A stretch of DNA of 64,000 bases, taken from assembly GCA_028554795.2 (NCBI GenBank), contig JAPYKE020000037.1:3164501-3228500 (forward strand), given 5' to 3'. Made by a program: the position numbers and the translations under genes. Under the pieces are notes generated by a model. The model was not told the DNA's origin. It made no database searches and saw only the letters and a program-made list of their open reading frames with translations. Positions 1 through 64,000 of this stretch are shown here, piece after piece. Origin of the DNA: Sinohyriopsis cumingii. Its lineage: Eukaryota > Mollusca > Bivalvia > Unionida > Unionidae. Position 1 is the stretch's first letter. Every line of letters begins with the position of its first letter.

Positions 1-1
1 A

Positions 2-310
2 GGTTACTTACCTAACTGGACGACCGAATTGTTTCGCGTCACTGGACGAGTGCATGGCCGTCATCCTACCGTCTATAAATTGGAAGACATGAACGGAGAA
101 GTGCTCAAAGGAACGTTTTATTTGCCCGAGTTACAACGTGTCACCAAAAAAGAAGACGACGTGTACGACATCGAAAGCATTCTCGAACGCAGAACCCGTA
201 AAGTGGGCAAACGACGTGTCAAAGAAGTCAAAGTACGTTGGAAAGGATATCCACCCAGTTTTGATTCTTGGATCGACGCTTCGCAAGTCATCGACTATAA
301 AAAGAAGTGA
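2..310 (+). CDS. Integrase C-terminal part with chromodomain (5' truncated by window)
   Basis: The reading frame is open from the window edge to a TGA at 308-310, so the catalytic core lies to the left. The visible part starts with a small beta-barrel-like segment (PNWTTELF, then TVYKLEDMNGE, then GTFYLPELQRV), the pattern that follows the DDE core in retroviral-type integrases of Mavericks and gypsy elements. It ends in a chromodomain with YDIESILERR, KVRWKGYP and SWID. In this family the integrase inserts the linear DNA element, and the chromodomain is thought to bind histone tails and direct target choice. The next gene starts only 5 bases downstream and the following ones are on the same strand, as in a compact viral transcription unit. 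The family call is firm. Whether the parent is called an adintovirus or a Polinton cannot be settled from this fragment. Confidence 0.85.
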   Translation, partial: GYLPNWTTELFRVTGRVHGRHPTVYKLEDMNGEVLKGTFYLPELQRVTKKEDDVYDIESILERRTRKVGKRRVKEVKVRWKGYPPSFDSWIDASQVIDYKKK

Positions 311-315
311 CCATC

Positions 316-738
316 ATGCCCTTTCACACAGACGCAGCTACGTCGACCACTCCTTCACCTAGTTCTTCTGTGGAAGATTTACAAAAAAAAACTTTGTGGG
401 TGTCGTGCGGAGAACGTGTTCCTAAAACGCAAATCGTCTTTTTCTGCCAAATCTTCGTGGTGTATTGTGTCATCGGGGCAGCCATTGCAAATTTGAGTTT
501 GCAACAAGGAGACAAACAATTGTGGACCATTTTATTGAACAGTTGCATCGGTTACCTGCTTCCCAATCCCTCCCTGAAATTCACCTCAAACGGGAACCAC
601 GGGAACCTTGTGTCCAGTGCCAGTGCCAGTGCCAGTCACCACTCCAAGCACAATCACAACCAGAACCCCATTTTGGGCGGAGACACGCCTCTGACGTCCA
701 GTAACCCCTCGGACAGCCACAGAACTCTGGAATTATGA
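316..738 (+). CDS. Small membrane protein of the virus-like element
   Basis: This 140-codon frame starts at the ATG at 316. It has a Ser/Thr/Pro-rich N-terminus, a hydrophobic segment (IVFFCQIFVVYCVIGAAIA, about residues 40-60), a second weaker hydrophobic stretch (LWTILLNSCIGYLLP) and a Ser/Asn/His-rich tail containing short direct repeats of CAGTGC at 615-636. This looks like a double-pass membrane protein. Similar short proteins with a conserved LLxxCxGYLLPxPxLK end are, from memory, regular passengers of such elements beside the penton gene, but I know no assigned function. Its stop codon overlaps the start of the next gene (ATGA at 735-738), which suggests coupled genes. A decayed copy of this region exists at about 38050-38300. 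Confidence 0.65.
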   Translation: MPFHTDAATSTTPSPSSSVEDLQKKTLWVSCGERVPKTQIVFFCQIFVVYCVIGAAIANLSLQQGDKQLWTILLNSCIGYLLPNPSLKFTSNGNHGNLVSSASASASHHSKHNHNQNPILGGDTPLTSSNPSDSHRTLEL

Positions 739-1664
739 GTTACCAAAACCAATTTTACTTAATCTTACCCAGTGACAGTTCCATGGAGGTGTTTCCCCAC
801 AACACGTTGTGCTGTTACACGGCCAAATTACCTCAGGGCATCCCCTTAGATCACGAAGCCCATTGGGAAGTGGCTTTAGTGGAAATCATTCACCCGACCC
901 AAGTCCTCAGTGTCCTTCCCAATCAAAATTTTTTTGATGTGGAAGTTCATGACGAGCAAATGCAACAGTGGTTGGATGGCAATATCAAATATGACAAGAA
1001 AACCCGTTCACAAAATCAAAAGTACACCACCTATCACTTGTTCATTCCCCCAGGCTATTATTTTAGTGGTCAACATTTGGTCAGCACCATAGCCACCAGG
1101 TTTAATGGCGTGTTTCTTAGAGCTTTGGAGCATGTCAACAAAAGTGTCACCATGGAGTACCACAAAGCAGCTCGTCGCTTCTCGATGAAATTTGAACGGA
1201 GTAAAATCATGTCCATTTTATTTTGTCCTGAATTGTTTGACATGTTGGGCGGAGACATGAACATGAGAATGGCCATGATGAAGAAAAAAAAATTACCCAT
1301 CGTTTACGACAACGAGTCTTTTAGCAAGTTATTTCGTACCCCAGTAGAACTGAATCAAGGACTGAATTTGATGTTCGTGTATTCCGATGTGGTGGAGTAC
1401 AACGTGGTGGGACACACCTCCGTGCCGTTACTGCGTGTCATTCCTTTCAAAGTGAATTCTGCCACGAACGCTGACGAGGAAGGTGGAAACACTTACCACG
1501 TCCACCGCGAATTTGTCCATCCTCACTATTTGCCCGTCACCAAGTCGTATTTGGACACGGTCAACATTACTATAAAAGGAGATTTGGGACAAAATATACC
1601 ATTCACCAAAGGAAAAGTCACGGTGAAACTCCATTTTCGAAAACGGTTCTCTCACGACTCTTAA
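735..1664 (+). CDS. Penton-like minor capsid protein
   Basis: This intact 309-aa frame starts at ATG 735. Its N-terminus (NQFYLILPSDSSM, then FPHNTLCCYTAKLP, then HWEVALVEIIHPTQV) is the signature of a capsid protein family common in metazoan Maverick-like elements, in which one face carries 'TLPSNSS...F..N....FTTKLP..L...WEVAL.EI'. The C-terminus has a YLPVTKSYLDTVNITIKGDLGQ segment that matches the IYLP...L..I..K..D..G strand of the penton-like protein of the other element at about 18700-18830. In the family this single jelly-roll protein is taken to occupy the capsid vertices. It is followed after 3 bases by a small basic gene. The penton role is family-based inference. The ORF and its conservation are seen directly, and a degenerate relative lies at 38425-38590. 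Confidence 0.7.
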   Translation: MSYQNQFYLILPSDSSMEVFPHNTLCCYTAKLPQGIPLDHEAHWEVALVEIIHPTQVLSVLPNQNFFDVEVHDEQMQQWLDGNIKYDKKTRSQNQKYTTYHLFIPPGYYFSGQHLVSTIATRFNGVFLRALEHVNKSVTMEYHKAARRFSMKFERSKIMSILFCPELFDMLGGDMNMRMAMMKKKKLPIVYDNESFSKLFRTPVELNQGLNLMFVYSDVVEYNVVGHTSVPLLRVIPFKVNSATNADEEGGNTYHVHREFVHPHYLPVTKSYLDTVNITIKGDLGQNIPFTKGKVTVKLHFRKRFSHDS

Positions 1665-1667
1665 GTC

Positions 1668-2084
1668 ATGTATCCAGTGTACCGAGGGGTTGCTCGACAG
1701 CGAGGACACGGCTTAGGAGATATGTTAAAATCGGCCTTTCGTTCGGTGGCCCCGGTGTTGAAACCGATGGTGACACGCGGATTGCACGCCTTGAAAGATG
1801 CGGCACTGACGCAAGGCAAAGAATTTCTCCAAAATGTCATCATCGACAAACAAAACCCTAAAAAAGCCTTCATGAGGGCAGGCAAAAATGTCTTGCTGCA
1901 AACGGGCAAAGACCTTTTGGGCCGACGAGACACACCTATAAATGCCCTGCACGCTACCGAGTCAGGCATTCAGCAAGGACAAGGCAGAAAGAGACGACGA
2001 AGAAAACACCCTTTCACCAGACTTCAAGCTATAAAGGCCAAGAAAAGAAGAACCGTTCGAGACTTAGACGTTTTCGATTATTGA
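1668..2084 (+). CDS. Small basic core-type protein
   Basis: This 138-aa, strongly basic protein has a Gly/Arg-rich N-terminus, GHGLGDMLKSAFRSVAPVLK at about residues 14-33, an amphipathic helical middle, and two nuclear-localisation-type clusters (GRKRRRRK and KAKKRR) near the C-terminus. The G-x-GD-hydrophobic-x-x-x-F-R layout recurs in the degenerate gene at 13139-13596 of the second element, so it is a conserved passenger. By position, between penton and MCP, and by composition it resembles adenovirus-type core or minor capsid peptides that bind DNA or membranes. That function is inference. It starts 3 bases after the penton stop and ends 14 bases before the MCP start. Confidence 0.6.
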   Translation: MYPVYRGVARQRGHGLGDMLKSAFRSVAPVLKPMVTRGLHALKDAALTQGKEFLQNVIIDKQNPKKAFMRAGKNVLLQTGKDLLGRRDTPINALHATESGIQQGQGRKRRRRKHPFTRLQAIKAKKRRTVRDLDVFDY

Positions 2085-2098
2085 GACACAGAAAAAAA

Positions 2099-3409
2099 AT
2101 GATGCACCGAGAGTCTTGCGCCTGTTCCAAGACGGAACTGGATCTGTTTGCAATGCCACCCACCATGATGACCATGCAAGAATCCCAATGGGTGGAATTT
2201 CATCCCGTCTCCTCATTGACCGATTCCGCTCCCATCGAGTTTGAAATCAAAGGACAGCCCGAATATTACATCGATCTGAATAGCAGTTACTTGTACTTGA
2301 AAGTCAAAGTTCCTGATAAGGATGGAAATACTATAGACACTGAGCTAGTAGCTCCCGTCAACAATTTCATGCATTCCTTGTTTAGCGAAGTGGACTTGTA
2401 CTTGAATAACAAACTAGTCAGTAGCAGCATGGATACTTACCCTTACCGAGCGTACCTGGAAAATCTCTTGACGTACGGAATAGACGCCAAGAACACTCAT
2501 CTGAATGCCTGTGTGGTATGGGAAGCTGACGATGCAGGCCAGTTTGAAACATTCAAAAGTGCTGCAGACAAAGACAACAATGCGGGATTTGTAGAACGAA
2601 GAGACAGAATCAAAGATGGAAAGAGTTAAGAACTGATGGATCGTTTGCATTTGGATATGTGGTTGCAAGAGAAATATTTGCTAAACGGGGTGGATGTCCG
2701 CCTGAGACTGAATCGGAGCAGTACCGCTTTCCATTTATTGGCTGATCGTGATGATAATTACAAAACCAAAATCCAAGAAGCCAGACTCTACGTACGCCGC
2801 GTGGAAGTGTTACCTAAAGTGGGAAACGACATCAGTCAGACGTTGAGCAGAACGACCGCCATGTATCCGATCCGACGTGTAGAAGTGAAAACCTTCACCA
2901 TTCCTAGGAGACAGCGATCCATGATCGAAGATCATCTGTTCCAAGGACAGTTACCCAAACGTTTAATCGTTGGTATGGTCGAGAATACAGCCTTCAACGG
3001 AGCTATCGCTAAAAATCCTTTCTACTTTCAACACTTTGACGTGTCCAAGATCGAAGTCAGTCGCGATGGCAAGACCTTGTGTACCCGACCTTTCGAACCT
3101 AAATTTGGTGACGGAAATTATTTGAGGTCGTACTTGTCCCCGTACGACGCCACTGGACAGTTAGGAACCAACACCAGTCACGGCATTACGTACGAGGATT
3201 ACGCAGGAGGTTATGCTTTGTGGGCTTTCGATTTCACTCCAGACCAAGGCAGCGACGAGGGACATTTCCACCCTATAAAATCTGGCCAGATTCGTGTGGA
3301 ACTTCAGTTTGCAAAGCCACTGGACGAGACAGTGAACGTCATCCTGTATGCAGAATTCGATAATACCATAGAAATCAACAGTTTGAGAGAAGTCATTCTA
3401 GACTATTAG
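2099..3409 (+). pseudogene. F54H12.2-like major capsid protein, split by one in-frame stop
   Basis: The ATG at 2099 (or 2102) opens a frame running to 3409, interrupted only by TAA at 2627-2629. Both halves (182 and 257 codons) are in the same frame with no length change. The N-terminal half has the pattern WVEFHPVSSLTDSAPIEF, YYIDLNSSYLYLKVKV and NNFMHSLFSEVDLYLNNKLV. The second half resumes with a DRLHLDMWLQEKYLLNGV segment and ends in VNVILYAEFDNTIEIN. This matches the metazoan 'F54H12.2-like' proteins, which I take to be double jelly-roll capsid proteins because of length, beta-rich content and position next to penton and protease genes. The stop falls in a variable lysine-rich loop. A single substitution explains the break, so it may be a recent lesion or a sequencing error. 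The hexon role is inferred. Confidence 0.65.
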
Positions 3410-3414
3410 AAGCC

Positions 3415-3918
3415 ATGGAAGACTGTTATCCCTCTTTACCTAGTGGAGAAACTTTAAAGATGAAATGTGAGGAGACCGTGGAAGAAGAATCTCAAGACAA
3501 AGACGAAGACGTTGTCATAATGAAGTCAAGATGGCCAGAACAAGAAGCCCATTTAGTCTGCTGTTTTGCCAAACACTTGGCCGAAAAAATGACGGAATTG
3601 ATCAAGAAAGAGTGTTATGGATGTCAAAACGATCATCCCAGTCAAATTCAACACGATAAATGCCTGATGTTGAGTCAAGAAGAAAAATTGGACGAGTATC
3701 TGGACGAGGTTTGGAGTCTCATCTCGGACGAAGACGTGTTGCACCAGTGGTATAAAGACTTGCGTGAACATTCTTGTCCACCATTAACCACTCAAGAGAT
3801 CCATCGTATCGAAGCTCTCCTGAATCAGAGTGAGGAGACGAAACGAAGAAACGGTTATTTGTCAGACATTTTCAAGCAAAAAGTCAGGATCGAATTGATG
3901 ACTTATTATTACCTGTGA
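3415..3918 (+). CDS. Conserved Cys/His protein of the capsid module, function unknown
   Basis: This intact 167-aa frame starts 5 bases after the MCP stop. The first 40 residues are acidic. The middle carries ECYGCQNDHPSQIQHDKCL (about residues 63-81), a CxxC...H...H...C arrangement likely to bind zinc. The rest is predicted helical with acidic and tryptophan-containing stretches. I recall a C-x-GC-x-x-DHPSQ-x-x-H motif from uncharacterised proteins beside F54H12.2-like genes in invertebrate genomes, which fits its place here, but I know no experiment giving a function. No membrane segment or signal peptide is visible. Confidence 0.6.
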   Translation: MEDCYPSLPSGETLKMKCEETVEEESQDKDEDVVIMKSRWPEQEAHLVCCFAKHLAEKMTELIKKECYGCQNDHPSQIQHDKCLMLSQEEKLDEYLDEVWSLISDEDVLHQWYKDLREHSCPPLTTQEIHRIEALLNQSEETKRRNGYLSDIFKQKVRIELMTYYYL

Positions 3919-3943
3919 AGAAGAAGAAAAAAACACACAAAAC

Positions 3944-4360
3944 ATGGATACCTGGGAACTTTATTACCTTTTGAACCACAGTTCGTATACGGCTTCTTGG
4001 AATCCTGTCGTCTGTGCTAAAGATGAACTCCCTCATCGCAAACCTCAAGACCATCAAGCTTACGTGATCAACACGGACGACAGTCATCTCCCAGGAACCC
4101 ACTGGGTAGCCGTTTACTTTCCTCAAGAAGGATGTGTGGAATATTTCGATTCGTACGGATTGCCTCCTTTGGAAGACGATATCATTGACTTTATGAGAAG
4201 AAATGCTCAGACCACTCGATTCAATAATGTGAAATTACAAGGCACAGATTCCTTGGTGTGTGGACAGTACTGTGTGTATTTTCTGCATCATCGCAGCCTG
4301 GGCTATTCCTTAGAACATTTAGTGACTCATTTTGATCCTCGTCATTCAGAAACGATGTGA
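3944..4360 (+). CDS. Adenain/Ulp1-like cysteine protease (C-terminal tail out of frame to 4500)
   Basis: This 138-aa frame has the catalytic layout of the adenovirus-protease clan: His in GTHWVAVYF, an acidic residue in EYFDSYGLPP, and the nucleophile in SLVCGQYCVYFL. In adenoviruses and Mavericks this enzyme cleaves capsid precursors during maturation. The C-terminus stops early (TGA at 4358), but another frame continues without interruption from about 4357 to TAG at 4498, giving 47 codons rich in Trp, His, Gln and Cys. A one- or two-base indel near 4350 has therefore probably detached the tail. The core and all catalytic residues are intact. It is the last gene of the left unit, and an AATAAA follows at 4617. 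Confidence 0.8.
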   Translation: MDTWELYYLLNHSSYTASWNPVVCAKDELPHRKPQDHQAYVINTDDSHLPGTHWVAVYFPQEGCVEYFDSYGLPPLEDDIIDFMRRNAQTTRFNNVKLQGTDSLVCGQYCVYFLHHRSLGYSLEHLVTHFDPRHSETM

Positions 4361-4616
4361 AAGTAGATCGATGGTTTTGTGACCATTATGCTTATCTTTT
4401 GTCTCAAGCTAGGAAACGTAGTGTCCATCAATGGCCTAATGACTTCCAACAGTGGAAATCACAATTTCATTCACAACGTTGTCAGCCCTGTTTAAAGTAG
4501 AGTGTGAATTGAGTAAAAAAATGTTTGCAATTTGAAAAATATGTTTGATGTTATAGGGTTGGATTATTGTTTAAAAAATGTTAGAGTTGTTGTTGTTTAG
4601 TGTTAAGTGATTTTTG

Positions 4617-4622
4617 AATAAA
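4617..4622 (+). terminator. Candidate polyadenylation signal for the capsid unit
   Basis: AATAAA lies 117 bases after the end of the protease tail, in a T/G-rich stretch (4560-4660) of the kind found around cleavage sites. It is the first canonical signal after the tightly packed genes of element A. The downstream small genes carry histone-type stem-loops instead. Confidence 0.4.
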
Positions 4623-4748
4623 AAATGTTGTGTTTTGAAAAAAATGCCTTTGTCTTTTGTTTAGGTATAAGAATGTTTGATTGATGCTCTTTAACTTCTT
4701 ACTATCCCTCTCATGACACTCATTGAATGTTGCGTCTCGAAAACCGTG

Positions 4749-4790
4749 TGGGGGATGTTTTCCTTCACGTCCGCGCTTTGACTTTAAGAA
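4749..4790 (+). promoter_or_regulatory. Shared CRE-like promoter box, copy 1 (gene A)
   Basis: The box reads GGGGGATGTTTTCC then TTCACGTCCGCGC, followed by a TATA-like ACTTTAAGAA at 4781-4790. It lies about 50 bases before the first ATG of small gene A. The TCACGTC core resembles an ATF/CREB half-site. The same roughly 30-bp string recurs upstream of genes B and C. Confidence 0.6.
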
Positions 4791-4841
4791 CCGGGTTGTT
4801 TCAAGTCTAACCATCCATTGTCGACTCATCCTCCTACGAAG

Positions 4842-5229
4842 ATGTGCTCCAAATTAGCTAATCTAAACGAAGCCGACGTGAATTTGCATAGGGTCAGACA
4901 CAGTCTGATACCGAAGCCAGAAGAGATAGAGAATGTGAGAATGCTAAAAGTCGCTGAAGACCTGATAGAAGAGCTCTTCAGAGAAGAAGTGAACAGGGAG
5001 ATAGAAGAATGGACATAGAAGTACAGACTTCAGAGACAGCAGCAGCAGCAGCAACAGCAACAACAATAACAACAGCAGCAGCAGCAACCTGAACCTGACA
5101 GAGGCTTTGTCGATTGTCGTATCGACACCAAAGAGTTCTTCTTCTCTTTCCGAAGAAGCAGACCTATCGCCAGAAAGTCTATCCTCAGAGGACATTGCAT
5201 TCTTAGAAACTAAAAAACGATTGCCATAG
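4842..5229 (+). CDS. Small helical gene A (frameshifted between residue 58 and a Ser/Asn-rich tail)
   Basis: From ATG 4842 a 58-codon frame ends at TAG 5016-5018. It encodes a charged helix with RMLKVAEDLIEELFREEVNR, a pattern that recurs in gene C as ARHIIEGMIEDEV and more weakly in gene B as ARRIVNELSAEAIV. Right after the stop lies a CAG/CAA repeat (5036-5088). The +1 frame is open through it and on to TAG 5227-5229, reading as a Ser/Asn tract and then an acidic Ser/Glu-rich region. That stop is only 22 bases from a histone-type stem-loop. I infer that the gene originally ran 4842-5229 and suffered a frameshift, perhaps from slippage in the repeat. Function is unknown. The promoter and 3' end are shared with genes B and C. 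Confidence 0.45.
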
Positions 5230-5251
5230 CAAACAAAAAAACACAAAAAAC

Positions 5252-5290
5252 AGCCCTTTTCAGGGCTACCCCAATACTCTAGAAAAGAAA
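5252..5290 (+). terminator. Histone-mRNA-type 3' stem-loop with purine-rich downstream element (gene A)
   Basis: AGCCCT-TTTC-AGGGCT forms a perfect 6-bp stem with a 4-base TTTC loop, followed by ACCCCA. About 13 bases later comes AGAAAAGAAA (5281-5290). This matches the architecture of metazoan replication-dependent histone 3' ends: a 6-bp stem bound by SLBP, a pyrimidine loop, ACCCA, then a purine-rich histone downstream element paired by U7 snRNA. The A-rich sequence in front (ACAAAAAACAG) also fits. Confidence 0.8.
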
Positions 5291-5607
5291 TAACCATCAA
5301 TTTGCCAATGTGTGTAGGTAGAGTAGTGTGAATATAAACACTAACTCTTTTTTAAAAAAATGTGAGGGTATGTGTTTGTGTATAAGATTGTGTGTTTGTA
5401 AGTGCTCACGTAGGTTGGTGAGGATAGTATATTAAAATGATGTCTTTTTTTGGTGTTTGAGGTGTAGATTTGGGGTTAGATTGGATTGCTTTGCGTATCT
5501 GGATAGTCTATTGAAGTGATTAATGAAAAAAAATTTTTACAATAGTAATGGGTAGCATAAAAAGTGAGTGAGTGTTTCTTTTAGGTCCGCGTGTTGTTGT
5601 TTTTTTG

Positions 5608-5680
5608 GTCATGATCTAGGTAAGATCAATTTTATGTTTTTAGGGGGATGTTTTCCATCACGTCCGCGCTTTCAGTATAA
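5608..5680 (+). promoter_or_regulatory. Shared CRE-like promoter box, copy 2 (gene B)
   Basis: A 40-base block beginning GGTCATGATCTAGGTAAGATC (5608) runs into GGGGGATGTTTTCCATCACG then TCCGCGCTTT (5643-5672), followed by a clear TATAA at 5676-5680. It lies about 60 bases upstream of the ATG of gene B. The identical block-plus-box arrangement stands at 6362-6436 before gene C. An incomplete extra box (GTCCGCGTGTTG) lies at 5585. Confidence 0.65.
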
Positions 5681-5738
5681 ATTGAAACTCGCTCGGCAGT
5701 CTAGCTACCCTTGTTGATTGATCAACACCACCAGAAGA

Positions 5739-6047
5739 ATGAACACCAGAATTGTGAAATTGCCAGAACTCCAGATGCACCTGGAATATGCCAGGCGCAT
5801 AGTAAATGAACTATCCGCGGAAGCCATAGTAGAAGAGGCAAGAATAAAGAAGGAAGAGGAGGAGAGAAGAGAGAGGGAAGAGGAGGAAAAGAAAATAGGA
5901 GAGAGGATGACTTACAAGATACCAGAGACAGAGGATTGGGGTGCTGAAGCCAATCATCCCGCCTCTGCACTCCCAAGAAGAAAGGTGAAAGGAGACTGGG
6001 GAAGAAGATGCGTGTGTGGCGCCAGGCCAGGAAGGTGCCATCATTAG
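5739..6047 (+). CDS. Small charged helical gene B
   Basis: This 102-codon frame from ATG 5739 has an N-terminal helix (MHLEYARRIVNELSAEAIVE) followed by a long Glu/Arg/Lys helix (EEEERREREEEEKK) and a Pro/Gly/Cys-containing C-terminus (RCVCGARPGRC). It has a strong TATAA box 59 bases upstream and a histone-type stem-loop 35 bases after the stop. Its helix pattern resembles those of genes A and C, so the three are probably diverged copies. Bases 5766-5782, near the start of the frame, are the exact reverse complement of 6050-6066 just after the stop. No known function. Confidence 0.5.
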   Translation: MNTRIVKLPELQMHLEYARRIVNELSAEAIVEEARIKKEEEERREREEEEKKIGERMTYKIPETEDWGAEANHPASALPRRKVKGDWGRRCVCGARPGRCHH

Positions 6048-6081
6048 ATAGGTGCATCTGGAGTTCAAAAAAAAAACCAAC

Positions 6082-6120
6082 AGCCCTTTTCAGGGCTACC
6101 CAATACTCTAGAAAAGAAAT
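6082..6120 (+). terminator. Histone-mRNA-type 3' stem-loop (gene B)
   Basis: The sequence is AGCCCT-TTTC-AGGGCT followed directly by ACCCA, with GAAAAGAAAT at 6111-6120. The stem-loop, the 20 bases after it and a further stretch (GAAATAACCATCAATTTGCC) are nearly identical to those after gene A. The two 3' ends were therefore duplicated together with their genes. Confidence 0.85.
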
Positions 6121-6328
6121 AACCATCAATTTGCCAATGTATGTAGGTAGAGTAGTGTGAATATAAAAATTAACTCTTTTTTCATAGTGCGAGTGTATGT
6201 GTTAGTGTGTTTGTGTTTGTAACTGCTCACGTAAGTTTGTGTGAATAGTAGATTATGGGTTTCTTTATTGTTTCTTAGCGTATGTGGAGAGTATAGTTTG
6301 GGTTTTATTATATGAAATGAGAAAAGTA

Positions 6329-6436
6329 GGTGGATGTTTTCCTTCACGTCCGCGCGTTGTTTGGTCATGATCTAGGTAAGATCAATTTTATGTTTTTAGG
6401 GGGATGTTTTCCTTCACGTCCGCGCTTTTCGTATAA
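6329..6436 (+). promoter_or_regulatory. Doubled CRE-like promoter box, copies 3 and 4 (gene C)
   Basis: The first box (GGTGGATGTTTTCCTTCACG then TCCGCGCG) lies at 6329-6356. The GGTCATGATCTAGGTAAGATC block starts at 6362. A second complete box is at 6399-6429, followed by TATAA at 6432-6436. The ATG of gene C is about 54 bases further on. The doubled, evenly spaced arrangement suggests a real regulatory module rather than chance. Confidence 0.65.
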
Positions 6437-6489
6437 GAACCCACAGTATTCGTCGTTCAAACCATTCTACAAAGAATAATCTAGACAAG

Positions 6490-7086
6490 ATGACGCAAGT
6501 GACTGATTTATTTAATCAATTGAGGCATATCTATTTCTGGATAATAGAAGCAGAATATGCTATAGAAAGGATACAAAAGGAATGGGAGTATGAAGATAAA
6601 GAACACTTGGTAACCAGTCAAGTCGAACGTATAAAGACCGCCAGACATATAATAGAAGGAATGATAGAAGATGAAGTCAACAAATCAAGAGGATTTATTG
6701 ACCCACCTTATGTAAGAGTGGGGAGTTTGAAGGAAGCACTGGATTATGTCATCCAAGTCCGGTGCTTCCTAGAACATATAGTGTATTGGACGGAGTTGTC
6801 ATATATGAAGAGAGGACTGAACAGGTTGAAAAAAGGAGAAGAAATAATGAAACAAGTGATGACTGAAGAGGTGAAAAAGATAAAAGAAAAATGGAGTCCA
6901 GAAAAAAAGGATAAGGAAACAATAAAGAAGAAAGAGGCCTTTGACAAAGTGAATCAAAATTGGATCAAGATACAAGAGAAGTTCAGGGCTATGGGTCACC
7001 CAGACTGGTTACCTGAAAAAGAAAAGAGGAAGAACAAAGGAATTTGGGGAAAGATTAGGGGCTGGATGAGAAAATGGAGGAAATAG
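6490..7086 (+). CDS. Small helical gene C, Lys/Trp-rich
   Basis: This intact 198-aa frame starts at ATG 6490, the first ATG after the TATAA at 6432. The protein is almost entirely predicted helix. It has aromatic N-terminal helices (YFWIIEAEYAIERIQKEWEY), then TARHIIEGMIEDEV, which resembles gene A, then a Lys/Glu-rich coiled-coil-like stretch (about residues 105-165) and a very basic Trp-rich end (GKIRGWMRKWRK). There is no signal peptide or obvious membrane segment. The basic end could bind nucleic acid or membrane. I do not recognise the family. A histone-type stem-loop follows 25 bases after the stop. It is the best preserved of the three genes and the best candidate for a functional product. 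Confidence 0.65.
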   Translation: MTQVTDLFNQLRHIYFWIIEAEYAIERIQKEWEYEDKEHLVTSQVERIKTARHIIEGMIEDEVNKSRGFIDPPYVRVGSLKEALDYVIQVRCFLEHIVYWTELSYMKRGLNRLKKGEEIMKQVMTEEVKKIKEKWSPEKKDKETIKKKEAFDKVNQNWIKIQEKFRAMGHPDWLPEKEKRKNKGIWGKIRGWMRKWRK

Positions 7087-7110
7087 AAGAAGAAGCAGAA
7101 GAAAGCCAAA

Positions 7111-7131
7111 GACCCTTTTCAGGGCCACCCA
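7111..7131 (+). terminator. Histone-mRNA-type 3' stem-loop, variant (gene C)
   Basis: CCAAA precedes GACCCT-TTTC-AGGGCC-ACCCA. The upstream CCAAA and downstream ACCCA match the histone consensus exactly. One A-C mismatch lies in the second stem pair. The flanks differ from those after genes A and B, so the element is either older or diverged independently. Confidence 0.75.
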
Positions 7132-7199
7132 TATTTCTCGAATGACTTTCCATTGCCTACCCCTTTTTTTTAAAAAAAAAATTTAAAAAAAAAAAAAAT

Positions 7200-7460
7200 C
7201 CCATGTTCAATTCTCCCTTGTCCCTAGATAGACCCACACTTTATTCCCCATGTTCAATTCCCTTGAGGCTAGAGTGGCCCACGATTTTTTCCCATGTTCA
7301 ATTCCCTTGAGGCTAGGTTTGCCCACGATTTTTCTCCATGTTCAATTCCCCTTGAGGCTAGGTTTGCCCACGATTTTTCTCCATGTTAATTTTCCATTGA
7401 GGCTAGGTTTGCCCAAGGGGGGTCTGTAATGCTAATTCCCATTGAGGCTAGGGTGCCCCT
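7200..7460. repeat. Tandem repeat, about 45-50 bp unit
   Basis: About five diverged copies of a unit CCATGTTCAATTCCCTTGAG then GCTAGGTTTGCCCACGATTTTTCT follow a poly(T)/poly(A) stretch (7160-7198). There is no coding potential. It separates the small-gene cluster from the H1 pseudogene. Confidence 0.75.
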
Positions 7461-7489
7461 ATTCACTACTGTTCTGTTTGCACTTTCTT

Positions 7490-8038
7490 AAGCCGAATGT
7501 GTGTTATTTTACTGCGTCTTTGTTACCTTAGCCTTCTTCTTTGGTGTCTTGGTTTTCTTGGAATTAGGTGTCTTATGCTAGTTTGGACATTTGGCCTTCT
7601 TGCGTTTTGATGCCTTTTTCTCTCGAACTGTTTTTTTTAGCTGCCTTCTTCTTGGGAATCTTGGACCATGGGGATTTTACCAGCTCACCTTGTTTTCTTG
7701 GATGTCATTTTAGGCGGTTTGGCACCTAGTCGGAAGGACCTACAGGCGCCATTTCTCTTGGACTGATTAAGAACACCTGTCTTGATGTCACCCTTAAGAT
7801 CATCTTTAAGATGGGTGTTGACATTATAGTCAGTGGCGATATGCTTTAATATTGCTTGCCTTGAAGAACCGCGTCTCTTCTTTAGGTTGCTGATAGCGGC
7901 TTGCACCATATCGCTGTACTTTGGGTGGCTAGGCGGCGCCTTTTACTTGAAAGGCTTTCTCTTTGGTGACTTGGTAATACGCGAGAAGCAGCAGCAGGAG
8001 CAGGAGCTGTGGCAGTATCAGTTATTTTCACGAGCCAT
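7490..8038 (-). pseudogene. Linker histone H1 pseudogene
   Basis: On the minus strand the stretch from about 7942 to 7685 encodes a recognisable H1/H5 winged-helix domain (SHPKYSDMVQAAISNLKKR, SSRQAILKHI, HLKDDLKGDIKTGVL, then GACRSFRLGAK). In functional H1 it binds the nucleosome dyad. An Ala/Pro-rich N-terminal tail (TATAPAPAAAS) is readable at about 7985-8015 but in another frame. A TAA at 7945-7943 and at least one more frameshift separate it from the domain. The Lys/Ala-type C-terminal tail after 7685 is broken by several stops. I saw no histone stem-loop after this copy. Its closeness to three histone-type 3' ends is notable. Confidence 0.85.
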
Positions 8039-8099
8039 TTCAGCCTAATCGAAAGAACGTGCACTAAAAGAAAAACAAGTTCGCAGCAAATCGCATGAA

Positions 8100-8102
<3 letters not shown>

Positions 8103-8185
<83 letters not shown>
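8103..8185. repeat. (TA)n microsatellite
   Basis: An uninterrupted run of TA dinucleotides, about 40 copies. Apparent Ile-Tyr reading frames across it are artefacts. Confidence 0.97.
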
Positions 8186-8189
<4 letters not shown>

Positions 8190-9440
8190 ACGGAAGTGAT
8201 TGAAAACATCCGTAATTGACCAATTATGGTTTTGTTCAAAATGGGCTGAAAATGTGTGTTCCTTTAGTTAAATAATACTCTAAATAGATTGCATATAAGA
8301 CATGAAACCAACTTTAAAATGGACGCATAGTTTAATGATGCATTTTTCCTGGAAATACTAATGTAATTTTAATAATGCTCTTAATAAGAATATGAAAAAA
8401 AACAAGTTTAATTAACATTCGTTCAGTTAGCAGAATGCGAAGGTTTTATGGTCCACTTTAATTTTCTCTATTCGTTTCTAAAATGTTAGGTGCAGATGTC
8501 ATACGAATATCTTCATTAGTTTTAATATGAATCAGTCTACGTGACTAGGGCATGTTTAAGGAATAATAAGAGCGTAAGATAACACAGGATCTATAAATAA
8601 ATGCTTACGTATGTGTTGACAATTACAAATAATAAGACTTGTTGTCGACTTTGGGTTAATTTCTCATTGGCTGGTGGGGTTTGACAGTTCTAGAATAATT
8701 AAGTAATTTCCTATCGTTTGGGCTAGGTTACCTGAATAGGTATTTCGGAATAGATTGAGTAGTATGATCTGTCACGTGGGGTATGTTGTGAAGTATAATC
8801 ATAAAGGATGGTGTATATAAGGAGAAAACTGAGAAATTAGATTATTTCATTTTTTAGAGTCTTATTTATTTTGATCCTGTTGTAAAGTCTGCAGACCTGC
8901 TTTATGTTGTACTTAGATATTGTTCGAGAGGAAAAACATTTATTTGGACAGTTCAGTGGAATTAGAACGTTCTTAGTTTTTAACTATAGTTTTACTCGCT
9001 GAACTATTGTGAATTATTCAAAGGAGTTCTGGACAACGCCATTGCAACAACGTCACGATTCTTGGCTGACCAATACATTTCCGGTCTTCAAATTTTTATT
9101 GAGCTTTTCAATTTTTGGGACTTTCATAGAACTTTATCAGGATTATTGTGGAATCACGTCATAATACTGTAAGTTCCTCTCGATATTCATGTATAACTTT
9201 CAGTATTAAATTGTTTTTCAAGCTTTGCAAAACTTATTGGTTTTGCTTCTTTCTGTTACTTAGTTTGTGAACACAGAATAGTAATAATCTGACAAGCAAG
9301 CTCATAAAGGCTTCTAGTATTTTTATACCCAGGTCAGAACATTCCGATTTCCAGTATACATTCAGCCGTAAAAGAGAAAAAATATATTATAAATAGGAAA
9401 ATATGTAAATAATAGTATGATGAGAACAGTTTCATTTTAT
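8186..9440. other. Non-coding stretch
   Basis: No reading frame or known family is visible. A TATATAAGG with a CACGTG E-box about 40 bases upstream (8776-8822) looks promoter-like, and CGTCACG and CACGTCA motifs occur at 9050-9160. I could not define LTR ends. Confidence 0.4.
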
Positions 9441-9476
9441 CTTAAGATATGAAGGTTTTAAGATTCACCATTCATA

Positions 9477-9675
9477 ATGCAGAGTTACAATATGTCGAAA
9501 GATTCTCCATTCATATTACACTCCTACAATTTATCGAAAGTATCACCATTCATATTCAAGCCTTACAATATATCGCAAAATTCACCATTTTTATTGCAGT
9601 CTTACAATATGACCCAAGATTCAATATTTTTAATGCAGTCTTACAATATGTCGAAAGATTCACCATTTATACGTT
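9477..9675 (+). repeat. 39-bp minisatellite, five copies
   Basis: Five tandem 39-bp units are centred on TACAATATGTCGAAAGATTC. Because 39 is a multiple of three, the array stays open in two frames. One gives a 13-residue repeat of the form M/L-Q-S-YN-M-S-K-D-SPF-I. Substitutions between units are partly synonymous (TCT/TCA, TTC/TTT) and hydrophobic positions keep their character. The frame is short (66 codons) and has no visible partner exons, so coding is unproven. Confidence 0.7.
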
Positions 9676-9679
9676 AATG

Positions 9680-11087
9680 ATAGATCCATTAGAATGTTTC
9701 TTATACAGATACACTTACAGAGCGTGTAAAAATTATGTAAATGAGATTTAATCGTTTTCACTTTATCAACCTATTATTACAGATAGTAATATTTTGACAG
9801 CGAGTGTAGTACACTTTTGCAAAAGAACAATTTCTCTGTCACCATATTTTAATGCAAATAGCACTCCAAAGCAAGGAAAGCTTCGTTGGTGATATTATTG
9901 CACATTCTAATAAATGCGTGAGACAATGTCGGTGCTTCGATTGATAAAATACAATCAAACGTATGTAAATTTCCTTGTTGATAAATAAAATCGTTAAAAA
10001 AATTAGCGTTTATCACTCATAGATGATAAGGACAACTGAGTTGCATTTTCCAAAATCCTCAAGGGTCTTAAATTGTACGGTAAATAGCTGTGGTAAGCTG
10101 ATGCTACCTCTTTGCGCCAATCATTATTCCACTTCATAACTATATCATTTACATCTACTGTCGCGACTTTATATAGAATATATGTCCTTAGACGAGGATG
10201 AAACAACTTCCTCCTTGAACAATTCAATAAGACTGAATTATTTAACGAAGATCCATGCGCATTTGTGCCAGAAAGGTCAGTTTTGAAATTGACCACTTAA
10301 ATTGCGAAAATCTTTAATCTTTATCATAGGGACGTATTAGTTGTTTTAAATTAATTTCACATGCAGCATTCTAATATGTACGCTACATTTGTTCGTATGT
10401 ATGTGTAGGGTTTTACGGCACATCAGCAAAACCATGGCAACATGGCGCTAACTTTAGAGCAAAGATCAAAGAAATGTAGATTGCACACACATGTAGGAAA
10501 GCAACCCTCCAAATAAACGTAAACATGGCGAACAACATAAAATGCAAATGATTTAACCATAAGCTAGATAGACATACAGGATTATTTTTATATTGTTCTT
10601 GTGCCGTAAAAATGTAAGGATGTTAACGTTCTGTAAAATGTATTATCAGAAGTGAAGGAGAATTTGAATTCCGTCTTTTAATATTTTCTTAAATCAGCAT
10701 GATAGAGCTGATGCAGATCTTAACGATATGGCTTCAATAACATGAGATAGCAACAAACAGAAGAACGTGACACTGATCAAACTATCCCTACAAACTCAAA
10801 ATCTGATGTATCTCAGATTCAATGGCTGAGACTGCACAAGGGGCTCATATCCTTCGCTCATAAAGGCATCAAACAACAAACAACATTGATCAGTCCTTTC
10901 ATGTTGAATTTAAGACTGAAAATTCTCTTTCTAAATCAGATGCCTCATCGTCATATTGAATTTACATTGGGCTATGGATAAACAGTTTGACAAATTTCAT
11001 CGCCTAATTAACTTTATCAGGTTAGTTTTAAACGTTCTCCTTACATTGTATTAGCAAAATTAATTACAGAAAATACGAGGGTTGAGA
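9680..11087. other. Non-coding stretch
   Basis: AT-rich sequence with no supported gene, RNA or repeat family. Short frames, including one at 10003-10296 on the minus strand, show no recognisable domain. Confidence 0.4.
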
Positions 11088-11290
11088 GCCGAGGTGGCGC
11101 AGTAATTAGCATGCCAGGCTCACAATCGAAAGGGTGTGTGGTCAAGTCCTACCGTCGGTTCAGCCGGGGTCAGATACCGTGGTGTGTCTTTGGACAAGGC
11201 ACTTTACTCCAACTGTCTCGGAACTAAATAACCTACCTGTAGGGTTTGAAGCTTATAGAGTTTGCTTTATAAATAGGGTCTTCAAGACTT
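11088..11290 (+). mobile_element. tRNA-derived SINE-like sequence
   Basis: The head carries an A-box-like GGTGGCGCAGTAATTAGCAT and a B-box-like GGTCAAGTCC about 40 bases later. A non-tRNA body follows, containing CTTTGGACAAGGCACTTTACTC. It resembles tRNA-headed SINEs of marine invertebrates. The clover-leaf is not intact, so it is not a working tRNA. Confidence 0.5.
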
Positions 11291-11669
11291 AAATGATCGG
11301 AGCACCTTCATTTCAATTGATATTCCTCTTTAAAACATATTGGGAAAATTACTGTCGATACAACAATGTCGGGAAGAAATTAAGCATTTCTTTCTGCCCT
11401 AATTTGTTTGAAACAAACGTAACTGTCGTACCTGTAAAATAGGTCTCTCTGTCTGCATTTGTGAAAGTTTGAAGATGGTGGATGTTAATGAATTTATCAT
11501 ATGAAAATAACCTGATTGCATAATGAATTTGTCTAAAGCTTACTTTTAAAATGGTACTAAAGTTATATAAATGATGTCGTAGAGACCCCCATTGCATGAT
11601 GGTGTGTATAAATGTTTATCAGATTTAGGTGCATTTCGTTATTGTGCTGTCTTTCAAAACTATGTGCTG

Positions 11670-11914
11670 AGCAGCAGAGGAGGCGAACAGACCGACTTTG
11701 GAAGCGTCCAAAAACCGAAATAAGGCTTTTGCCTAAAATATTTCGAGCTGAATATTTGCTTCAAATAAATGATTGTCTAAACAAATTGAGGATTCTCCGG
11801 TTAGTTAGACCATTTATTTTCGTAAATTGCTTTCCTGATCTGAAAACTCGTGAAATTAAAATTACTATTACCAAAAACGAACCAACTTGAGGTCATCGCC
11901 TCCTCTGCTGCTAT
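11670..11914. repeat. Left terminal inverted repeat of the Maverick
   Basis: It begins AGCAGCAGAGGAGGCGAACA and is the reverse complement of 28042-28288 with few differences. Its inner end is again TCGCCTCCTCTGCTGCT (11896-11912), the inverted copy of its own outer tip. The repeat is therefore itself bounded by inverted repeats of about 17 bp. Confidence 0.93.
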
Positions 11915-11939
11915 AATTAAATCATTATGTTATAATAAA

Positions 11940-13104
11940 ATGGCACATCCAGAATTCATACTGCAAGGATAGCTCTAGAACGATTAGAAGCAATCAAAAA
12001 CTTTCTTCCTGTTAGAGATTCATTCAGAAAAAAACTACAAGCGCAGCAGGAAGCACAAGTTGAGTACGAAGAAGACACTGAAAAACTATTTAAACCCGTC
12101 ACTGCAGCTACTAAGAAAGCTGCAGCGGCTGTTGAAAAAACTATATGGGGAGATATTGCGGAGGAAGATGAGAAGAGGGAAAAGGGTATTTTTCCAGTAT
12201 TAGAACAGACTGCAGCGCAGACTGAAAAAATAGCAAGAAGAACCAAACAAACAAAAAAGATTTTACGAGATCTTCCAACTGATATAGCTGCAGCTCAACC
12301 TCCACCCGTTGGTGAAGATATTGAAGAACTTCGTACTGAAGTCGCCGACGTGAGAAAAGAACTTGCATCTGAACCCGAACCAGTAGAAGTAAACGCAGAA
12401 TTGATTGCAAGATTTAACGAAGAGTTTGTTGAAGATATTAGAAATACTAAAAGAGAAAAAAATACCGAAATAATGTTATTTGGTATGTTTAATAAATCTA
12501 ATATTTTAAAACCCAGTCGTAAAAAAGTGAGTAATGATGATCTTATTAGATGGATATATCGCGTATATAGAAACAAAAAACAAGCCAGAGGTCCAGAATT
12601 CAAAAGTATTTATGAAGAAGTAAAAAGACTTTATAGAGAGAGACTGGAACAACTAGAACAAGAACAATTCTCCCAGCAGGAACCTTCATATCAACTTCCT
12701 CCACCGCAGCAAGAAGAACCTTCACCGCAGCAAAGGTTGATGTCGGAACTTGAGAGGTCTGAGAAGATACTTGAAAAAGCAAAAGAAAAAAATCACCCTT
12801 AAGACTATTTAAGAAAACAATAAAAGAAAGAGAACGGATGTTGGAAGGGGAGGATGATGATGATCCTCCGAGCGCTGTAGGAAGTGGTTTTCTGACTTCA
12901 TCAGGAGAAAATAATTTTGTTTGTCCTAATAATATCCTTAATGACGTGTCACGGTTAGAAGTTCTCATAGGGGGAAAACGTGCCGGAAATAATTCACCAG
13001 AAATAACCAATAAAGCAGCTGATATTTGTCGGCGATTATTTCAAGGTGGCATCATGGATATTGGCGTTTACCGAGAACTTATTGATGAGCTCGTTGATGA
13101 TTAG
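11940..13104 (+). pseudogene. Coiled-coil/PQ-rich virion-type protein, frameshifted
   Basis: An ATG at 11940 opens ten codons in one frame. The main frame (11942-12802) has no upstream ATG until 12350 but continues the same protein: an N-terminal helix (RIALERLEAIKNFLPVRDSF), an Ala/Lys/Glu-rich coiled coil, a conserved-looking block (DDLIRWIYRVYRNKKQARG) and a Gln/Pro-rich linker. At an A7 run (12786-12792) the frame must shift by -1 to reach the C-terminal part (12838-13104), which ends CPNNILNDVSRLEVLIGGK and RELIDELVDD. It is the first gene inside the left TIR. I do not know the family. Its position suggests a structural or scaffold role. Confidence 0.55.
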
Positions 13105-13138
13105 TCACCGCGATTAGATAAATGGTAAATAAAATAAG

Positions 13139-13596
13139 ATGACCCTACACAATAATCATCGTAAATCCGTATCGGTCAAAGCGGTAAACTCACGATTATC
13201 AATCTATAGAGTCATTTACGGAGATGGTTTTGGTGATGTTATTTAGGGATTATTTACAAGGTTAGCCCAAAAGCAGCGCCTATTGCAAAACAATTATAGA
13301 TGAAAGCTATTGATATTGTTCGTGAAAAAGCTCCTGGTGCAATTGTCAATGTTGCTGGTAAGGCGTTCTTGGCGATCAAAGATAGACTAGCACGATTAAT
13401 AAGACGAAAACAACAACTAGTAAAATTGCCAAGTACTGAAATTGTGCCCGCAGATGTCAGTAAAATAATAAATCAAGCTGCAAATCAAAAACTAGCAGCG
13501 TTGGCAGATCGGGGACTCAGTGAATCGGGAAATAATATCTCAAGTTTAATATCAGGAAGTGGAACTTCCCGAAGTGGAATTTTCCGAACGCGGTAA
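13139..13596 (+). pseudogene. Small basic core-type protein, broken
   Basis: From ATG 13139 a short frame includes a G-x-GFGDV segment and meets an in-frame TAG near 13245. A second frame (13300-13596, 98 codons) continues with helical basic sequence (IVREKAPGAIVNVAGKAFLA, then RLARLIRRKQQ). The G-x-GD-then-helix layout, basic nature and position just before the MCP parallel the intact 138-aa gene at 1668-2084 in element A, so I regard them as homologous. A DNA-binding core or minor capsid role is inferred from that. Confidence 0.5.
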
Positions 13597-13628
13597 TCAA
13601 CGTGTTAGACGAAAATAATTACAATAAA

Positions 13629-15004
13629 ATGTTCAAGCGCGTATCCGACACAGCATTTGACATGGAAGCACCTGTCCTTAAAGATGAATCGGTACGTGAT
13701 TATCAGTTTTATTCTTATGACGCACGAACACCAGATCAACGTGGACAAAGAATTGAACTACAAGTTCATGACACAAGTAGATATTTTCTACCCGCTGAGG
13801 CTTTTATTGAGGTAGAACGTACAATTGTAAAAACGGATGATACTAATTAGAGAAATGAAGTAAAAGTTGGTTTTGTCAATAACGGAATCATGGCATTATT
13901 TGGTAGTGCCACGTATATGATTGATGGAAAAAATATTGAATCGATTCAGAATGATGTCGACGTTGCTACAACAATAATAGGGTTGGCAAGATATTCTGAT
14001 GATTATACAAGATCAGCAGGTCCCACAATGATGTTTGCGAAAGATAATTCTAATAACCCTGAAAGCGATCTGTATAATATAAGACGACCAAGAAACAATG
14101 CCAATAACGCTGATGCTGATGTGGCGCCAGTAGTTCATGGTTCTAATGAACATCTCAACTTGGGACTTGCAGCGCGTAGAAATATGTTGCTAGGAGACAA
14201 TAGAAGATTTTCATTACAATTCCACTATCGCATATTTTGGGATTTTGTAGGAATGTTAAAAAGGTTATTTTTGGAACTAGGCACACGGTTGTTCTTGTAA
14301 GAAAGGGTGATGATAACGATGCTCTGTGGAGACCTGCTGGTGATGCTGGTAAGGTAATATTATCAAAACTTTCACTGTGGATGCCGGTAATGACTCCAAC
14401 GATCGCAGAAGAACAAAAATTGATTTCTTTCATGGACACAGGTGGTAAATCCTTGTTGTCATGGTTAACAACAAACACAGATAGTATGCAAACTAACGTT
14501 AACAATCAGTTTACATCGCATATAGCATCACAACAAGGTGTTTCTGCACCACGGCATATTTTTATTGCGTTTCAGAACCACGGTCGTTTAGGTAATCAAG
14601 AACGTACTCATATGATATTTGACCAACTAGGTCTCACAAATATTTCCTTACGGATAAACGGACAACAAGAACCAACAGAGAATATACAACTAAATTATGG
14701 TCAAAATCATATAGGACGTGCATATCATCGTTTGATGTCATTCATGGGACGTGATCAAAATGTAGATACTGGGTTGCAAATATCACAAAATGATTTCAGA
14801 ACTTTGTATCCGATTTATTATTTTTCACTGGAGCATCTTGATCTATCAAAACAATCTGTCGTTGATATACATCTTAAAGCAACATTAAATACACGTGGTG
14901 TTAATTACAGAGTAATCGCGGTTATACTCAGCGATAAAGCCATGTTACTTGAAGGTGGTAGTGGTCGAATAAAAGTCATTGATGCACCAGTGGAAAATCT
15001 TTAA
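13629..15004 (+). pseudogene. Major capsid protein-like gene with one stop and one frameshift
   Basis: The frame from ATG 13629 (a GTG-initiated frame begins at 13602) meets TAG at 13848-13850 and resumes in the same frame to about 14235. It then needs a shift to the frame that runs to TAA 15004. Recognisable blocks include VRDYQFYSYDARTPDQRGQ, ATYMIDGKNIESIQNDVDV, HTVVLVRKGDDNDALWR, DVNTG-type turns and an RDxNxDxGLQIS-x-x-DF-x-x-x-YPIYYFSLEHLDL segment. Length (about 460 codons) and beta-rich character fit a double jelly-roll capsid protein of Mavericks, and its neighbours are minor capsid, protease and penton genes. The matching part of the second copy lies at 53340-53990. The MCP role is inferred. 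Confidence 0.6.
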
Positions 15005-15039
15005 TCATTATTTGGAGCGTGGCAAGTATTTATCATAAA

Positions 15040-15914
15040 ATGCCATATCATCACGTTAGTGTAAGTCTGACTACTGGACAGATTAAAAACCCTCAATCAA
15101 ATTCAGCAAAAAACTGCGGAATGAAAATATCACTAAAGCGAGATCAGATCACGGGTGGTCAAAATAAACTATTATTATCAGAACGCCAGCTTAAACATTT
15201 CAAAGGGCTAAACAATCAAAAACAGGCGTCAAACTTAATCTCTCTGCGGGTGCGATTAAGGACATAGTTAAAACAGGTGGTATTTTTCCACTTCTCGCGG
15301 CTATTCCAGCATTAATAGCTGCTGCTGCTCCAGCCGTAGCAAAAGCATCCGCGTTAGGTGCTGTTGGAACAGCTGCTGGAATGGCTCTAAAGAAAGCAAC
15401 TGGAAATGGCTATAAGAAAGGGATGCGGCCGAAGATTACCGGGATCTCGTTGGGGAAGAGGTCTGAGGCTTCCAGGATCACTTCGTTAGATGCTCCAGCA
15501 TCAAATTTTGATTTACTTGATGATGCTAAGCGATTAAAAATAAAAAATTTCAGAGATGTATTTATGCGAGATCAATTACCGAAACAACCGAACAAACTCG
15601 AAACAGGTATTATTAATCTTGACTCGAATTCAGGACCTGGTACTCATTGGGTATCATACGCGGTTGATCCACGTGAAATCGTTTATTTTGATTCATACGG
15701 GTTAGCTCCACCCACTGAGTTTATCAAGTATGTTGCACCACTTCACGCGCAAGTTTGGTATTCAACGCTACCCACACAAACAATGACAGATCCGCCAATA
15801 TGCGGCCGTGAAGTAATTAATGTACTTAACGCTATATCAAAATCATCCAAACCGCCACATAAAGTCGTGAATGATTATACAAGCAACCGCTTCGTTGCGC
15901 GTAAAGCGTTTTAA
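15040..15914 (+). pseudogene. Minor capsid/membrane-active region fused to adenain-like protease, one frameshift
   Basis: The start at ATG 15040 is chosen because the second copy begins at the equivalent place (53308, minus). The N-terminal part has a VSLTTGQ...LKRDQITGG...LLLSERQLKHF repeat-like pattern. A frameshift near 15230 joins it to GGIFPLLAAIPALIAAAAPA, a hydrophobic Ala-rich stretch, and then a basic linker. The C-terminal part is the protease: His in GTHWVSYA, acidic residue in VYFDSYGLAPP, Cys in PPICGREV. In the second copy (53146-52718) the hydrophobic part and the linker lie in one frame. A self-released membrane-active peptide resembling adenovirus pVI would fit, but that is inference. 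Confidence 0.7.
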
Positions 15915-15931
15915 ACAGATCTTAGATTATA

Positions 15932-16953
15932 ATGATTGATATTTACGGAAGATCTTCTTTACGCGTTAAGAAAAAAGCCGATGACATTGATCTGTCGAAG
16001 TACGTGACTACAGATGAACTCGCTGATATTATGAATCTTGCTGGAGTTGACCCAGATGAGGTTGTTATTTTTCAGGACCGATACGGAAAACGAAAAACGA
16101 GCAATATCAAATGGAATGATATAATTCGACGAGTACTCGGTGCGGTCACGGATAATATACCTCTGTTTACTGACAGCGGCAGAATTAGGGATTCAAATAT
16201 ATCGTTTATAACCATCAGAGATCAAATTACAGCAAGTGTTGCTAATCGCGTGAAAAATACCGGTGACACAATGACAGGTGAACCCAGCATGAACGGGAAT
16301 AAGATAGTAGTTTTGAGAGATCCAACATCCGACGAAGACGCAGCAACAAAAAATACGTTGATGTCAACTACAACACCGTAGATGGTAAATTATCCACGTT
16401 GCGGGCCGAGTATGACGTTCACACAAATGCGTTTACAAATCTTCGCAGAAACTTTAGAAAAATTAATGAAACCGCAGAGGAATTTTTTGGTACTCCGCCC
16501 ACCGTTGACGTAAAACTCGTTGATATCAAAACTAACCTAGACACAACTAAAAAAACACTCGAAGATGTCGTAGCGGGGATTCCTGAGATCGTTAATAAAA
16601 CCAGTTTGATTAAAATTCCCGGCATGGTTACTCCCGGGCATATTACCAACATCGTGTACACAGTATCATCTGGATTCGCAACATGGTCGCAGCAAAATAA
16701 AACTATCAAATATACTGCAACAGTTACTGGCGTGTACAGGCTGTCTGTGTTTAGTGCTGCAAAATTTGAAATATTTACATCGTATCCATGTCGTCATTCA
16801 ACTGATAAGTTTTCCAGGGTTGTATCTGTTATATTAAATAGCGGAAACGAGGAAATATTTATTCTGGAAGCAGCTGATAAGAAATTAACCGCAACATCTT
16901 TCTGGTGGTGTTTGGAATTTGTAGCTGACACACCTCAATTGGTTACTGCATAA
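15932..16953 (+). pseudogene. Fibre-like protein with phage tail-fibre motif, one frameshift
   Basis: Starting at ATG 15932, residues about 1-110 contain DLSKYVTTDELADIM and PDEVVIFQDRYGKRKTSNIK. Then comes NTGDTMTGEPSMNGNKIVVL followed by RDPTSDEDAATKN, the motif that links shaft repeats in many bacteriophage tail fibres. A one-base shift near 16365 leads into a helical stretch (LRAEYDVHTNAFTNLRRNF, TKKTLEDVVAGIPEIVNK) and a C-terminal beta-rich head that ends at TAA 16953. The layout suggests a trimeric receptor-binding fibre. The second copy (51555-52337, minus) keeps the same order with its own breaks. The fibre role is inferred from the motif and from neighbours. Confidence 0.65.
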
Positions 16954-16959
16954 AATATA

Positions 16960-17498
16960 ATGAGTATCTCAATCGACGTTCAAAAATTTAGGTACAATCA
17001 AGCGCGTGAATGGCAGGCAGCGTTGAAAGATCGAGTCGAACAATATACAGTAAAAATAAAAAAGTATCAACGACGATTAATTATCATCGACGTTGTTGTT
17101 TATTCAGTATCCGCTGTTGTTCCTGGAGCTGGAATAATATTATCCGCGGTAACAATGATGGTACCAGTAGCTGTGACTATTTGTATTTCAGCTGCAACAA
17201 CAATTGCAGGTGTGCTTAATATCATTGCAAAAAAATATGTACTTGCACGAATGAAAAATTATCCGATTACATGATAAAATTACACATAGCAACTGTCGCA
17301 TACTCGAAGTTATCCTCGTTGTTATCAGCGAGTCTCAGTGATGGAATTATATCTGATTTTGAGTTTTCAGAGATGATTAAAATATACAACTGCGCTGGTG
17401 TTAAAGGTACGAGTATTAATAATGACGGAATTACTACAGCAGATCGTAACGAACACAACCCCGCACAAGACCACGATGATCTCGGTAAGCTCGATTAA
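16960..17498 (+). CDS. Two-pass membrane protein with helical tail (frames overlap ATGA)
   Basis: Frame one (16960-17274, 104 aa) has a charged N-terminal helix (KDRVEQYTVKIKKYQRR) and two strong hydrophobic segments, about residues 42-62 (IIDVVVYSVSAVVPGAGIIL) and 66-88 (MVPVAVTICISAATTIAGVL). Frame two (17271-17498) starts inside the stop at ATGA and reads AYSKLSSLLSASLSDGIISD then EFSEM. In related elements, as I recall, the KL..I...I..AL.DG.IS..EF pattern follows the membrane pair in one protein. A one-base indel may therefore have split a single gene of about 170 aa. Beyond about 17400 the second frame runs into the start of the penton gene. The fold resembles SLATT-type two-helix membrane proteins only in layout. 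Confidence 0.55.
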
Positions 17499-18835
17499 TC
17501 CTGAATTTGACACCAATTTTCCAACTGCAATTCGCGCAAATGAAATTGCACTAGCGCAATTACGAGTATACCATAGTTGGCCAAATATCAGATCGAGATC
17601 ATTTAATGGTACACCAGCAAATAATTCCCCTGCATTTGCTAATAAGAATAAACCCGATGGAACACCTGACTGGGTCGTTGTTGGAATAACAACTGACAGT
17701 TATGAAATCGAACAAATCAATGATAAATTTGCGCGTAGAATAAAATCAATAACAGGAAAAGAATCAAAAATATCAATTAATGTTCATGAGCCGACGCTAT
17801 CTTCTGCAATCGTAATAAACTCTCCTGATCATGTCGTTGATATTTATCAGTCCACGATAAGATCCGTGCTAGGTTGGCCTGAAATATCAGCACCAATACC
17901 TACACAGATACCAGAACCAACTCGGGCTGATTTTACATCGACGAAAAGTTTTCATCATAATATTAAAATGAATTATGCGAGTTTTTGGTGGAACATAGAA
18001 AAATGGTATGGGATAAACGGGATCAATTTCGGGTCGATAAAACTGGTGAATACTATTGGCTTTTACACAACGCTGATAACGGTAATAACCTGTATAATTC
18101 ATTTTACGATATAAATATCAATAATGTCATTGATATCATAAATTCAGGTCACGAAGAGCAACTCGTTAATTTGCGTGTTCTTTTTTATGAATATTTATCT
18201 GATTTGACATCTGCGCGTGAAGAAATTATTAAACGAATAGAAATTTTAAATCATATAGCTGATACCATTGAATATTTTCATAATAGGATCATAAACTTGG
18301 TTTTTGAATCATCGGGGGATTATAGAAGGTTTATCGCAACCAAATACAAAATCCCGAAGCTGACATTGCAACGTTTAAGTTCCCTGATTATAATCCAGAT
18401 AGATTAAGAAAATCTGTCAATGATGTCATTAATGAACATTTTCCTAAAATAATCGATGCGTGGAGAAAAATAGCCCCACCAGCAACTGTTCTTAGATATA
18501 ATAATCATCCACACGGTGGCGGCAGACATGTATCTCCGGGAATCGTTAATGTAACATCGACAATCGCGGTTAATCTAGTTTGTGACGTAATCGAAGGCAG
18601 TTATCAAATAGATCTTGGAAAATCAAATCAGGCTCAACAAGGATATATCCTATACACGTTCACACCACAAGTTCCCCATGGGGATTTGATCGTGCAAGTA
18701 CCAACCAATCCTATTTATCTACCCACACGTAATCAGTATTTGTCACGAATAAATTTCAAACTCACAGACCACATAGGACGATTAATTGGCCTGCGTGGGG
18801 AGGAATTGATTGTCAATCAACATGTAAAGTCTTAA
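17422..18835 (+). pseudogene. Penton-like capsid protein with helical insert, two frameshifts
   Basis: ATG 17422 opens a frame whose N-terminus (TTMISVSSINPEFDTNF, EIALAQLRVYHSWPNIR) and middle (TDSYEIEQINDKFARRI, STIRSVLGWP) are typical of this family in Maverick-like elements. The frame is lost near 18050. The second frame (to about 18350) reads GEYYWLLHNADNGNNLYNSF and a helical stretch. A third frame ends at TAA 18835 with GYILYTFTPQVP, NPIYLPTRNQYLSRINFKL and HIGRLIGLRGEE. The C-terminal IYLP...L..I pattern matches the intact 309-aa penton-like gene of element A. The total of about 470 codons is much longer, owing to a helical block in the middle. The second copy lacks this gene. Confidence 0.6.
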
Positions 18836-18938
18836 AGACTTTTATCGTAATGACTTTTGATCATAGATTTTTTATCAGAAATATTTTATTTTATTTTATC
18901 AGAAATATTCTGTTTTATTTTATTTTATCAGAAATATT

Positions 18939-19245
18939 CCAACATTTTTAGTCAAATATGTTATTTTTAGTCGATTTGTCAAATTACAGTTTTTCGTCAG
19001 GTCAAACCTCAAGCGGTTCTCTAATTGATTTATCGATAAATCGTTAAAAATCTGTAAAATTACCAGAAAAATTAACAAAAATCGCATGAAAACTCTAATT
19101 TTTTGAGCTAATTTTACTGATTTTTTAACGATTTATCGATAAATCAATTAGAGAACCGCTTGAGGTTTGACCCGAATGAAATTGGAAAATTTATCAATTT
19201 TCCTTGACAAATCGACTAAAATTAACAAATTTGACTAAAAATGTT
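18939..19245. repeat. Large imperfect palindrome at mid-element
   Basis: The left arm (about 18939-19050) and right arm (about 19122-19245) are inverted copies. The best block is GCGGTTCTCTAATTGATTTA then TCGATAAATCGTTAAAAA, matching its reverse complement at 19123-19163. A 70-base AT-rich spacer separates the arms. It sits exactly between the plus-strand virion genes and the replication/integration genes. Confidence 0.85.
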
Positions 19246-19284
19246 GAAATATTTTATTTTTTCTGAAAATTTGATCATTTTACA

Positions 19285-19710
19285 TAGTTCTGAGTACCAA
19301 CTAGCCCATCAAAACTACGAAATTGATTGGTTTGCATGATTCTGAGTACCAACTAGCCCATCAAAATTACGAAATTGATTGGTTTGCATGATTCTGAGTA
19401 CCAACTAACCCATCAATTTCAGAATAAATAAAATATTTCAGAATAAATATAAAATATTTCAGAATAAATAAAATATTTCAGAATAAATAAAATATTTCAG
19501 AATAAATATAATTTCAGAATAAATATAATTTCAGAATAAATAAAATATTTCAGAAAAAATAAAATATTTCAGAATAAATATAATTTCAGACAAAATAAAA
19601 TATTTCAGAATAAATATAATTTCTGAATAAATAAAATATTAAGATCAAAGATCTATGATAAAATAAAATATTAAGATCAAAGATCTATGATAAAATTAAA
19701 TATTAAGATC
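19285..19710. repeat. Nested AT-rich minisatellites
   Basis: Three copies of a roughly 52-bp unit (GATTCTGAGTACCAACTAGC then CCATCAAAAC...) are followed by about ten copies of AATAAAATATTTCAG variants. Three copies of a 30-bp unit, AATAAAATATTAAGATCAAA then GATCTATGAT, come last. No coding content. Confidence 0.85.
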
Positions 19711-19719
19711 AAAGATCTA

Positions 19720-20189
19720 CACGTGGTCAGCGTTGACAGGGACCCCAGTTACCGAAAGTTTCATTTTCATTTTCACCAGAATTATTTAGTACTACTTCAC
19801 CAACAAGGTTACTTTGAATCGTTTCACCAACGAGGTTACTCGCTAGCATAATTTGTCTTAATTGTCTTATGCGAGTACTAATTAGTTTTTTTGCTTCGTA
19901 TTCGTGAGATAACTCTAATCTAATTTTTTCTACTGCGGCAGAGAGAGAGGAACGAATTCCTTCACTTGATTATCTTCTACAGTAACTAGCGACTGAAACA
20001 TCGCCGCCTGAATCCGTTTCATGAACTTGTATCCAGATGATAGTGTGTATATTCCTTGGTTTTTACGTTCTTGTAAAATTTCAAAATCAGAAATTATTTT
20101 CTCAGGATTTAGTTCATCGGTTATATTAATTCTAACTTTTTCTAATTCTTTATAGCAACAATTACATCATTAATATTTTCGTAGTTCAT
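19720..20189 (-). pseudogene. Degenerate small gene, function unknown
   Basis: On the minus strand an ATG at 20189 opens a frame that stops within 20 codons. Readable segments in shifted frames follow, such as GIYTLSSGYKFMKRIQAAMF and ASNLVGETIQSNLVGEVVLN. The combined length would be about 155 residues, mostly helical, with at least three breaks. It precedes the palindrome in convergent orientation to the penton gene. I recognise no family, and the evidence is protein-like composition only. Confidence 0.35.
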
Positions 20190-20195
20190 TATTTA

Positions 20196-20197
<2 letters not shown>

Positions 20198-20287
<90 letters not shown>
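20198..20287. repeat. (TA)n microsatellite
   Basis: About 45 TA dinucleotides inside the Maverick, immediately upstream of the degenerate minus-strand gene. Confidence 0.97.
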
Positions 20288-20293
<6 letters not shown>

Positions 20294-20299
20294 AAAAAA

Positions 20300-20700
20300 T
20301 ATATTCCCCCTATGAACATCTATTTGAGTCTTTTAGCAAGTTCAGGAAGGGGCACAGCACAACATATACAATGAATGATTGTAAGTATGCGATGAGTGAA
20401 TGAAATGAAATATATAAAATGAATGAAATCTTAATTAAGAACGGCACAACCAGAACTCGTAGCTTGCCACCGCATTCTACCAAGTTCAACGGGCACACGA
20501 AATACTACCCCCTATGAGAGCCCCTAACCGGTCAAACAATGGTCTAGAGGCCCAAGAAGGAGGACAGCAAAAACATATATAAATGAATGATTGAACCTCT
20601 ATTCGAGTGTATTGTCAGGTTCAGTAAGTATGCAATGAATGAATGAAATGGAATATATGCAATAAATGAAATCTTAATTAAGGACGGCACAAACATAAAT
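20300..20700. repeat. Diverged direct duplication, about 200 bp unit
   Basis: Two units share ATGAATGATTG, GTAAGTATGC, GAATGAATGAAATG-type strings and AATGAAATCTTAATTAAG then ACGGCACAA. The first lies at about 20310-20500 and the second at about 20510-20700. Non-coding, apparently inserted sequence. Confidence 0.6.
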
Positions 20701-20867
20701 GAGGCCATTTTGTACGCTCAACAGAACACCACCACCCCCAATAATCAGCCCGTGGGTGATACAAAACATGTATCAACCACCAGTGACGTGTGGTTGGAGG
20801 GTTCTGTTGAGCGTCGAGGGGCTGGCGGTGCCCCAATTAATTATAAAAATCTCTAATATGCGTAACC

Positions 20868-20956
20868 ACCGAAGGTTGTCAGTCATGGGATTCGATCCTG
20901 GGACCGTGAGCATCACGGCCAGATGCGTTACCAACTGAGCTATCGAAACAACTAAC
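20868..20956 (-). mobile_element. tRNA-like sequence, probably a SINE head
   Basis: Read on the minus strand, the region contains an A-box-like ATAGCTCAGTTGGTAACGCA and a B-box-like GGATCGAATCC, with short acceptor-like ends (GTTGT/ACAAC). The anticodon arm would form a 5-bp stem with loop GATGCTC, which lacks the usual pyrimidine-T start. A functional tRNA is therefore unlikely. An adjacent inverted pair, TACGCTCAACAGAAC and GTTCTGTTGAGCG (20711-20815), may mark the same insert. Confidence 0.45.
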
Positions 20957-20999
20957 AATATACGTTTCAAAGGTTATTATATAGCTACAAAATCGGTTT

Positions 21000-21330
21000 A
21001 AATATTTCTGAATCAAAACAGCGGTTTCTGAATAGATTGTAAATTTCTGTATTAAAACAGCGGTTTCTGAATAGATTGTAAATTTATATATTAAAAACAG
21101 CGTGTTCTGCCAAGATTTCTCGTAGCAGATTGTAAATATCTTGCACCAACAGCGTATTCTGTCTATTTACATACTACCACTGCACCATCAAACGTTTTAC
21201 CACCTACAGATCGGTTTAAATATTTCTGTATTTCTGAACAGATTGTAAATATCTGCATTAAAAACAGCGTGCTGTGCCTCGATTTCTCATAACAGATCTA
21301 AAAATAGCTCGCTATATTGTACGATGTGAA
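21000..21330. repeat. Diverged tandem repeats with AACAGCG(T/G)
   Basis: About five units of 45-80 bp carry TCTG-AT-AGATTGTAAAT and ATTAAAACAGCGGTTTCTGA variants. No coding content. Confidence 0.6.
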
Positions 21331-21659
21331 ATACGTTTATTTTTCTATTTTGTAAGTTTGAAACCATAAATATCTTTCTTTGGTATAATTATTGATATTA
21401 ATTACGACGTAGATGATCAATTAACCAATTACGTTCGTAAAAATCGGAAATCTACGAAGAAAACTATATATTACAGAAGTAATCTCCCTTTCGCATAATC
21501 GAAAAATCAGTAGTATAAGGGGGAAATGCTGCGACCCAAAATAATAAATGGTTTATAAATATAATTCGAGGTAATTACTTGATAATGATGATAGTTTATC
21601 TCATTAACAATATTGGAAGGTGATTTTCTGTTAATATTTCTTGGAAAATGTAGTTTTGG

Positions 21660-22100
21660 TTACATTTTCTGCTACCAATTGTACCGAACGCCGGCTGATA
21701 TCAAAATATTTCGCAGCCGCGTTCATTAATTGAAACATAATTTCTTCGCCAGTTTTTATGTTTATGGATTTTACCGCCTCTTTCCGGTTGTTTTACATCT
21801 CCCAGTATTACCACGTGTATTATTCTCGCACTGTGTAACAGCTCGAAGATTGGATAAATTATTGTCAATTTTCACCCCGTTGATATGATCGATTACAAGA
21901 CCGTCTTTGATCAACCCATTGTGACATTCGTACGCAAATCGATGACAGAGATAAGTTTTCTTTCGAACAGTAAGCAATAGGTAACCAGTATTATTAACAG
22001 AACCAATTGGTTTTTTCAATCGACAATTTCTGATCATACCATCAATATTTGATTCGTAGTTTGTTGTTATAGGATGCTTTATAAACTTATTTTTGCTCCA
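21660..22100 (-). pseudogene. HNH homing-type endonuclease with NUMOD-like tail
   Basis: The longest intact frame is 22037-21771 (88 aa). It contains KKTYLCHRFAYECHNGLIKD, then VIDHINGVKIDNNLSNLRAV and TQCENN, the H-N-H pattern of phage and intron-encoded nucleases. The frame is open further upstream to about 22100 with a W-x-x-N-K-F-I-K-H-P segment, where an ATG is one base out of frame. Downstream of 21771 another frame reads EAVKSINIKTGEEIMF and AAAKYFDISRRSV, like the DNA-binding NUMOD modules of homing nucleases. At least two frameshifts make it inactive. Such an enzyme inside a Maverick could be cargo or an aid to spread. It is absent from the second copy. Confidence 0.7.
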
Positions 22101-22190
22101 TTATACAATAATATTATTTGTTTAAATCATAATTTGTCTGAAAACTTAGTTTGATAATCCTCCACGGATTTTATAGCTTTGTTATTGACG

Positions 22191-22427
22191 TTATTTTTTT
22201 TTTTTGTCATAATATATTTTAAGCTCTCTGTATCGTTTACCACCACAACACGCACACCACTGTGTTTTTTCTCGCACTCCAGCACCACATTGCAGACATG
22301 GTATTGGTCCTAAGCTTCCACGGTGAACGTTTTGCATGTGTTGTCCGCAGAATTCCTTTTTACAGGATTTATTACAACGAGTCAATGAACCCACCATGAG
22401 CCATTTGCATTGAGACATTGTATACAT
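22191..22427 (-). CDS. Small cysteine-rich zinc-binding protein
   Basis: This intact 78-aa frame starts at ATG 22427, or at 22418 as the second Met. It holds eleven cysteines: SLTRCNKSCKKEFCGQHMQN followed by PCLQCGAGVREKTQWCACCG. The CxxCG...CxxCG pair is a zinc-ribbon signature. The basic C-terminus ends in lysines. It starts 35 bases from, and divergent to, the polymerase fusion gene, so the two may share a promoter. A role in nucleic-acid binding or early regulation is plausible but unproven. Confidence 0.6.
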   Translation of the reverse strand: MYTMSQCKWLMVGSLTRCNKSCKKEFCGQHMQNVHRGSLGPIPCLQCGAGVREKTQWCACCGGKRYRELKIYYDKKKK

Positions 22428-22462
22428 AATATTTTAATTTAAATATTTGCTTGAAATATAAT

Positions 22463-25400
22463 ATGAACGAATTCGATAGATTATCCCGAATAAAGCCCTT
22501 GAGCGGAGATAAATTTAATCTCGACAGAATATCTCCTAACCTACCGATACAAGATCTGGTTGATCCGAAAAGCAAAGGTTTGAGTAATAAAATTCACGAC
22601 GCCAAGAAAGAATTTCACACAGATATTGCATCTCATGTCTGGTCAACGTTCAAGATTATACGCAACAAAGATATCATCGACGCTGTGATGAACGACAAAC
22701 AAGCAGCAATTATCATCAACTATCTTGATAATCGCAAATATCTTTTCAGAATAAAATTTGTCTTGTTGACAGAAACAGATGATTGGTTTATCCGTGACAA
22801 ATTTGATCCTGTCCACGGTAATAAAAAAACAGTCATACTAAGTAGAGATTCCATACCAGGTCTATTGACAGGTATTGACAAACCGTATTATGAACGAGCA
22901 TATCCTGTGACAGCGGTTATTTATGGAATCTATGTGATAAATGAAAAAACCAGCGTTGATAAACTATCGGCGATGAAATTTTCAAAAATAAATTGTGTGG
23001 CTGAACGAGTAACAGAACATTTTACCGTTTCGACTCGTGGAAACGGTCTAACAGATAAAAGACGTAAAATAATAAACACGTGGAGAGAAATGGTTAAAGA
23101 TACCGGTGCGTCTACCAAAGATGTCGCTGAGTTAGGAAAAAGATTAAAATTTCCAATAACCGTAGCGACGATAACAGGAGAGATTTTGTATGTATCAAAA
23201 TATAGATCAAAAGGAGTTTCGATGGAAATTATTGATCATAACGCACACGCGTGGACTAACGCAGTAATAATATTTCCACGAGATCGAACTGTTAAATGTT
23301 ATCCCATAGATAATTCTGATGGAGGTATGTTTGATTTTATTAACGAAATAAGTAAAAACGATCCTGTGTCAGTATGGTTATTTCAGTCTTGCGTGGAAGA
23401 AAAAAATAAATTTGATCAGTTTGTGAGACCAAATGGCGTTATTTATCAAACAAATCTTCTTCACGAGAAAATGAAAAATCTTGCACTGCAATATACTGAT
23501 GACACTGACGAACTATTGAGCAACTGTTTTACTGTTTCGTCAGTTGCGGCTCATTTTGCTAGAAAGAAAAATTCGTGGAAACCAACTAGGTTTGATTTTC
23601 TTGATGACATAATACTGAGTTGTGTCGAATAATGGACACGGCGGACTATGGAATACTAAATACAATCACAGAGATGTTATTTCAGTTGATATGGTCGCGT
23701 GTTATCCCGGGAGTTTTCTTGGATACGGAAATTGTTTTGTGTACTTTAAAAGATTCGGTCATCCGACGCACGAAATGACTCGAGTATCGATAAATGGACC
23801 ATTACGGATTTTGACCTGACTGGATTCGCTCGTATCGAGTCATTCGAAATGTCTAAAGGACTTCACCCAATTTGTTATGTTTGGTTTGGAAAACATTTTT
23901 CAGAAAAAAATGTGGACACCAATAGTACTATTACGGTATATGTATGATTGTGCGATGTTAACACGGTTGATTGTAAGTGAAGCAATTATATCATATCGAA
24001 AACAAACCGATGTCTGGTTACCACAACAAAAGGAGTATTCGGAAGAAACCGATTACGAGAACAAGATTACAAAAGATCTTGGTAGAAAAATAATCGGCAA
24101 GTTTACCCAAGGAGGAGCATATGATCAAATACGACATTGTACAATATTGATTATGGATGATTCTGAGTTAGATTTTATAATCGCTGATACACGGAACAGA
24201 AATATGTTTATAAGCCGAGAAATAGCTTTCTTGTCAAATGGAACTAAACTAGGTACAATTGTGAGCTATATGGACGGTGAGTCACCTCAGTATACTCATT
24301 TAAGATCATCGATGCTCGCGTACGTTTCAATAAACCTATTGTCGATGATAAATAAGGTTTCTACACTCGCTGTCAGAGTCGCTACTGATTCGTTTTATAT
24401 AAGTAAAAAATATTCAAATCTGTTAGAAAAATTAAGCATAGGCACTTCTGCATCGTGGGGTTCGTTGAGAATAAAAAAGGAATATATGCTCGATTATTCC
24501 GAATCGGCTGATGTTGCGGTTAAAGATATTTACCTGATAAAATCAGGCACAAATAATCAGATATCTTCTGCACCATCGGTATACGATGCAATAACTAGAC
24601 ACAAAACAGTTTATCTAAACGGACCAGGCAGTTCTGGTAAAACCACTCGAGCTATCGAACTATTTCAGAATTCAGATATGATTGTGCTAATACCTACACA
24701 CAGACTCGCACTAGAAATGAAACAACGAGGAGTACAGTCATGTACTTATCACAGCTTCTTCCGATGGAAGGGTGATACATGGACATCTTTAAGGATGGGC
24801 GAAAAATATATTCCAAGGATCATAATATGGGATGAAATATGAACTGTACCGCTAGAAACATTAAAAATATTTCTTGATTGGTTATTAACAAGAAATACTG
24901 CTGTGATAATGTGCGGCGATCACGGTCAACCACCACCCGTAGCTGGACCATCTCCACATGGATGGCTGAAAAATTTCGTTGACCACTTCGAAGAAGCATC
25001 TGATAATCATAGAGGACTTGATGCAACGTTGAAGGAATTTAAAAAATTAATCAGACTACAACCGAATAAAATTCAGTGTGAAGTAATGCGCGAAATAATT
25101 TCAGAAACACCCATGAAAGACTTTTTGTGTGCGTGGAGACCAAACGATTTAATAGTTGCAAGTAGAAAGATAGTTCGTGATACACTTCAGCGGGAGTTGT
25201 TTCAGTTACAACGAGTAAAGTTTCCAACGTTGCCAGTTCCGTTATGTTATCGACCAGCAGATACGCGACGGCAAAATATTGACGTTGATATACCAGGACA
25301 GACTGAGTCACGGAAACAAAATCTTGTGTTGAATGATATTGTTGCAGTTGATGTTGATGTTGTTGAAGATGTTCTACGTGCTGATAAATCCCCGTGGACG

Positions 25401-25873
25401 CTTGGATACGCGATGACGATTCATTCATCTCAGGGATTAACTATTACTGATACAGTTGTTTGGATCGTTGATGATCGTATCGAATGGTCGAACCTAGTTT
25501 ATCTTACAGTGTCTCGAGTTAGAAAATATCTCAATTGAGACGAATCGTCATGGACTCGTCAGTGACTTGTGATGATATTGACAAATGTCAAAGCGATATA
25601 ATAAGAAAAACATTATCTGGTTATAAACAAGGTGACAAAAAAAACAAACGCGATTTTGATCTTGATGTTGATTTTATTAATGCGCTGAAATAACAACAGA
25701 ATAATCATTGTGCAAGTTGTAATTGTATAATGTTATGGCGGTATCTGAAAAATGATCCAAGACAATTTACCGTAGATAGAAAAAATAACAATCTTGGTCA
25801 TACACGAGAAAATATCATGTTGACCTGTCTTGAATGTAACCGACGTCAGAGTGCTGGCACCAGTGCTAGTTAA
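22463..25873 (+). pseudogene. Family-B DNA polymerase - SF1 helicase - HNH nuclease fusion, several breaks
   Basis: The start is ATG 22463. An intact 390-codon N-terminal part of unclear fold comes first. A frameshift near 23630 leads to polymerase motif A (VISVDMVACYPGSFLG), and motif C appears as RVATDSFYIS. The same open frame (23877-24842) continues into a helicase Walker A (VYLNGPGSSGKTTRAIELFQ) and Walker B (IIIWDE). After a TGA at 24840-24842 the frame resumes with MCGDHGQPPP (motif III), GYAMTIHSSQGLT (motif V) and SRVR (motif VI). A shift near 25520 and a TAA at 25690 precede HCASCNCIML, then DRKNNNLGHTRENIMLTCLE then CNRR, a treble-clef HNH domain ending at TAA 25873. The polymerase copies the element in protein-primed fashion in this family. 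Helicase and nuclease on one chain is unusual. The second copy supports each junction. Confidence 0.8.
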
Positions 25874-26818
25874 GTGATTTGGGTGGTAATCGTGTATCAT
25901 CGGGAATTATCTGTAATTGTTCACGTACAAATCCACGCTGAGGAGCAGTTGAATCCAGTCTGTAGATTGCGGGTCTACCTGAGGATCTTGTCACGGTGGA
26001 TATCTTATGTGTGGTAACACTCCAAATAGGATCAGTCACTCTTTTTTACCGCCTTCAAGTTCACCGGGCTCGTATAAATACCTGACAGTGATATTACCTA
26101 ATACTGGCTGTGCTGAAAGATCACGTTGTTGTGTAGGTATGTGCGCGCTTGTAATTGCATGAATAGGTTTCATGTTGGTTGTTCGAGTAATCTCATTATT
26201 TAACGTTGCTATCACACTCGGTAATCTTGCCAACAATTCACGGGATCTTTTATCCTGAATCAATTCCTTCGCGTATTGATATCCAAATAACCGCTCAGCA
26301 AGTGTTCGATTAAATCGTTCAGCAATTTCCTGATCACGATGAATTGCAGTATGTCCTCCTTATATTTTGACATTATGTTGCTTCATTAACGATGATACTG
26401 GACCAAGAAATTCCTTGCCAAGATCAACCTGTAGCAGCTGTGGCCATCGTAGACCACCTCGTTGATAAATTCGTTTAAAAGCATCGGCTACCTCAGATGC
26501 TGTTTTCGTTGATAGCGGTTCTGCATTTTTATATCTACTTGCAACATCAACAACAGTTAGCGCGTATTTGTACATTTTTCTACGTACAGTATCATGTGGT
26601 TAAAACAGAATATCAGCTTGATGAACTTCATTAGGAACACTGACACTGAAATGTGCAAATCGAATTTACTTAGGTGGCGGTAGATAAATTTGCCATATTG
26701 CCTGTTTGGATAACCACACTTTAGCAGTAGAATGTTTAACCACTGCTGCATCAGCAAGTTTACTGATTGCTGCTTTACCCTTCCAGTATCCAATTGGTGA
26801 ATAATAAATCGATTCCAT
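25866..26818 (-). pseudogene. Retroviral-type (DDE) integrase
   Basis: Read on the minus strand from ATG 26818 (MESIYYSPIGYWKG) to TAG at 25866. The catalytic core shows the first Asp in ALTVVDVASRYKNAEPL and the second in LLQVDLGKEF. The glutamate block lies in IAERFNRTLAERLFG after a stop around 26360. An SH3-like end (VRYLYEPGELEGGKK, then PIWSVTTHK) closes it. Unlike element A there is no chromodomain. It inserts the element by end joining and makes 5-6 bp target duplications, which fits the TGCTG here. In-frame stops lie near 26600-26680 and 26358. Its 3' end overlaps the polymerase fusion gene tail-to-tail by 8 bases. Confidence 0.85.
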
Positions 26819-27358
26819 TTATATATTACCAGCCCCTAGCGCTAATTTACCTTTCATCGCGGATCTTACTAACTAATTAGCTAATTCTTCTTTGATATTT
26901 TTATTTTTTATAGAATCTAGCGCATGAATTAATTTCACATCTGCAATAAGCCTATGTTGCAGGCCATTGCTTTTATACGCAACATCATGAGCATGGCATT
27001 CTTTATCAATAGCGTTTATTGGTTCCTCGCCTGGTTTTGGTTGATCCTGATTATCAAGCCTGATATCGAGTCGAGTACCAGGACCGCAATAATTATATCC
27101 TGGTAGATGTTTTTCTCCTGGGTATTTAGCCCACGGAGTCCCGGGTAATTTTGTTAATTTTGCTGCAATATCACCCCCGTGTTGCTTTTTTTTTAACGCT
27201 GACTTTGTCCCTGAGTTATCACCGGGAATAAATTTAAACTTCTTTGTACCACACCGCGTACACTTTACCCGTAACCGCTGATCTGTTATTTTTTGTGGAA
27301 ATAGTTGTAGTGTATCCGTCGGGGTACGCGTCCTGCACTTCACACAATATAAATCCAT
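26819..27358 (-). CDS. Zinc-ribbon protein with phospholipase A2-like domain
   Basis: It starts at ATG 27358 (MDLYCVKCRTRT). The N-terminal 45 residues form a four-Cys zinc ribbon (YCVKC...VKCTRCGTKK). A basic Gly/Lys linker follows. The C-terminal domain has a calcium-loop pattern (LPGYNYCGPGT) and a catalytic His-Asp pair (ECHAHDVAYKS), the layout of viral PLA2 domains such as the parvovirus VP1 unique region, used to breach endosomes. A TAG at 26873 replaces a Trp codon of the second copy, so the protein has lost its last 17 residues. The original stop TAA (26821-26819) abuts the integrase ATG. The catalytic part is intact. The PLA2 call rests on motifs only. Confidence 0.75.
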
Positions 27359-27374
27359 GGATATTTTATACAGC

Positions 27375-28037
27375 ATGGATATAATTGATTTCTCAGCGAC
27401 AAGAAAAAGAGAACCTGTCAAGCACCATCCTGCGTTACCAAATTCAATTAGAATGATAATAATAGGACCATCTGGAAGTGGAAAGACACAGTTGTTACTC
27501 AATCTTATAATGAGATGGTTAAGGTGGGATAAATTGTATTTGGTAGCCCCGTCAGTTGATGATCAACGATGTTATAATGTACTTAAGGATTTTAATGAAA
27601 ACGCGCAAATAGATAAAGATAACGATGTTATCGAGTTTATAACCGATATTGATGAAGCACCATCAGTTGATTCCATAGACGGATTTATTAATAATTTAGT
27701 TGTATACGATGATGTAATGCTGGACAAACAATCAAATCCAGCTAGGATTTTTTCCCGTGGTAGACATAAAAACACCGATGTCATTTATGTTACTCAACGA
27801 TACACACAAATACCAAAAGTGATCAGAGATAACTGTAATATTTTAGTTGTGTTTAATGGAGTTGATACACATACGTTGCGAAATATTCATCAAACCTGGT
27901 GCAGCGGTGAAATGGATATAATTAAATTCAGAAACTTCTTTTCACGAGCGCAAGCTACTCCACATGGATTTATAACAATAAATTTGCACGATCCTAGAAC
28001 AAGATATCGTATTGGACTTGATAAAATATTTGGATAA
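27375..28037 (+). CDS. Packaging ATPase (A32/FtsK-HerA type)
   Basis: This intact frame runs 27357-28037. I choose ATG 27375 (MDIIDFSATRKREPVKHHPA) because the second copy starts at the matching codon. Walker A is IIIGPSGSGKTQLLLNL (about residues 27-43), Walker B is NNLVVYDDV, and a sensor-like VIYVTQRYTQIPKVIRDNCN follows. The C-terminus has FITINLHDPRTRYRIG. In Mavericks and NCLDV-type viruses this ATPase pumps DNA into capsids. It lies next to the right TIR, its stop only 7 bases away. It is divergent from the PLA2-like gene, with starts 17 bases apart. It is one of the few undamaged genes of the element. Confidence 0.88.
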   Translation: MDIIDFSATRKREPVKHHPALPNSIRMIIIGPSGSGKTQLLLNLIMRWLRWDKLYLVAPSVDDQRCYNVLKDFNENAQIDKDNDVIEFITDIDEAPSVDSIDGFINNLVVYDDVMLDKQSNPARIFSRGRHKNTDVIYVTQRYTQIPKVIRDNCNILVVFNGVDTHTLRNIHQTWCSGEMDIIKFRNFFSRAQATPHGFITINLHDPRTRYRIGLDKIFG

Positions 28038-28041
28038 ATTA

Positions 28042-28288
28042 ATAGCAGCAGAGGAGGCGATAACCTCAAGTTGGTTCGTTTTTTTGTAATAGTAATTTTA
28101 ATTTCACGAGTTTTCAGATCAGGAAAGCAATTTACGAAAATAAATCGTCTAACTAACCGGAGAATCCTCAATTTGTATAGACAATCATTTATTTCAAGCA
28201 AATATTCAGCTCGAAATATTTTTAGTTAGAAGCCTTATTTCGGCTTTTGGACGCTTCCAAAGTCGGTCTGTTCGCCTCCTCTGCTGCT
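28042..28288. repeat. Right terminal inverted repeat of the Maverick
   Basis: Reverse complement of 11670-11914, with small indels. The outer tip is CGCCTCCTCTGCTGCT, followed by TGCTG (28289-28293), the target-site duplicate. The inner tip, AGCAGCAGAGGAGGCGA (28044), is an inverted copy of the outer tip. Confidence 0.93.
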
Positions 28289-28293
28289 TGCTG

Positions 28294-30380
28294 TGTTAAG
28301 GTTTGAATCTATGTACCAACATATGTCATGCAACCCTCCAAGGCAACGATCTTGATACGATCCCCATTTAAAGTTTTTGCGTCACTGAGGAGATATGAAT
28401 CGGAAACAACTGCAATGTTTGCACAGCTGAATCCTGGAGCATTTCAAGCATTAAACCCCAAATCAGGTTCTCCTCCTCTGTCCCATAATAAAACAGTCAC
28501 TGGGAGAGAAGATTTATGAGAATTTACAGTGACTAAAAGCTAGAAGCTTCCTTCATTCTAATATTATTTCATAAGAAATTACAGTTAAACCCATTTTCTG
28601 TGGCTCCAGCCATTGCGAGAGCTCGAGATGGCCATCGTTTTGGCAGCCATGTGCGTGCCAACCCGAAAGTGCGTTCACATTCTAAATTAAGCTCAATGCT
28701 CTGATTGACAACAGTGTATCCCACAGGGATGTAAAACTGAGGGTAAAAAAAAACCTTGGTGTCAGAACCGGGGTCAAATAAAAAATGTGGGGGGTCAATA
28801 TTATACTGACAAATTTTCATCCAACTCGTACTTTTTCAACTTGAGAAAGAATATTGCAACGTGCACAACATACTCTCTCTCTCTCTCTCTCTCTCTCTAA
28901 ACATACAACTAAACCAACACACACAATTAACAAACAAATGCATTGTCCATTCAAAGAATAATTTTATTAGTTCATTTTTCTTTTAAAATCGTATTTTTAA
29001 CAGTCTCCTTATAATCTTTTTGAAGCAATATTATAGACCAACATATTACATACAAGCCAATACAAAAAGCCTAATAAATATTTTTAACCGAATGGCAGTC
29101 AATTTACTACCTGTCATAAAATGTGTACTCTCATCGGTCTCATTGTACTTCGTCATAGAACAAATTTATCCAAAAATCAAGGAGGCTAATGATTCATCTT
29201 GTTTCTAATAAGTTACACTTGAACTTTAAGGTCTTTCTTTTATTGCAGCAAAGTTAAAAACCAACAAAATATGCAATGACCCCCTGACTGTGTAATCCAA
29301 ATAAACGCATTTGTCTCAGCAAGTTTACTGATTTCTTTGTCGTGAAAGAATGTTTTGGCTTATAATGTGTTCTCCAGATATCTCGTGGCGAACGAGGGCA
29401 GATTTGTTAAAATTCTTAAACCCTGTCACGAAAGGATTACTCACTTCTGCTGTCTTCGCAATCACGCTATCAGAAGTCACACCGGTAATCCTAATGAATG
29501 TGCCGTATTCCAGTCAATGGAATTACTTTCAACATTTTTCATTAAAGTTAGATCCACAGTTACTCTTTTGTGTTCTGCTTCTTTCACTTTCTTCGCTAAT
29601 GATTTTTAGTGCACGACGTTTTAATCTGGAGATCACTTTCTAGTGCAACAAGCATTGAGGTTAAACATCAAGATGACATCTTGCTGAGCTCAATGGAAAT
29701 CGCGTGAGAGCTCGCCAGATTAGGGGAAACTACTCCGTCATAACATTGCCTATGCTAGTCTGGTTCCTTATTTGTTATGTTCCCTGCGTTCTACTCCGCT
29801 ATACGAATAGAGGAGCCCAACACAGGGAGTAAACAAAGCGGGGAACCAGTCAAAGCTCGAAGTATACACGATGCCACCCTTCGTCCAATGCATTGGATAT
29901 TAAATAAATCCTGATTGCATTATGCGAATCCCTTGCGTCAAATAAACGCACGGCAACAAAATGTGTGCGTCAATTTTCTTCAGCGTGCGTCCCTGACGCA
30001 CAAATGTGCGTAAAGGGAAACACTGTTGATAGAATACGTTCATTTGATTGGAATGTCCCTCCCTATCTAACATCAAACGTATCGACTAAACCCTAACCTT
30101 GAGATGAACGTTAATAATCTTACTAAACAAATATACCAGTTACGGTCCTTAAATATCATTTAAAATATTTGGAGACGTAACGATAGCTTATCGCACTGTA
30201 ATTACTGGCATGTGACTTGCAAAGTGAACTTGATTAGTGATGTTAATTGAGTTATCTTGTTTAAATATAAAATCCAAGTATTGCCATCATCAGCTTGACG
30301 ATTGATTACGTAGGGACATACTGCCAAAAGTGTAAGCGTAGTAAAGGAGAGGACATGAGAGTTGATAAATAGGGTGGATT
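28294..30380. other. Non-coding stretch with (CT)n
   Basis: A CT dinucleotide run lies at about 28871-28898. No recognisable gene is present. The frames at 29350-29643 overlap one another in two phases and show no known domain. Confidence 0.4.
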
Positions 30381-33300
30381 CACTGGAATTCGAAAACCAC
30401 CAATTGCGAGAAAACTTACAAAAAAAAAGAGGGAAAATGATAAAATGAGGAGTGACATGAAAGATTCTGACAGGAGATCGAAGCAAGCAAGTGCGGTTTC
30501 TAACCAAATCGAACAATATTCAAGGAAGCTGAACGTTAAAGTTTTAGGGCTGGAGGAGGAGGAAATGAAAGTCTGAGAGAGAGAGAATTCCGAAATTAGT
30601 GAAGAAAGTCACAAAGATTAATTTGGACAACAGGGACATAGTGGATGTGCATAGGATCCCAGGCCGACAGGGACAACCAATGCCAGTGATTGTCAAATTT
30701 TGGAGTCTGGATTGTAAACGTCCAATTATCAAGAAGCAGAAGGATTTTAAACAGTACAAAGGAATTAGACTGGTAGAGGATGTGACCAGGATGAATACTG
30801 AACTTATCAATAAATTATCCAGGCATCAGGAAATTGACAGTGCGTGATACTTTAATGGATCTGTGTATGGTTAAACCAAATCAGAAAAAATGATACAATT
30901 AGACGTCTATGATGAAATTGATGAGAAAATTAGAATATAAGTGTAATATGCAGCTCTATGAACTTATGAATTTGACAAAATAGGTATTTGAACTTTCGTT
31001 TTGATGCTCCTTTTTCTACTAATTTGTTTTAATATTTTTATAAAGACACTTCTTTCTCTCACCAGTTTTGTCATTAATTAATAGATTTATTTATTCGCTC
31101 TTCCGTTGTGCCTTATCTTACCCTAATCAATTACTCACTAGTTCCTAAATTATCTTTCACTCATATGTATTCATATACACATTCATTTACTCAGTCGTTT
31201 ACTCACCTTTATTCAACACTACTCTTCCACGTTCAATTTGTCAGTCTCCCATTCTTGTTCATTCATTCAATCACCCACCATTTCCATGTATGCTCTCATT
31301 CATACTTTTTTCTTCCCTTTTACCCCTTCTTACATTTATTGATTTGTAATTTATACTCGTATTAATCTTGCCTATTGGTTTACAAAACTGACTTACCACC
31401 AGAACGGTCTGTCAGAGGTGCATAAGCAATTGGAGTTGCTTCACTTGTTGTCTATAGTATACTGTATCAATGTTAACTGCAGCCTAATCTACAGCGTGTA
31501 CTGTAACACCATGGATGATTTTATTATAGTTTTTTGTGTTATGTTGGAGTGTGAGTGTGAAAGCCATGCATATTATAAACTCAAGGTGATACTTACTTCA
31601 TACATTCCTGTACAAGAACAGGAAAAAATTTTGCTGTTTTCATGGATAATAACATAAAAATTATATCTATAAATATTAGAGGCCTGCAAGGTTCAGTCTT
31701 TAAACGAAGAGACATTTTCCACTGGGTAACACAAAAGAATGTATCTGTAGTATGCTTGCTAGAAACTCATAGTACAAAGAACGATGAAATATATTGGGCA
31801 GCTGAACGGGGATACAAATGTATATTTAGCCACTGCTCTAGTAATAGTGATGGGGTTGCAATGTTTTTAGACATACTTTTGAATTTATAATTCATTAAGA
31901 AAGATGTGACAGTCAAGGGAGATTTATTATTTTAGATATTACAATTAATGGCAACAGAATAACCCTCTTGAATTTGTATTGTTATAATGATGGTAATCCT
32001 AGCTTTTCTAGAAAGTTCCATCAATAACCAGTGATAATCAAAAAGGATATATGAAGTTAGATTCATTGAAGAAAATACCAGGCTACTATACGATATCATG
32101 GACCAACTTGAGAATGAAAACAGATATGGTTTATTATTCTTACTAGACTCTGAAAAAGCCTTTGACTCAATTAACTGGATATTTGTGGAAGAAGCTTTAC
32201 AATATTTTAACTTTGGTGATTCCGTTTGTAAGTGGTTTAAACTGTTTTGTAATGACTCTAAAAGTTGTGTTATAAATAATGAGCATATGTCATCTTTTTT
32301 AGAATTGAAAGAGGATGTCGTCAAGGAGATCCCCTTGCACCTTATTTGTTTATCATTGGGGTTGAGATTTTAACTATAATTTTAAAGCAAAATGTGGATG
32401 TTCGGGGACTAATCTTTGACGCCAGTGAATATAAATTGGGTCAGTATGCCGGTGAAGCTTTTATTCGTTTTGATGGATCTTTAGTCTCTCTTTAAGCAAC
32501 TATGAACATCTTGCAAGGTTTGTTTTCTATTATCTGAACTTAAATGTAACATACCAAAAAACAAAAGCTATTTGGATGGAAACAGGAAATCTTCTAATGA
32601 AAGAATATGTTCCGAAATGGGCCAATTTGGTCCTCTTCTAACTTTACACTCCTTGGCAAGATTTTTCTCCAGATTTATTACAAATGGTGGAAATTAGTTA
32701 TATAGGAAGAAACTAACAAAGGCAAAACGAATACAGACAATCTGGGGTCAAAGACATCTGTTAATAGTTAGTAAAGCAATTGTTGTAAAAACTCTTGTTC
32801 TGCCCATATTCATACATCTTTTCAGCACTTCCAAATCCACCAGCAAAAGTTGAAGCAGAACTAAAACACATTATATAAATTTGTATGGGGTGGTAAAGTA
32901 AAGAGAATAAAACGTGATATACTAGTTTCCCCAGAAAACGAGGGAGGACTAAATATGACACACATATTTTCATTCATTAGGTATATTAAGATAAGATGGG
33001 TAAAAAGATTGCTAGAAAATGAAAACGAAACGTGGCAGAACTTAGTCAATACAACTATACTCAGAAATAAAAAGGATATTTGGAATTGAGGGAGAAGGAA
33101 ATTAGAAGAATTTAGTAAGCTCATTAAAAACAGTTTTTGGAGATATGTAATTTTGGCAGTATCTAATTGAAAAGAGGAACCGCAAAGTCCTAACTAGTAT
33201 CTATCCATGAGTATTTAAATTTTGTCCCCACTAAAATGTTCTCTCAACAAAAATCCTGGACAGATGCCGGTTTTGAAATTCTGAATGATCTAGTAGATGT

Positions 33301-33890
33301 TCACGGTAATTTAATACCTTTTGAAATAATAAAACAAAAAACTAGAAGCGATGGTTTCTTGAAATACTTCTCCTTAATATCCAAAATTCCAAAGCATGGA
33401 AAGACTCCATTAAAAAAAAAACATTTAGTACATAATAATTTTGATAAGCAGGAGGATAAAATAATGAACGTGCAAAAACAAAATTCACTCAAGTTTGTTT
33501 ACAAAGATCTTTTTTTTTAAAAACAAAAAGCTAAAAGGCAACAAACTGCTAAGCAAGAACCTTGGATGCAAGCATTTAATAAAATAATAAGTAGTGAGGA
33601 GTGGTCTGAGATTTATAGCCGGGCGGAATGCTGTACTAAGGATACCAAGTTGATCTCTTTTAACTTTAAATTAATCCATAGAATAATCGCCACTAATGAT
33701 TTTCTTAAAAGAATTAACATATTTGATGACAACAAATGTACTTTCTGTAAGAGTGAAAATGAAAATATTGAGCATCTCTTTTATGATTTCAAAATTACTT
33801 CACAGTTTTGGTACCGTTTTATTGAAGTTTTTGCACTTTTTTGCCCAAATATTGTACATTTGTCCAAAAATGAACATTCTTAGGAAGTGA
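30380..33890 (+). mobile_element. Decayed Tx1/L1-type LINE
   Basis: The pieces come in order. 30480-30847 is an ORF1-like coiled coil plus RRM-type region (VDVHRIPGRQGQPMPVIVKF). 31642-31890 is an apurinic-like endonuclease start (IKIISINIRGLQGSVFKRRD, then SVVCLLETHS). 32098-32373 is reverse transcriptase motif A (FLLDSEKAFDSINW) and, in a shifted frame, a G-x-RQGDPLAPYLF-like block. 33236-33883 is the C-terminal part with a zinc knuckle (CTFCKSENENIEHLF). Most of the endonuclease and the catalytic YxDD region are missing or unreadable, so it is dead. The Tx1/L1 assignment follows from ORF1 type and the C-terminal zinc motif. Confidence 0.8.
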
Positions 33891-36800
33891 ACAACTGGAC
33901 AGTTTGTGTATTTTCCTGCTTTTTTTGGCAAAATATTACAATTATACTTGCTGATTCAATATGAAAAATCCTTCTATCTTTGCCTTTAAGCAAATTGTTG
34001 CAATGCTTAAGAACATTGAAAAATACACTGCTAAGGTAAATAAAAAAGAGGACCAATTTCTTCAAAAATGGACCTCAATAATGAACATGTAACTTGTGTC
34101 TTATTTGATGGTAAACAGGAACAAAATACTGTAATATCACAAAGTCCATATCACCTAGATTGTGTGCCATATGCATGTGTGTATGCGCGTGTGTGTGTGT
34201 GTGTGTTTTCTTTCTCTATAGATTATATTTATTATCCCTAGATTATCTGACATCCAGAAATGTTTTATTGTAAGGGGACCATGTGATGGTTCCCCGACCC
34301 AGTGGTCAACCTATTACGGTTAATAATAAAAGGGACATCCTGCCTGAAATTCTTAACAAAGGTACTGTATTGGAATTATAAATAAATGTCATTTTAATGA
34401 AAATCAGGAACTATAAGAGAGCACAATTTCCATTTTATTCTACTTTTCTAATATAAAATGTATCCCGATAATTAACGTCGTTCAATGTGTCTATTATTTG
34501 TCCATTTAGACCCAGTTTTATCAAAACTATCACACTATACGATTCAATGCCTGCATGATGTAACTCTTGATTCGCAGGTGACACAAACGGTCCTTCATAA
34601 CAGTTGTTGGTCTGTGTTTGTAGATGCATATAAGGTGTTTATCCATTCTTTTTTAAATAAAATAAATACATCGATACAATTCGCCATTGATGTGAGAAAC
34701 AGTATACTTTAAATAACTGTACGCAACAAAAACCTTGTAATTTAAAAAAAAAAACGAAACTTAACAAAGACTGCCTCCTCATATCCCGTGTTTGTAAATA
34801 GTTTGTAAAACTCACAAGAATGTTCAAATAACTGTACTTTCATTCTTATGTAGACTTTATAAATTAATATTGTATTCTTCGAGTGTTATGAGACCTCTAC
34901 GTGATTTTTTTTCACCCCTAGTTTATTTTCGTAGATTAACGGGACGAAATCGTGGTTTTGTTGGATATCCTGGTCTATTGTGGCATAGTAGTATTTGAAC
35001 ACCCCTTCAGGCATCTTGCTTTCTGTGTAAGAATAACTTTTTCAATTCGCTCATCATATGTTGTTCTCTACTTCCTCCGTTATATTATCTAGTTTTCGTT
35101 AAGTTATTGTCATCAGCTAACTTGAATATTCATCTTTCTCATTCCATTTCAGTTTTCTTTTCCATTCCTAGTTTTCTGTTCCATGCAAATTTAATAGCTT
35201 TGTTCTGGATAATGCATTTAATCTATTTCCTTTTTACATCTTAATTGTTATTACATTATCTCATATTGTGTGCTTGTATTCTTCAGTCAATAGAAAAACA
35301 TTATTTTATTCAAAGCATCATTGACCACGTTTAGCATTAAAATGCTCAAAGTTAAATGTAGCTTGACCTCAGCAAATTGATGGTATAATTTTGCTTTCAT
35401 AGACACCTTTTCTTAGTCTGTTTGAAACAAGAAAATAATAAAGTGTACATAAAATGGGAGACAATTGGTTGGAATGTCACATAATTATCTTCTCTTCGGA
35501 GATGTGCATTAGGCTATATGTCGATAGCAGTATATTTTTTTCTGGAACTTTACTTGTATTTGGGCTCACTTTACCCGCAGATGTATCCAATACTTTGTTA
35601 AGAGGTATGGTTCTTATTGTGATTTCTTTGGTTTTATTTATGATCCTGATAAAATAGATCCCGTACATATATTGACAAGTTTTGAATTGAAAATCTGAAC
35701 AGCACGCCAGGAATGGCACCAATCGTCCAGTTTGTAATTCACTTAGTATGGATTTAACCGCTATTGTCTATTTAAAACAAGGATATACGTTAAATTTCAA
35801 ATAAGATGAGTTATAATTCAACTTGATTTTGACAGAAAATGTCTTTATGTATTTTTAAGCGAGACAAGTATCTTTAAATGTGAATATTACTTTCTCAGAT
35901 TTGAGGATAATACAAAACATGTTTTTCATCTCTCGTCATTAACATCTAACGTCAAGCCAAATTGTTTATTAAGTTTATACATGTGTTGAATGCGAACATT
36001 ATATTTTTAGTAAAATTTCTTGTAATCGATTCTCGAAATTTACATCTGTTTGAACTAGTTGCAAATATTTGTAACCAATGTTACACCTGGATCGGAGCAG
36101 AGAAGTCACTGTAGCGTTAACACTATAAGGATACACATAATAAACGGGTGTTACTAAGTCATTTAATTATCTGGACTTACCCTATCAGGGTCAGTGTTGG
36201 CATGGCAGAAGACATAAAAATATGACTGTGTTTTTTAAATGTGTTTGTGGAACATCTTACTTCGAAAAGTAATCGGACTAGCATTGGCGTTATTGAATCG
36301 TTTAGAGAAAAGGGAAATTTCTCTAAATTTGATTACTGTGCGTCTATTTATGTTAGCTACGAATGTATGCAGTTTCATTGACCCGGACATTATGAAAGAT
36401 TAGACATAATAAGGGACACATGAATTTAGAGTCCATTCCTTTCGTGGTTCCACGATGATTTGGAGATGTTCCATGGCAAATTATTTTTTTTTTAAAATCT
36501 ACACGATGATCATGACAGGTTGTGACTGATTATTTTTTATTTTTTTAATTTATTTAATTTTCTGACCCTTATGCCTATTCTGATGCTTTGAAACAGAAAA
36601 TTCGATTCAATTTTATATTCGTTTAACTTTAATTAGCAACTTATTACATAAATGCTGAATGCCAATTAAGTTTTTGTCGAATTGATTTGGTGTCTTACTC
36701 AATATTATTCCATCTTTTCTATCTTTAAAGTCAGTGTTTATGCACATTTTGCGATATAAGTTAAACAATCATTACATTTCATTAGAGTTTTTTTTTCACA

Positions 36801-37767
36801 GAATGAGATTAACACTCATGAAACATTTCTTTTGGTACTTGTTATTATTAATAATAATCTCGAATGTTGAGGAGGCAAATACAACATTAATGTTCGATTT
36901 CAGAAACATTCTCTGGTACAGATTGTCCTCATTGCTGCAGGAGTCAAGTAAAGATCACAGACACATCAGTATTACAATGTTATAGCTCAGATGGTTGTGC
37001 TGAACTGAAACACATTTTAGTAGTCACACATTCTGAGCAAAGAGGATATTTACGATATGATTTCAGCATTTCCAAGGATATTACGTTCCCGCCATGGCTT
37101 TATACAAGCCGACTCTGCCTTAGGAAACCATGCAAGTGTCAAGTTTGCAACAGGATGTCTTTACTTATGTTACAAATGGGTTAATAATTAAAATAATATA
37201 GGGCAGCTTTAACACATTTGGTGTTGGCATATTTTTCGGATTTCAAGACGTGTTCAAAGTAGGAGAGATGGGTTAGTTCAGCAAACCTCAGGCCCAAAAC
37301 ATATCTGACTGCTAATACTAACATACAAATATTTTGCAACTGATTATGATTGTTTATAATACTATCAATTCAGACTGAGCGTAGCAGCAACGGCTACCTC
37401 TAATGCATACAAACATCTGCTGTAGACCTCGGGTTTTCAAAGCAGAATGTATTCTTAATAATCTCACTATCTGCATCTTATTGTCAGAACGTTTTGCTAT
37501 AATTTTTTATCTGAGGCATGAATCTGATTACCGTATTAGAATCCGAAATACATGAAGAAAAAGCATCACCAAGACATAAAAAAATATGTCCTATTCTACC
37601 GTAGATGCACTATAACTTACGTTGCGCACTTTATTTGCTATACGAAATTAGCTTTTGGTATCATTGTAATAGAGATGAGCGCTACGGACAATCTGAATTG
37701 GTAACAGCATCTTTTAGGAGTGTCCAGCAGAAAATGGAAAGGAACGCACTTTTGAGAAAGGATATTT
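33891..37767. other. Non-coding stretch
   Basis: A short (GT)n tract occurs at about 34176-34205. No gene, RNA or repeat family is recognised. Short frames (35454-35657, 36734-36985) have hydrophobic composition only. Confidence 0.4.
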
Positions 37768-38600
37768 CCCAAACTAGACGATAGAATTGTTTCGTGTCAC
37801 AAGATAGGTGCATTGATGTGACTCGTTTGTTTGTGGATTGGAAGAACTGAACGGAGAAGTGTAAAAAGTAACCTAGTTACAAGAGTGACCAACAAGGTCG
37901 ACGACGTGTATAGTATATACAAAGTCATCTCGGCCAGAGAACACGCGAAAAAACTGGGTAAACCTTAAAATAAATAAGTCAAAGCCCGATGGAAAGGATA
38001 TCTACTAAGTTTCAATCTTTTGGATTGCAGTATCGCTGCTCATTGACTATAAAAAGAAACTGAATTCATGAACTGGTATTTAAATAGGCAACTTCATCCA
38101 CATCACCACTCCAGGAGTTATAATACTACGACAACAGTAAGTGTCGTGTGAAGGAAATGTCTCTACAATCAAATTGAAATTTTTATATTAGATTTTCCTG
38201 GTGTGTTGTGTGATTGTAACAGCTATGGCAACTTGAGTTTACAATGACAGACAAGCAATGTGGACTAGGAGTTTTATGCTTTTCACAGCCCTCCTTGATG
38301 TATACCTGTAGTAACAACAGCAATGACAAAATGGCAGTATCAGGATAGGCAAAGTCACTTGAGATTCGGAAGCCATAGTTTCGCCTCGTTGAGTCAAGTA
38401 ATAATGAAATATCAATACACAAGTTTATTTGACCTTACCCAGTGACAGTTCTCTGCATGTACTTTTTCAACAACACGTTGTGTTCTTACATGGCACAATT
38501 TTCTAAATCAATAAAAATGTATCACGAAATCATTTGGTATGTGGCTTTGGCAGACATTACTCACCTCACTCAAGTTGCATTCTGTGCCGGGGATCAAACC
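37768..38600 (+). mobile_element. Fossil copy of the left part of element A
   Basis: The nucleotide sequence follows 16-905 of the window through many substitutions and indels. CTAGACGATAGAATTGTTTC (37773) matches CTGGACGACCGAATTGTTTC (17). GTCGACGACGTGTATAGTAT (37897) follows the chromodomain start. TTGACTATAAAAAGAAACTG (38044) matches 291-309. CTTACCCAGTGACAGTTCTC (38435) and CAACACGTTGTGTTCTTACA (38469) match the penton gene start. All frames are broken. Order and spacing are preserved (656 against 741 bases between first and last anchors). Confidence 0.85.
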
Positions 38601-39715
38601 ACCTCTGTCTTGGAAACTCTTGCTCAAATACGATCCTCGCTTTTTTAATAAAAAAAACGTTGGCAGTCGATTCCCAATTGTATGTGTATTACATTAAAAT
38701 TCCTGCATGATATTATTTTAATGCACAGCATCTCGTCGATAGGATTTTGACGATCTTTAAAACTTGATTTGGCATGCACTTGAAGACATCAACATATGTA
38801 TACTGATCGAAAACACTCTCATCGTCCTTAAATTGATTTTTCAAACAGCAAAGTTCGAAAGCGTGTTTGCTGTTCTGGGTGAAAACACAGACCTTACACA
38901 TACCAAAGATATCTACAACAACAACATCTACAACAACAAGAAATTCTTAAAGTATTGTCAATATCCCAAGGACTTGAACGAATAATTTAAATCGGCTCAA
39001 TTGCTGGGAGTCATTTATATTCACGTTAAAGTGGATTCTGCAGTAATTGCTTACGATAAATGAGGATGGAAACGGGATAATTCTCGACGGAATATCATAT
39101 AGACAAAGAAACATAACGAAATATTGATATTCGGAACAAAAATAACACAATGCATCAATGAAAAGTGAAGATACTTTTATAAAAACAGTGAAGCAAACAA
39201 ATTCCATTCCAAGGTGTATCATCTCAATGTTGCTGTCATGGTAACGGGTTAGTTCGTTGCCAGGGTATTGCGGTTCATTGATTTTGGATAATACCTCAAA
39301 GAAAGGATATTTACATATCATTTTGTAATTGTTTGCGTTTCATTAAACGCATAGTACATGATAAAGCAATGTTATTCAGAGTGAATACAAGAGCAAGTGC
39401 TCCATTCATATGAATTCATATTGGTACATTCCATCAAAGGTCAGTTTAACTCCCTCTCCCTCCCTCCCTCTCTCTCTCTCTCTCTCTCGGTCTGTCAGTC
39501 TGTCTGCCTGTCTCTCTCTCTCTCTCTCTCTTGTACTAACAGCAGCAGTTAGAAATCACTAGTTTAACGTTTTCAATCATATTAGTAGGGTCGAAAAATT
39601 AGCATATATAGTACAGATGTTTATAAACAGCTGTCATAAAATGAGAAGTCTCATTCTAACATTTATATGGCCGTTGATAAAGTAATAATAAAATTACAAA
39701 ACTGTCACGGACTTC
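38601..39715. other. Non-coding stretch with CT-rich microsatellite
   Basis: A (CT)n/(TCTG) tract lies at about 39452-39531. No supported gene. Confidence 0.5.
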
Positions 39716-40992
39716 AGCGACTGACATCAAGTTGGTTACTTATTCCTTAGTCCTTATTCCCGATTGAATAAGGAATAAGTAACCATCTACTTATTCCCGA
39801 TTCAGCTATTTTTACATACATATTTGGTTACAGATTCCTTATTCACATTTAGTTGGGTATACATTCTTTATTCACAGTTCCATAAGAAATAGGTTATAAC
39901 TAACTTATTGAAGATTAGAAGCCCTTCAGGGCATGCATTGGTGTTATTCGAATCCAGCTAGAGTGTTTTTTAGTGCCAGCTATAAGAAGCTGACTAGAGA
40001 CAAATCACATACTATGTGGAGGAAGGAGTTAGGATATTGGTAATTAGTAATTTGAAATAGGATTAATTATTTGTCTAAGATGTTGGGGTCGCGTCCTGTT
40101 TTGCATGGCGCTAAATATTAGTATTTTAAATGTTTTCGAAAAGCTTACTAATGACTCAAGCAAACGTGAAACCACAAAACAAACCTACAAGTTTGAAATT
40201 GGAGATTTCTCTTATGTGGTCATAATGTGCTTAGAGAAGAATTATTTCAAGTATCTACGGATTTAGGAAGCCCTCAGTTGACATCGAATGTTGTCTTGAA
40301 GTCATTGGAACTGGGTAAACAAGCATACAGGTAGGTGTATGAAACACGCTCAGTGTGAGTCAAATCTAATAATACTTAGTGCGAATTAAACCCGTACCTA
40401 AACGATTTTGATTATAACTTCTGATGGACAGTTTCTATTCAGGAATCTGTTCCAACATAAGCCAAAGTCATTGTAAGAATTTGTTTAACCGATTTCCAGA
40501 AACTGGGGCTACATAAGGGGGGGGGGCAGCAAATACGGCAATAAGATAAAATCTTACTTATACAGGTGGGCCGATACGTTTCCTTTTTATAGAGTTTTGG
40601 CATGGGCTTTTCAATGACATTTTACTCTAGCGGATAGTGTCGAGCCAGATGAATCTCATCGCGCGGAATCAGTGAAAAGAGGGGCAACCTTTGGGCACCG
40701 GGTATGAAAACGACGCACAATTTGGATCGATTTAATAAATTGTTATTATTGAACCCCTAACTAGAATATATCGATTTTAACGCCTCTCTGATAATATCTA
40801 GTTAGGGATCTCTTCCAACTGTATGAAAAGTTTAAAGAAAATTCGTCCACCCGATTTCTTGGAATCCCGAGATTAATCTATGATAGTTGTAACAAAGTCC
40901 ATTAGCAGATTACCTCTTCAGTCCATATCTGGTTCCTACAGCTCACCACTAAAACAATCTTGGCATTTATTATTGTATGATATCTTCTAAAC

Positions 40993-41085
<93 letters not shown>

Positions 41086-42560
41086 ACTCCCAAAAGCATA
41101 TTTGACGGTGTTTGTCTAATGCAAGCGGAAAACGTAAGAAGGTCTGTAGGGATACCAGCAGTAGTTAAAACCGTTATCATTTATGAACAGATTATAGCCA
41201 AACTTTGCGATGCTTGAACCCTAACTCGGAGAAGTTTTGATTTCAACCCATGTTTGACAGTCGGTAAAGAATAACCAATTCCAACAGTAGGAAACCTTCG
41301 AAGAAAATTAGTCGAGACGATTTCGACGAATTCGCGGTTAAATGAAAGAGGTCAAATACAACATATGAGATCAGAATAGTATACCTTACGGATATAGTTA
41401 AGCCTCTACGTCTTCTCTTTAAAGAGTTCTGACAATGGACCTTCCTTGATATTTTATCTCTGTGCGACAGAGTCCACCCACGAAGAAGCAATGACGAATA
41501 TCGCCGATAGGAAACAATGTCGTGTACCGGGTATGAAAAACACTAAAATGTTCATAGATTGTTTCAAATTTCTGCACTAATTAAACCGCTACGAAGAGGA
41601 TTTTGATTACGACGTCTCTTGGATATTATGTAAATAACAGAGAGAAAAAGTGGAAGAAAATACCTATAGCCAATATCGAGAAATTCTAGGCTAGATAAAT
41701 TTAGTCGAGCACAACACATGAAGGTAGGACTTTACAATATGTTTAAATTTGAGCCAATCCTTTCCCTCTTTATACAGTTTTTACACAGATTCATCTTTGA
41801 TATTGCAATAAATTTGGAGTTTCAGACATTTGCATATAGCTCTCCATTTTAAGGATTTCTTAGATTTAAGTGATCATTTGGTTGATATTGGGAAGTCGGT
41901 GTCCTCTACCTGACTAACTAGCCAATTGCTAGAGGAAAACGTCACATATTGCAGTGGTGCTGAGATTCCAGGATGACATGGTTTAATTTTTTATTGAGTT
42001 CAGGTCAGAGTACCATAAGTGTCCATGGAGATGAGTAGTCCTATTAAACCCTAATTATATGCAATGATTATGTGAGTGCATGTGCAGTCTTCGTCATAGG
42101 TGACTGGTAAATTGTGCAATAGAGTAATTCAAAAGGGACTGTTCCGTTGTCTTGGAGACGTCTTGTGTTGTTGTTTTAAATGTAGATATGGTGGAAGGTT
42201 ATAGATGAAATGAGGCTTAAAAGCATGATTTGACTGGCCTGAGGTAGCAAAGGTAAAATAGTTCCCTGTATAGGGTGTTTGAGTTGTATATTTTCCAGGC
42301 GTGAAATACTACCGATACATTACGGATATGGAAAAAGGAGAAACAGTGCAGATGCGAAGTCGTGGCGAAAAAAGCAAAATAAAGGGCGCCTCAGGGGTTA
42401 CCGGCTATGAAAAACACGTAAATGTTAATAAACTGTATCAATAGCTTGCACTCATGGAGACCTTACTTAGAGGATTTTGATGTCAACGCCTCTTATACTG
42501 TTTCGAAATAAGACCCGTTTCTAATAGCAGAACAAGTTTAGATAAAAAGAGGTGTGTTTT
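39716..42560. repeat. Left long inverted repeat with internal units
   Basis: After the palindromic tip and about 700 bases of unique sequence, a motif of the form GATTTTGAT-TAACGCCTCT...ATCTAGTTAGGGATCTCTTC then CAAC recurs at about 40404, 40765, 41230, 41595 and 42470. The units are therefore roughly 350-500 bp and strongly diverged. The inner boundary is approximate. Confidence 0.7.
40996..41081. repeat. (TA)n microsatellite
   Basis: About 43 TA dinucleotides within the left long inverted repeat. Confidence 0.97.
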
Positions 42561-43555
42561 TATTTCTTATAATGATACTGAAGTTTGTGTTTTTCTAAAC
42601 ATGACCATGTCAAGTGGTGTGGAATAAAAAATTGTTTTTTGCATGATGTGATGTGTTATGGCAGATATGTAAATGTCGTATTGATATCTACATATCTAGC
42701 AGCTTTGCACTTACGTTATCTATATGTGACTAACCTATGAGATTAAAAATACCGATGTTGCCTCTTTTCAGGTCTGATTGGTATGTGGAACAAGACAGAA
42801 GAGTTGAATTAGCTCGGATGCTGTCCAGCGATTAGGTGGTGATACAAAAGAATCATAATACATGTTAAATTCACCTGGATTTGTTCATTCTACCACATTG
42901 ATATATTACCTCAAAACATATCATAAATCTTCCACGAAAGACATCAACAACACTGGTTAGTATTGTAAAGCCTCCCTGAAGCTATATTTTCCTATTTGCC
43001 TTTCATTATTATTGATTTTGAAATGCTTTTTCTTTGTATCATCAATCATGGTCCTGGTCCTATCACTATTAGAAATTTATATTATTATATATACTAACAA
43101 TTGGCTGAGGAATAGAATAACACTTGTAATTCTTTTTTCATTATTTACACCTGTATGCATTTAAATCTGAAACATAGCACTTGTCATTGTTTTTAATGTG
43201 TGTAGACCTGTATGCATTTAAATGTGGAACCTAGCAAATGTAATTTTTTTTTGTAGTGTGTAGACCTATATGCATTTAAACAAGCATATTACAATTTGCC
43301 CCAAAATTCATTGTGAGCTATCATGCTTCACTACCCCTAGACAAAACATTATAAGTTGTATAGACCAAAGCCACCACTCCCAAATATCATTCATAGGTCA
43401 ACTGTGCCTTTAAAAGTTATCAGTTTCTTTCCATTTGGTAATATAAAAATGCACCTTACTGGACACCGGCACAACACAGTCTTACTGTTGTTACACTTTC
43501 TTAATGTCATAAATTATTACAGCTGTAACTTTCTTACAGTCATCAAGCTTAATTA
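42561..43555. other. Non-coding stretch
   Basis: AT-rich sequence. Three loose copies of GTAGACCTGTATGCATTTAA occur at about 43145-43280. No gene seen. Confidence 0.4.
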
Positions 43556-43775
43556 CATTTGTCACACTTTCTTACAGTTGTCACACTTTCTTACAGTTGT
43601 CACACTTCTTACAGTTGTTGCACTTTCTTATGGCTGACACACTTTCTTACAGTTGTCGCACGTTAAATACAGTTGTAACTTTCTTACAGTTTGCACACTT
43701 AATTACAGTTGTCACACTAGCATACAGTTTCCACATGTCTTACTGTTGTGACATTTTCTTACAGTTGTTGCATTC
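43556..43775. repeat. 19-20 bp minisatellite
   Basis: About ten copies of CACTTTCTTACAGTTGTCA with small variations. Reading frames across it are repeat artefacts. Confidence 0.85.
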
Positions 43776-44639
43776 CTTGCTTGCCATAAAAGTCAATACG
43801 ATTTCATGAGTAAAGTTGAAATATGTGTGACTTGCTAATACAAGGGTTTGACTAATATTGGCTATTAACAATTTGGCCTAATAAGACCTGGTTACAATTA
43901 ATATTTAATGATTAGTTCCCATGAATGTAGTCTCAGTGTATTGTCACAGTATTTTTCCTGTCTTCTTTTGGTGATAATCCTTCGCTTCAATTGAGTTATA
44001 TTTAGTATTCATATAAATGAAATTGTTTGTTCTTTAGAGCACTATGTTTTGCTTGCATGTGAGTATTTTGGCAACAGTGCAAGGTAATCTGGCATTGAAG
44101 AATGCTCAAAAGTAAAATGTACCCCATAATGTTTTACTTTCAGTTTAATCTCTCCAAAAAGTGTATGTTAATCTGTGACAAGTACTTAACACATTTACAT
44201 AAACATATGATTTATTAGGATTTGAGCAAACTGAAAAGTTTACAACAGACACACTAATGTACCGACTATATAGGGAAAATATTTATTGCCCGAGTCCAGC
44301 TGGGCATTGTATATCAACTGTAAATAATCGGTCAATTCTGAGTTAAGATAGTTTGATATTAAAAGTAGTGCTAAAATAGAAATATAAATCAAGAAATAAT
44401 TGTATGCTCCTGACGTGTGTTATATTTTTGCATGAATATGTTTCAGTATTCAGCTGAAATACAATATATTGATGAAATTGAAAATTACTGGGTAGTCTAA
44501 AATCAAATCAGAGGTGTTGCAATGCAGATATAGTTATCCAGTTTATTTTAGGTTTAGGAAAGAACCTGTATTTCAATAAAGTAGGTTGAATGTTCATTAG
44601 AGAAAGCTATTGTAAAATACACACATCTTATACCCTCTG

Positions 44640-44902
44640 TCTCATGGTTTGCATAACTCATCAGTTTATCAGGTGAACCAACATGAGCACTCTATTCCCC
44701 TGTAATAACACTTTGTTGATAGCACAATGGTTAAATAAAAGGATCAATGGCTCCAGAAGAGTACTTGTTCCGATTACAGACCCAGATGTGGCTTGTCGAA
44801 AACCTGATAGTGTAAACATTGATCAACTCAAACTTGTTGACTTAGTAGCTTGTGGGGTACTTGTCAAAATCAAGCATTTCTCATTTTCATATAAAGGTAG
44901 CT

Positions 44903-44991
<89 letters not shown>

Positions 44992-47220
44992 AATAGTGAT
45001 ACATGGGTTTATCTTCAAACGTTATTGCTTCTGAGGTGATATTATCTAATAGTTAAGTGTTGAGAAAAGCCTAAAATTCAGATCAAATCACCAAATCAAG
45101 TTTGGACATGTATTCAACTGTTAGAGATATTCATCAATTTACACTAGCCCTGTACAAGGAAGTTTTGAAAATCTATCAGCCAACCTTATAACCAGCTTTT
45201 TCTGTGCTCCTCTGTGCTCTCAGTAGAATACATTGTAAAGTGTCATAAACGTCAGTTAGAATAGATAGTAAAATTGATTTATAAATAATAAATAGATAAA
45301 TAAAACCAGATCAGGTCAGGGGAACACATTGGTCTTATTTATTCATTTGAAATGCTGTTTTTCTGTATTTTTAAATGTTCTCACCTTCTATGATCAAACT
45401 ACTCACCGATGTTTCCATCTTTCTAATTTTTCATCATTTGCTTTTCAAACCAAAATTCCAAAAATGTTTTATCACGTTTGCTGCATTTAAAGATGCCCTA
45501 GTCTGACACCCTGTCGAGCGGGTAATGATAACAAGGAAGATAACTGCAATAAACTGTGTCCAACATGCATTGTCCTGTTGCTCAATATTTCCCAGTCATT
45601 AAGGGGTGGTATCGGTGTTAATACATCCTATACATTAACCAATAATACTTTAATTCTGCATTTTTCATTTGAATTGATCATATTATATTTAAACTGATCA
45701 TATCTTTATAATATACGTCACTTTTCGAAACTTCAAAACGAAATAGCATTCTTACTTTTATGGAAATTAGATTGTATCGGTAGTCAGCCCATTTCTCTTA
45801 TCTTTGTAGGCCACTATCAAGATGATAGGTTCTGTTACTAACTGAAACTTCTTGACTGTGTAATTTAATCTAAATAAAATAATTAGAAAATATATGTGAG
45901 GTTAAAAATAGGACAGGTCATCATGAAATATGCCAGCAGCTGACTGTTTCAGAAGATATAAACCGTAGAGAAGAGCGAAGTGAAGGAAGATCAAATATAT
46001 ATCTTGTATCACTTGTATAAATATATTTTTAAATGTTGTAAACTGATACAGGTGAACAAGAGACAATTATACTTTCAAATTTATACACATATGTTTAGTT
46101 TATGTATTTGGAATGACGAAACCTACTGGTGCCTTTTATGACCACAAATCATTGAAGTACTTTATCTCCCATTGAAAACTATTTGCGGACAGCACAAAGG
46201 TTAGATAAGATTGTGCGATTCATTCCAAGGATGCCTATGTTTGCATTTTAACCTCCCAGGTATTGCTGATTTGAACCAGATAGTGCAAACATGAAATAGA
46301 GAGGACTTGTTGATTGCTAGGCAGATTTGGGCGTAGTTGTCAAACTCCGGAATTTGGCATCCTCAGATGTATTAATCCAAACCGCAACTTATTCCTAAAA
46401 ATCCAGAATAGCCCATATTTATGTAATTAAAAGTGAGATAAATTCAAAGGTATTTCTTCAAAGAGGATAATATAGAATAATTATATTTTTATAAAGCCGT
46501 AGGTTCAGGTACACTTACAAATCACCATCTCGAGTGCAGCAGTTGGTCGCATAGCCACTCATGTATTCTTTCTTACTAGTCATATCAAAAGACGTCTTGA
46601 GTTGGATGTTGCAAGTTTAGATTTTTACCCCTTCCCTATACAAGAGAGTGTTAATCCAAATATCAAAAATGTGTCAGGCTAAAATTATAAATGGTGTAAT
46701 TTATAATAAAATTTAAAGATCACATTTCATCTATTAAACATATTAACTTACTTTAACTTCTGTTATTGGAATTTGAACCTGTCATAAAGTACTGGATGGT
46801 AGGTAATTTTAAGTATATTATAACAAGAGGTATGATTAGGTTGAGATATCGGTTGGCTAATCATTTGTCTGGCCGTCCCATACCAATATATATCTTGACC
46901 CTGTCTGTTTGCATACATTAATGCCTGTAAGGGAAAGCTAACTTATTACTGAACAAACTTGGTATCTTTTAACTAACTTTACATCCTTTATGTTTTTCTT
47001 AGAAGTCAAATATCAGTAGCCATGATATGCAAATTTTTCTGCGCTCATGTATTATCAGGAGAACACATTATGAAATGTTATAAAACCTGGTTTGCAAATG
47101 TAGTAAAAATAAACAAATTAATGAATAAATAAATGAAGATAGAGCAGGTCCTTAGAATAATAAAATCAGAGCAGGTCACAATAATACATGATTAAAATAA
47201 ATTTATTTCAAGTACCAGAG
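44640..47220 (+). repeat. Two diverged copies of a roughly 1.3-kb direct repeat
   Basis: Copy 1 (about 44640-45450) and copy 2 (about 45890-47220) share several landmarks. These include GATAGTGTAAACATTGATCA against GATAGTGCAAACATGAAATA, a block with TAGCACAATGGTTA-like sequence, and TTACACTAGCCCTGTACAAG against ACCCCTTCCCTATACAAGAG. A third copy lies at 54025-55080 beyond the nested Maverick. Non-coding. Confidence 0.55.
44907..44988. repeat. (TA)n microsatellite
   Basis: About 40 TA dinucleotides interrupting copy 1 of the direct repeat. Confidence 0.97.
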
Positions 47221-47258
47221 TTCACTTTCTGCATTTAAATCTGTTTTACCATTTATAA

Positions 47259-47460
47259 TTGGCGAAGTGATTAGAGCAACCGCCTCGGATGCGGGAGGTC
47301 GCGGGTTCAAACACCGGTCAAGTCTTACCAAAAATGGTAATAGCAACTGCCTCGCTTGGCCCTCAGCATTAAAAGGTTAGTGCTTGGACTGGTCGGCCTG
47401 GTGTCAGGATAATGTGACTGGGTGGGGCATGATACTACGTATCTGCGGCGGCATGATAAG
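47259..47460 (+). mobile_element. tRNA-derived SINE
   Basis: The head contains the A-box-like TGGCGAAGTGATTAGAGCAA and the B-box GGGTTCAAACACC, spaced as in a tRNA. A conserved-looking body follows (CCTCAGCATTAAAAGGTTAG, CTGGTCGGCCTGGTGTCAGG). It lies directly next to the left end of the second Maverick. Confidence 0.65.
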
Positions 47461-47475
47461 TAACACGTTAGTTCT

Positions 47476-47710
47476 AGCAGCAGAGAGGGCGAACAACCTC
47501 TAATTGGTTCACCCTCAGATTCGCAAAATAAGCTTTCCAGGAGAATCGCGAAAAATCGCGATATTTCTCATTATCCGACATGAGACGGCCCTGTTCACCG
47601 AACTTAATAGACTCCATCCCCACTTACTGGTTATCACGACCGGCGAAAAAATCTCAGGAAAATCAGCGATTGTGTCGGTACCAAGTTGAGAGCCCGCCCT
47701 CTCTGCTGCT
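47476..47710. repeat. Terminal repeat of the second Maverick
   Basis: AGCAGCAGAGAGGGCGAAC at the outer tip, and GCCCTCTCTGCTGCT at the inner tip (47696-47710), are inverted copies of each other, as in the first element. The sequence between them is largely different from the first element's repeat. Confidence 0.85.
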
Positions 47711-48379
47711 ATAAATTTATCCAAAAATTGTATCAAGTCCGATAAGATACCTTGTTCAGGAATCGTGTAAATTTATTGTTATAAATCCGTGTGGGGTTAA
47801 CTGAGCCTGACTAAGTAATAAAAAAAAATTATTTAATTATATCCATGTCACCGCTACACCAGGTCTGATGAATATTTCTTAGGGTATGTGTATCAACTCC
47901 GTTAACCACAGCAAGAATATTACAGTTATCTCTGATCACTTTTGGTATTTGAGTGCATCGTTGAGTAACATAAATCACAACTGTCTTTTTGTGTCTGCCT
48001 CTTGAAAATATCCATGCTGGATTTGATTGTTTATCAAGACTTACATCATCGTAAACAACTAAATTATTAATAAATCCATCAATATCGTCAATACTTGGTG
48101 CTTCATCAATATCAGTTATAAATTCAACAACATCGTCTCCGCGCTCATCCAACGATTTTGCGCTTTCATTAAAATCATTTAGTACATCATAACATCGCTG
48201 ATCATCAACTGAAGGTGCTACCAAATACAACTTATCCCACTTCATTATTAAATTAAGTAACCACTGCGTCTTACCACTTCCAGATGGACCTGGGATAATC
48301 ATACGAACAGAATTTGGTAGCGCGGCATGATGCTTAACTGGTTTTCAATTTCTTGTTGCAAACAAATCAATGATTTCCA
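47711..48379 (-). pseudogene. Packaging ATPase (second copy)
   Basis: The intact part is 48302-47829: IIPGPSGSGKTQWLLNL (Walker A, with Pro for Gly before the loop), NNLVVYDDV (Walker B), YVTQRCTQIPKVIRDNC. The start at 48379 (MEIIDL) is separated by a stop near 48345. The C-terminal part after 47829 is readable only in other frames as far as 47711. Close relative of the intact gene at 27375-28037. Confidence 0.85.
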
Positions 48380-48400
48380 TTAGATATAATATAAAATAAT

Positions 48401-48942
48401 ATGGATTTATATTGTGAGAAATGCAGGAAGCGTACCCCAACAAGTGATCTAACAATATCACAACAAAAAATAACAGATCAGCGCTTACAGGAAAGTGTGA
48501 ACGATGTGGCACAAAAAATTTAAATTTATTCCCACGCAGTCAGGTGAAAAACCAAAGTCAATTTTTTTTAAAAAGCAACACGGAGGTGATATTGCAGCAA
48601 AATTAGGAAAATTACCCGGAACACCGTGTGCTAAATATCAAGGAGAAAAACATCTTCTAGGATATAATTAATGCGGCCCTGGACCCGACTTGATATCAGA
48701 CTTAACAACTAAGATCAACCAAGACCATGAGAGTATCCGATAAACGCTATTGATAAAGGGTGTGATGCTCATGATGAAGCTTATAAAAGTAAAAATCTAC
48801 AAGATAGGCATATCGCAGATGTGAAATTAATTCACGCGCTAAATTCCATCACGAATAAATCTTTCAAGGAATCATTGGCTAATTGGTTAGTTAGATCTGC
48901 AATGAAAGGTAAATTAGCGCTTGTTACTGGCAATTATTTATA
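48401..48942 (+). pseudogene. Zinc-ribbon/PLA2-like gene (second copy)
   Basis: ATG 48401 starts a YCEKC-type zinc ribbon, but several frameshifts follow. The catalytic block is readable as CDAHDEAYKS near 48765-48795, and the C-terminus (SLANWLVRSAMKGKLALVTG) is complete, ending just before the integrase ATG at 48943. This end shows that the Trp codon is ancestral at the position where the first copy has TAG. Confidence 0.75.
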
Positions 48943-49903
48943 ATGGAATCGATTTATTATTCCGCAGGAGGATACTGGAAGGGTAACGCAGAGATTAGTA
49001 AACTCGCTGAAGCAGCAAAGGTCACACGTGTTACTGCTAAAACAAATGGTTATCCCGACAGGCAATGTGGCAAATTTATATACCACCACCTAAATAAATT
49101 TACTTTGCACATTTTGATGTTAGTGTTCCTAATGAAGTTCAATAGACTGATATATTATTTCTACCACATGATACCATTAAAATACAAAGACGTCAAATAA
49201 CATACAAGTACGCGCTCACTGTAGTTGATGTTGCAAGTAGATACAAAGAGACAGAACCGTTGTCAACAAAGACGGCAACTGAAGTAGTTTCTGCGTTTGA
49301 ACGAATTTATCAACGAGGTGGTCTACGATGGCCAAGCTGTTATAGATTGATCCTGGCGAAGAATTTCAGGGTGTAGTATCATCGCTGATGAAGCAACATA
49401 ACGTCACCATCAGACGAGGACATACTGCAATTCACCGCGATCAGGCAATTGTTAAGCGATTTAATCGAACACTTGCTGAGCGGTTATTTGGATAACAATA
49501 CGCGAAGGAATTGATTCAGGACAAGAGATCACGCGAACGGGTTGCTAGATTACCAGGTGTTATAACCGCATTAAATAATGAAATAACTCGAACAACCAAC
49601 ATAAAACCTATTAACGATATCATAAAAAACATACCACAACGACGTGATTTTTCAGCTTAGCCAGTATTAGGTAATGTGACTGTAAGATATTTATGTGAAC
49701 CACGTGAACTTGAAGGTGGTAAAAAAAGAGCGACTGATCCTATCTGGAGCATCACTACACACAAGATATCTAGTATAACTAGATCTACTGGTAGGCCAAC
49801 AATCTGCAGACTGGATTCAACTGCTCCTCAGCGTAGATTTACACGTGAGCAATTACAAGTAATTCCCGAAGACACACAATTACCGCCCAAATCACTTAAC
49901 TAG
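48943..49903 (+). pseudogene. DDE integrase (second copy)
   Basis: From MESIYYSAGGYWKGNAE at 48943, the N-terminal part drifts through frames. The first Asp block (YALTVVDVASRY) is at about 49208-49245, and the glutamate block (RDQAIVKRFNRTLAERLFG) is at about 49438-49495. The C-terminal part (49676-49903) is open and ends in LPPKSLN. Several stops make it inactive. Confidence 0.8.
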
Positions 49904-51554
49904 CACCCCAACGTCGATTACATTCAAGACAGGTCAGCATCACATTTTCTCGTATATGACCGTAACTATTATCTGTAATGTCTACGGTAAATTATCTTGG
50001 ATTATTACTCGAGTACTGCAACAACATTACACAATTACAGCTCGCACAGTGATTATTCAGCTGTTGTTTCAGCGCATTAACAAATTCAACATCAAGATCA
50101 AAATCGCGATTATTCTTTTTATCACTTTGTTTATAACCAGCCAATTTTTTTCTTATTATATCAACTTGACCATTATCGTTGTCATCATTAATCACTGACT
50201 CGTCCGAGACAATCCTTCGAAGCTGAGACATTCTTCTAACTCTGGACACTGCGATATAAACTAAGTTTGACCATTCTATGCGATCATCAACAATCAAAAC
50301 GACTGTATCATTAATAGTCAGCCCTTGAGATGAATGAATCATCATCGCGTATCCTAGCGTCCACGGTGAATTATTTGTTTTTAGTGAATCCTCAACAACA
50401 TTTACTTCAACAGCGACAATATCATTCAACACAAGATTCTGTTTCTTTGACTCTGTCAGGGGTCCTGGTATATCAACGTCAATATTCTGCCGTCGCGTAT
50501 CAGCTGGTCTATAACATAACGGCACTGGCAATGTTGGAAAAAAAATTATTGTGTAACTGAAATGACTGCCGTTGAAGTGTGTCTCTGACTTTCTTTCTAC
50601 TTGCCACTATCGTTTGGTTTCCACGTTTCCCAAACGTCAATCAAGGAAGTTTCTGAAATCACCTCGCGCATTATTGCACACTGAATTTTATTCGGTTGTA
50701 GTCTGATTAATTTTTTTAATCCCTTTAATTCTGCGTCGAGAGATCTGTGATTATCAGTTATCTCTGTATAATAATCAACAAAATTCTTCAACCAATCGTG
50801 TGGAGATGGCCCAACAAACGGAGGTGGTTCACCGTGATCGCCGCACATAACCAATGCCTTATTTTTTGTTAATAGCCAATCAAGAAATATCATTAATGTT
50901 TCTAACGGCACTGTGCATACCTTATCCCAAATAATAACTTTTGGAAAATATTTCTCTCCCATTCGGTCAGGAGTCCATGCGTCACCCTTGTAACTGAAAT
51001 AACTGTGATAAGTGCAAGAATTAACACCTCTTTGTTTCATCTCCCTGGCGAGTCTGTGTGTTGGTGTTAGCACAATCATGTCATCTGAATTCTGTCGAAA
51101 TAATTCGATCACTCGAGTCGTCTAACCAGAAACCCTCGGCCTGTTCAAATAAACCGTCTTGTGTCTGGATACTGGATCATACACAGATGCCGCACTCCAC
51201 ATTTCCGATATCTGATTATTTTTTTAATAAATATCTTCAATCGTAACATCTGCGGATTCGGAATAATTACATAACAATTCTTCTTTTATTCTCCGCGAAC
51301 CCCATGATGCATCAGTGTTTGTAAAACCAGTTACCAACGGTGCATATTTCTTATCGATATAAAACGAATCCGTTGCAACTCTGACTGCAGTGTCAGGTAA
51401 TCTGTTTATCATCGATAATAAATATATCGAAACATAAGCGATCATTGAAGATCTTAAATGAGCAAACTGAGGTGACTCTCCATCAATGTAACTAACAATT
51501 GTACCCAATCTTTGTTCCGTTGGATAAATAGGCATTTTCTCGGCTTACAAATCT
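49896..51554 (-). pseudogene. Polymerase-helicase-HNH fusion, C-terminal two thirds (second copy)
   Basis: Polymerase part 51535-51224 (RLGTIVSYIDGESPQ, motif C as RVATDSFYIDKKY). Helicase part 51112-50597 (TPTHRLAREMKQRGV, VIIWDKVCTVPLETL, MCGDHGEPPP). The frame 50531-49992 contains helicase motif V (GYAMMIHSSQGLT), motif VI (YIAVSRVRRMSQLRRI) and, without a break, the HNH cysteine pair (NHCASCNCVML). The HNH end is readable to about 49896. The codon at the first copy's TGA (24840) is TGC here, within WDKVCTV. This copy proves that helicase and HNH were one protein. Confidence 0.85.
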
Positions 51555-52337
51555 ATTTGATAGTATTATTTTGTTTTTAATCCAGATGATACCGTGTATA
51601 CGACATTGGTAATATGCCAGGGAGTTACTCCGGGTGGAATTTTAATCAGACTAATTTTGTTAACGATCTCAGAAATTCCACTTTCGACATCTTCTAGTGT
51701 TTTTTTGGTTGTGTCAATGTTACTTCTGATATCTTCGAGTGTTTTTTTTTTTTTTGGTTGTGTCAATGTTAATTTTGATATCAGAAAGTTTCATATCAGC
51801 GGTGGGCGGAGTACCAAGAATTCCTCTGCGGTTCCATTATTTTTTCTAACGTTTCTACTGAGATCTTCAAACGCGTTTACGTAAACGTCATACTCGGCCC
51901 TCAACGTGAAAAATTTAGTGTCTACGGTGTTGTAGTTAATGTCAACATACTTTTTCGTCGCGGCATCTTCGTCGGATGTTAGATCTATTAACACTACTAT
52001 TTTATTTGTTTTGAGTTCACCTGTCATTGTGTCACCGGTATTTTTTAAGCGATCCATTACAATTGTTTTCATCTTGTCTCTGATGGTTGTAAACGATATA
52101 CTTGAGTCTGATCTTTCCGCTGTCAGTGAACACAGGGATGTTATCCGAGGTAGTTCCAAGAACCCTGCGAACTATGTCATTCCATTTGATATTGCTGGTT
52201 TTAAGCTTGCCATGCCGGTCCTGAAAAATAACAACCTCATCTGGGTCTATCCCGGGGAGAGTTAAAAGATTGTCGATCTCATCTTTGGTCTCATACTTTG
52301 ATAAATCTACGTCGTCGCGTTCTTCGCTTCTACGCAT
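51555..52337 (-). pseudogene. Fibre-like gene, 3' truncated (second copy)
   Basis: Frames 52337-52032, 52159-51791 and 51766-51566 carry DDVDLSKYETKDEIDNLL, FQDRHGKLKTSNIKWNDI, NTGDTMTGELKTNKIVVL and DLTSDEDAATKKYVDINYNT, then KKTLEDVESGISEIVNK. The tail motif is better preserved here (AATKKYVD) than in the first copy. The beta-rich head is deleted at the junction with the polymerase gene. Confidence 0.75.
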
Positions 52338-52379
52338 ACTAAGAAATTTTCCGTAAATATCAACCGTTATTCTTTAGAG

Positions 52380-53308
52380 ATTGTTTAATAAAATGTTAAA
52401 TTTTGCAGCGGTATACTCGTGCTCGACTTTGTGAGGTGGTTTGGTTGATTTTGATGACGCGTCAAGTACATTAATTACTTCACGGCCGCATATTGGCGGA
52501 TCGGCGTGTTTGTGTTGGTAGAGTTGAATACCAGATTGGAATGGGAGTGCTTTGCGCGGAAGTGCTTCGTACTCGTTGTACGTATTTCAGAAATTCAACT
52601 GGCGGTGGTAACCCATACGAATCGAAATAAACAATTCCACGTGGATGTATCGCGTAAGCAACCCAGTGAGTTCCAGGGCGTTCGTTGGTATCGAGATTAA
52701 TAATTCCGGATTCTGGATTATTTGGTTGTTGTGGTAATTGATCTCGCATAAAAACACCTTTTTATATTTAATTGTTTAGCAGTATCGAGTAAATCAAAAT
52801 TTGACATCGGCGTGAGACGTGCTGTATTTAACGACGTTTGGGGAACCATGAGGGCGAAGTTCCTGCAAGTCTTAGACCGTATCCGTACCATGAGGGCGGA
52901 GTTCCTGGAAGTCTTAGCCCGCTCCCTTTTTTGCCCCTTCCGAGTTGCTTTCTTTAATGCCATTCTACCAGCGGTTCCAACAGCACCTAACGCAGCTGCT
53001 TTTGCGACACCTGGGGCAGCAGCAGCTATCAGCACCGGAGTTGATGCGAGAAGTGGAAATATACCACCGCTTTTAATCATGTCGCTGATAGCTCTTGGAG
53101 GGAAATCAAGCTGAACTCCAGTTTTTGCTTGCAGCGCGCTGTTCAAATGTTTTAGTTGAGTTTTACTAAACGATGACTTGTTTGGGCCACCATTAGCAAT
53201 GTAATTTTGCTTTAGTGTTATCGTTGCCCCACATGCACTCGCGTATTTTTATTGTGATTTTTTCACCTGACCGGGAGTAAGAGTGACATTAACGTGTCTA
53301 TATGACAT
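52380..53308 (-). pseudogene. Minor capsid-protease fusion (second copy)
   Basis: ATG 53308 begins MSYRHVNVTLTPGQ. The frame 53146-52718 holds IKSGGIFPLLASTPVLIAAA and a basic linker that contains a short tandem duplication (two copies of a roughly 55-bp unit with ...RNSALMV / RNFALMV, 52845-52910). The protease (52749-52480) has GTHWVAYA and VYFDSYGLPPP. The Cys block is disrupted near 52490. Confirms that membrane-active region and protease are one gene. Confidence 0.75.
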
Positions 53309-53339
53309 TTTTATCATTAACGCGATTGGTCTAATTGTC

Positions 53340-53990
53340 TACATGTTTTTGAAAACATTACATGTTTTCTACTGGCGCATCAATGAATCTTATTCTGCTA
53401 CCAACACCTTCAAGTAACATTGCTTTGTCACTGAGTATGACCGCGAATGCTTTGTAATTAGCTTTAGCTCCTCTTACCACATGAGATCGAAAGTGTACAT
53501 CAACGACAGATTGTCAAGCTAAATCAAGATGCTCGGGTGAAAAGTAATAGATTGGATAATGTGTCGTAAAATCCAATTGTGATATTTGCAAGCCACTATC
53601 GATATTTGTATCACGTCCTAGATATTTCATCAAGTGTTGATATACACGCGCAACATGATTATTATCAAAATCTAACTTTATACTCTCTGATGGTTCTTGA
53701 TGCCGGTTTATTTTTAAGGAAACTTCAGAACTGCCGAGTTTGTCAAATATCATATGACTCCGTGTTTGTGACTTTGTTCACGTAACATCTTGAAGAGCAA
53801 TGAAAATATGTCGCGGTGCAGAAACTCCCTGCTGTGATGCTATATGCTACGTAAATAAACCATTAACATTACTTTGATTACTATCTGTGGTTACTGTAAG
53901 CCATGATAACAACGGTTTACCACCTTGATCCATAAAAGAAAGTAGTCGCTGTTCTTCAGCAATTGCTTGAATTAATGGCATTTCTTCTGT
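53340..53990 (-). pseudogene. Major capsid protein-like fragment (second copy)
   Basis: Readable blocks are AIAEEQRLLSFMDQGGKPLL (about 53905-53965), HMIFDKLGSSEVSLKINRHQ (about 53690-53755) and RDTNIDSGLQISQLDFTTHY, PIYYFSPEHLDLA (53514-53630). They match the C-terminal 60% of the gene at 13629-15004. Similarity ends at about 53990, where sequence of the 1.3-kb direct repeat begins. Confidence 0.75.
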
Positions 53991-54019
53991 AAATACGTAG
54001 AAAATGTAGACAGGCTTAG

Positions 54020-55080
54020 AATAGGTTAAGTCATCAAAGTGCACACCTGCACATGACTGTTTCGGAAGATAAATACTGGAGGAAAGAAAGTAGTGAAAGA
54101 AGACCAAAAATATATATTCACTCAAATGTATTTCTACATTCCTAAAATGTTAGAAACTGTTACAGGTTAACACAAGACAATTCTAATTTAACATTTATAT
54201 ACTTTTTTAATTTTATTTTGAATGACAAAACCTGATATTGCCTTTAATGAATTTTAAATGCTGAGGTATCGTATCTCCTTCATCAAACAGTATAGTGAGA
54301 TAAGAGGGGGCAAGTAATCGAACGGACGTCTGTGTCAGTTCTAACCAACCAGTTAATCCTGAATTTAATCTTTTAGCACATAGTCAGTCATATATTCGTT
54401 TTTGCTTGTCATAACAACAATCGTGCTCGTTTGGACGATATAATGTTGGATATTACCCCTTCCCTTTACAAAAATATTTTGAACCAAATATAAAAAACCT
54501 GTCAGCCCAAGTTCATAACTAGAATAATTTATGATGAAAACGAAAATCAAAACTCAGCTATTTGCAAAATTGTTGTTACTCCAAATTCTGCTATATTGCA
54601 ATATTAACAAAGCATTAGCAAAGAATTCCATGTATGTTATAGCATGAGATTGGATTAGATAGATAAATAGAATAGTTAATAATATATCTTACCTTATAAA
54701 ACCATTTCCATAGCACACCCACCGACTGGACTCCAGTTTATATCATGTAGTACAGACTTTCATGAAAAGAATAGTTAGTAATTAATAAACTAAATGTCTT
54801 TAACCAACTTCTATTTTATAAACTGGATTTTAAATATAAAAAAATTAATGAGTAAATAAATCAATGAAACTGGTGAAGTTCAAGATAACTCATGGGTAAA
54901 ATAAATTCATTCAAAATGAATGTTCATTTTCAGCATTTCTATCTCTCTTCTTTATCTTCCATTGCACAACCCCACTTATTATTTCCAACAATCTTGCACT
55001 TGTTCTTCAGAATTTAAACTCTTCACACATTTTGTCATCTCTCTCCCATTTAAAGGTTATCTGACCTGACCCTCGTTAGT
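54020..55080 (+). repeat. Third copy of the 1.3-kb diverged direct repeat
   Basis: GAAGATAAATACTGGAGGAA and CAAGACAATTCTAATTTAAC correspond to GAAGATATAAACCGTAGAGA and CAAGAGACAATTATACTTTC of copy 2 (45953-46075). ACCCCTTCCCTTTACAAAAA (54456) matches 46628. The Maverick sits between copies 2 and 3. Confidence 0.6.
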
Positions 55081-55189
55081 TAGCATGGGGCTTGACAATA
55101 AGTAAGATATCTGCATTAAATTAGACACAGCATGCAAATGAACAAGGCATACTAATCATAGTCATCTACGTTGATGCTTAGGCTTGGCA

Positions 55190-55450
55190 CAGCATTCATA
55201 GTCATCTAGCTTGATGGGTAAAGTAGGTGTAGTAATGATAGTCGTGTAGCTTGATTGTTAGACTGGGCACAGCATGCATAGACATGTAGCTTGATTGTTA
55301 AATTTGGCACAGCATGCATAGACATGTAGCTTGATTGTTAAATTTGTCACAGCATGCACAGACATGTAGCTTGATTGTTAAATTTGGCACAGCATGCATA
55401 GACATGTAGCTTGATTGTTAAATTTGTCACAGCAAGCATAGTCATGTAGC
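55190..55450. repeat. 40-bp minisatellite
   Basis: About six units of AGCATGCATAGACATGTAGC then TTGATTGTTAAATTTGGCAC; the inner ones (55271-55430) are nearly identical. Confidence 0.9.
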
Positions 55451-55589
55451 TCGATTACGTAAAAATATCATGTAGTGGCCCTCTTCTATGTTTTACATTT
55501 TTGTTGGTCAAATCTTTTAATAAAATCCTGCCCCAAAATAGAAACATTTAAAATGTGTGATTACAAGTTTCATACTGTTAAAAAGGGCC

Positions 55590-58500
55590 CCAAACTTAAT
55601 ACTGTCCAATAATAATAATAATAATAATGAGGACATTGTATAGCGCCTAATCTTTAGAAGTTCTAAGCGCTTTACAACATTAGACAACACACATAACATA
55701 AAAAATATATATATTGATAATATTACACCATGAAACTTCAAAATATATAAAACATGGTGAGAATATTTAAGGTTAGAAATATTATTTGGTCTTTAACTTT
55801 GCTCTTGCAGTCAAAATAACTGAGTTTTGAGAGCCCTCTTGAATGAGATCACTGTATCTTTGTGTCAGAGTTCAGTGAGCAATTCATTCCACGTTGCTGG
55901 GCCCTGGTATGCAAAAGAACGCTGCCCATTTGACTTTATTTTCATAGTGTAAATAATGAGTATACAATTGTCCGAAGAGGAGCGTAAGTATCTTGCTGGT
56001 GTATACACATGGGTGAGGTTGGATAGGTATGTTGGATTGGAGTCCGACAGTGAAACGTAGGACAGAAAACAAAATTTGTGTTTGATTCTGGATCGAATGG
56101 ATAGCCAGTGTAGGGTACAGAGCAGTGGGGAGGTGTGCTCTGATCGTGGTACTCTAAGTATGATCCGAGAAGCTGTGTTTTTAACGTTTTGAAGCTTTTG
56201 AAGTAGAAATTAAAAACCAGACAGAATGGAGTTACAATAGTCCAGTTTTGAAAGTACTAATGAACACACAAATGTTTAATGGCATCAACTGAAAGATATT
56301 TCTGAATGGAGATGGTTTTCTCAGCTAAATATATACAGCCTTGCATATGTTCATGACATATGCTGGTGCAACGTGACAGTACTGTCCAGAATGACACCAA
56401 GGTTTCGTACTGACTGTGTGAATTTAATGTTGGTGTTGCTGATATTTATTGCTTGAGCTAAAGGATGTGACTGAGAACGTCTTGGTGTTGTGATTAGAAT
56501 GGCCTCAGTTTTATCATCATTCATCTGCAGCTTGTTATATGTCATATATGATTTCACATCAGAAATGCACCTCTCTGCACCTTGGATGGTAGCGTCAACT
56601 TCAGTTGGGTGGCTAGTTGTGTATATCTGGGTGTCGTCAGCGTACAATTGGCGAGACACTGGATGACGATATATGATACTTGAGAGCGGCTGAGTGTATA
56701 GAATGAAAAGAACATGTCCAGGAACATGCCCTGTGGAACACCACAACATAGATTAACAGGGCTGGAGTGTATTCCATTTGGTGTCCTGTTGACCAGATAG
56801 GACTTGAACCGCAGTAAGGCTACATCATGAATGCCAAATACATGCTGGAGACGGTAAAGTAATATATCATGGTCTATTGTGTCAAATGCTGCAGACAAAT
56901 CAAGGCGGGTGAGAACTGTAATCTTTCCGCTATCCAAAGCAGAGAGAATGTCATTAACTACTTTTAGAAGAGTAGTTTCAGTACCATGGCGAGGATGATA
57001 TGCAGATTGTACATTGCTAAAAAGACTTTTTGAATTCAGATGAGATACAAGCTGGGATAGAACAAACTTTTCTAAGATTTTTGACATGAATGGGAGATTT
57101 GAAACTGGAAGGTAGTTCTTTAAATCGTTATGGTAACGTGTTGGTTTCTTCAGGAGAGGCTTTACAATGGCAGTTTTGAAAAATGATGGGAATTCCCCAA
57201 CTGAGAGAGAGATATTAATAACATCAGTCAGTAAAGACAATACTGGATCTAAGCACTCAAGCAGCAGTGATGGTGGAATTTGATCAAGTTCATATGACTT
57301 TGGTGCACTCTTCATCACGATTGTGCGTACGAAATCTATAGATACAAGTTCAAATGCTGATAGTGGTTGCCGATCAAATTCTGTATCCCAACTGTATGGT
57401 GACGACGAGTCAATGGAAATTGTCTTGTCAAGCTAAATCTCTAATGGTTTGTACTTTGTCACGGAAGAAATTTGCAAATAGGTCTGTAAGGTCGACTAGA
57501 GAGAAAGTAGTTGGAAGTGGTGTACATTTGTTCCTTGACATTAGCTTGTTAACAATCTCGAAGAGCTCGTTGCAGCTGGAACTCTCTATGATCTTAGTAC
57601 TGTAGTGGACTGATTTCGCTGCATGGACTATGTTTGTGACGTTCTTCTAAGTGGCTTCATACATTCGCTTATGAATAGTGAGTCTGCTGGAAAGCCAAAG
57701 CCACTCAGCTTTACGGCGGTCTCTTTTAGCAGTGCGAAGCTGGTCCCTCATACTGCTATACCATGGAGAACACTTTTGAATTGATGCTCTGCACTTGGTG
57801 GCTGAGGCATGTTTGTCGAGCAATGAACGCAGGCAGTTATCGAGTTGATCTTCTGTAGGAGGTAAGCAAGTTGTTAGGTTTTCTTGGATGTCATGCATTA
57901 GTTTCGTTCTATTTATCATACGGAGGTTTCTCTTAGTAGCAGATAAAGGTGAAGGGTTAGGGACTGATACGTCAATATGGCATGTAATGCAGAGGTGATC
58001 TGATGCAAGGTCATGGGATACCAGGGAGGACCGTAGAATGTTATCATCAGCTCTGTGAAGAATCTAGTCTAAAATGTGGCCATGTTTATGGGTGGGTTGG
58101 TTCACTGACTGTTTGAGGTTGAAAACATTAATGGAATCTAGGAGTTTTTATGTGTTTGGGTTTCCGGGATAGTCAAAGTGAAAGTTGAAATCTCCAAGAA
58201 GAATAAGGTTGCCACCTATCTAATTTCCATACTATAGGAGATTCGGAAACTGCTTCAAAAAGAGAGATTCAGTCAGCTTGTTTGTTTGTTTTTTTTTTTC
58301 TACTAGGAGGTGGGCGGTATAGGCAGAACAAATGGACTGCCCTTTATTCCAGTGTGAGTGTGATTTGGATTAGTTCAAACGGTGTGTGGTATACATTGAA
58401 AGTTGTGGTGTGGTTAAGACGTTTGATCATGGAGTTCTTTGTGATGACAGCCATTCCGCCTCCGCGAGAGTGGCGGGGGAACGATTTGATGAAGTAACCG
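55590..58500 (-). mobile_element. CR1/L2-type LINE, 5' truncated
   Basis: On the minus strand the order is: endonuclease end (about 58500-58150, with GDFNFHFDYPGNPNT), connector 57919-57647 and reverse transcriptase 57318-56554 (SYELDQIPPSLLLECLDPVL; VLTRLDLSAAFDTIDHDILL). A shifted frame 56749-56351 follows with the catalytic RQLYADDTQIY and KTEAILITTPRR. The 3' end carries a TATAGCGCCT...AAGCGCTTTACA block (55632-55676) and an (AAT)n tail at 55608-55628, typical of CR1/L2 3' ends. Frameshifts near 56750 and at the 5' side make it inactive. It is embedded in the long inverted-repeat region. Confidence 0.88.
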
Positions 58501-61500
58501 AGACGCCGAAATCAAAATCATCTAAGTAGTGGTACAGTTAGTACAAACTATTGAGATAATCTATACTCAAGGTGTGTTTTTCATATCTGTTAACGAACAT
58601 AAGCCACTAATTTCGCTGATGCCTCTCGAAGAAATTCGTCAGGACATCTTTCGTGAGTATACTCATTTCCATGTATATAAAATATCAAAGAGGGACCATG
58701 TCAAAGATGCTCAAAGAGGGGACGTAAGAGCCCAACTGTATCCATAAAATATAATATTATCACGGCATGTGCTGTAACAGGAGACATTTATATAGCCATG
58801 AGTTTCTCGAAAGCGGCTCGACGAATATTTTGTTATGTTTTTCTACTGTTGCAACAGATCCCGAACTAGATACTGTCCAAGAGGCGTTGAAATCAAAATC
58901 CTGTAAGTAGAGGTCACAATTCTATAAGTTATTGATATATTAGATGTACACTGAGCGTGTTTTTCAAACCATGTACTCATAGGGTGTCCCTTAATTCTCT
59001 GATTCCTCTCGAAGAAATTCGTTGTGGGTCGATTCAATAAATATTCCTCAGACTTTTCCTACATAGCTAGACATTCCCGAAGAGGCGATAAAATAAAAAT
59101 TCTCCAAGTCGGAGTTCAGTTAGCAAACATATATTGATAAAACTAACGCACATTATGCGTGTTTCTCATACCTGCACCCTCAGGTTTATCATTATTTCGC
59201 TGCTTCCTCTTCAGGAAATTAAGTAGGACTTCATACGTTGGTAGACTCTATCCCTTAGAGATAAATATTAAATAAGAATCCATCTCAAAACTCAGTAAAG
59301 AGGGGACATAATGTCCCAATTGTATACATAAGATATAAGCTTCCAACGGCATGTGTTGTGCTAAACTCCTTTATATGACAGACTATTCAACATTTTCCTA
59401 CTGTTGGAACTGATCCCAAACTAGATAGTTTTCAAGAGGCGATGGAATTTAAGTCCCTGTCAAATTAGTTCAAGTTATTGCTTAATTTGTGGGGTTTCTT
59501 TATAGCAGGTACTTTTAGGATGCCCTTTACATGGACGATTCCTCTCCAAGAAATTCACCAGGACGTAACTAGAAGGTCACCTCCATCCCCAGGAGATGAA
59601 ATGTCATTGAAGGGTTCATGTATAAAGAGTGGGACCTAATGGCCCAAATATAAACGTGCGATATAATCTTACGGCATGCGTCCTGCTAGACTTTCTATTT
59701 TAGTCGCCAAATTCTCGAAATCGGCTCGATGAATTTTCTTTAAACTTTTTCTGCTGTTAGAAAGAGCCATTTTTTATACTGTATAAGACGCGTTGACATC
59801 AAAATCCTCTAAGTAAGGGTTCCATGAGTACAAACTATTGATACAGTTTATTAACATTTGCATGTTTTGGATAGCCGGTATCCCCTAACGCGCCACTTAC
59901 TTTGATGTTTACTCCAGAACTTCAGAAGCACATTCTTTCTCCTTTTAAATTTCCGTTACGTAACGATAGAATTTCACGCCTTGAAAATATTCAACACAAA
60001 CACCAGGTAGTGGGAACTATTTTACATGCGCTACCTCAGGCCTTTCAGATTATGCTTTTAAGCCTCATTTCGCTTGTAACCTTGAATCATGTCTATTATC
60101 AACACAAGCCGTCTCCACACAACAGAATCATCCTTTCTCAATTACTATTGTACAATTTACAATTACCCTTCACGAATACTGCACATGGAGTCACATAATC
60201 GTTGTATACATTTAGGTTTTAATAGGGACTACTCAGCTCGAGGGACACTTATACTTATCTGACCTGAACTCACTATAAATTAAACCATGTCATCCATGAA
60301 TCTCAGCAACACTGCAATCTGTGACGTTTGGGGCAATTATCAATTGGGGAAATAGTCGCGCTGTGAACACCGACTTCACAAAAACAACCAAGAGATAACT
60401 AAAATTTATGAAATCCTTAAAATGGAAAGCTTTATGCAAATGGCGGATACTCCAAAATTTATTACAATATCAAAGATGGGTCTATGTAAACACTGTACAA
60501 AGAAAGGACTTATTAGCCCAAATGTAAACATAACATACTCTTACGTCATGTGTTGTGCTCTACTAACTTTATCTAACCGACAATTTCTCAAAATTAGTTC
60601 AACATTATTTCTTCTACTTTTTCCTTACAGTTATTTAGACAATATATCCAAGAGGCATTGCAATTAAAATCCTCTTAGTACAAGTTCAATTAGTACACAG
60701 TTTTGATGGAATCTATCAACATTTTACTGTTGTTTCTACCCGGAAGCCATCGTTACTAATTATCGGTAATATTCGTCAGGACTTCATTCGTGGGTGGATA
60801 CAATTGCACAGAAATAAAATATCAGAGAAGGTCCCTTGCCAGAACTCTTTAAAAAGGAAACATAGAGGCTTATCTATATACGTAAGGTATAATTTTTTGA
60901 TCGCATGTGTTGTGCCCGACCTCTTTCATCAAAGCGCAAATTCGTCGAAATCGTCTAGACGAATTTTCTTTCAAGTATCTTACTGTTGGGATCGGTCACT
61001 CTTTACGGACTTTCAAACAGGGGTTAAAATAATTTTCAGAGTTAGGGTTAAAACTTCGCAAAATGTGGCTGCAATCATTTTTCCGCTTGCATTAGACAAA
61101 CACTGTCAGAAATGCATTTGGGAGACATATATATCTCTGTCTACAAAATATCGAACACTAATACATGTCAAATTCATTTTAGTAGTGAAGAGTAAGGAAC
61201 CAGATATGGGCCAAAGAGGTAATCTGCTAAAAGACTTTGTTACAACTATCATTTATTAATCTCTGGATTCCAAGAAATCGGGTCTACGAATTTTCTTTAC
61301 AAGTTTCCTACAGTTGGAAGAGATCCTTAACTAGATATTGTCCAAGAGGTATTGAAAGCAATATCTTCTAGTTAGGGGTTCACTAATTACATTTTTTTCA
61401 ATCGATCCAAATTGTGCGTCTTTTACATACCCGGTGCTCGTAGGTTGTCCCTTTTTTTCGCTGATTCCTCTCGATGAGATTCGTCACGACTTCTTTCGTG

Positions 61501-62572
61501 GCTTGACACTAGTCCCAAAGATCAAAGTCAGAGAAAGGTTCATGTCAAAACTCGTTAAAGAGGAGACGCAGTGGCCCACCTGCATAAGAAAGGCATTATC
61601 TTCTTGCGGTAGGTGTTGTAATCTTGCCCCCTCCCTTTATGTAGCCCAATTTCTGGAAATCGGTTAAATGAATCTTTTTAATGACTTTGGCTTCTGTTGG
61701 AACAGATTCTTTAATAGAAACTGCCCATCAAACGTTGTAATCAGCATTGTTTAGGTATGGGTTTAATTCGTACTAAGGTGTATGAAACATGCTCAGTGTT
61801 CATCAAATCTATCAAAACTTCCTGAATAGAAACTGTCCATCAGAAGTCGTAATCAAAATCATTTAGGTACGTTTTTAGTTCGCAATAAGTAATATTAGAT
61901 TTGACTCACACTGAGCGTGTTTCATACGCCTACCAGTATGCTCGTTTACCCAGTTTCAAGGGCTTCAAGACAAAAGTCGATGTCAGCTGAAGGCTTCCTA
62001 AACCCGTGGATACTTGAAATAATTCTTCTCTTAGCACACTATGACCACAAAACAGAAATCTCCAATTTCATACTTGCATGTTTTTTATAATTTCACGTTT
62101 ACCTGAGTCATTATTAACCTTTTCGAATCCGAATATTACTAGCACGCGCCATGCACAGCAGCACACGAACCAAACACCTAACACAACTAATTAATCCTAT
62201 CTCAAATTACTAATTATGTATATCAATATCCTAACCCCTTCCTACACTTAGTCTGGGATTTGTCTCTAGTCAGCTTTATATAGCTGGCACCAAAGAACGC
62301 TCATTTTTCTAACTGGGTTAGAACAACACCAATGCATGCCGTGCAAGGCTTTGAATCTTTGATAAGTGAGATATAACCAATTACTTATTGAACTATGAAT
62401 AAAAAAATGAATACCCAACTGGATGTGAATAAGGAATAAGTATATTAATGTATGTAGAAATAGTTGAATCGGGAACAAGTAAATGGCTACTTATTCCTTA
62501 TTCAATTGGTAACTAGTTACTTATTCCTTATTCAACCGGGAATAAGGAATAAGTAACCAACTTGATGTCGCT
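58500..62572. repeat. Right long inverted repeat with internal units
   Basis: Units of about 400-500 bp carry GATCCCTAACTAGATACTGT then CCAAGAGGCGTTGAAATC, CTCGAAGAAATTCGTCAGGA and similar strings (about 58550, 58860, 59410, 59760, 60640, 61310, 61690, 61840). They mirror the left repeat in inverted orientation. The outer 700 bases (61900-62572) are the best match to 39716-40400. Frames such as 60804-61259 are chance openings. Confidence 0.7.
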
Positions 62573-63034
62573 ACTTTTTCGAAGGCCACAATAACCCGTA
62601 GCACTGGATCTAAACGGCTGAGACAAAACGTAATACTACAGTTCTGGAACTAATACGGGAAAATTTCAAATTATCACTGAGACCAAACATAATGATAAAG
62701 TTTGAAACTGGTACGGAGTTAAAAATATTTGTAGAATGGGGTCTCCCCGGATTCAAAATCTTTCGCACGTCTGGATTCTAGAAAGAAACAACAAAGACCC
62801 CCATCACTAGTACTAATCTAATTTACTTGTCAAAACCTTCGGCGACTAAATATAGAATATTTGTCATGGACTTCTTGAATGAAACGGTTTTCTGATTAAT
62901 GTTGGGCTACCTGCGTGTTCATTCGTAGGTGCCTTATATTCATATACGAAACAAAACATGTATGCTCTCACTATTGCTGTGCTTCCTAACATTACATCAA
63001 ATTGTCTTTCATGACTAATCTGCAAGTGTCTTTA

Positions 63035-63108
<74 letters not shown>

Positions 63109-64000
63109 TAATTGCATAACACAGCGGTACAAACACTAATATGTCATGTAAAATAAAGTAAAACAAAAGCAAAATTAACAAGAAGCATTATCCTGACAAA
63201 ACTACGAACAAAACCATTAATAACAGCGAAGAAATTCCTTTCTTACAACTTCTGCACACTTCACGTTACTATACTATACTAACCCCCTCCCCCAAACCAC
63301 GCGCCACCTCCTACCCCACACCTTCCTGCAGCGGTATTGGGGATATCTAATAAGCTCGACAGTCCCCTCTTTACGCATCGTTAATTCGACAAATGGATGC
63401 AATAGCCACGGTAGTTCAGTCGTTAACATGTTCGACTCGCCATGGAAAGGGTGTATGTCCGAGACCTAATATTGGATCAGTCGGGTAAAGCTGTGTCAAT
63501 CGTATAGAAAACCAAATGTTAGGTTGAAGACCAAGGCCGGAAACCATGCCTTGCAATAAAAAGTCTGTGAGGACCGGAATAAGGGGAAAATTTGATGATG
63601 CAGTCTTAGAGAGTTACTGAAAAGGAGATAAATAGTACTAATAATAGCAGCAACAATTTAATGCAATTAAATGGGCAAGAACTATCGCAAAGATTTGCGG
63701 ACAAGTCAGATACTAATGATGACTGAAATATTAACCTGACTGGGATGATTAAATGTCTTTTATTTAGAGGAACTTTTCGATCCATCGTTGATAATTAAGT
63801 GACACGTGCATCTTATTTGGCCCCGCCTCGTCCCATATGAACAGTATCGAAAATAGCATTGCCTTCAAAATCATCTCATGTTCTCAGTTCGCATCATTTA
63901 TGAATGCATAGTACAGCGTCATTTCCAACAAGTGTGTGACCTGCAGTATATATGGTACAGCTAAATTTACCGCAGTAGATAGGCAGTAGTAAAGTGGGCC
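62573..64000. other. Non-coding stretch with (AAT)n/(ATT)n hairpin and SINE-like piece
   Basis: About 12 AAT units followed by about 11 ATT units (63037-63109) form a perfect simple-repeat hairpin. At 63400-63470 an A-box-like GTAGTTCAGTCGTTAACATG and a weak B-box-like GTCCGAGACC suggest another tRNA-derived SINE. No gene seen. Confidence 0.5.

Follow-up and report, generated by a model that had tools for sequence, protein, structure and literature searches.

A Maverick/Polinton element with genes A, B and C at its right end

The window analyzed here is a 64,000-nt stretch of the Sinohyriopsis cumingii genome (contig JAPYKE020000037.1), to which all positions refer. It contains the following parts of a virus-like mobile element:

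89..310, + strand, end of the integrase ORF with a chromodomain (Pfam Chromo, 35.3 bits)
2099..3409, + strand, capsid-type gene, which a stop divides here into two pieces, 2099-2629 and 2636-3409
3944..4360, + strand, adenain-like protease piece (Peptidase_C5 match at E = 0.0044, short of the curated cut-off)
4617..4622, + strand, AATAAA behind the late genes
4842..5018, + strand, gene A, broken here (ORF ends at 5018); intact, with 116-125 aa, in 14 other copies
5739..6047, + strand, gene B, 102 aa here and 98-126 aa in most other copies
6490..7086, + strand, gene C, 198 aa, with five relatives 48-52% identical
7102..7470, + strand, right terminal inverted repeat (TIR), an inverted copy 84% identical
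7471..7476, + strand, 6-bp TSD GTTCTG, with its partner at L009 9070-9075

An earlier note on this DNA, made from the letters alone, had described genes A, B and C as virus-adjacent. They actually lie inside the virus-like element, a Maverick/Polinton of about 18.4 kb, and constitute its right end, the stem-loop of gene C falling within the right TIR. Like other (adintovirus-like) members of this class, the element has TIRs, a 6-bp TSD, an rve integrase, PolB, an A32-like ATPase, a C5-like protease (its match being below the curated cut-off) and an F54H12.2-like capsid; it differs in that its accessory genes carry histone-type promoters and 3' ends. Pfam recognized DNA_pol_B_2, the A32-like ATPase and rve, whose core lies left of the window (L010:9156-9998, 54.7 bits), as does the left TIR (10.6-10.9 kb left of the window start). 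The capsid-type gene had no capsid match in Pfam. Its second piece had 205 homologues, and among the 120 listed most of the named ones were F54H12.2-like proteins (bivalves, echinoderms), which we take to be Maverick major capsid proteins; our capsid call is based on these homologues.

The window copy adjoins a remnant of an H1 gene. Because this remnant lies beyond the TSD and occurs at only 1 of 19 copies, we rejected it as a trace of histone-gene capture and regard it as a coincidence.

The element is abundant. Exact capsid 18-mers occurred 10,216 times genome-wide and exact A/B stem 18-mers 19,814 times, with no occurrence of the controls in either case. When 54 capsid matches were chosen blind to the stems, 33 were accompanied by both exact stem 18-mers, 10 by one and 11 by none; among these last, five had recognizable stems and six had no cassette.

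Proteins A, B and C are conserved and are not recognizable histones

None of the proteins A, B and C gave a convincing Pfam match or, in particular, a match to a histone family, in agreement with the earlier note. Intact ORFs from other copies are under purifying selection, with dN/dS values between 0.07 and 0.18 (A, 0.10; B, 0.18; C, 0.12 for the long type and 0.07 for the short type). The two types of C are related to each other (E = 3e-6), and the predicted structure of the gene C product consists entirely of helices (mean pLDDT 70.6). No relationship of A or B to C could be demonstrated with hhalign, a match of B to a charged stretch of short-type C (E = 3e-5) being discarded as low-complexity.

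Histone-type stem-loops follow the genes

The 3' features of genes A to C are:

5252..5267, + strand, histone-type stem-loop A (AGCCCT TTTC AGGGCT)
5277..5290, + strand, downstream element A, CTCTAGAAAAGAAA, GAAAAG 14 nt after the stem
6082..6097, + strand, histone-type stem-loop B (cmscan and folding)
6106..6119, + strand, downstream element B, CTCTAGAAAAGAAA, GAAAAG 13 nt after the stem
7111..7126, + strand, histone-type stem-loop C, with an A.C mismatch in this copy
7137..7150, + strand, site of downstream element C, which this copy has lost; most other copies have CTCGAAAAGAGA

The three stem-loops are where the earlier note had placed them, on the + strand, and the exact core CCCTTTTCAGGG occurs three times in the window, each time at one of them. 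When the whole window was scanned with cmscan up to E = 5, the Rfam histone model (RF00032, Histone3) matched only at stems A, B and C (31.7 bits, E = 3.3e-5; 29.3 bits, E = 2.7e-4; 27.7 bits, E = 1e-3), leaving the late-gene stretch without a match. The covariance check that the note had suggested gives matches at these places, but each of the three scores falls short of the gathering score (34), and at that threshold the whole window had no match. The proposed 6-bp stem holds for A and B, which fold better than shuffles (z = -2.1 and -2.3), but not for C in this copy, whose mismatched stem (-4.3 kcal/mol, z = 0.40) is no better than its shuffles. The proposed distance of 22-35 nt between gene and stem likewise applies to B and C here and to A in intact copies, but not to the broken A of the window.

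In other copies stem C is better preserved. It is a perfect GGCCCTTTTCAGGGCC in 16 of 18, and among the 14 of these 18 loci that were submitted to RF00032 it reached at least the gathering score in eight, as expected of a conserved histone stem-loop; stems A and B did so neither in the window nor in the 14 loci, and the A, B and C stems of the window remain at E values of 3e-5 to 1e-3. Stem C is also unchanged where the adjoining short-type C ORFs have diverged to a mean dS of about 1.1. Covariation within the stem was slight: in an alignment of eight distinct rows, host and element mixed, two of the six pairs had changed on both sides, and in 500 shuffles of this alignment the pair count was reached in 38, the covariation score in 6 and the number of further pair types in all 500. 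Absence of the stem-loop from all related loci, which the note had named as evidence against its reading, is not what the element's own genome displays.

The earlier note had further reported a purine-rich element behind two of the three stems. This proved right for A and B, where GAAAAG lies 13-14 nt past the stem in 19 of 19 copies each. The third gene does lack the element in the window, but only by loss, since GAAAAG occurs 11-13 nt past the stem in 15 of the 18 copies having stem C. In the host histone unit (H3-H4-H2B-H2A-H1) all five genes score above the RF00032 gathering score and have GAAAAG 13-14 nt past the stem, so that A and B share both the core and the fixed spacing of the purine element with all five host genes, and the note's description of a full histone-type 3' layout stands with these corrections.

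The same 3' layout was found at two left-end genes, D (in one copy) and E (in two copies), although the D ORF of the window's own element reads on through the stem. Stems C and E lie within the TIRs, A and B outside them.

Genes A to C carry a histone promoter block

Upstream of the genes we found a feature beyond what the earlier note had seen, namely a promoter block of histone type:

4750..4792, + strand, gene A promoter block, CACGTCCGCGC at 4766
5575..5592, + strand, H4-type promoter block upstream of gene B, TTTCTTTTAGGTCCGCG
5643..5685, + strand, gene B promoter block, with TATAAA after it
6329..6371, + strand, extra histone-type promoter block
6399..6441, + strand, gene C promoter block, containing CACGTCCGCGC and TATAA

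Of 56 ORFs across 19 copies (the window plus 18 that had been fetched for their stems), six begin elsewhere than expected and were left out; in all of the other 50 the block lies 63-86 nt upstream of the ATG. In shuffles it appeared in 1 of 2800. The motif CACGTCCGCGC, with at most one mismatch, precedes the same 50 ORFs. It also occurs in host H2B and H1, host H4 having the variant GGTCCGC. We take CGTCCGC to be a HINFP site, putative here. The factor HiNF-P acts at H4 promoters, as stated in the consulted part of PMC5706932.

The likeness to the host extends to near-identity. At gene B, 24 nt (5647-5670) are identical to the host H2B promoter, and 25 of 26 nt of the element promoter are identical to host H1. 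The H4-type block matches the host H4 promoter exactly over 21-23 nt in other copies, and in the window departs from it after GTCCGCG. Among the 60 best host-element matches listed, the remaining ones fell on the stem and purine box, on the H1 remnant that lies outside the element, or, over 20 nt at two loci, within H2B coding sequence; this last match we took as chance. The exact promoter block is absent at genes D and E.

Poly(A) signals and processing factors

An AATAAA lies 606-639 nt upstream of stem A in 18 of 18 other copies. In 12 of 18 copies a further AATAAA lies 69-81 nt past the stem A core, and in 3 of 18 one lies 78 nt past stem B; messages could be polyadenylated at these places.

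The U7 snRNA model RF00066 found nothing in the element's own genome, and its controls matched nowhere either; the SLBP domain had no match, in a search that was uninformative for the same reason. A designed U7 pattern gave a single, seemingly perfect match genome-wide, where Rfam had no match; we dropped this candidate because the locus, on its reverse strand, reads as the decayed end of a gene B. With a looser pattern there were 389 matches versus 191 for the reversed control, and no clear U7 among the roughly 100 listed.

Relatives in other hosts

Viral contigs, searched with a capsid piece, two stem-loop patterns and a capsid alignment, contained no relatives. Genome contigs yielded one from another host, a contaminant Bathymodiolus contig. 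It is a decayed relic with neither stem nor promoter motif, and no cassette genes were recognized behind its capsid gene. The pairing of small ORFs with stem-loops, which the earlier note had proposed to look for in related elements of other genomes, recurs among copies in the same genome but not in this relic.

Probable imitation of replication-dependent histone genes

Metazoan replication-dependent histone genes (RF00032) share with genes A-C the 6-bp stem, the 4-base loop and the ACCCA-type flank, a GAAAAG box 13-14 nt further on, a short ORF whose stop lies a few tens of nucleotides before the stem, and the promoter block. They differ in that the element proteins are no recognizable histones, that the genes reside in a virus-like element, and that stems A and B use an A-U closing pair. 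The 3' ends are best read as histone-type ends of the SLBP/U7 kind, borne by genes of a DNA element that do not code for histones, and the five accessory genes at the ends of the Maverick/Polinton are very probably expressed as imitation replication-dependent histone genes. Host S-phase promoter factors (HINFP-type) would read the copied block at A, B and C. At all five genes, host SLBP would bind the stem-loop, the U7 snRNP would pair with the purine box (predicted pairing sequence CTCTAGAAAAGA) and the 3' endonuclease would cleave the RNA a few bases past the stem, so that the messages would lack poly(A) and be present mainly in S phase. Ordinary AATAAA signals would serve the capsid/protease block and the zinc-knuckle gene. 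This suggests that the element reads out its small genes only during host DNA copying, and we infer that its activity is thereby tied to host replication.

It is an unlikely alternative that host histone flanks were captured by recombination and that stems and promoter blocks are functionless hitchhikers. The near-identity of promoter blocks and stem/purine boxes to those of the host would fit such an origin, as would the H1 remnant beside the window copy, were it not outside the TSD and confined to one copy. However, the matches are restricted to regulatory blocks, and in those pieces of the element that were searched by tblastn with the five host histones (E = 1e-3), no leftover of histone coding sequence was detected. 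Moreover, the 3' layout is common to five genes, purifying selection acts on the ORFs, and stem C has stayed constant beside the diverged short-type C ORFs.

Less probable still, the hairpins might have a different function, for instance in terminating transcription, in replication or in packaging, their likeness to histone ends being accidental. Stems C and E do sit in the TIRs, where Maverick replication signals could be located, but A and B do not, the late-gene stretch has no Histone3 match, and the agreement with host histone genes covers the strand, the position past the stop, the core and spacing of the purine box, and the promoter. Equally improbable is a decoy whose RNAs mainly soak up SLBP/U7 and starve the host of histones, the small proteins being secondary: five stem-loop genes per element and some 20,000 exact A/B ends would suit it, but a decoy requires no ORF while A, B and C are conserved, and genomic copy number is silent on expression.

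Imitation of histone genes remains the favored reading. It appears that both ends of a histone gene have been copied by a virus-like mobile element onto unrelated proteins and retained there under selection. Such genes would offer a naturally occurring test of which features define a "histone gene", and they would show a specific way in which a DNA element can synchronize its expression with host S phase. The chances seem about even that an animal DNA virus lineage has transferred its accessory regulon in its entirety to the host histone locus programme, promoter and U7/SLBP ends included. If so, its messages would be poly(A)-free and limited to S phase and would escape RNA sequencing that relies on poly(A) selection, a warning for poly(A)-based transcriptomes where such viral genes are concerned, and the programme may have helped the lineage to reach about 10,000 copies.

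To our knowledge, SLBP/U7 3' ends have been thought of as private to replication-dependent histones, and the literature searched held no precedent for histone-type ends on genes of such elements. A term search of a vertebrate Maverick study (PMC8097293) gave no occurrence of either histone or stem-loop. The 'Histoid' genes of adomaviruses and tailtomaviruses, as described in the consulted part of PMC11071296, also link animal DNA viruses to histones; there the protein is histone-like, whereas here only the regulatory ends are.

The Maverick Element

The three small non-histone genes A, B and C belong to a Maverick/Polinton element, part of which makes up the left 7.5 kb of the window.

-10924..-10595 and 7102..7470 (window coordinates): terminal inverted repeats (TIRs)
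7536-8019, minus strand: linker histone H1 remnant (Pfam, 54.8 bits), just outside the target site duplication

The TIRs are flanked by a 6-bp duplication, GTTCTG. The element codes for PolB (PF03175, 89 bits), an A32-like ATPase, an rve integrase with a chromodomain, and an F54H12.2-like protein, which we take to be the major capsid protein and whose gene has named relatives in bivalves. A piece of a C5-like protease is also present, its match being below the cut-off. Several Maverick genes are broken in the window copy. The right TIR contains a tandem repeat of ~45 bp in 4-5 copies (7200-7459). No such H1 remnant turned up in the sequence collected around the 18 other copies of the element.

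Histone-Type 3' Ends

Histone-mRNA-type 3' stem-loops on A, B and C had been proposed from the sequence alone, and an Rfam scan of the window bore this out: the histone 3' UTR model (Histone3, RF00032) matched all three, with E values of 3.3e-5 to 1e-3, below the gathering score, and matched nothing else in the 64 kb up to E 5. The 6-bp stems described for all three genes held for A and B, which are perfect, but not for the window's stem C, which has an A.C mismatch and folds no better than shuffles. This weakness is local to the window copy. Stem C is kept in 17 of the 18 other copies (picked by an exact A/B 18-mer), in 16 with the sequence GGCCCTTTTCAGGGCC, and exceeds the gathering score in 8 of the 14 loci submitted. 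Covariation was slight, with 2 of 6 pairs changed over 8 distinct rows and a pair-type count not above shuffles.

As a yardstick we used one host histone unit, in which H3, H4, H2B, H2A and H1 (whose best named matches are mussel, oyster and other mollusc proteins) all lie on one strand and all carry Histone3 stems (35.0-39.4 bits). Together with the bivalve relatives of the capsid gene, the H1 matches suggest that the host is a bivalve. The GAAAAG core of the downstream purine element follows the stem end by 13, 13, 13, 14 and 14 nt, respectively, in the host genes and by 13-14 nt in all 19 copies of A and all 19 of B; past stem C it is found at 11-13 nt in 15/18 and is lost in three copies, including the window's. 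Host stop codons lie 27-38 nt upstream of the stem. Most stops in the element fall 17-36 nt before it (15/19 for A, 16/19 for B and 15/18 for C; each of these figures is one base too high), and in the remainder, mostly broken or truncated ORFs, the distance is 51-720 nt. According to PMC6210712, stems and purine boxes were already known from bivalve histone genes. Downstream of the purine element, A, B and the left-end gene D carry a box like CAATTTGCCAA (window 5292-5330 and 6121-6160; 3800-3835 of L029, another piece from this genome), and host H2A has CAATTTTGCCAC at a similar position.

The same 3' layout was found in D and E, two divergent genes at the left end of the element, with CGAAAAG boxes after both stems. 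D encodes 186 aa in the neighboring inverted copy, its stem lying 25 nt past the stop; the D ORF of the window's element continues through the stem. E encodes 76-77 aa in both copies, and its stem, 23-24 nt past the stop, is inside the left TIR. That neighboring Maverick copy (L009, 1-8700) is directly left of the window's, and the stems on its D and E are perfect.

AATAAA is found behind the late genes in 18/18 copies and, on the minus strand, behind the zinc-knuckle gene. It also follows two of the stems, 69-81 nt from the stem-A core in 12/18 copies and 78 nt from stem B in 3/18, suggesting that a poly(A) alternative exists for genes A and B.

Histone Promoter Blocks

Upstream of gene B, the block GATGTTTTCCATCACGTCCGCGC is identical over 24 nt in the host H2B promoter and matches host H1 at 25/26 nt; host H4 shares 21-23 nt with a second block, TTTCTTTTAGGTCCGCGCGTT. 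When the histone unit was compared with the element pieces, the best 60 rows comprised these promoter blocks and the stem/purine box (36 nt, 89%), together with the H1 remnant, which lies outside the element, and, at two loci, a 20-nt match inside H2B coding sequence that looks like chance.

With at most one mismatch, CACGTCCGCGC was present 63-86 nt upstream of the ATG in all 50 ORFs of A, B and C that begin at the expected start (41 exact matches; 6 of 56 ORFs, starting elsewhere, were left out), and 49 of the 50 had a TATA-like box. Shuffles gave such a promoter match in 1/2800. The promoter shared by D and E had no exact histone block. The motif CGTCCGC is presumably a HINFP site. HiNF-P is linked to H4 promoters and NPAT in PMC5706932. 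Of the literature searches on the motif, one returned no paper and the other none with the motif string among the 8 matches listed of 27.

Selection and Copy Number

For unbroken ORFs, dN/dS (mean dN to mean dS) was 0.10 for gene A (14 ORFs), 0.18 for B (15 ORFs), 0.07 for the short type of C (7 ORFs, mean dS 1.09) and 0.12 for the long type (5 ORFs, 6/10 pairs usable). The two C proteins, of ~198 and ~127 aa, are exchangeable, with the same promoter before and the same stem after them (L011-L028, further copies), with the shorter protein matching the latter half of the longer. The long type has five relatives (48-52% identity) on jgi and ena contigs of ~0.6-1.1 kb.

The 2.9-Gb assembly contains 19,814 occurrences of the A/B 18-mer and 10,216 of a capsid 18-mer (controls, 0). 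Because the first copies had been picked by their stems, we took a stem-blind sample, the first 54 exact capsid matches on contig 1, a choice biased to less decayed copies. Both exact stem 18-mers were at the expected distance in 33, one in 10 (a count that says nothing on the second stem) and none in 11. Six of these 11 were without the cassette of small accessory genes; five kept cassette sequence and recognizable stems, some of them altered by single changes or an indel, and in the most diverged, L034, both stems were perfect. Among 100 listed stem matches, 24 had no exact capsid match nearby. The stem-loop, on whose recurrence in related loci the earlier note had staked its proposal, is present in further copies within the same genome. 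The capsid-to-stem-A distance was in most cases close to 990 or 1,970 nt, with two near 1,500; two short-class copies, L014 and L021, are without the window stretch 3456-4515 (ORF and protease).

The only relative found from another host was a decayed contig of Bathymodiolus within a symbiont MAG, and it had neither stem nor promoter. No cassette genes were recognized behind its capsid gene, so that this contig cannot say much about the feature.

The reading that fits A-E best is that of virus-element genes run via the host histone-gene program. Anatomy gives strong support to their histone-type 3' ends, and for A-C so does selection; judging from these sequences, their messages would undergo histone-type processing with S-phase timing. 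Host U7 was not found with the Rfam model, whose controls found none either, or, among the matches listed, with pattern searches of the host's own genome, nor was the host SLBP domain in a search whose controls likewise found none. No earlier report of such element genes was found among the matches listed from the open-license PMC literature, or in passages of PMC11071296, PMC10294476 and PMC8097293.

Other Features of the Window

A second virus-like lineage occupies 12000-28100 and 47800-53250, the latter an inverted partial copy; it gave no Histone3 match up to E 5 and also includes a helicase-like piece.

15381-15914: adenain-like protease, second lineage
26873-27502, minus strand: phospholipase-A2-like domain, second lineage
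27357-28037, and 47829-48302 on the minus strand: A32-type ATPase, second lineage
56554-57318, minus strand: reverse transcriptase of a retroelement (49 bits)

A long near-perfect palindrome at 19013-19159, which draws sub-threshold miRNA-family matches, looks like a fold-back element.
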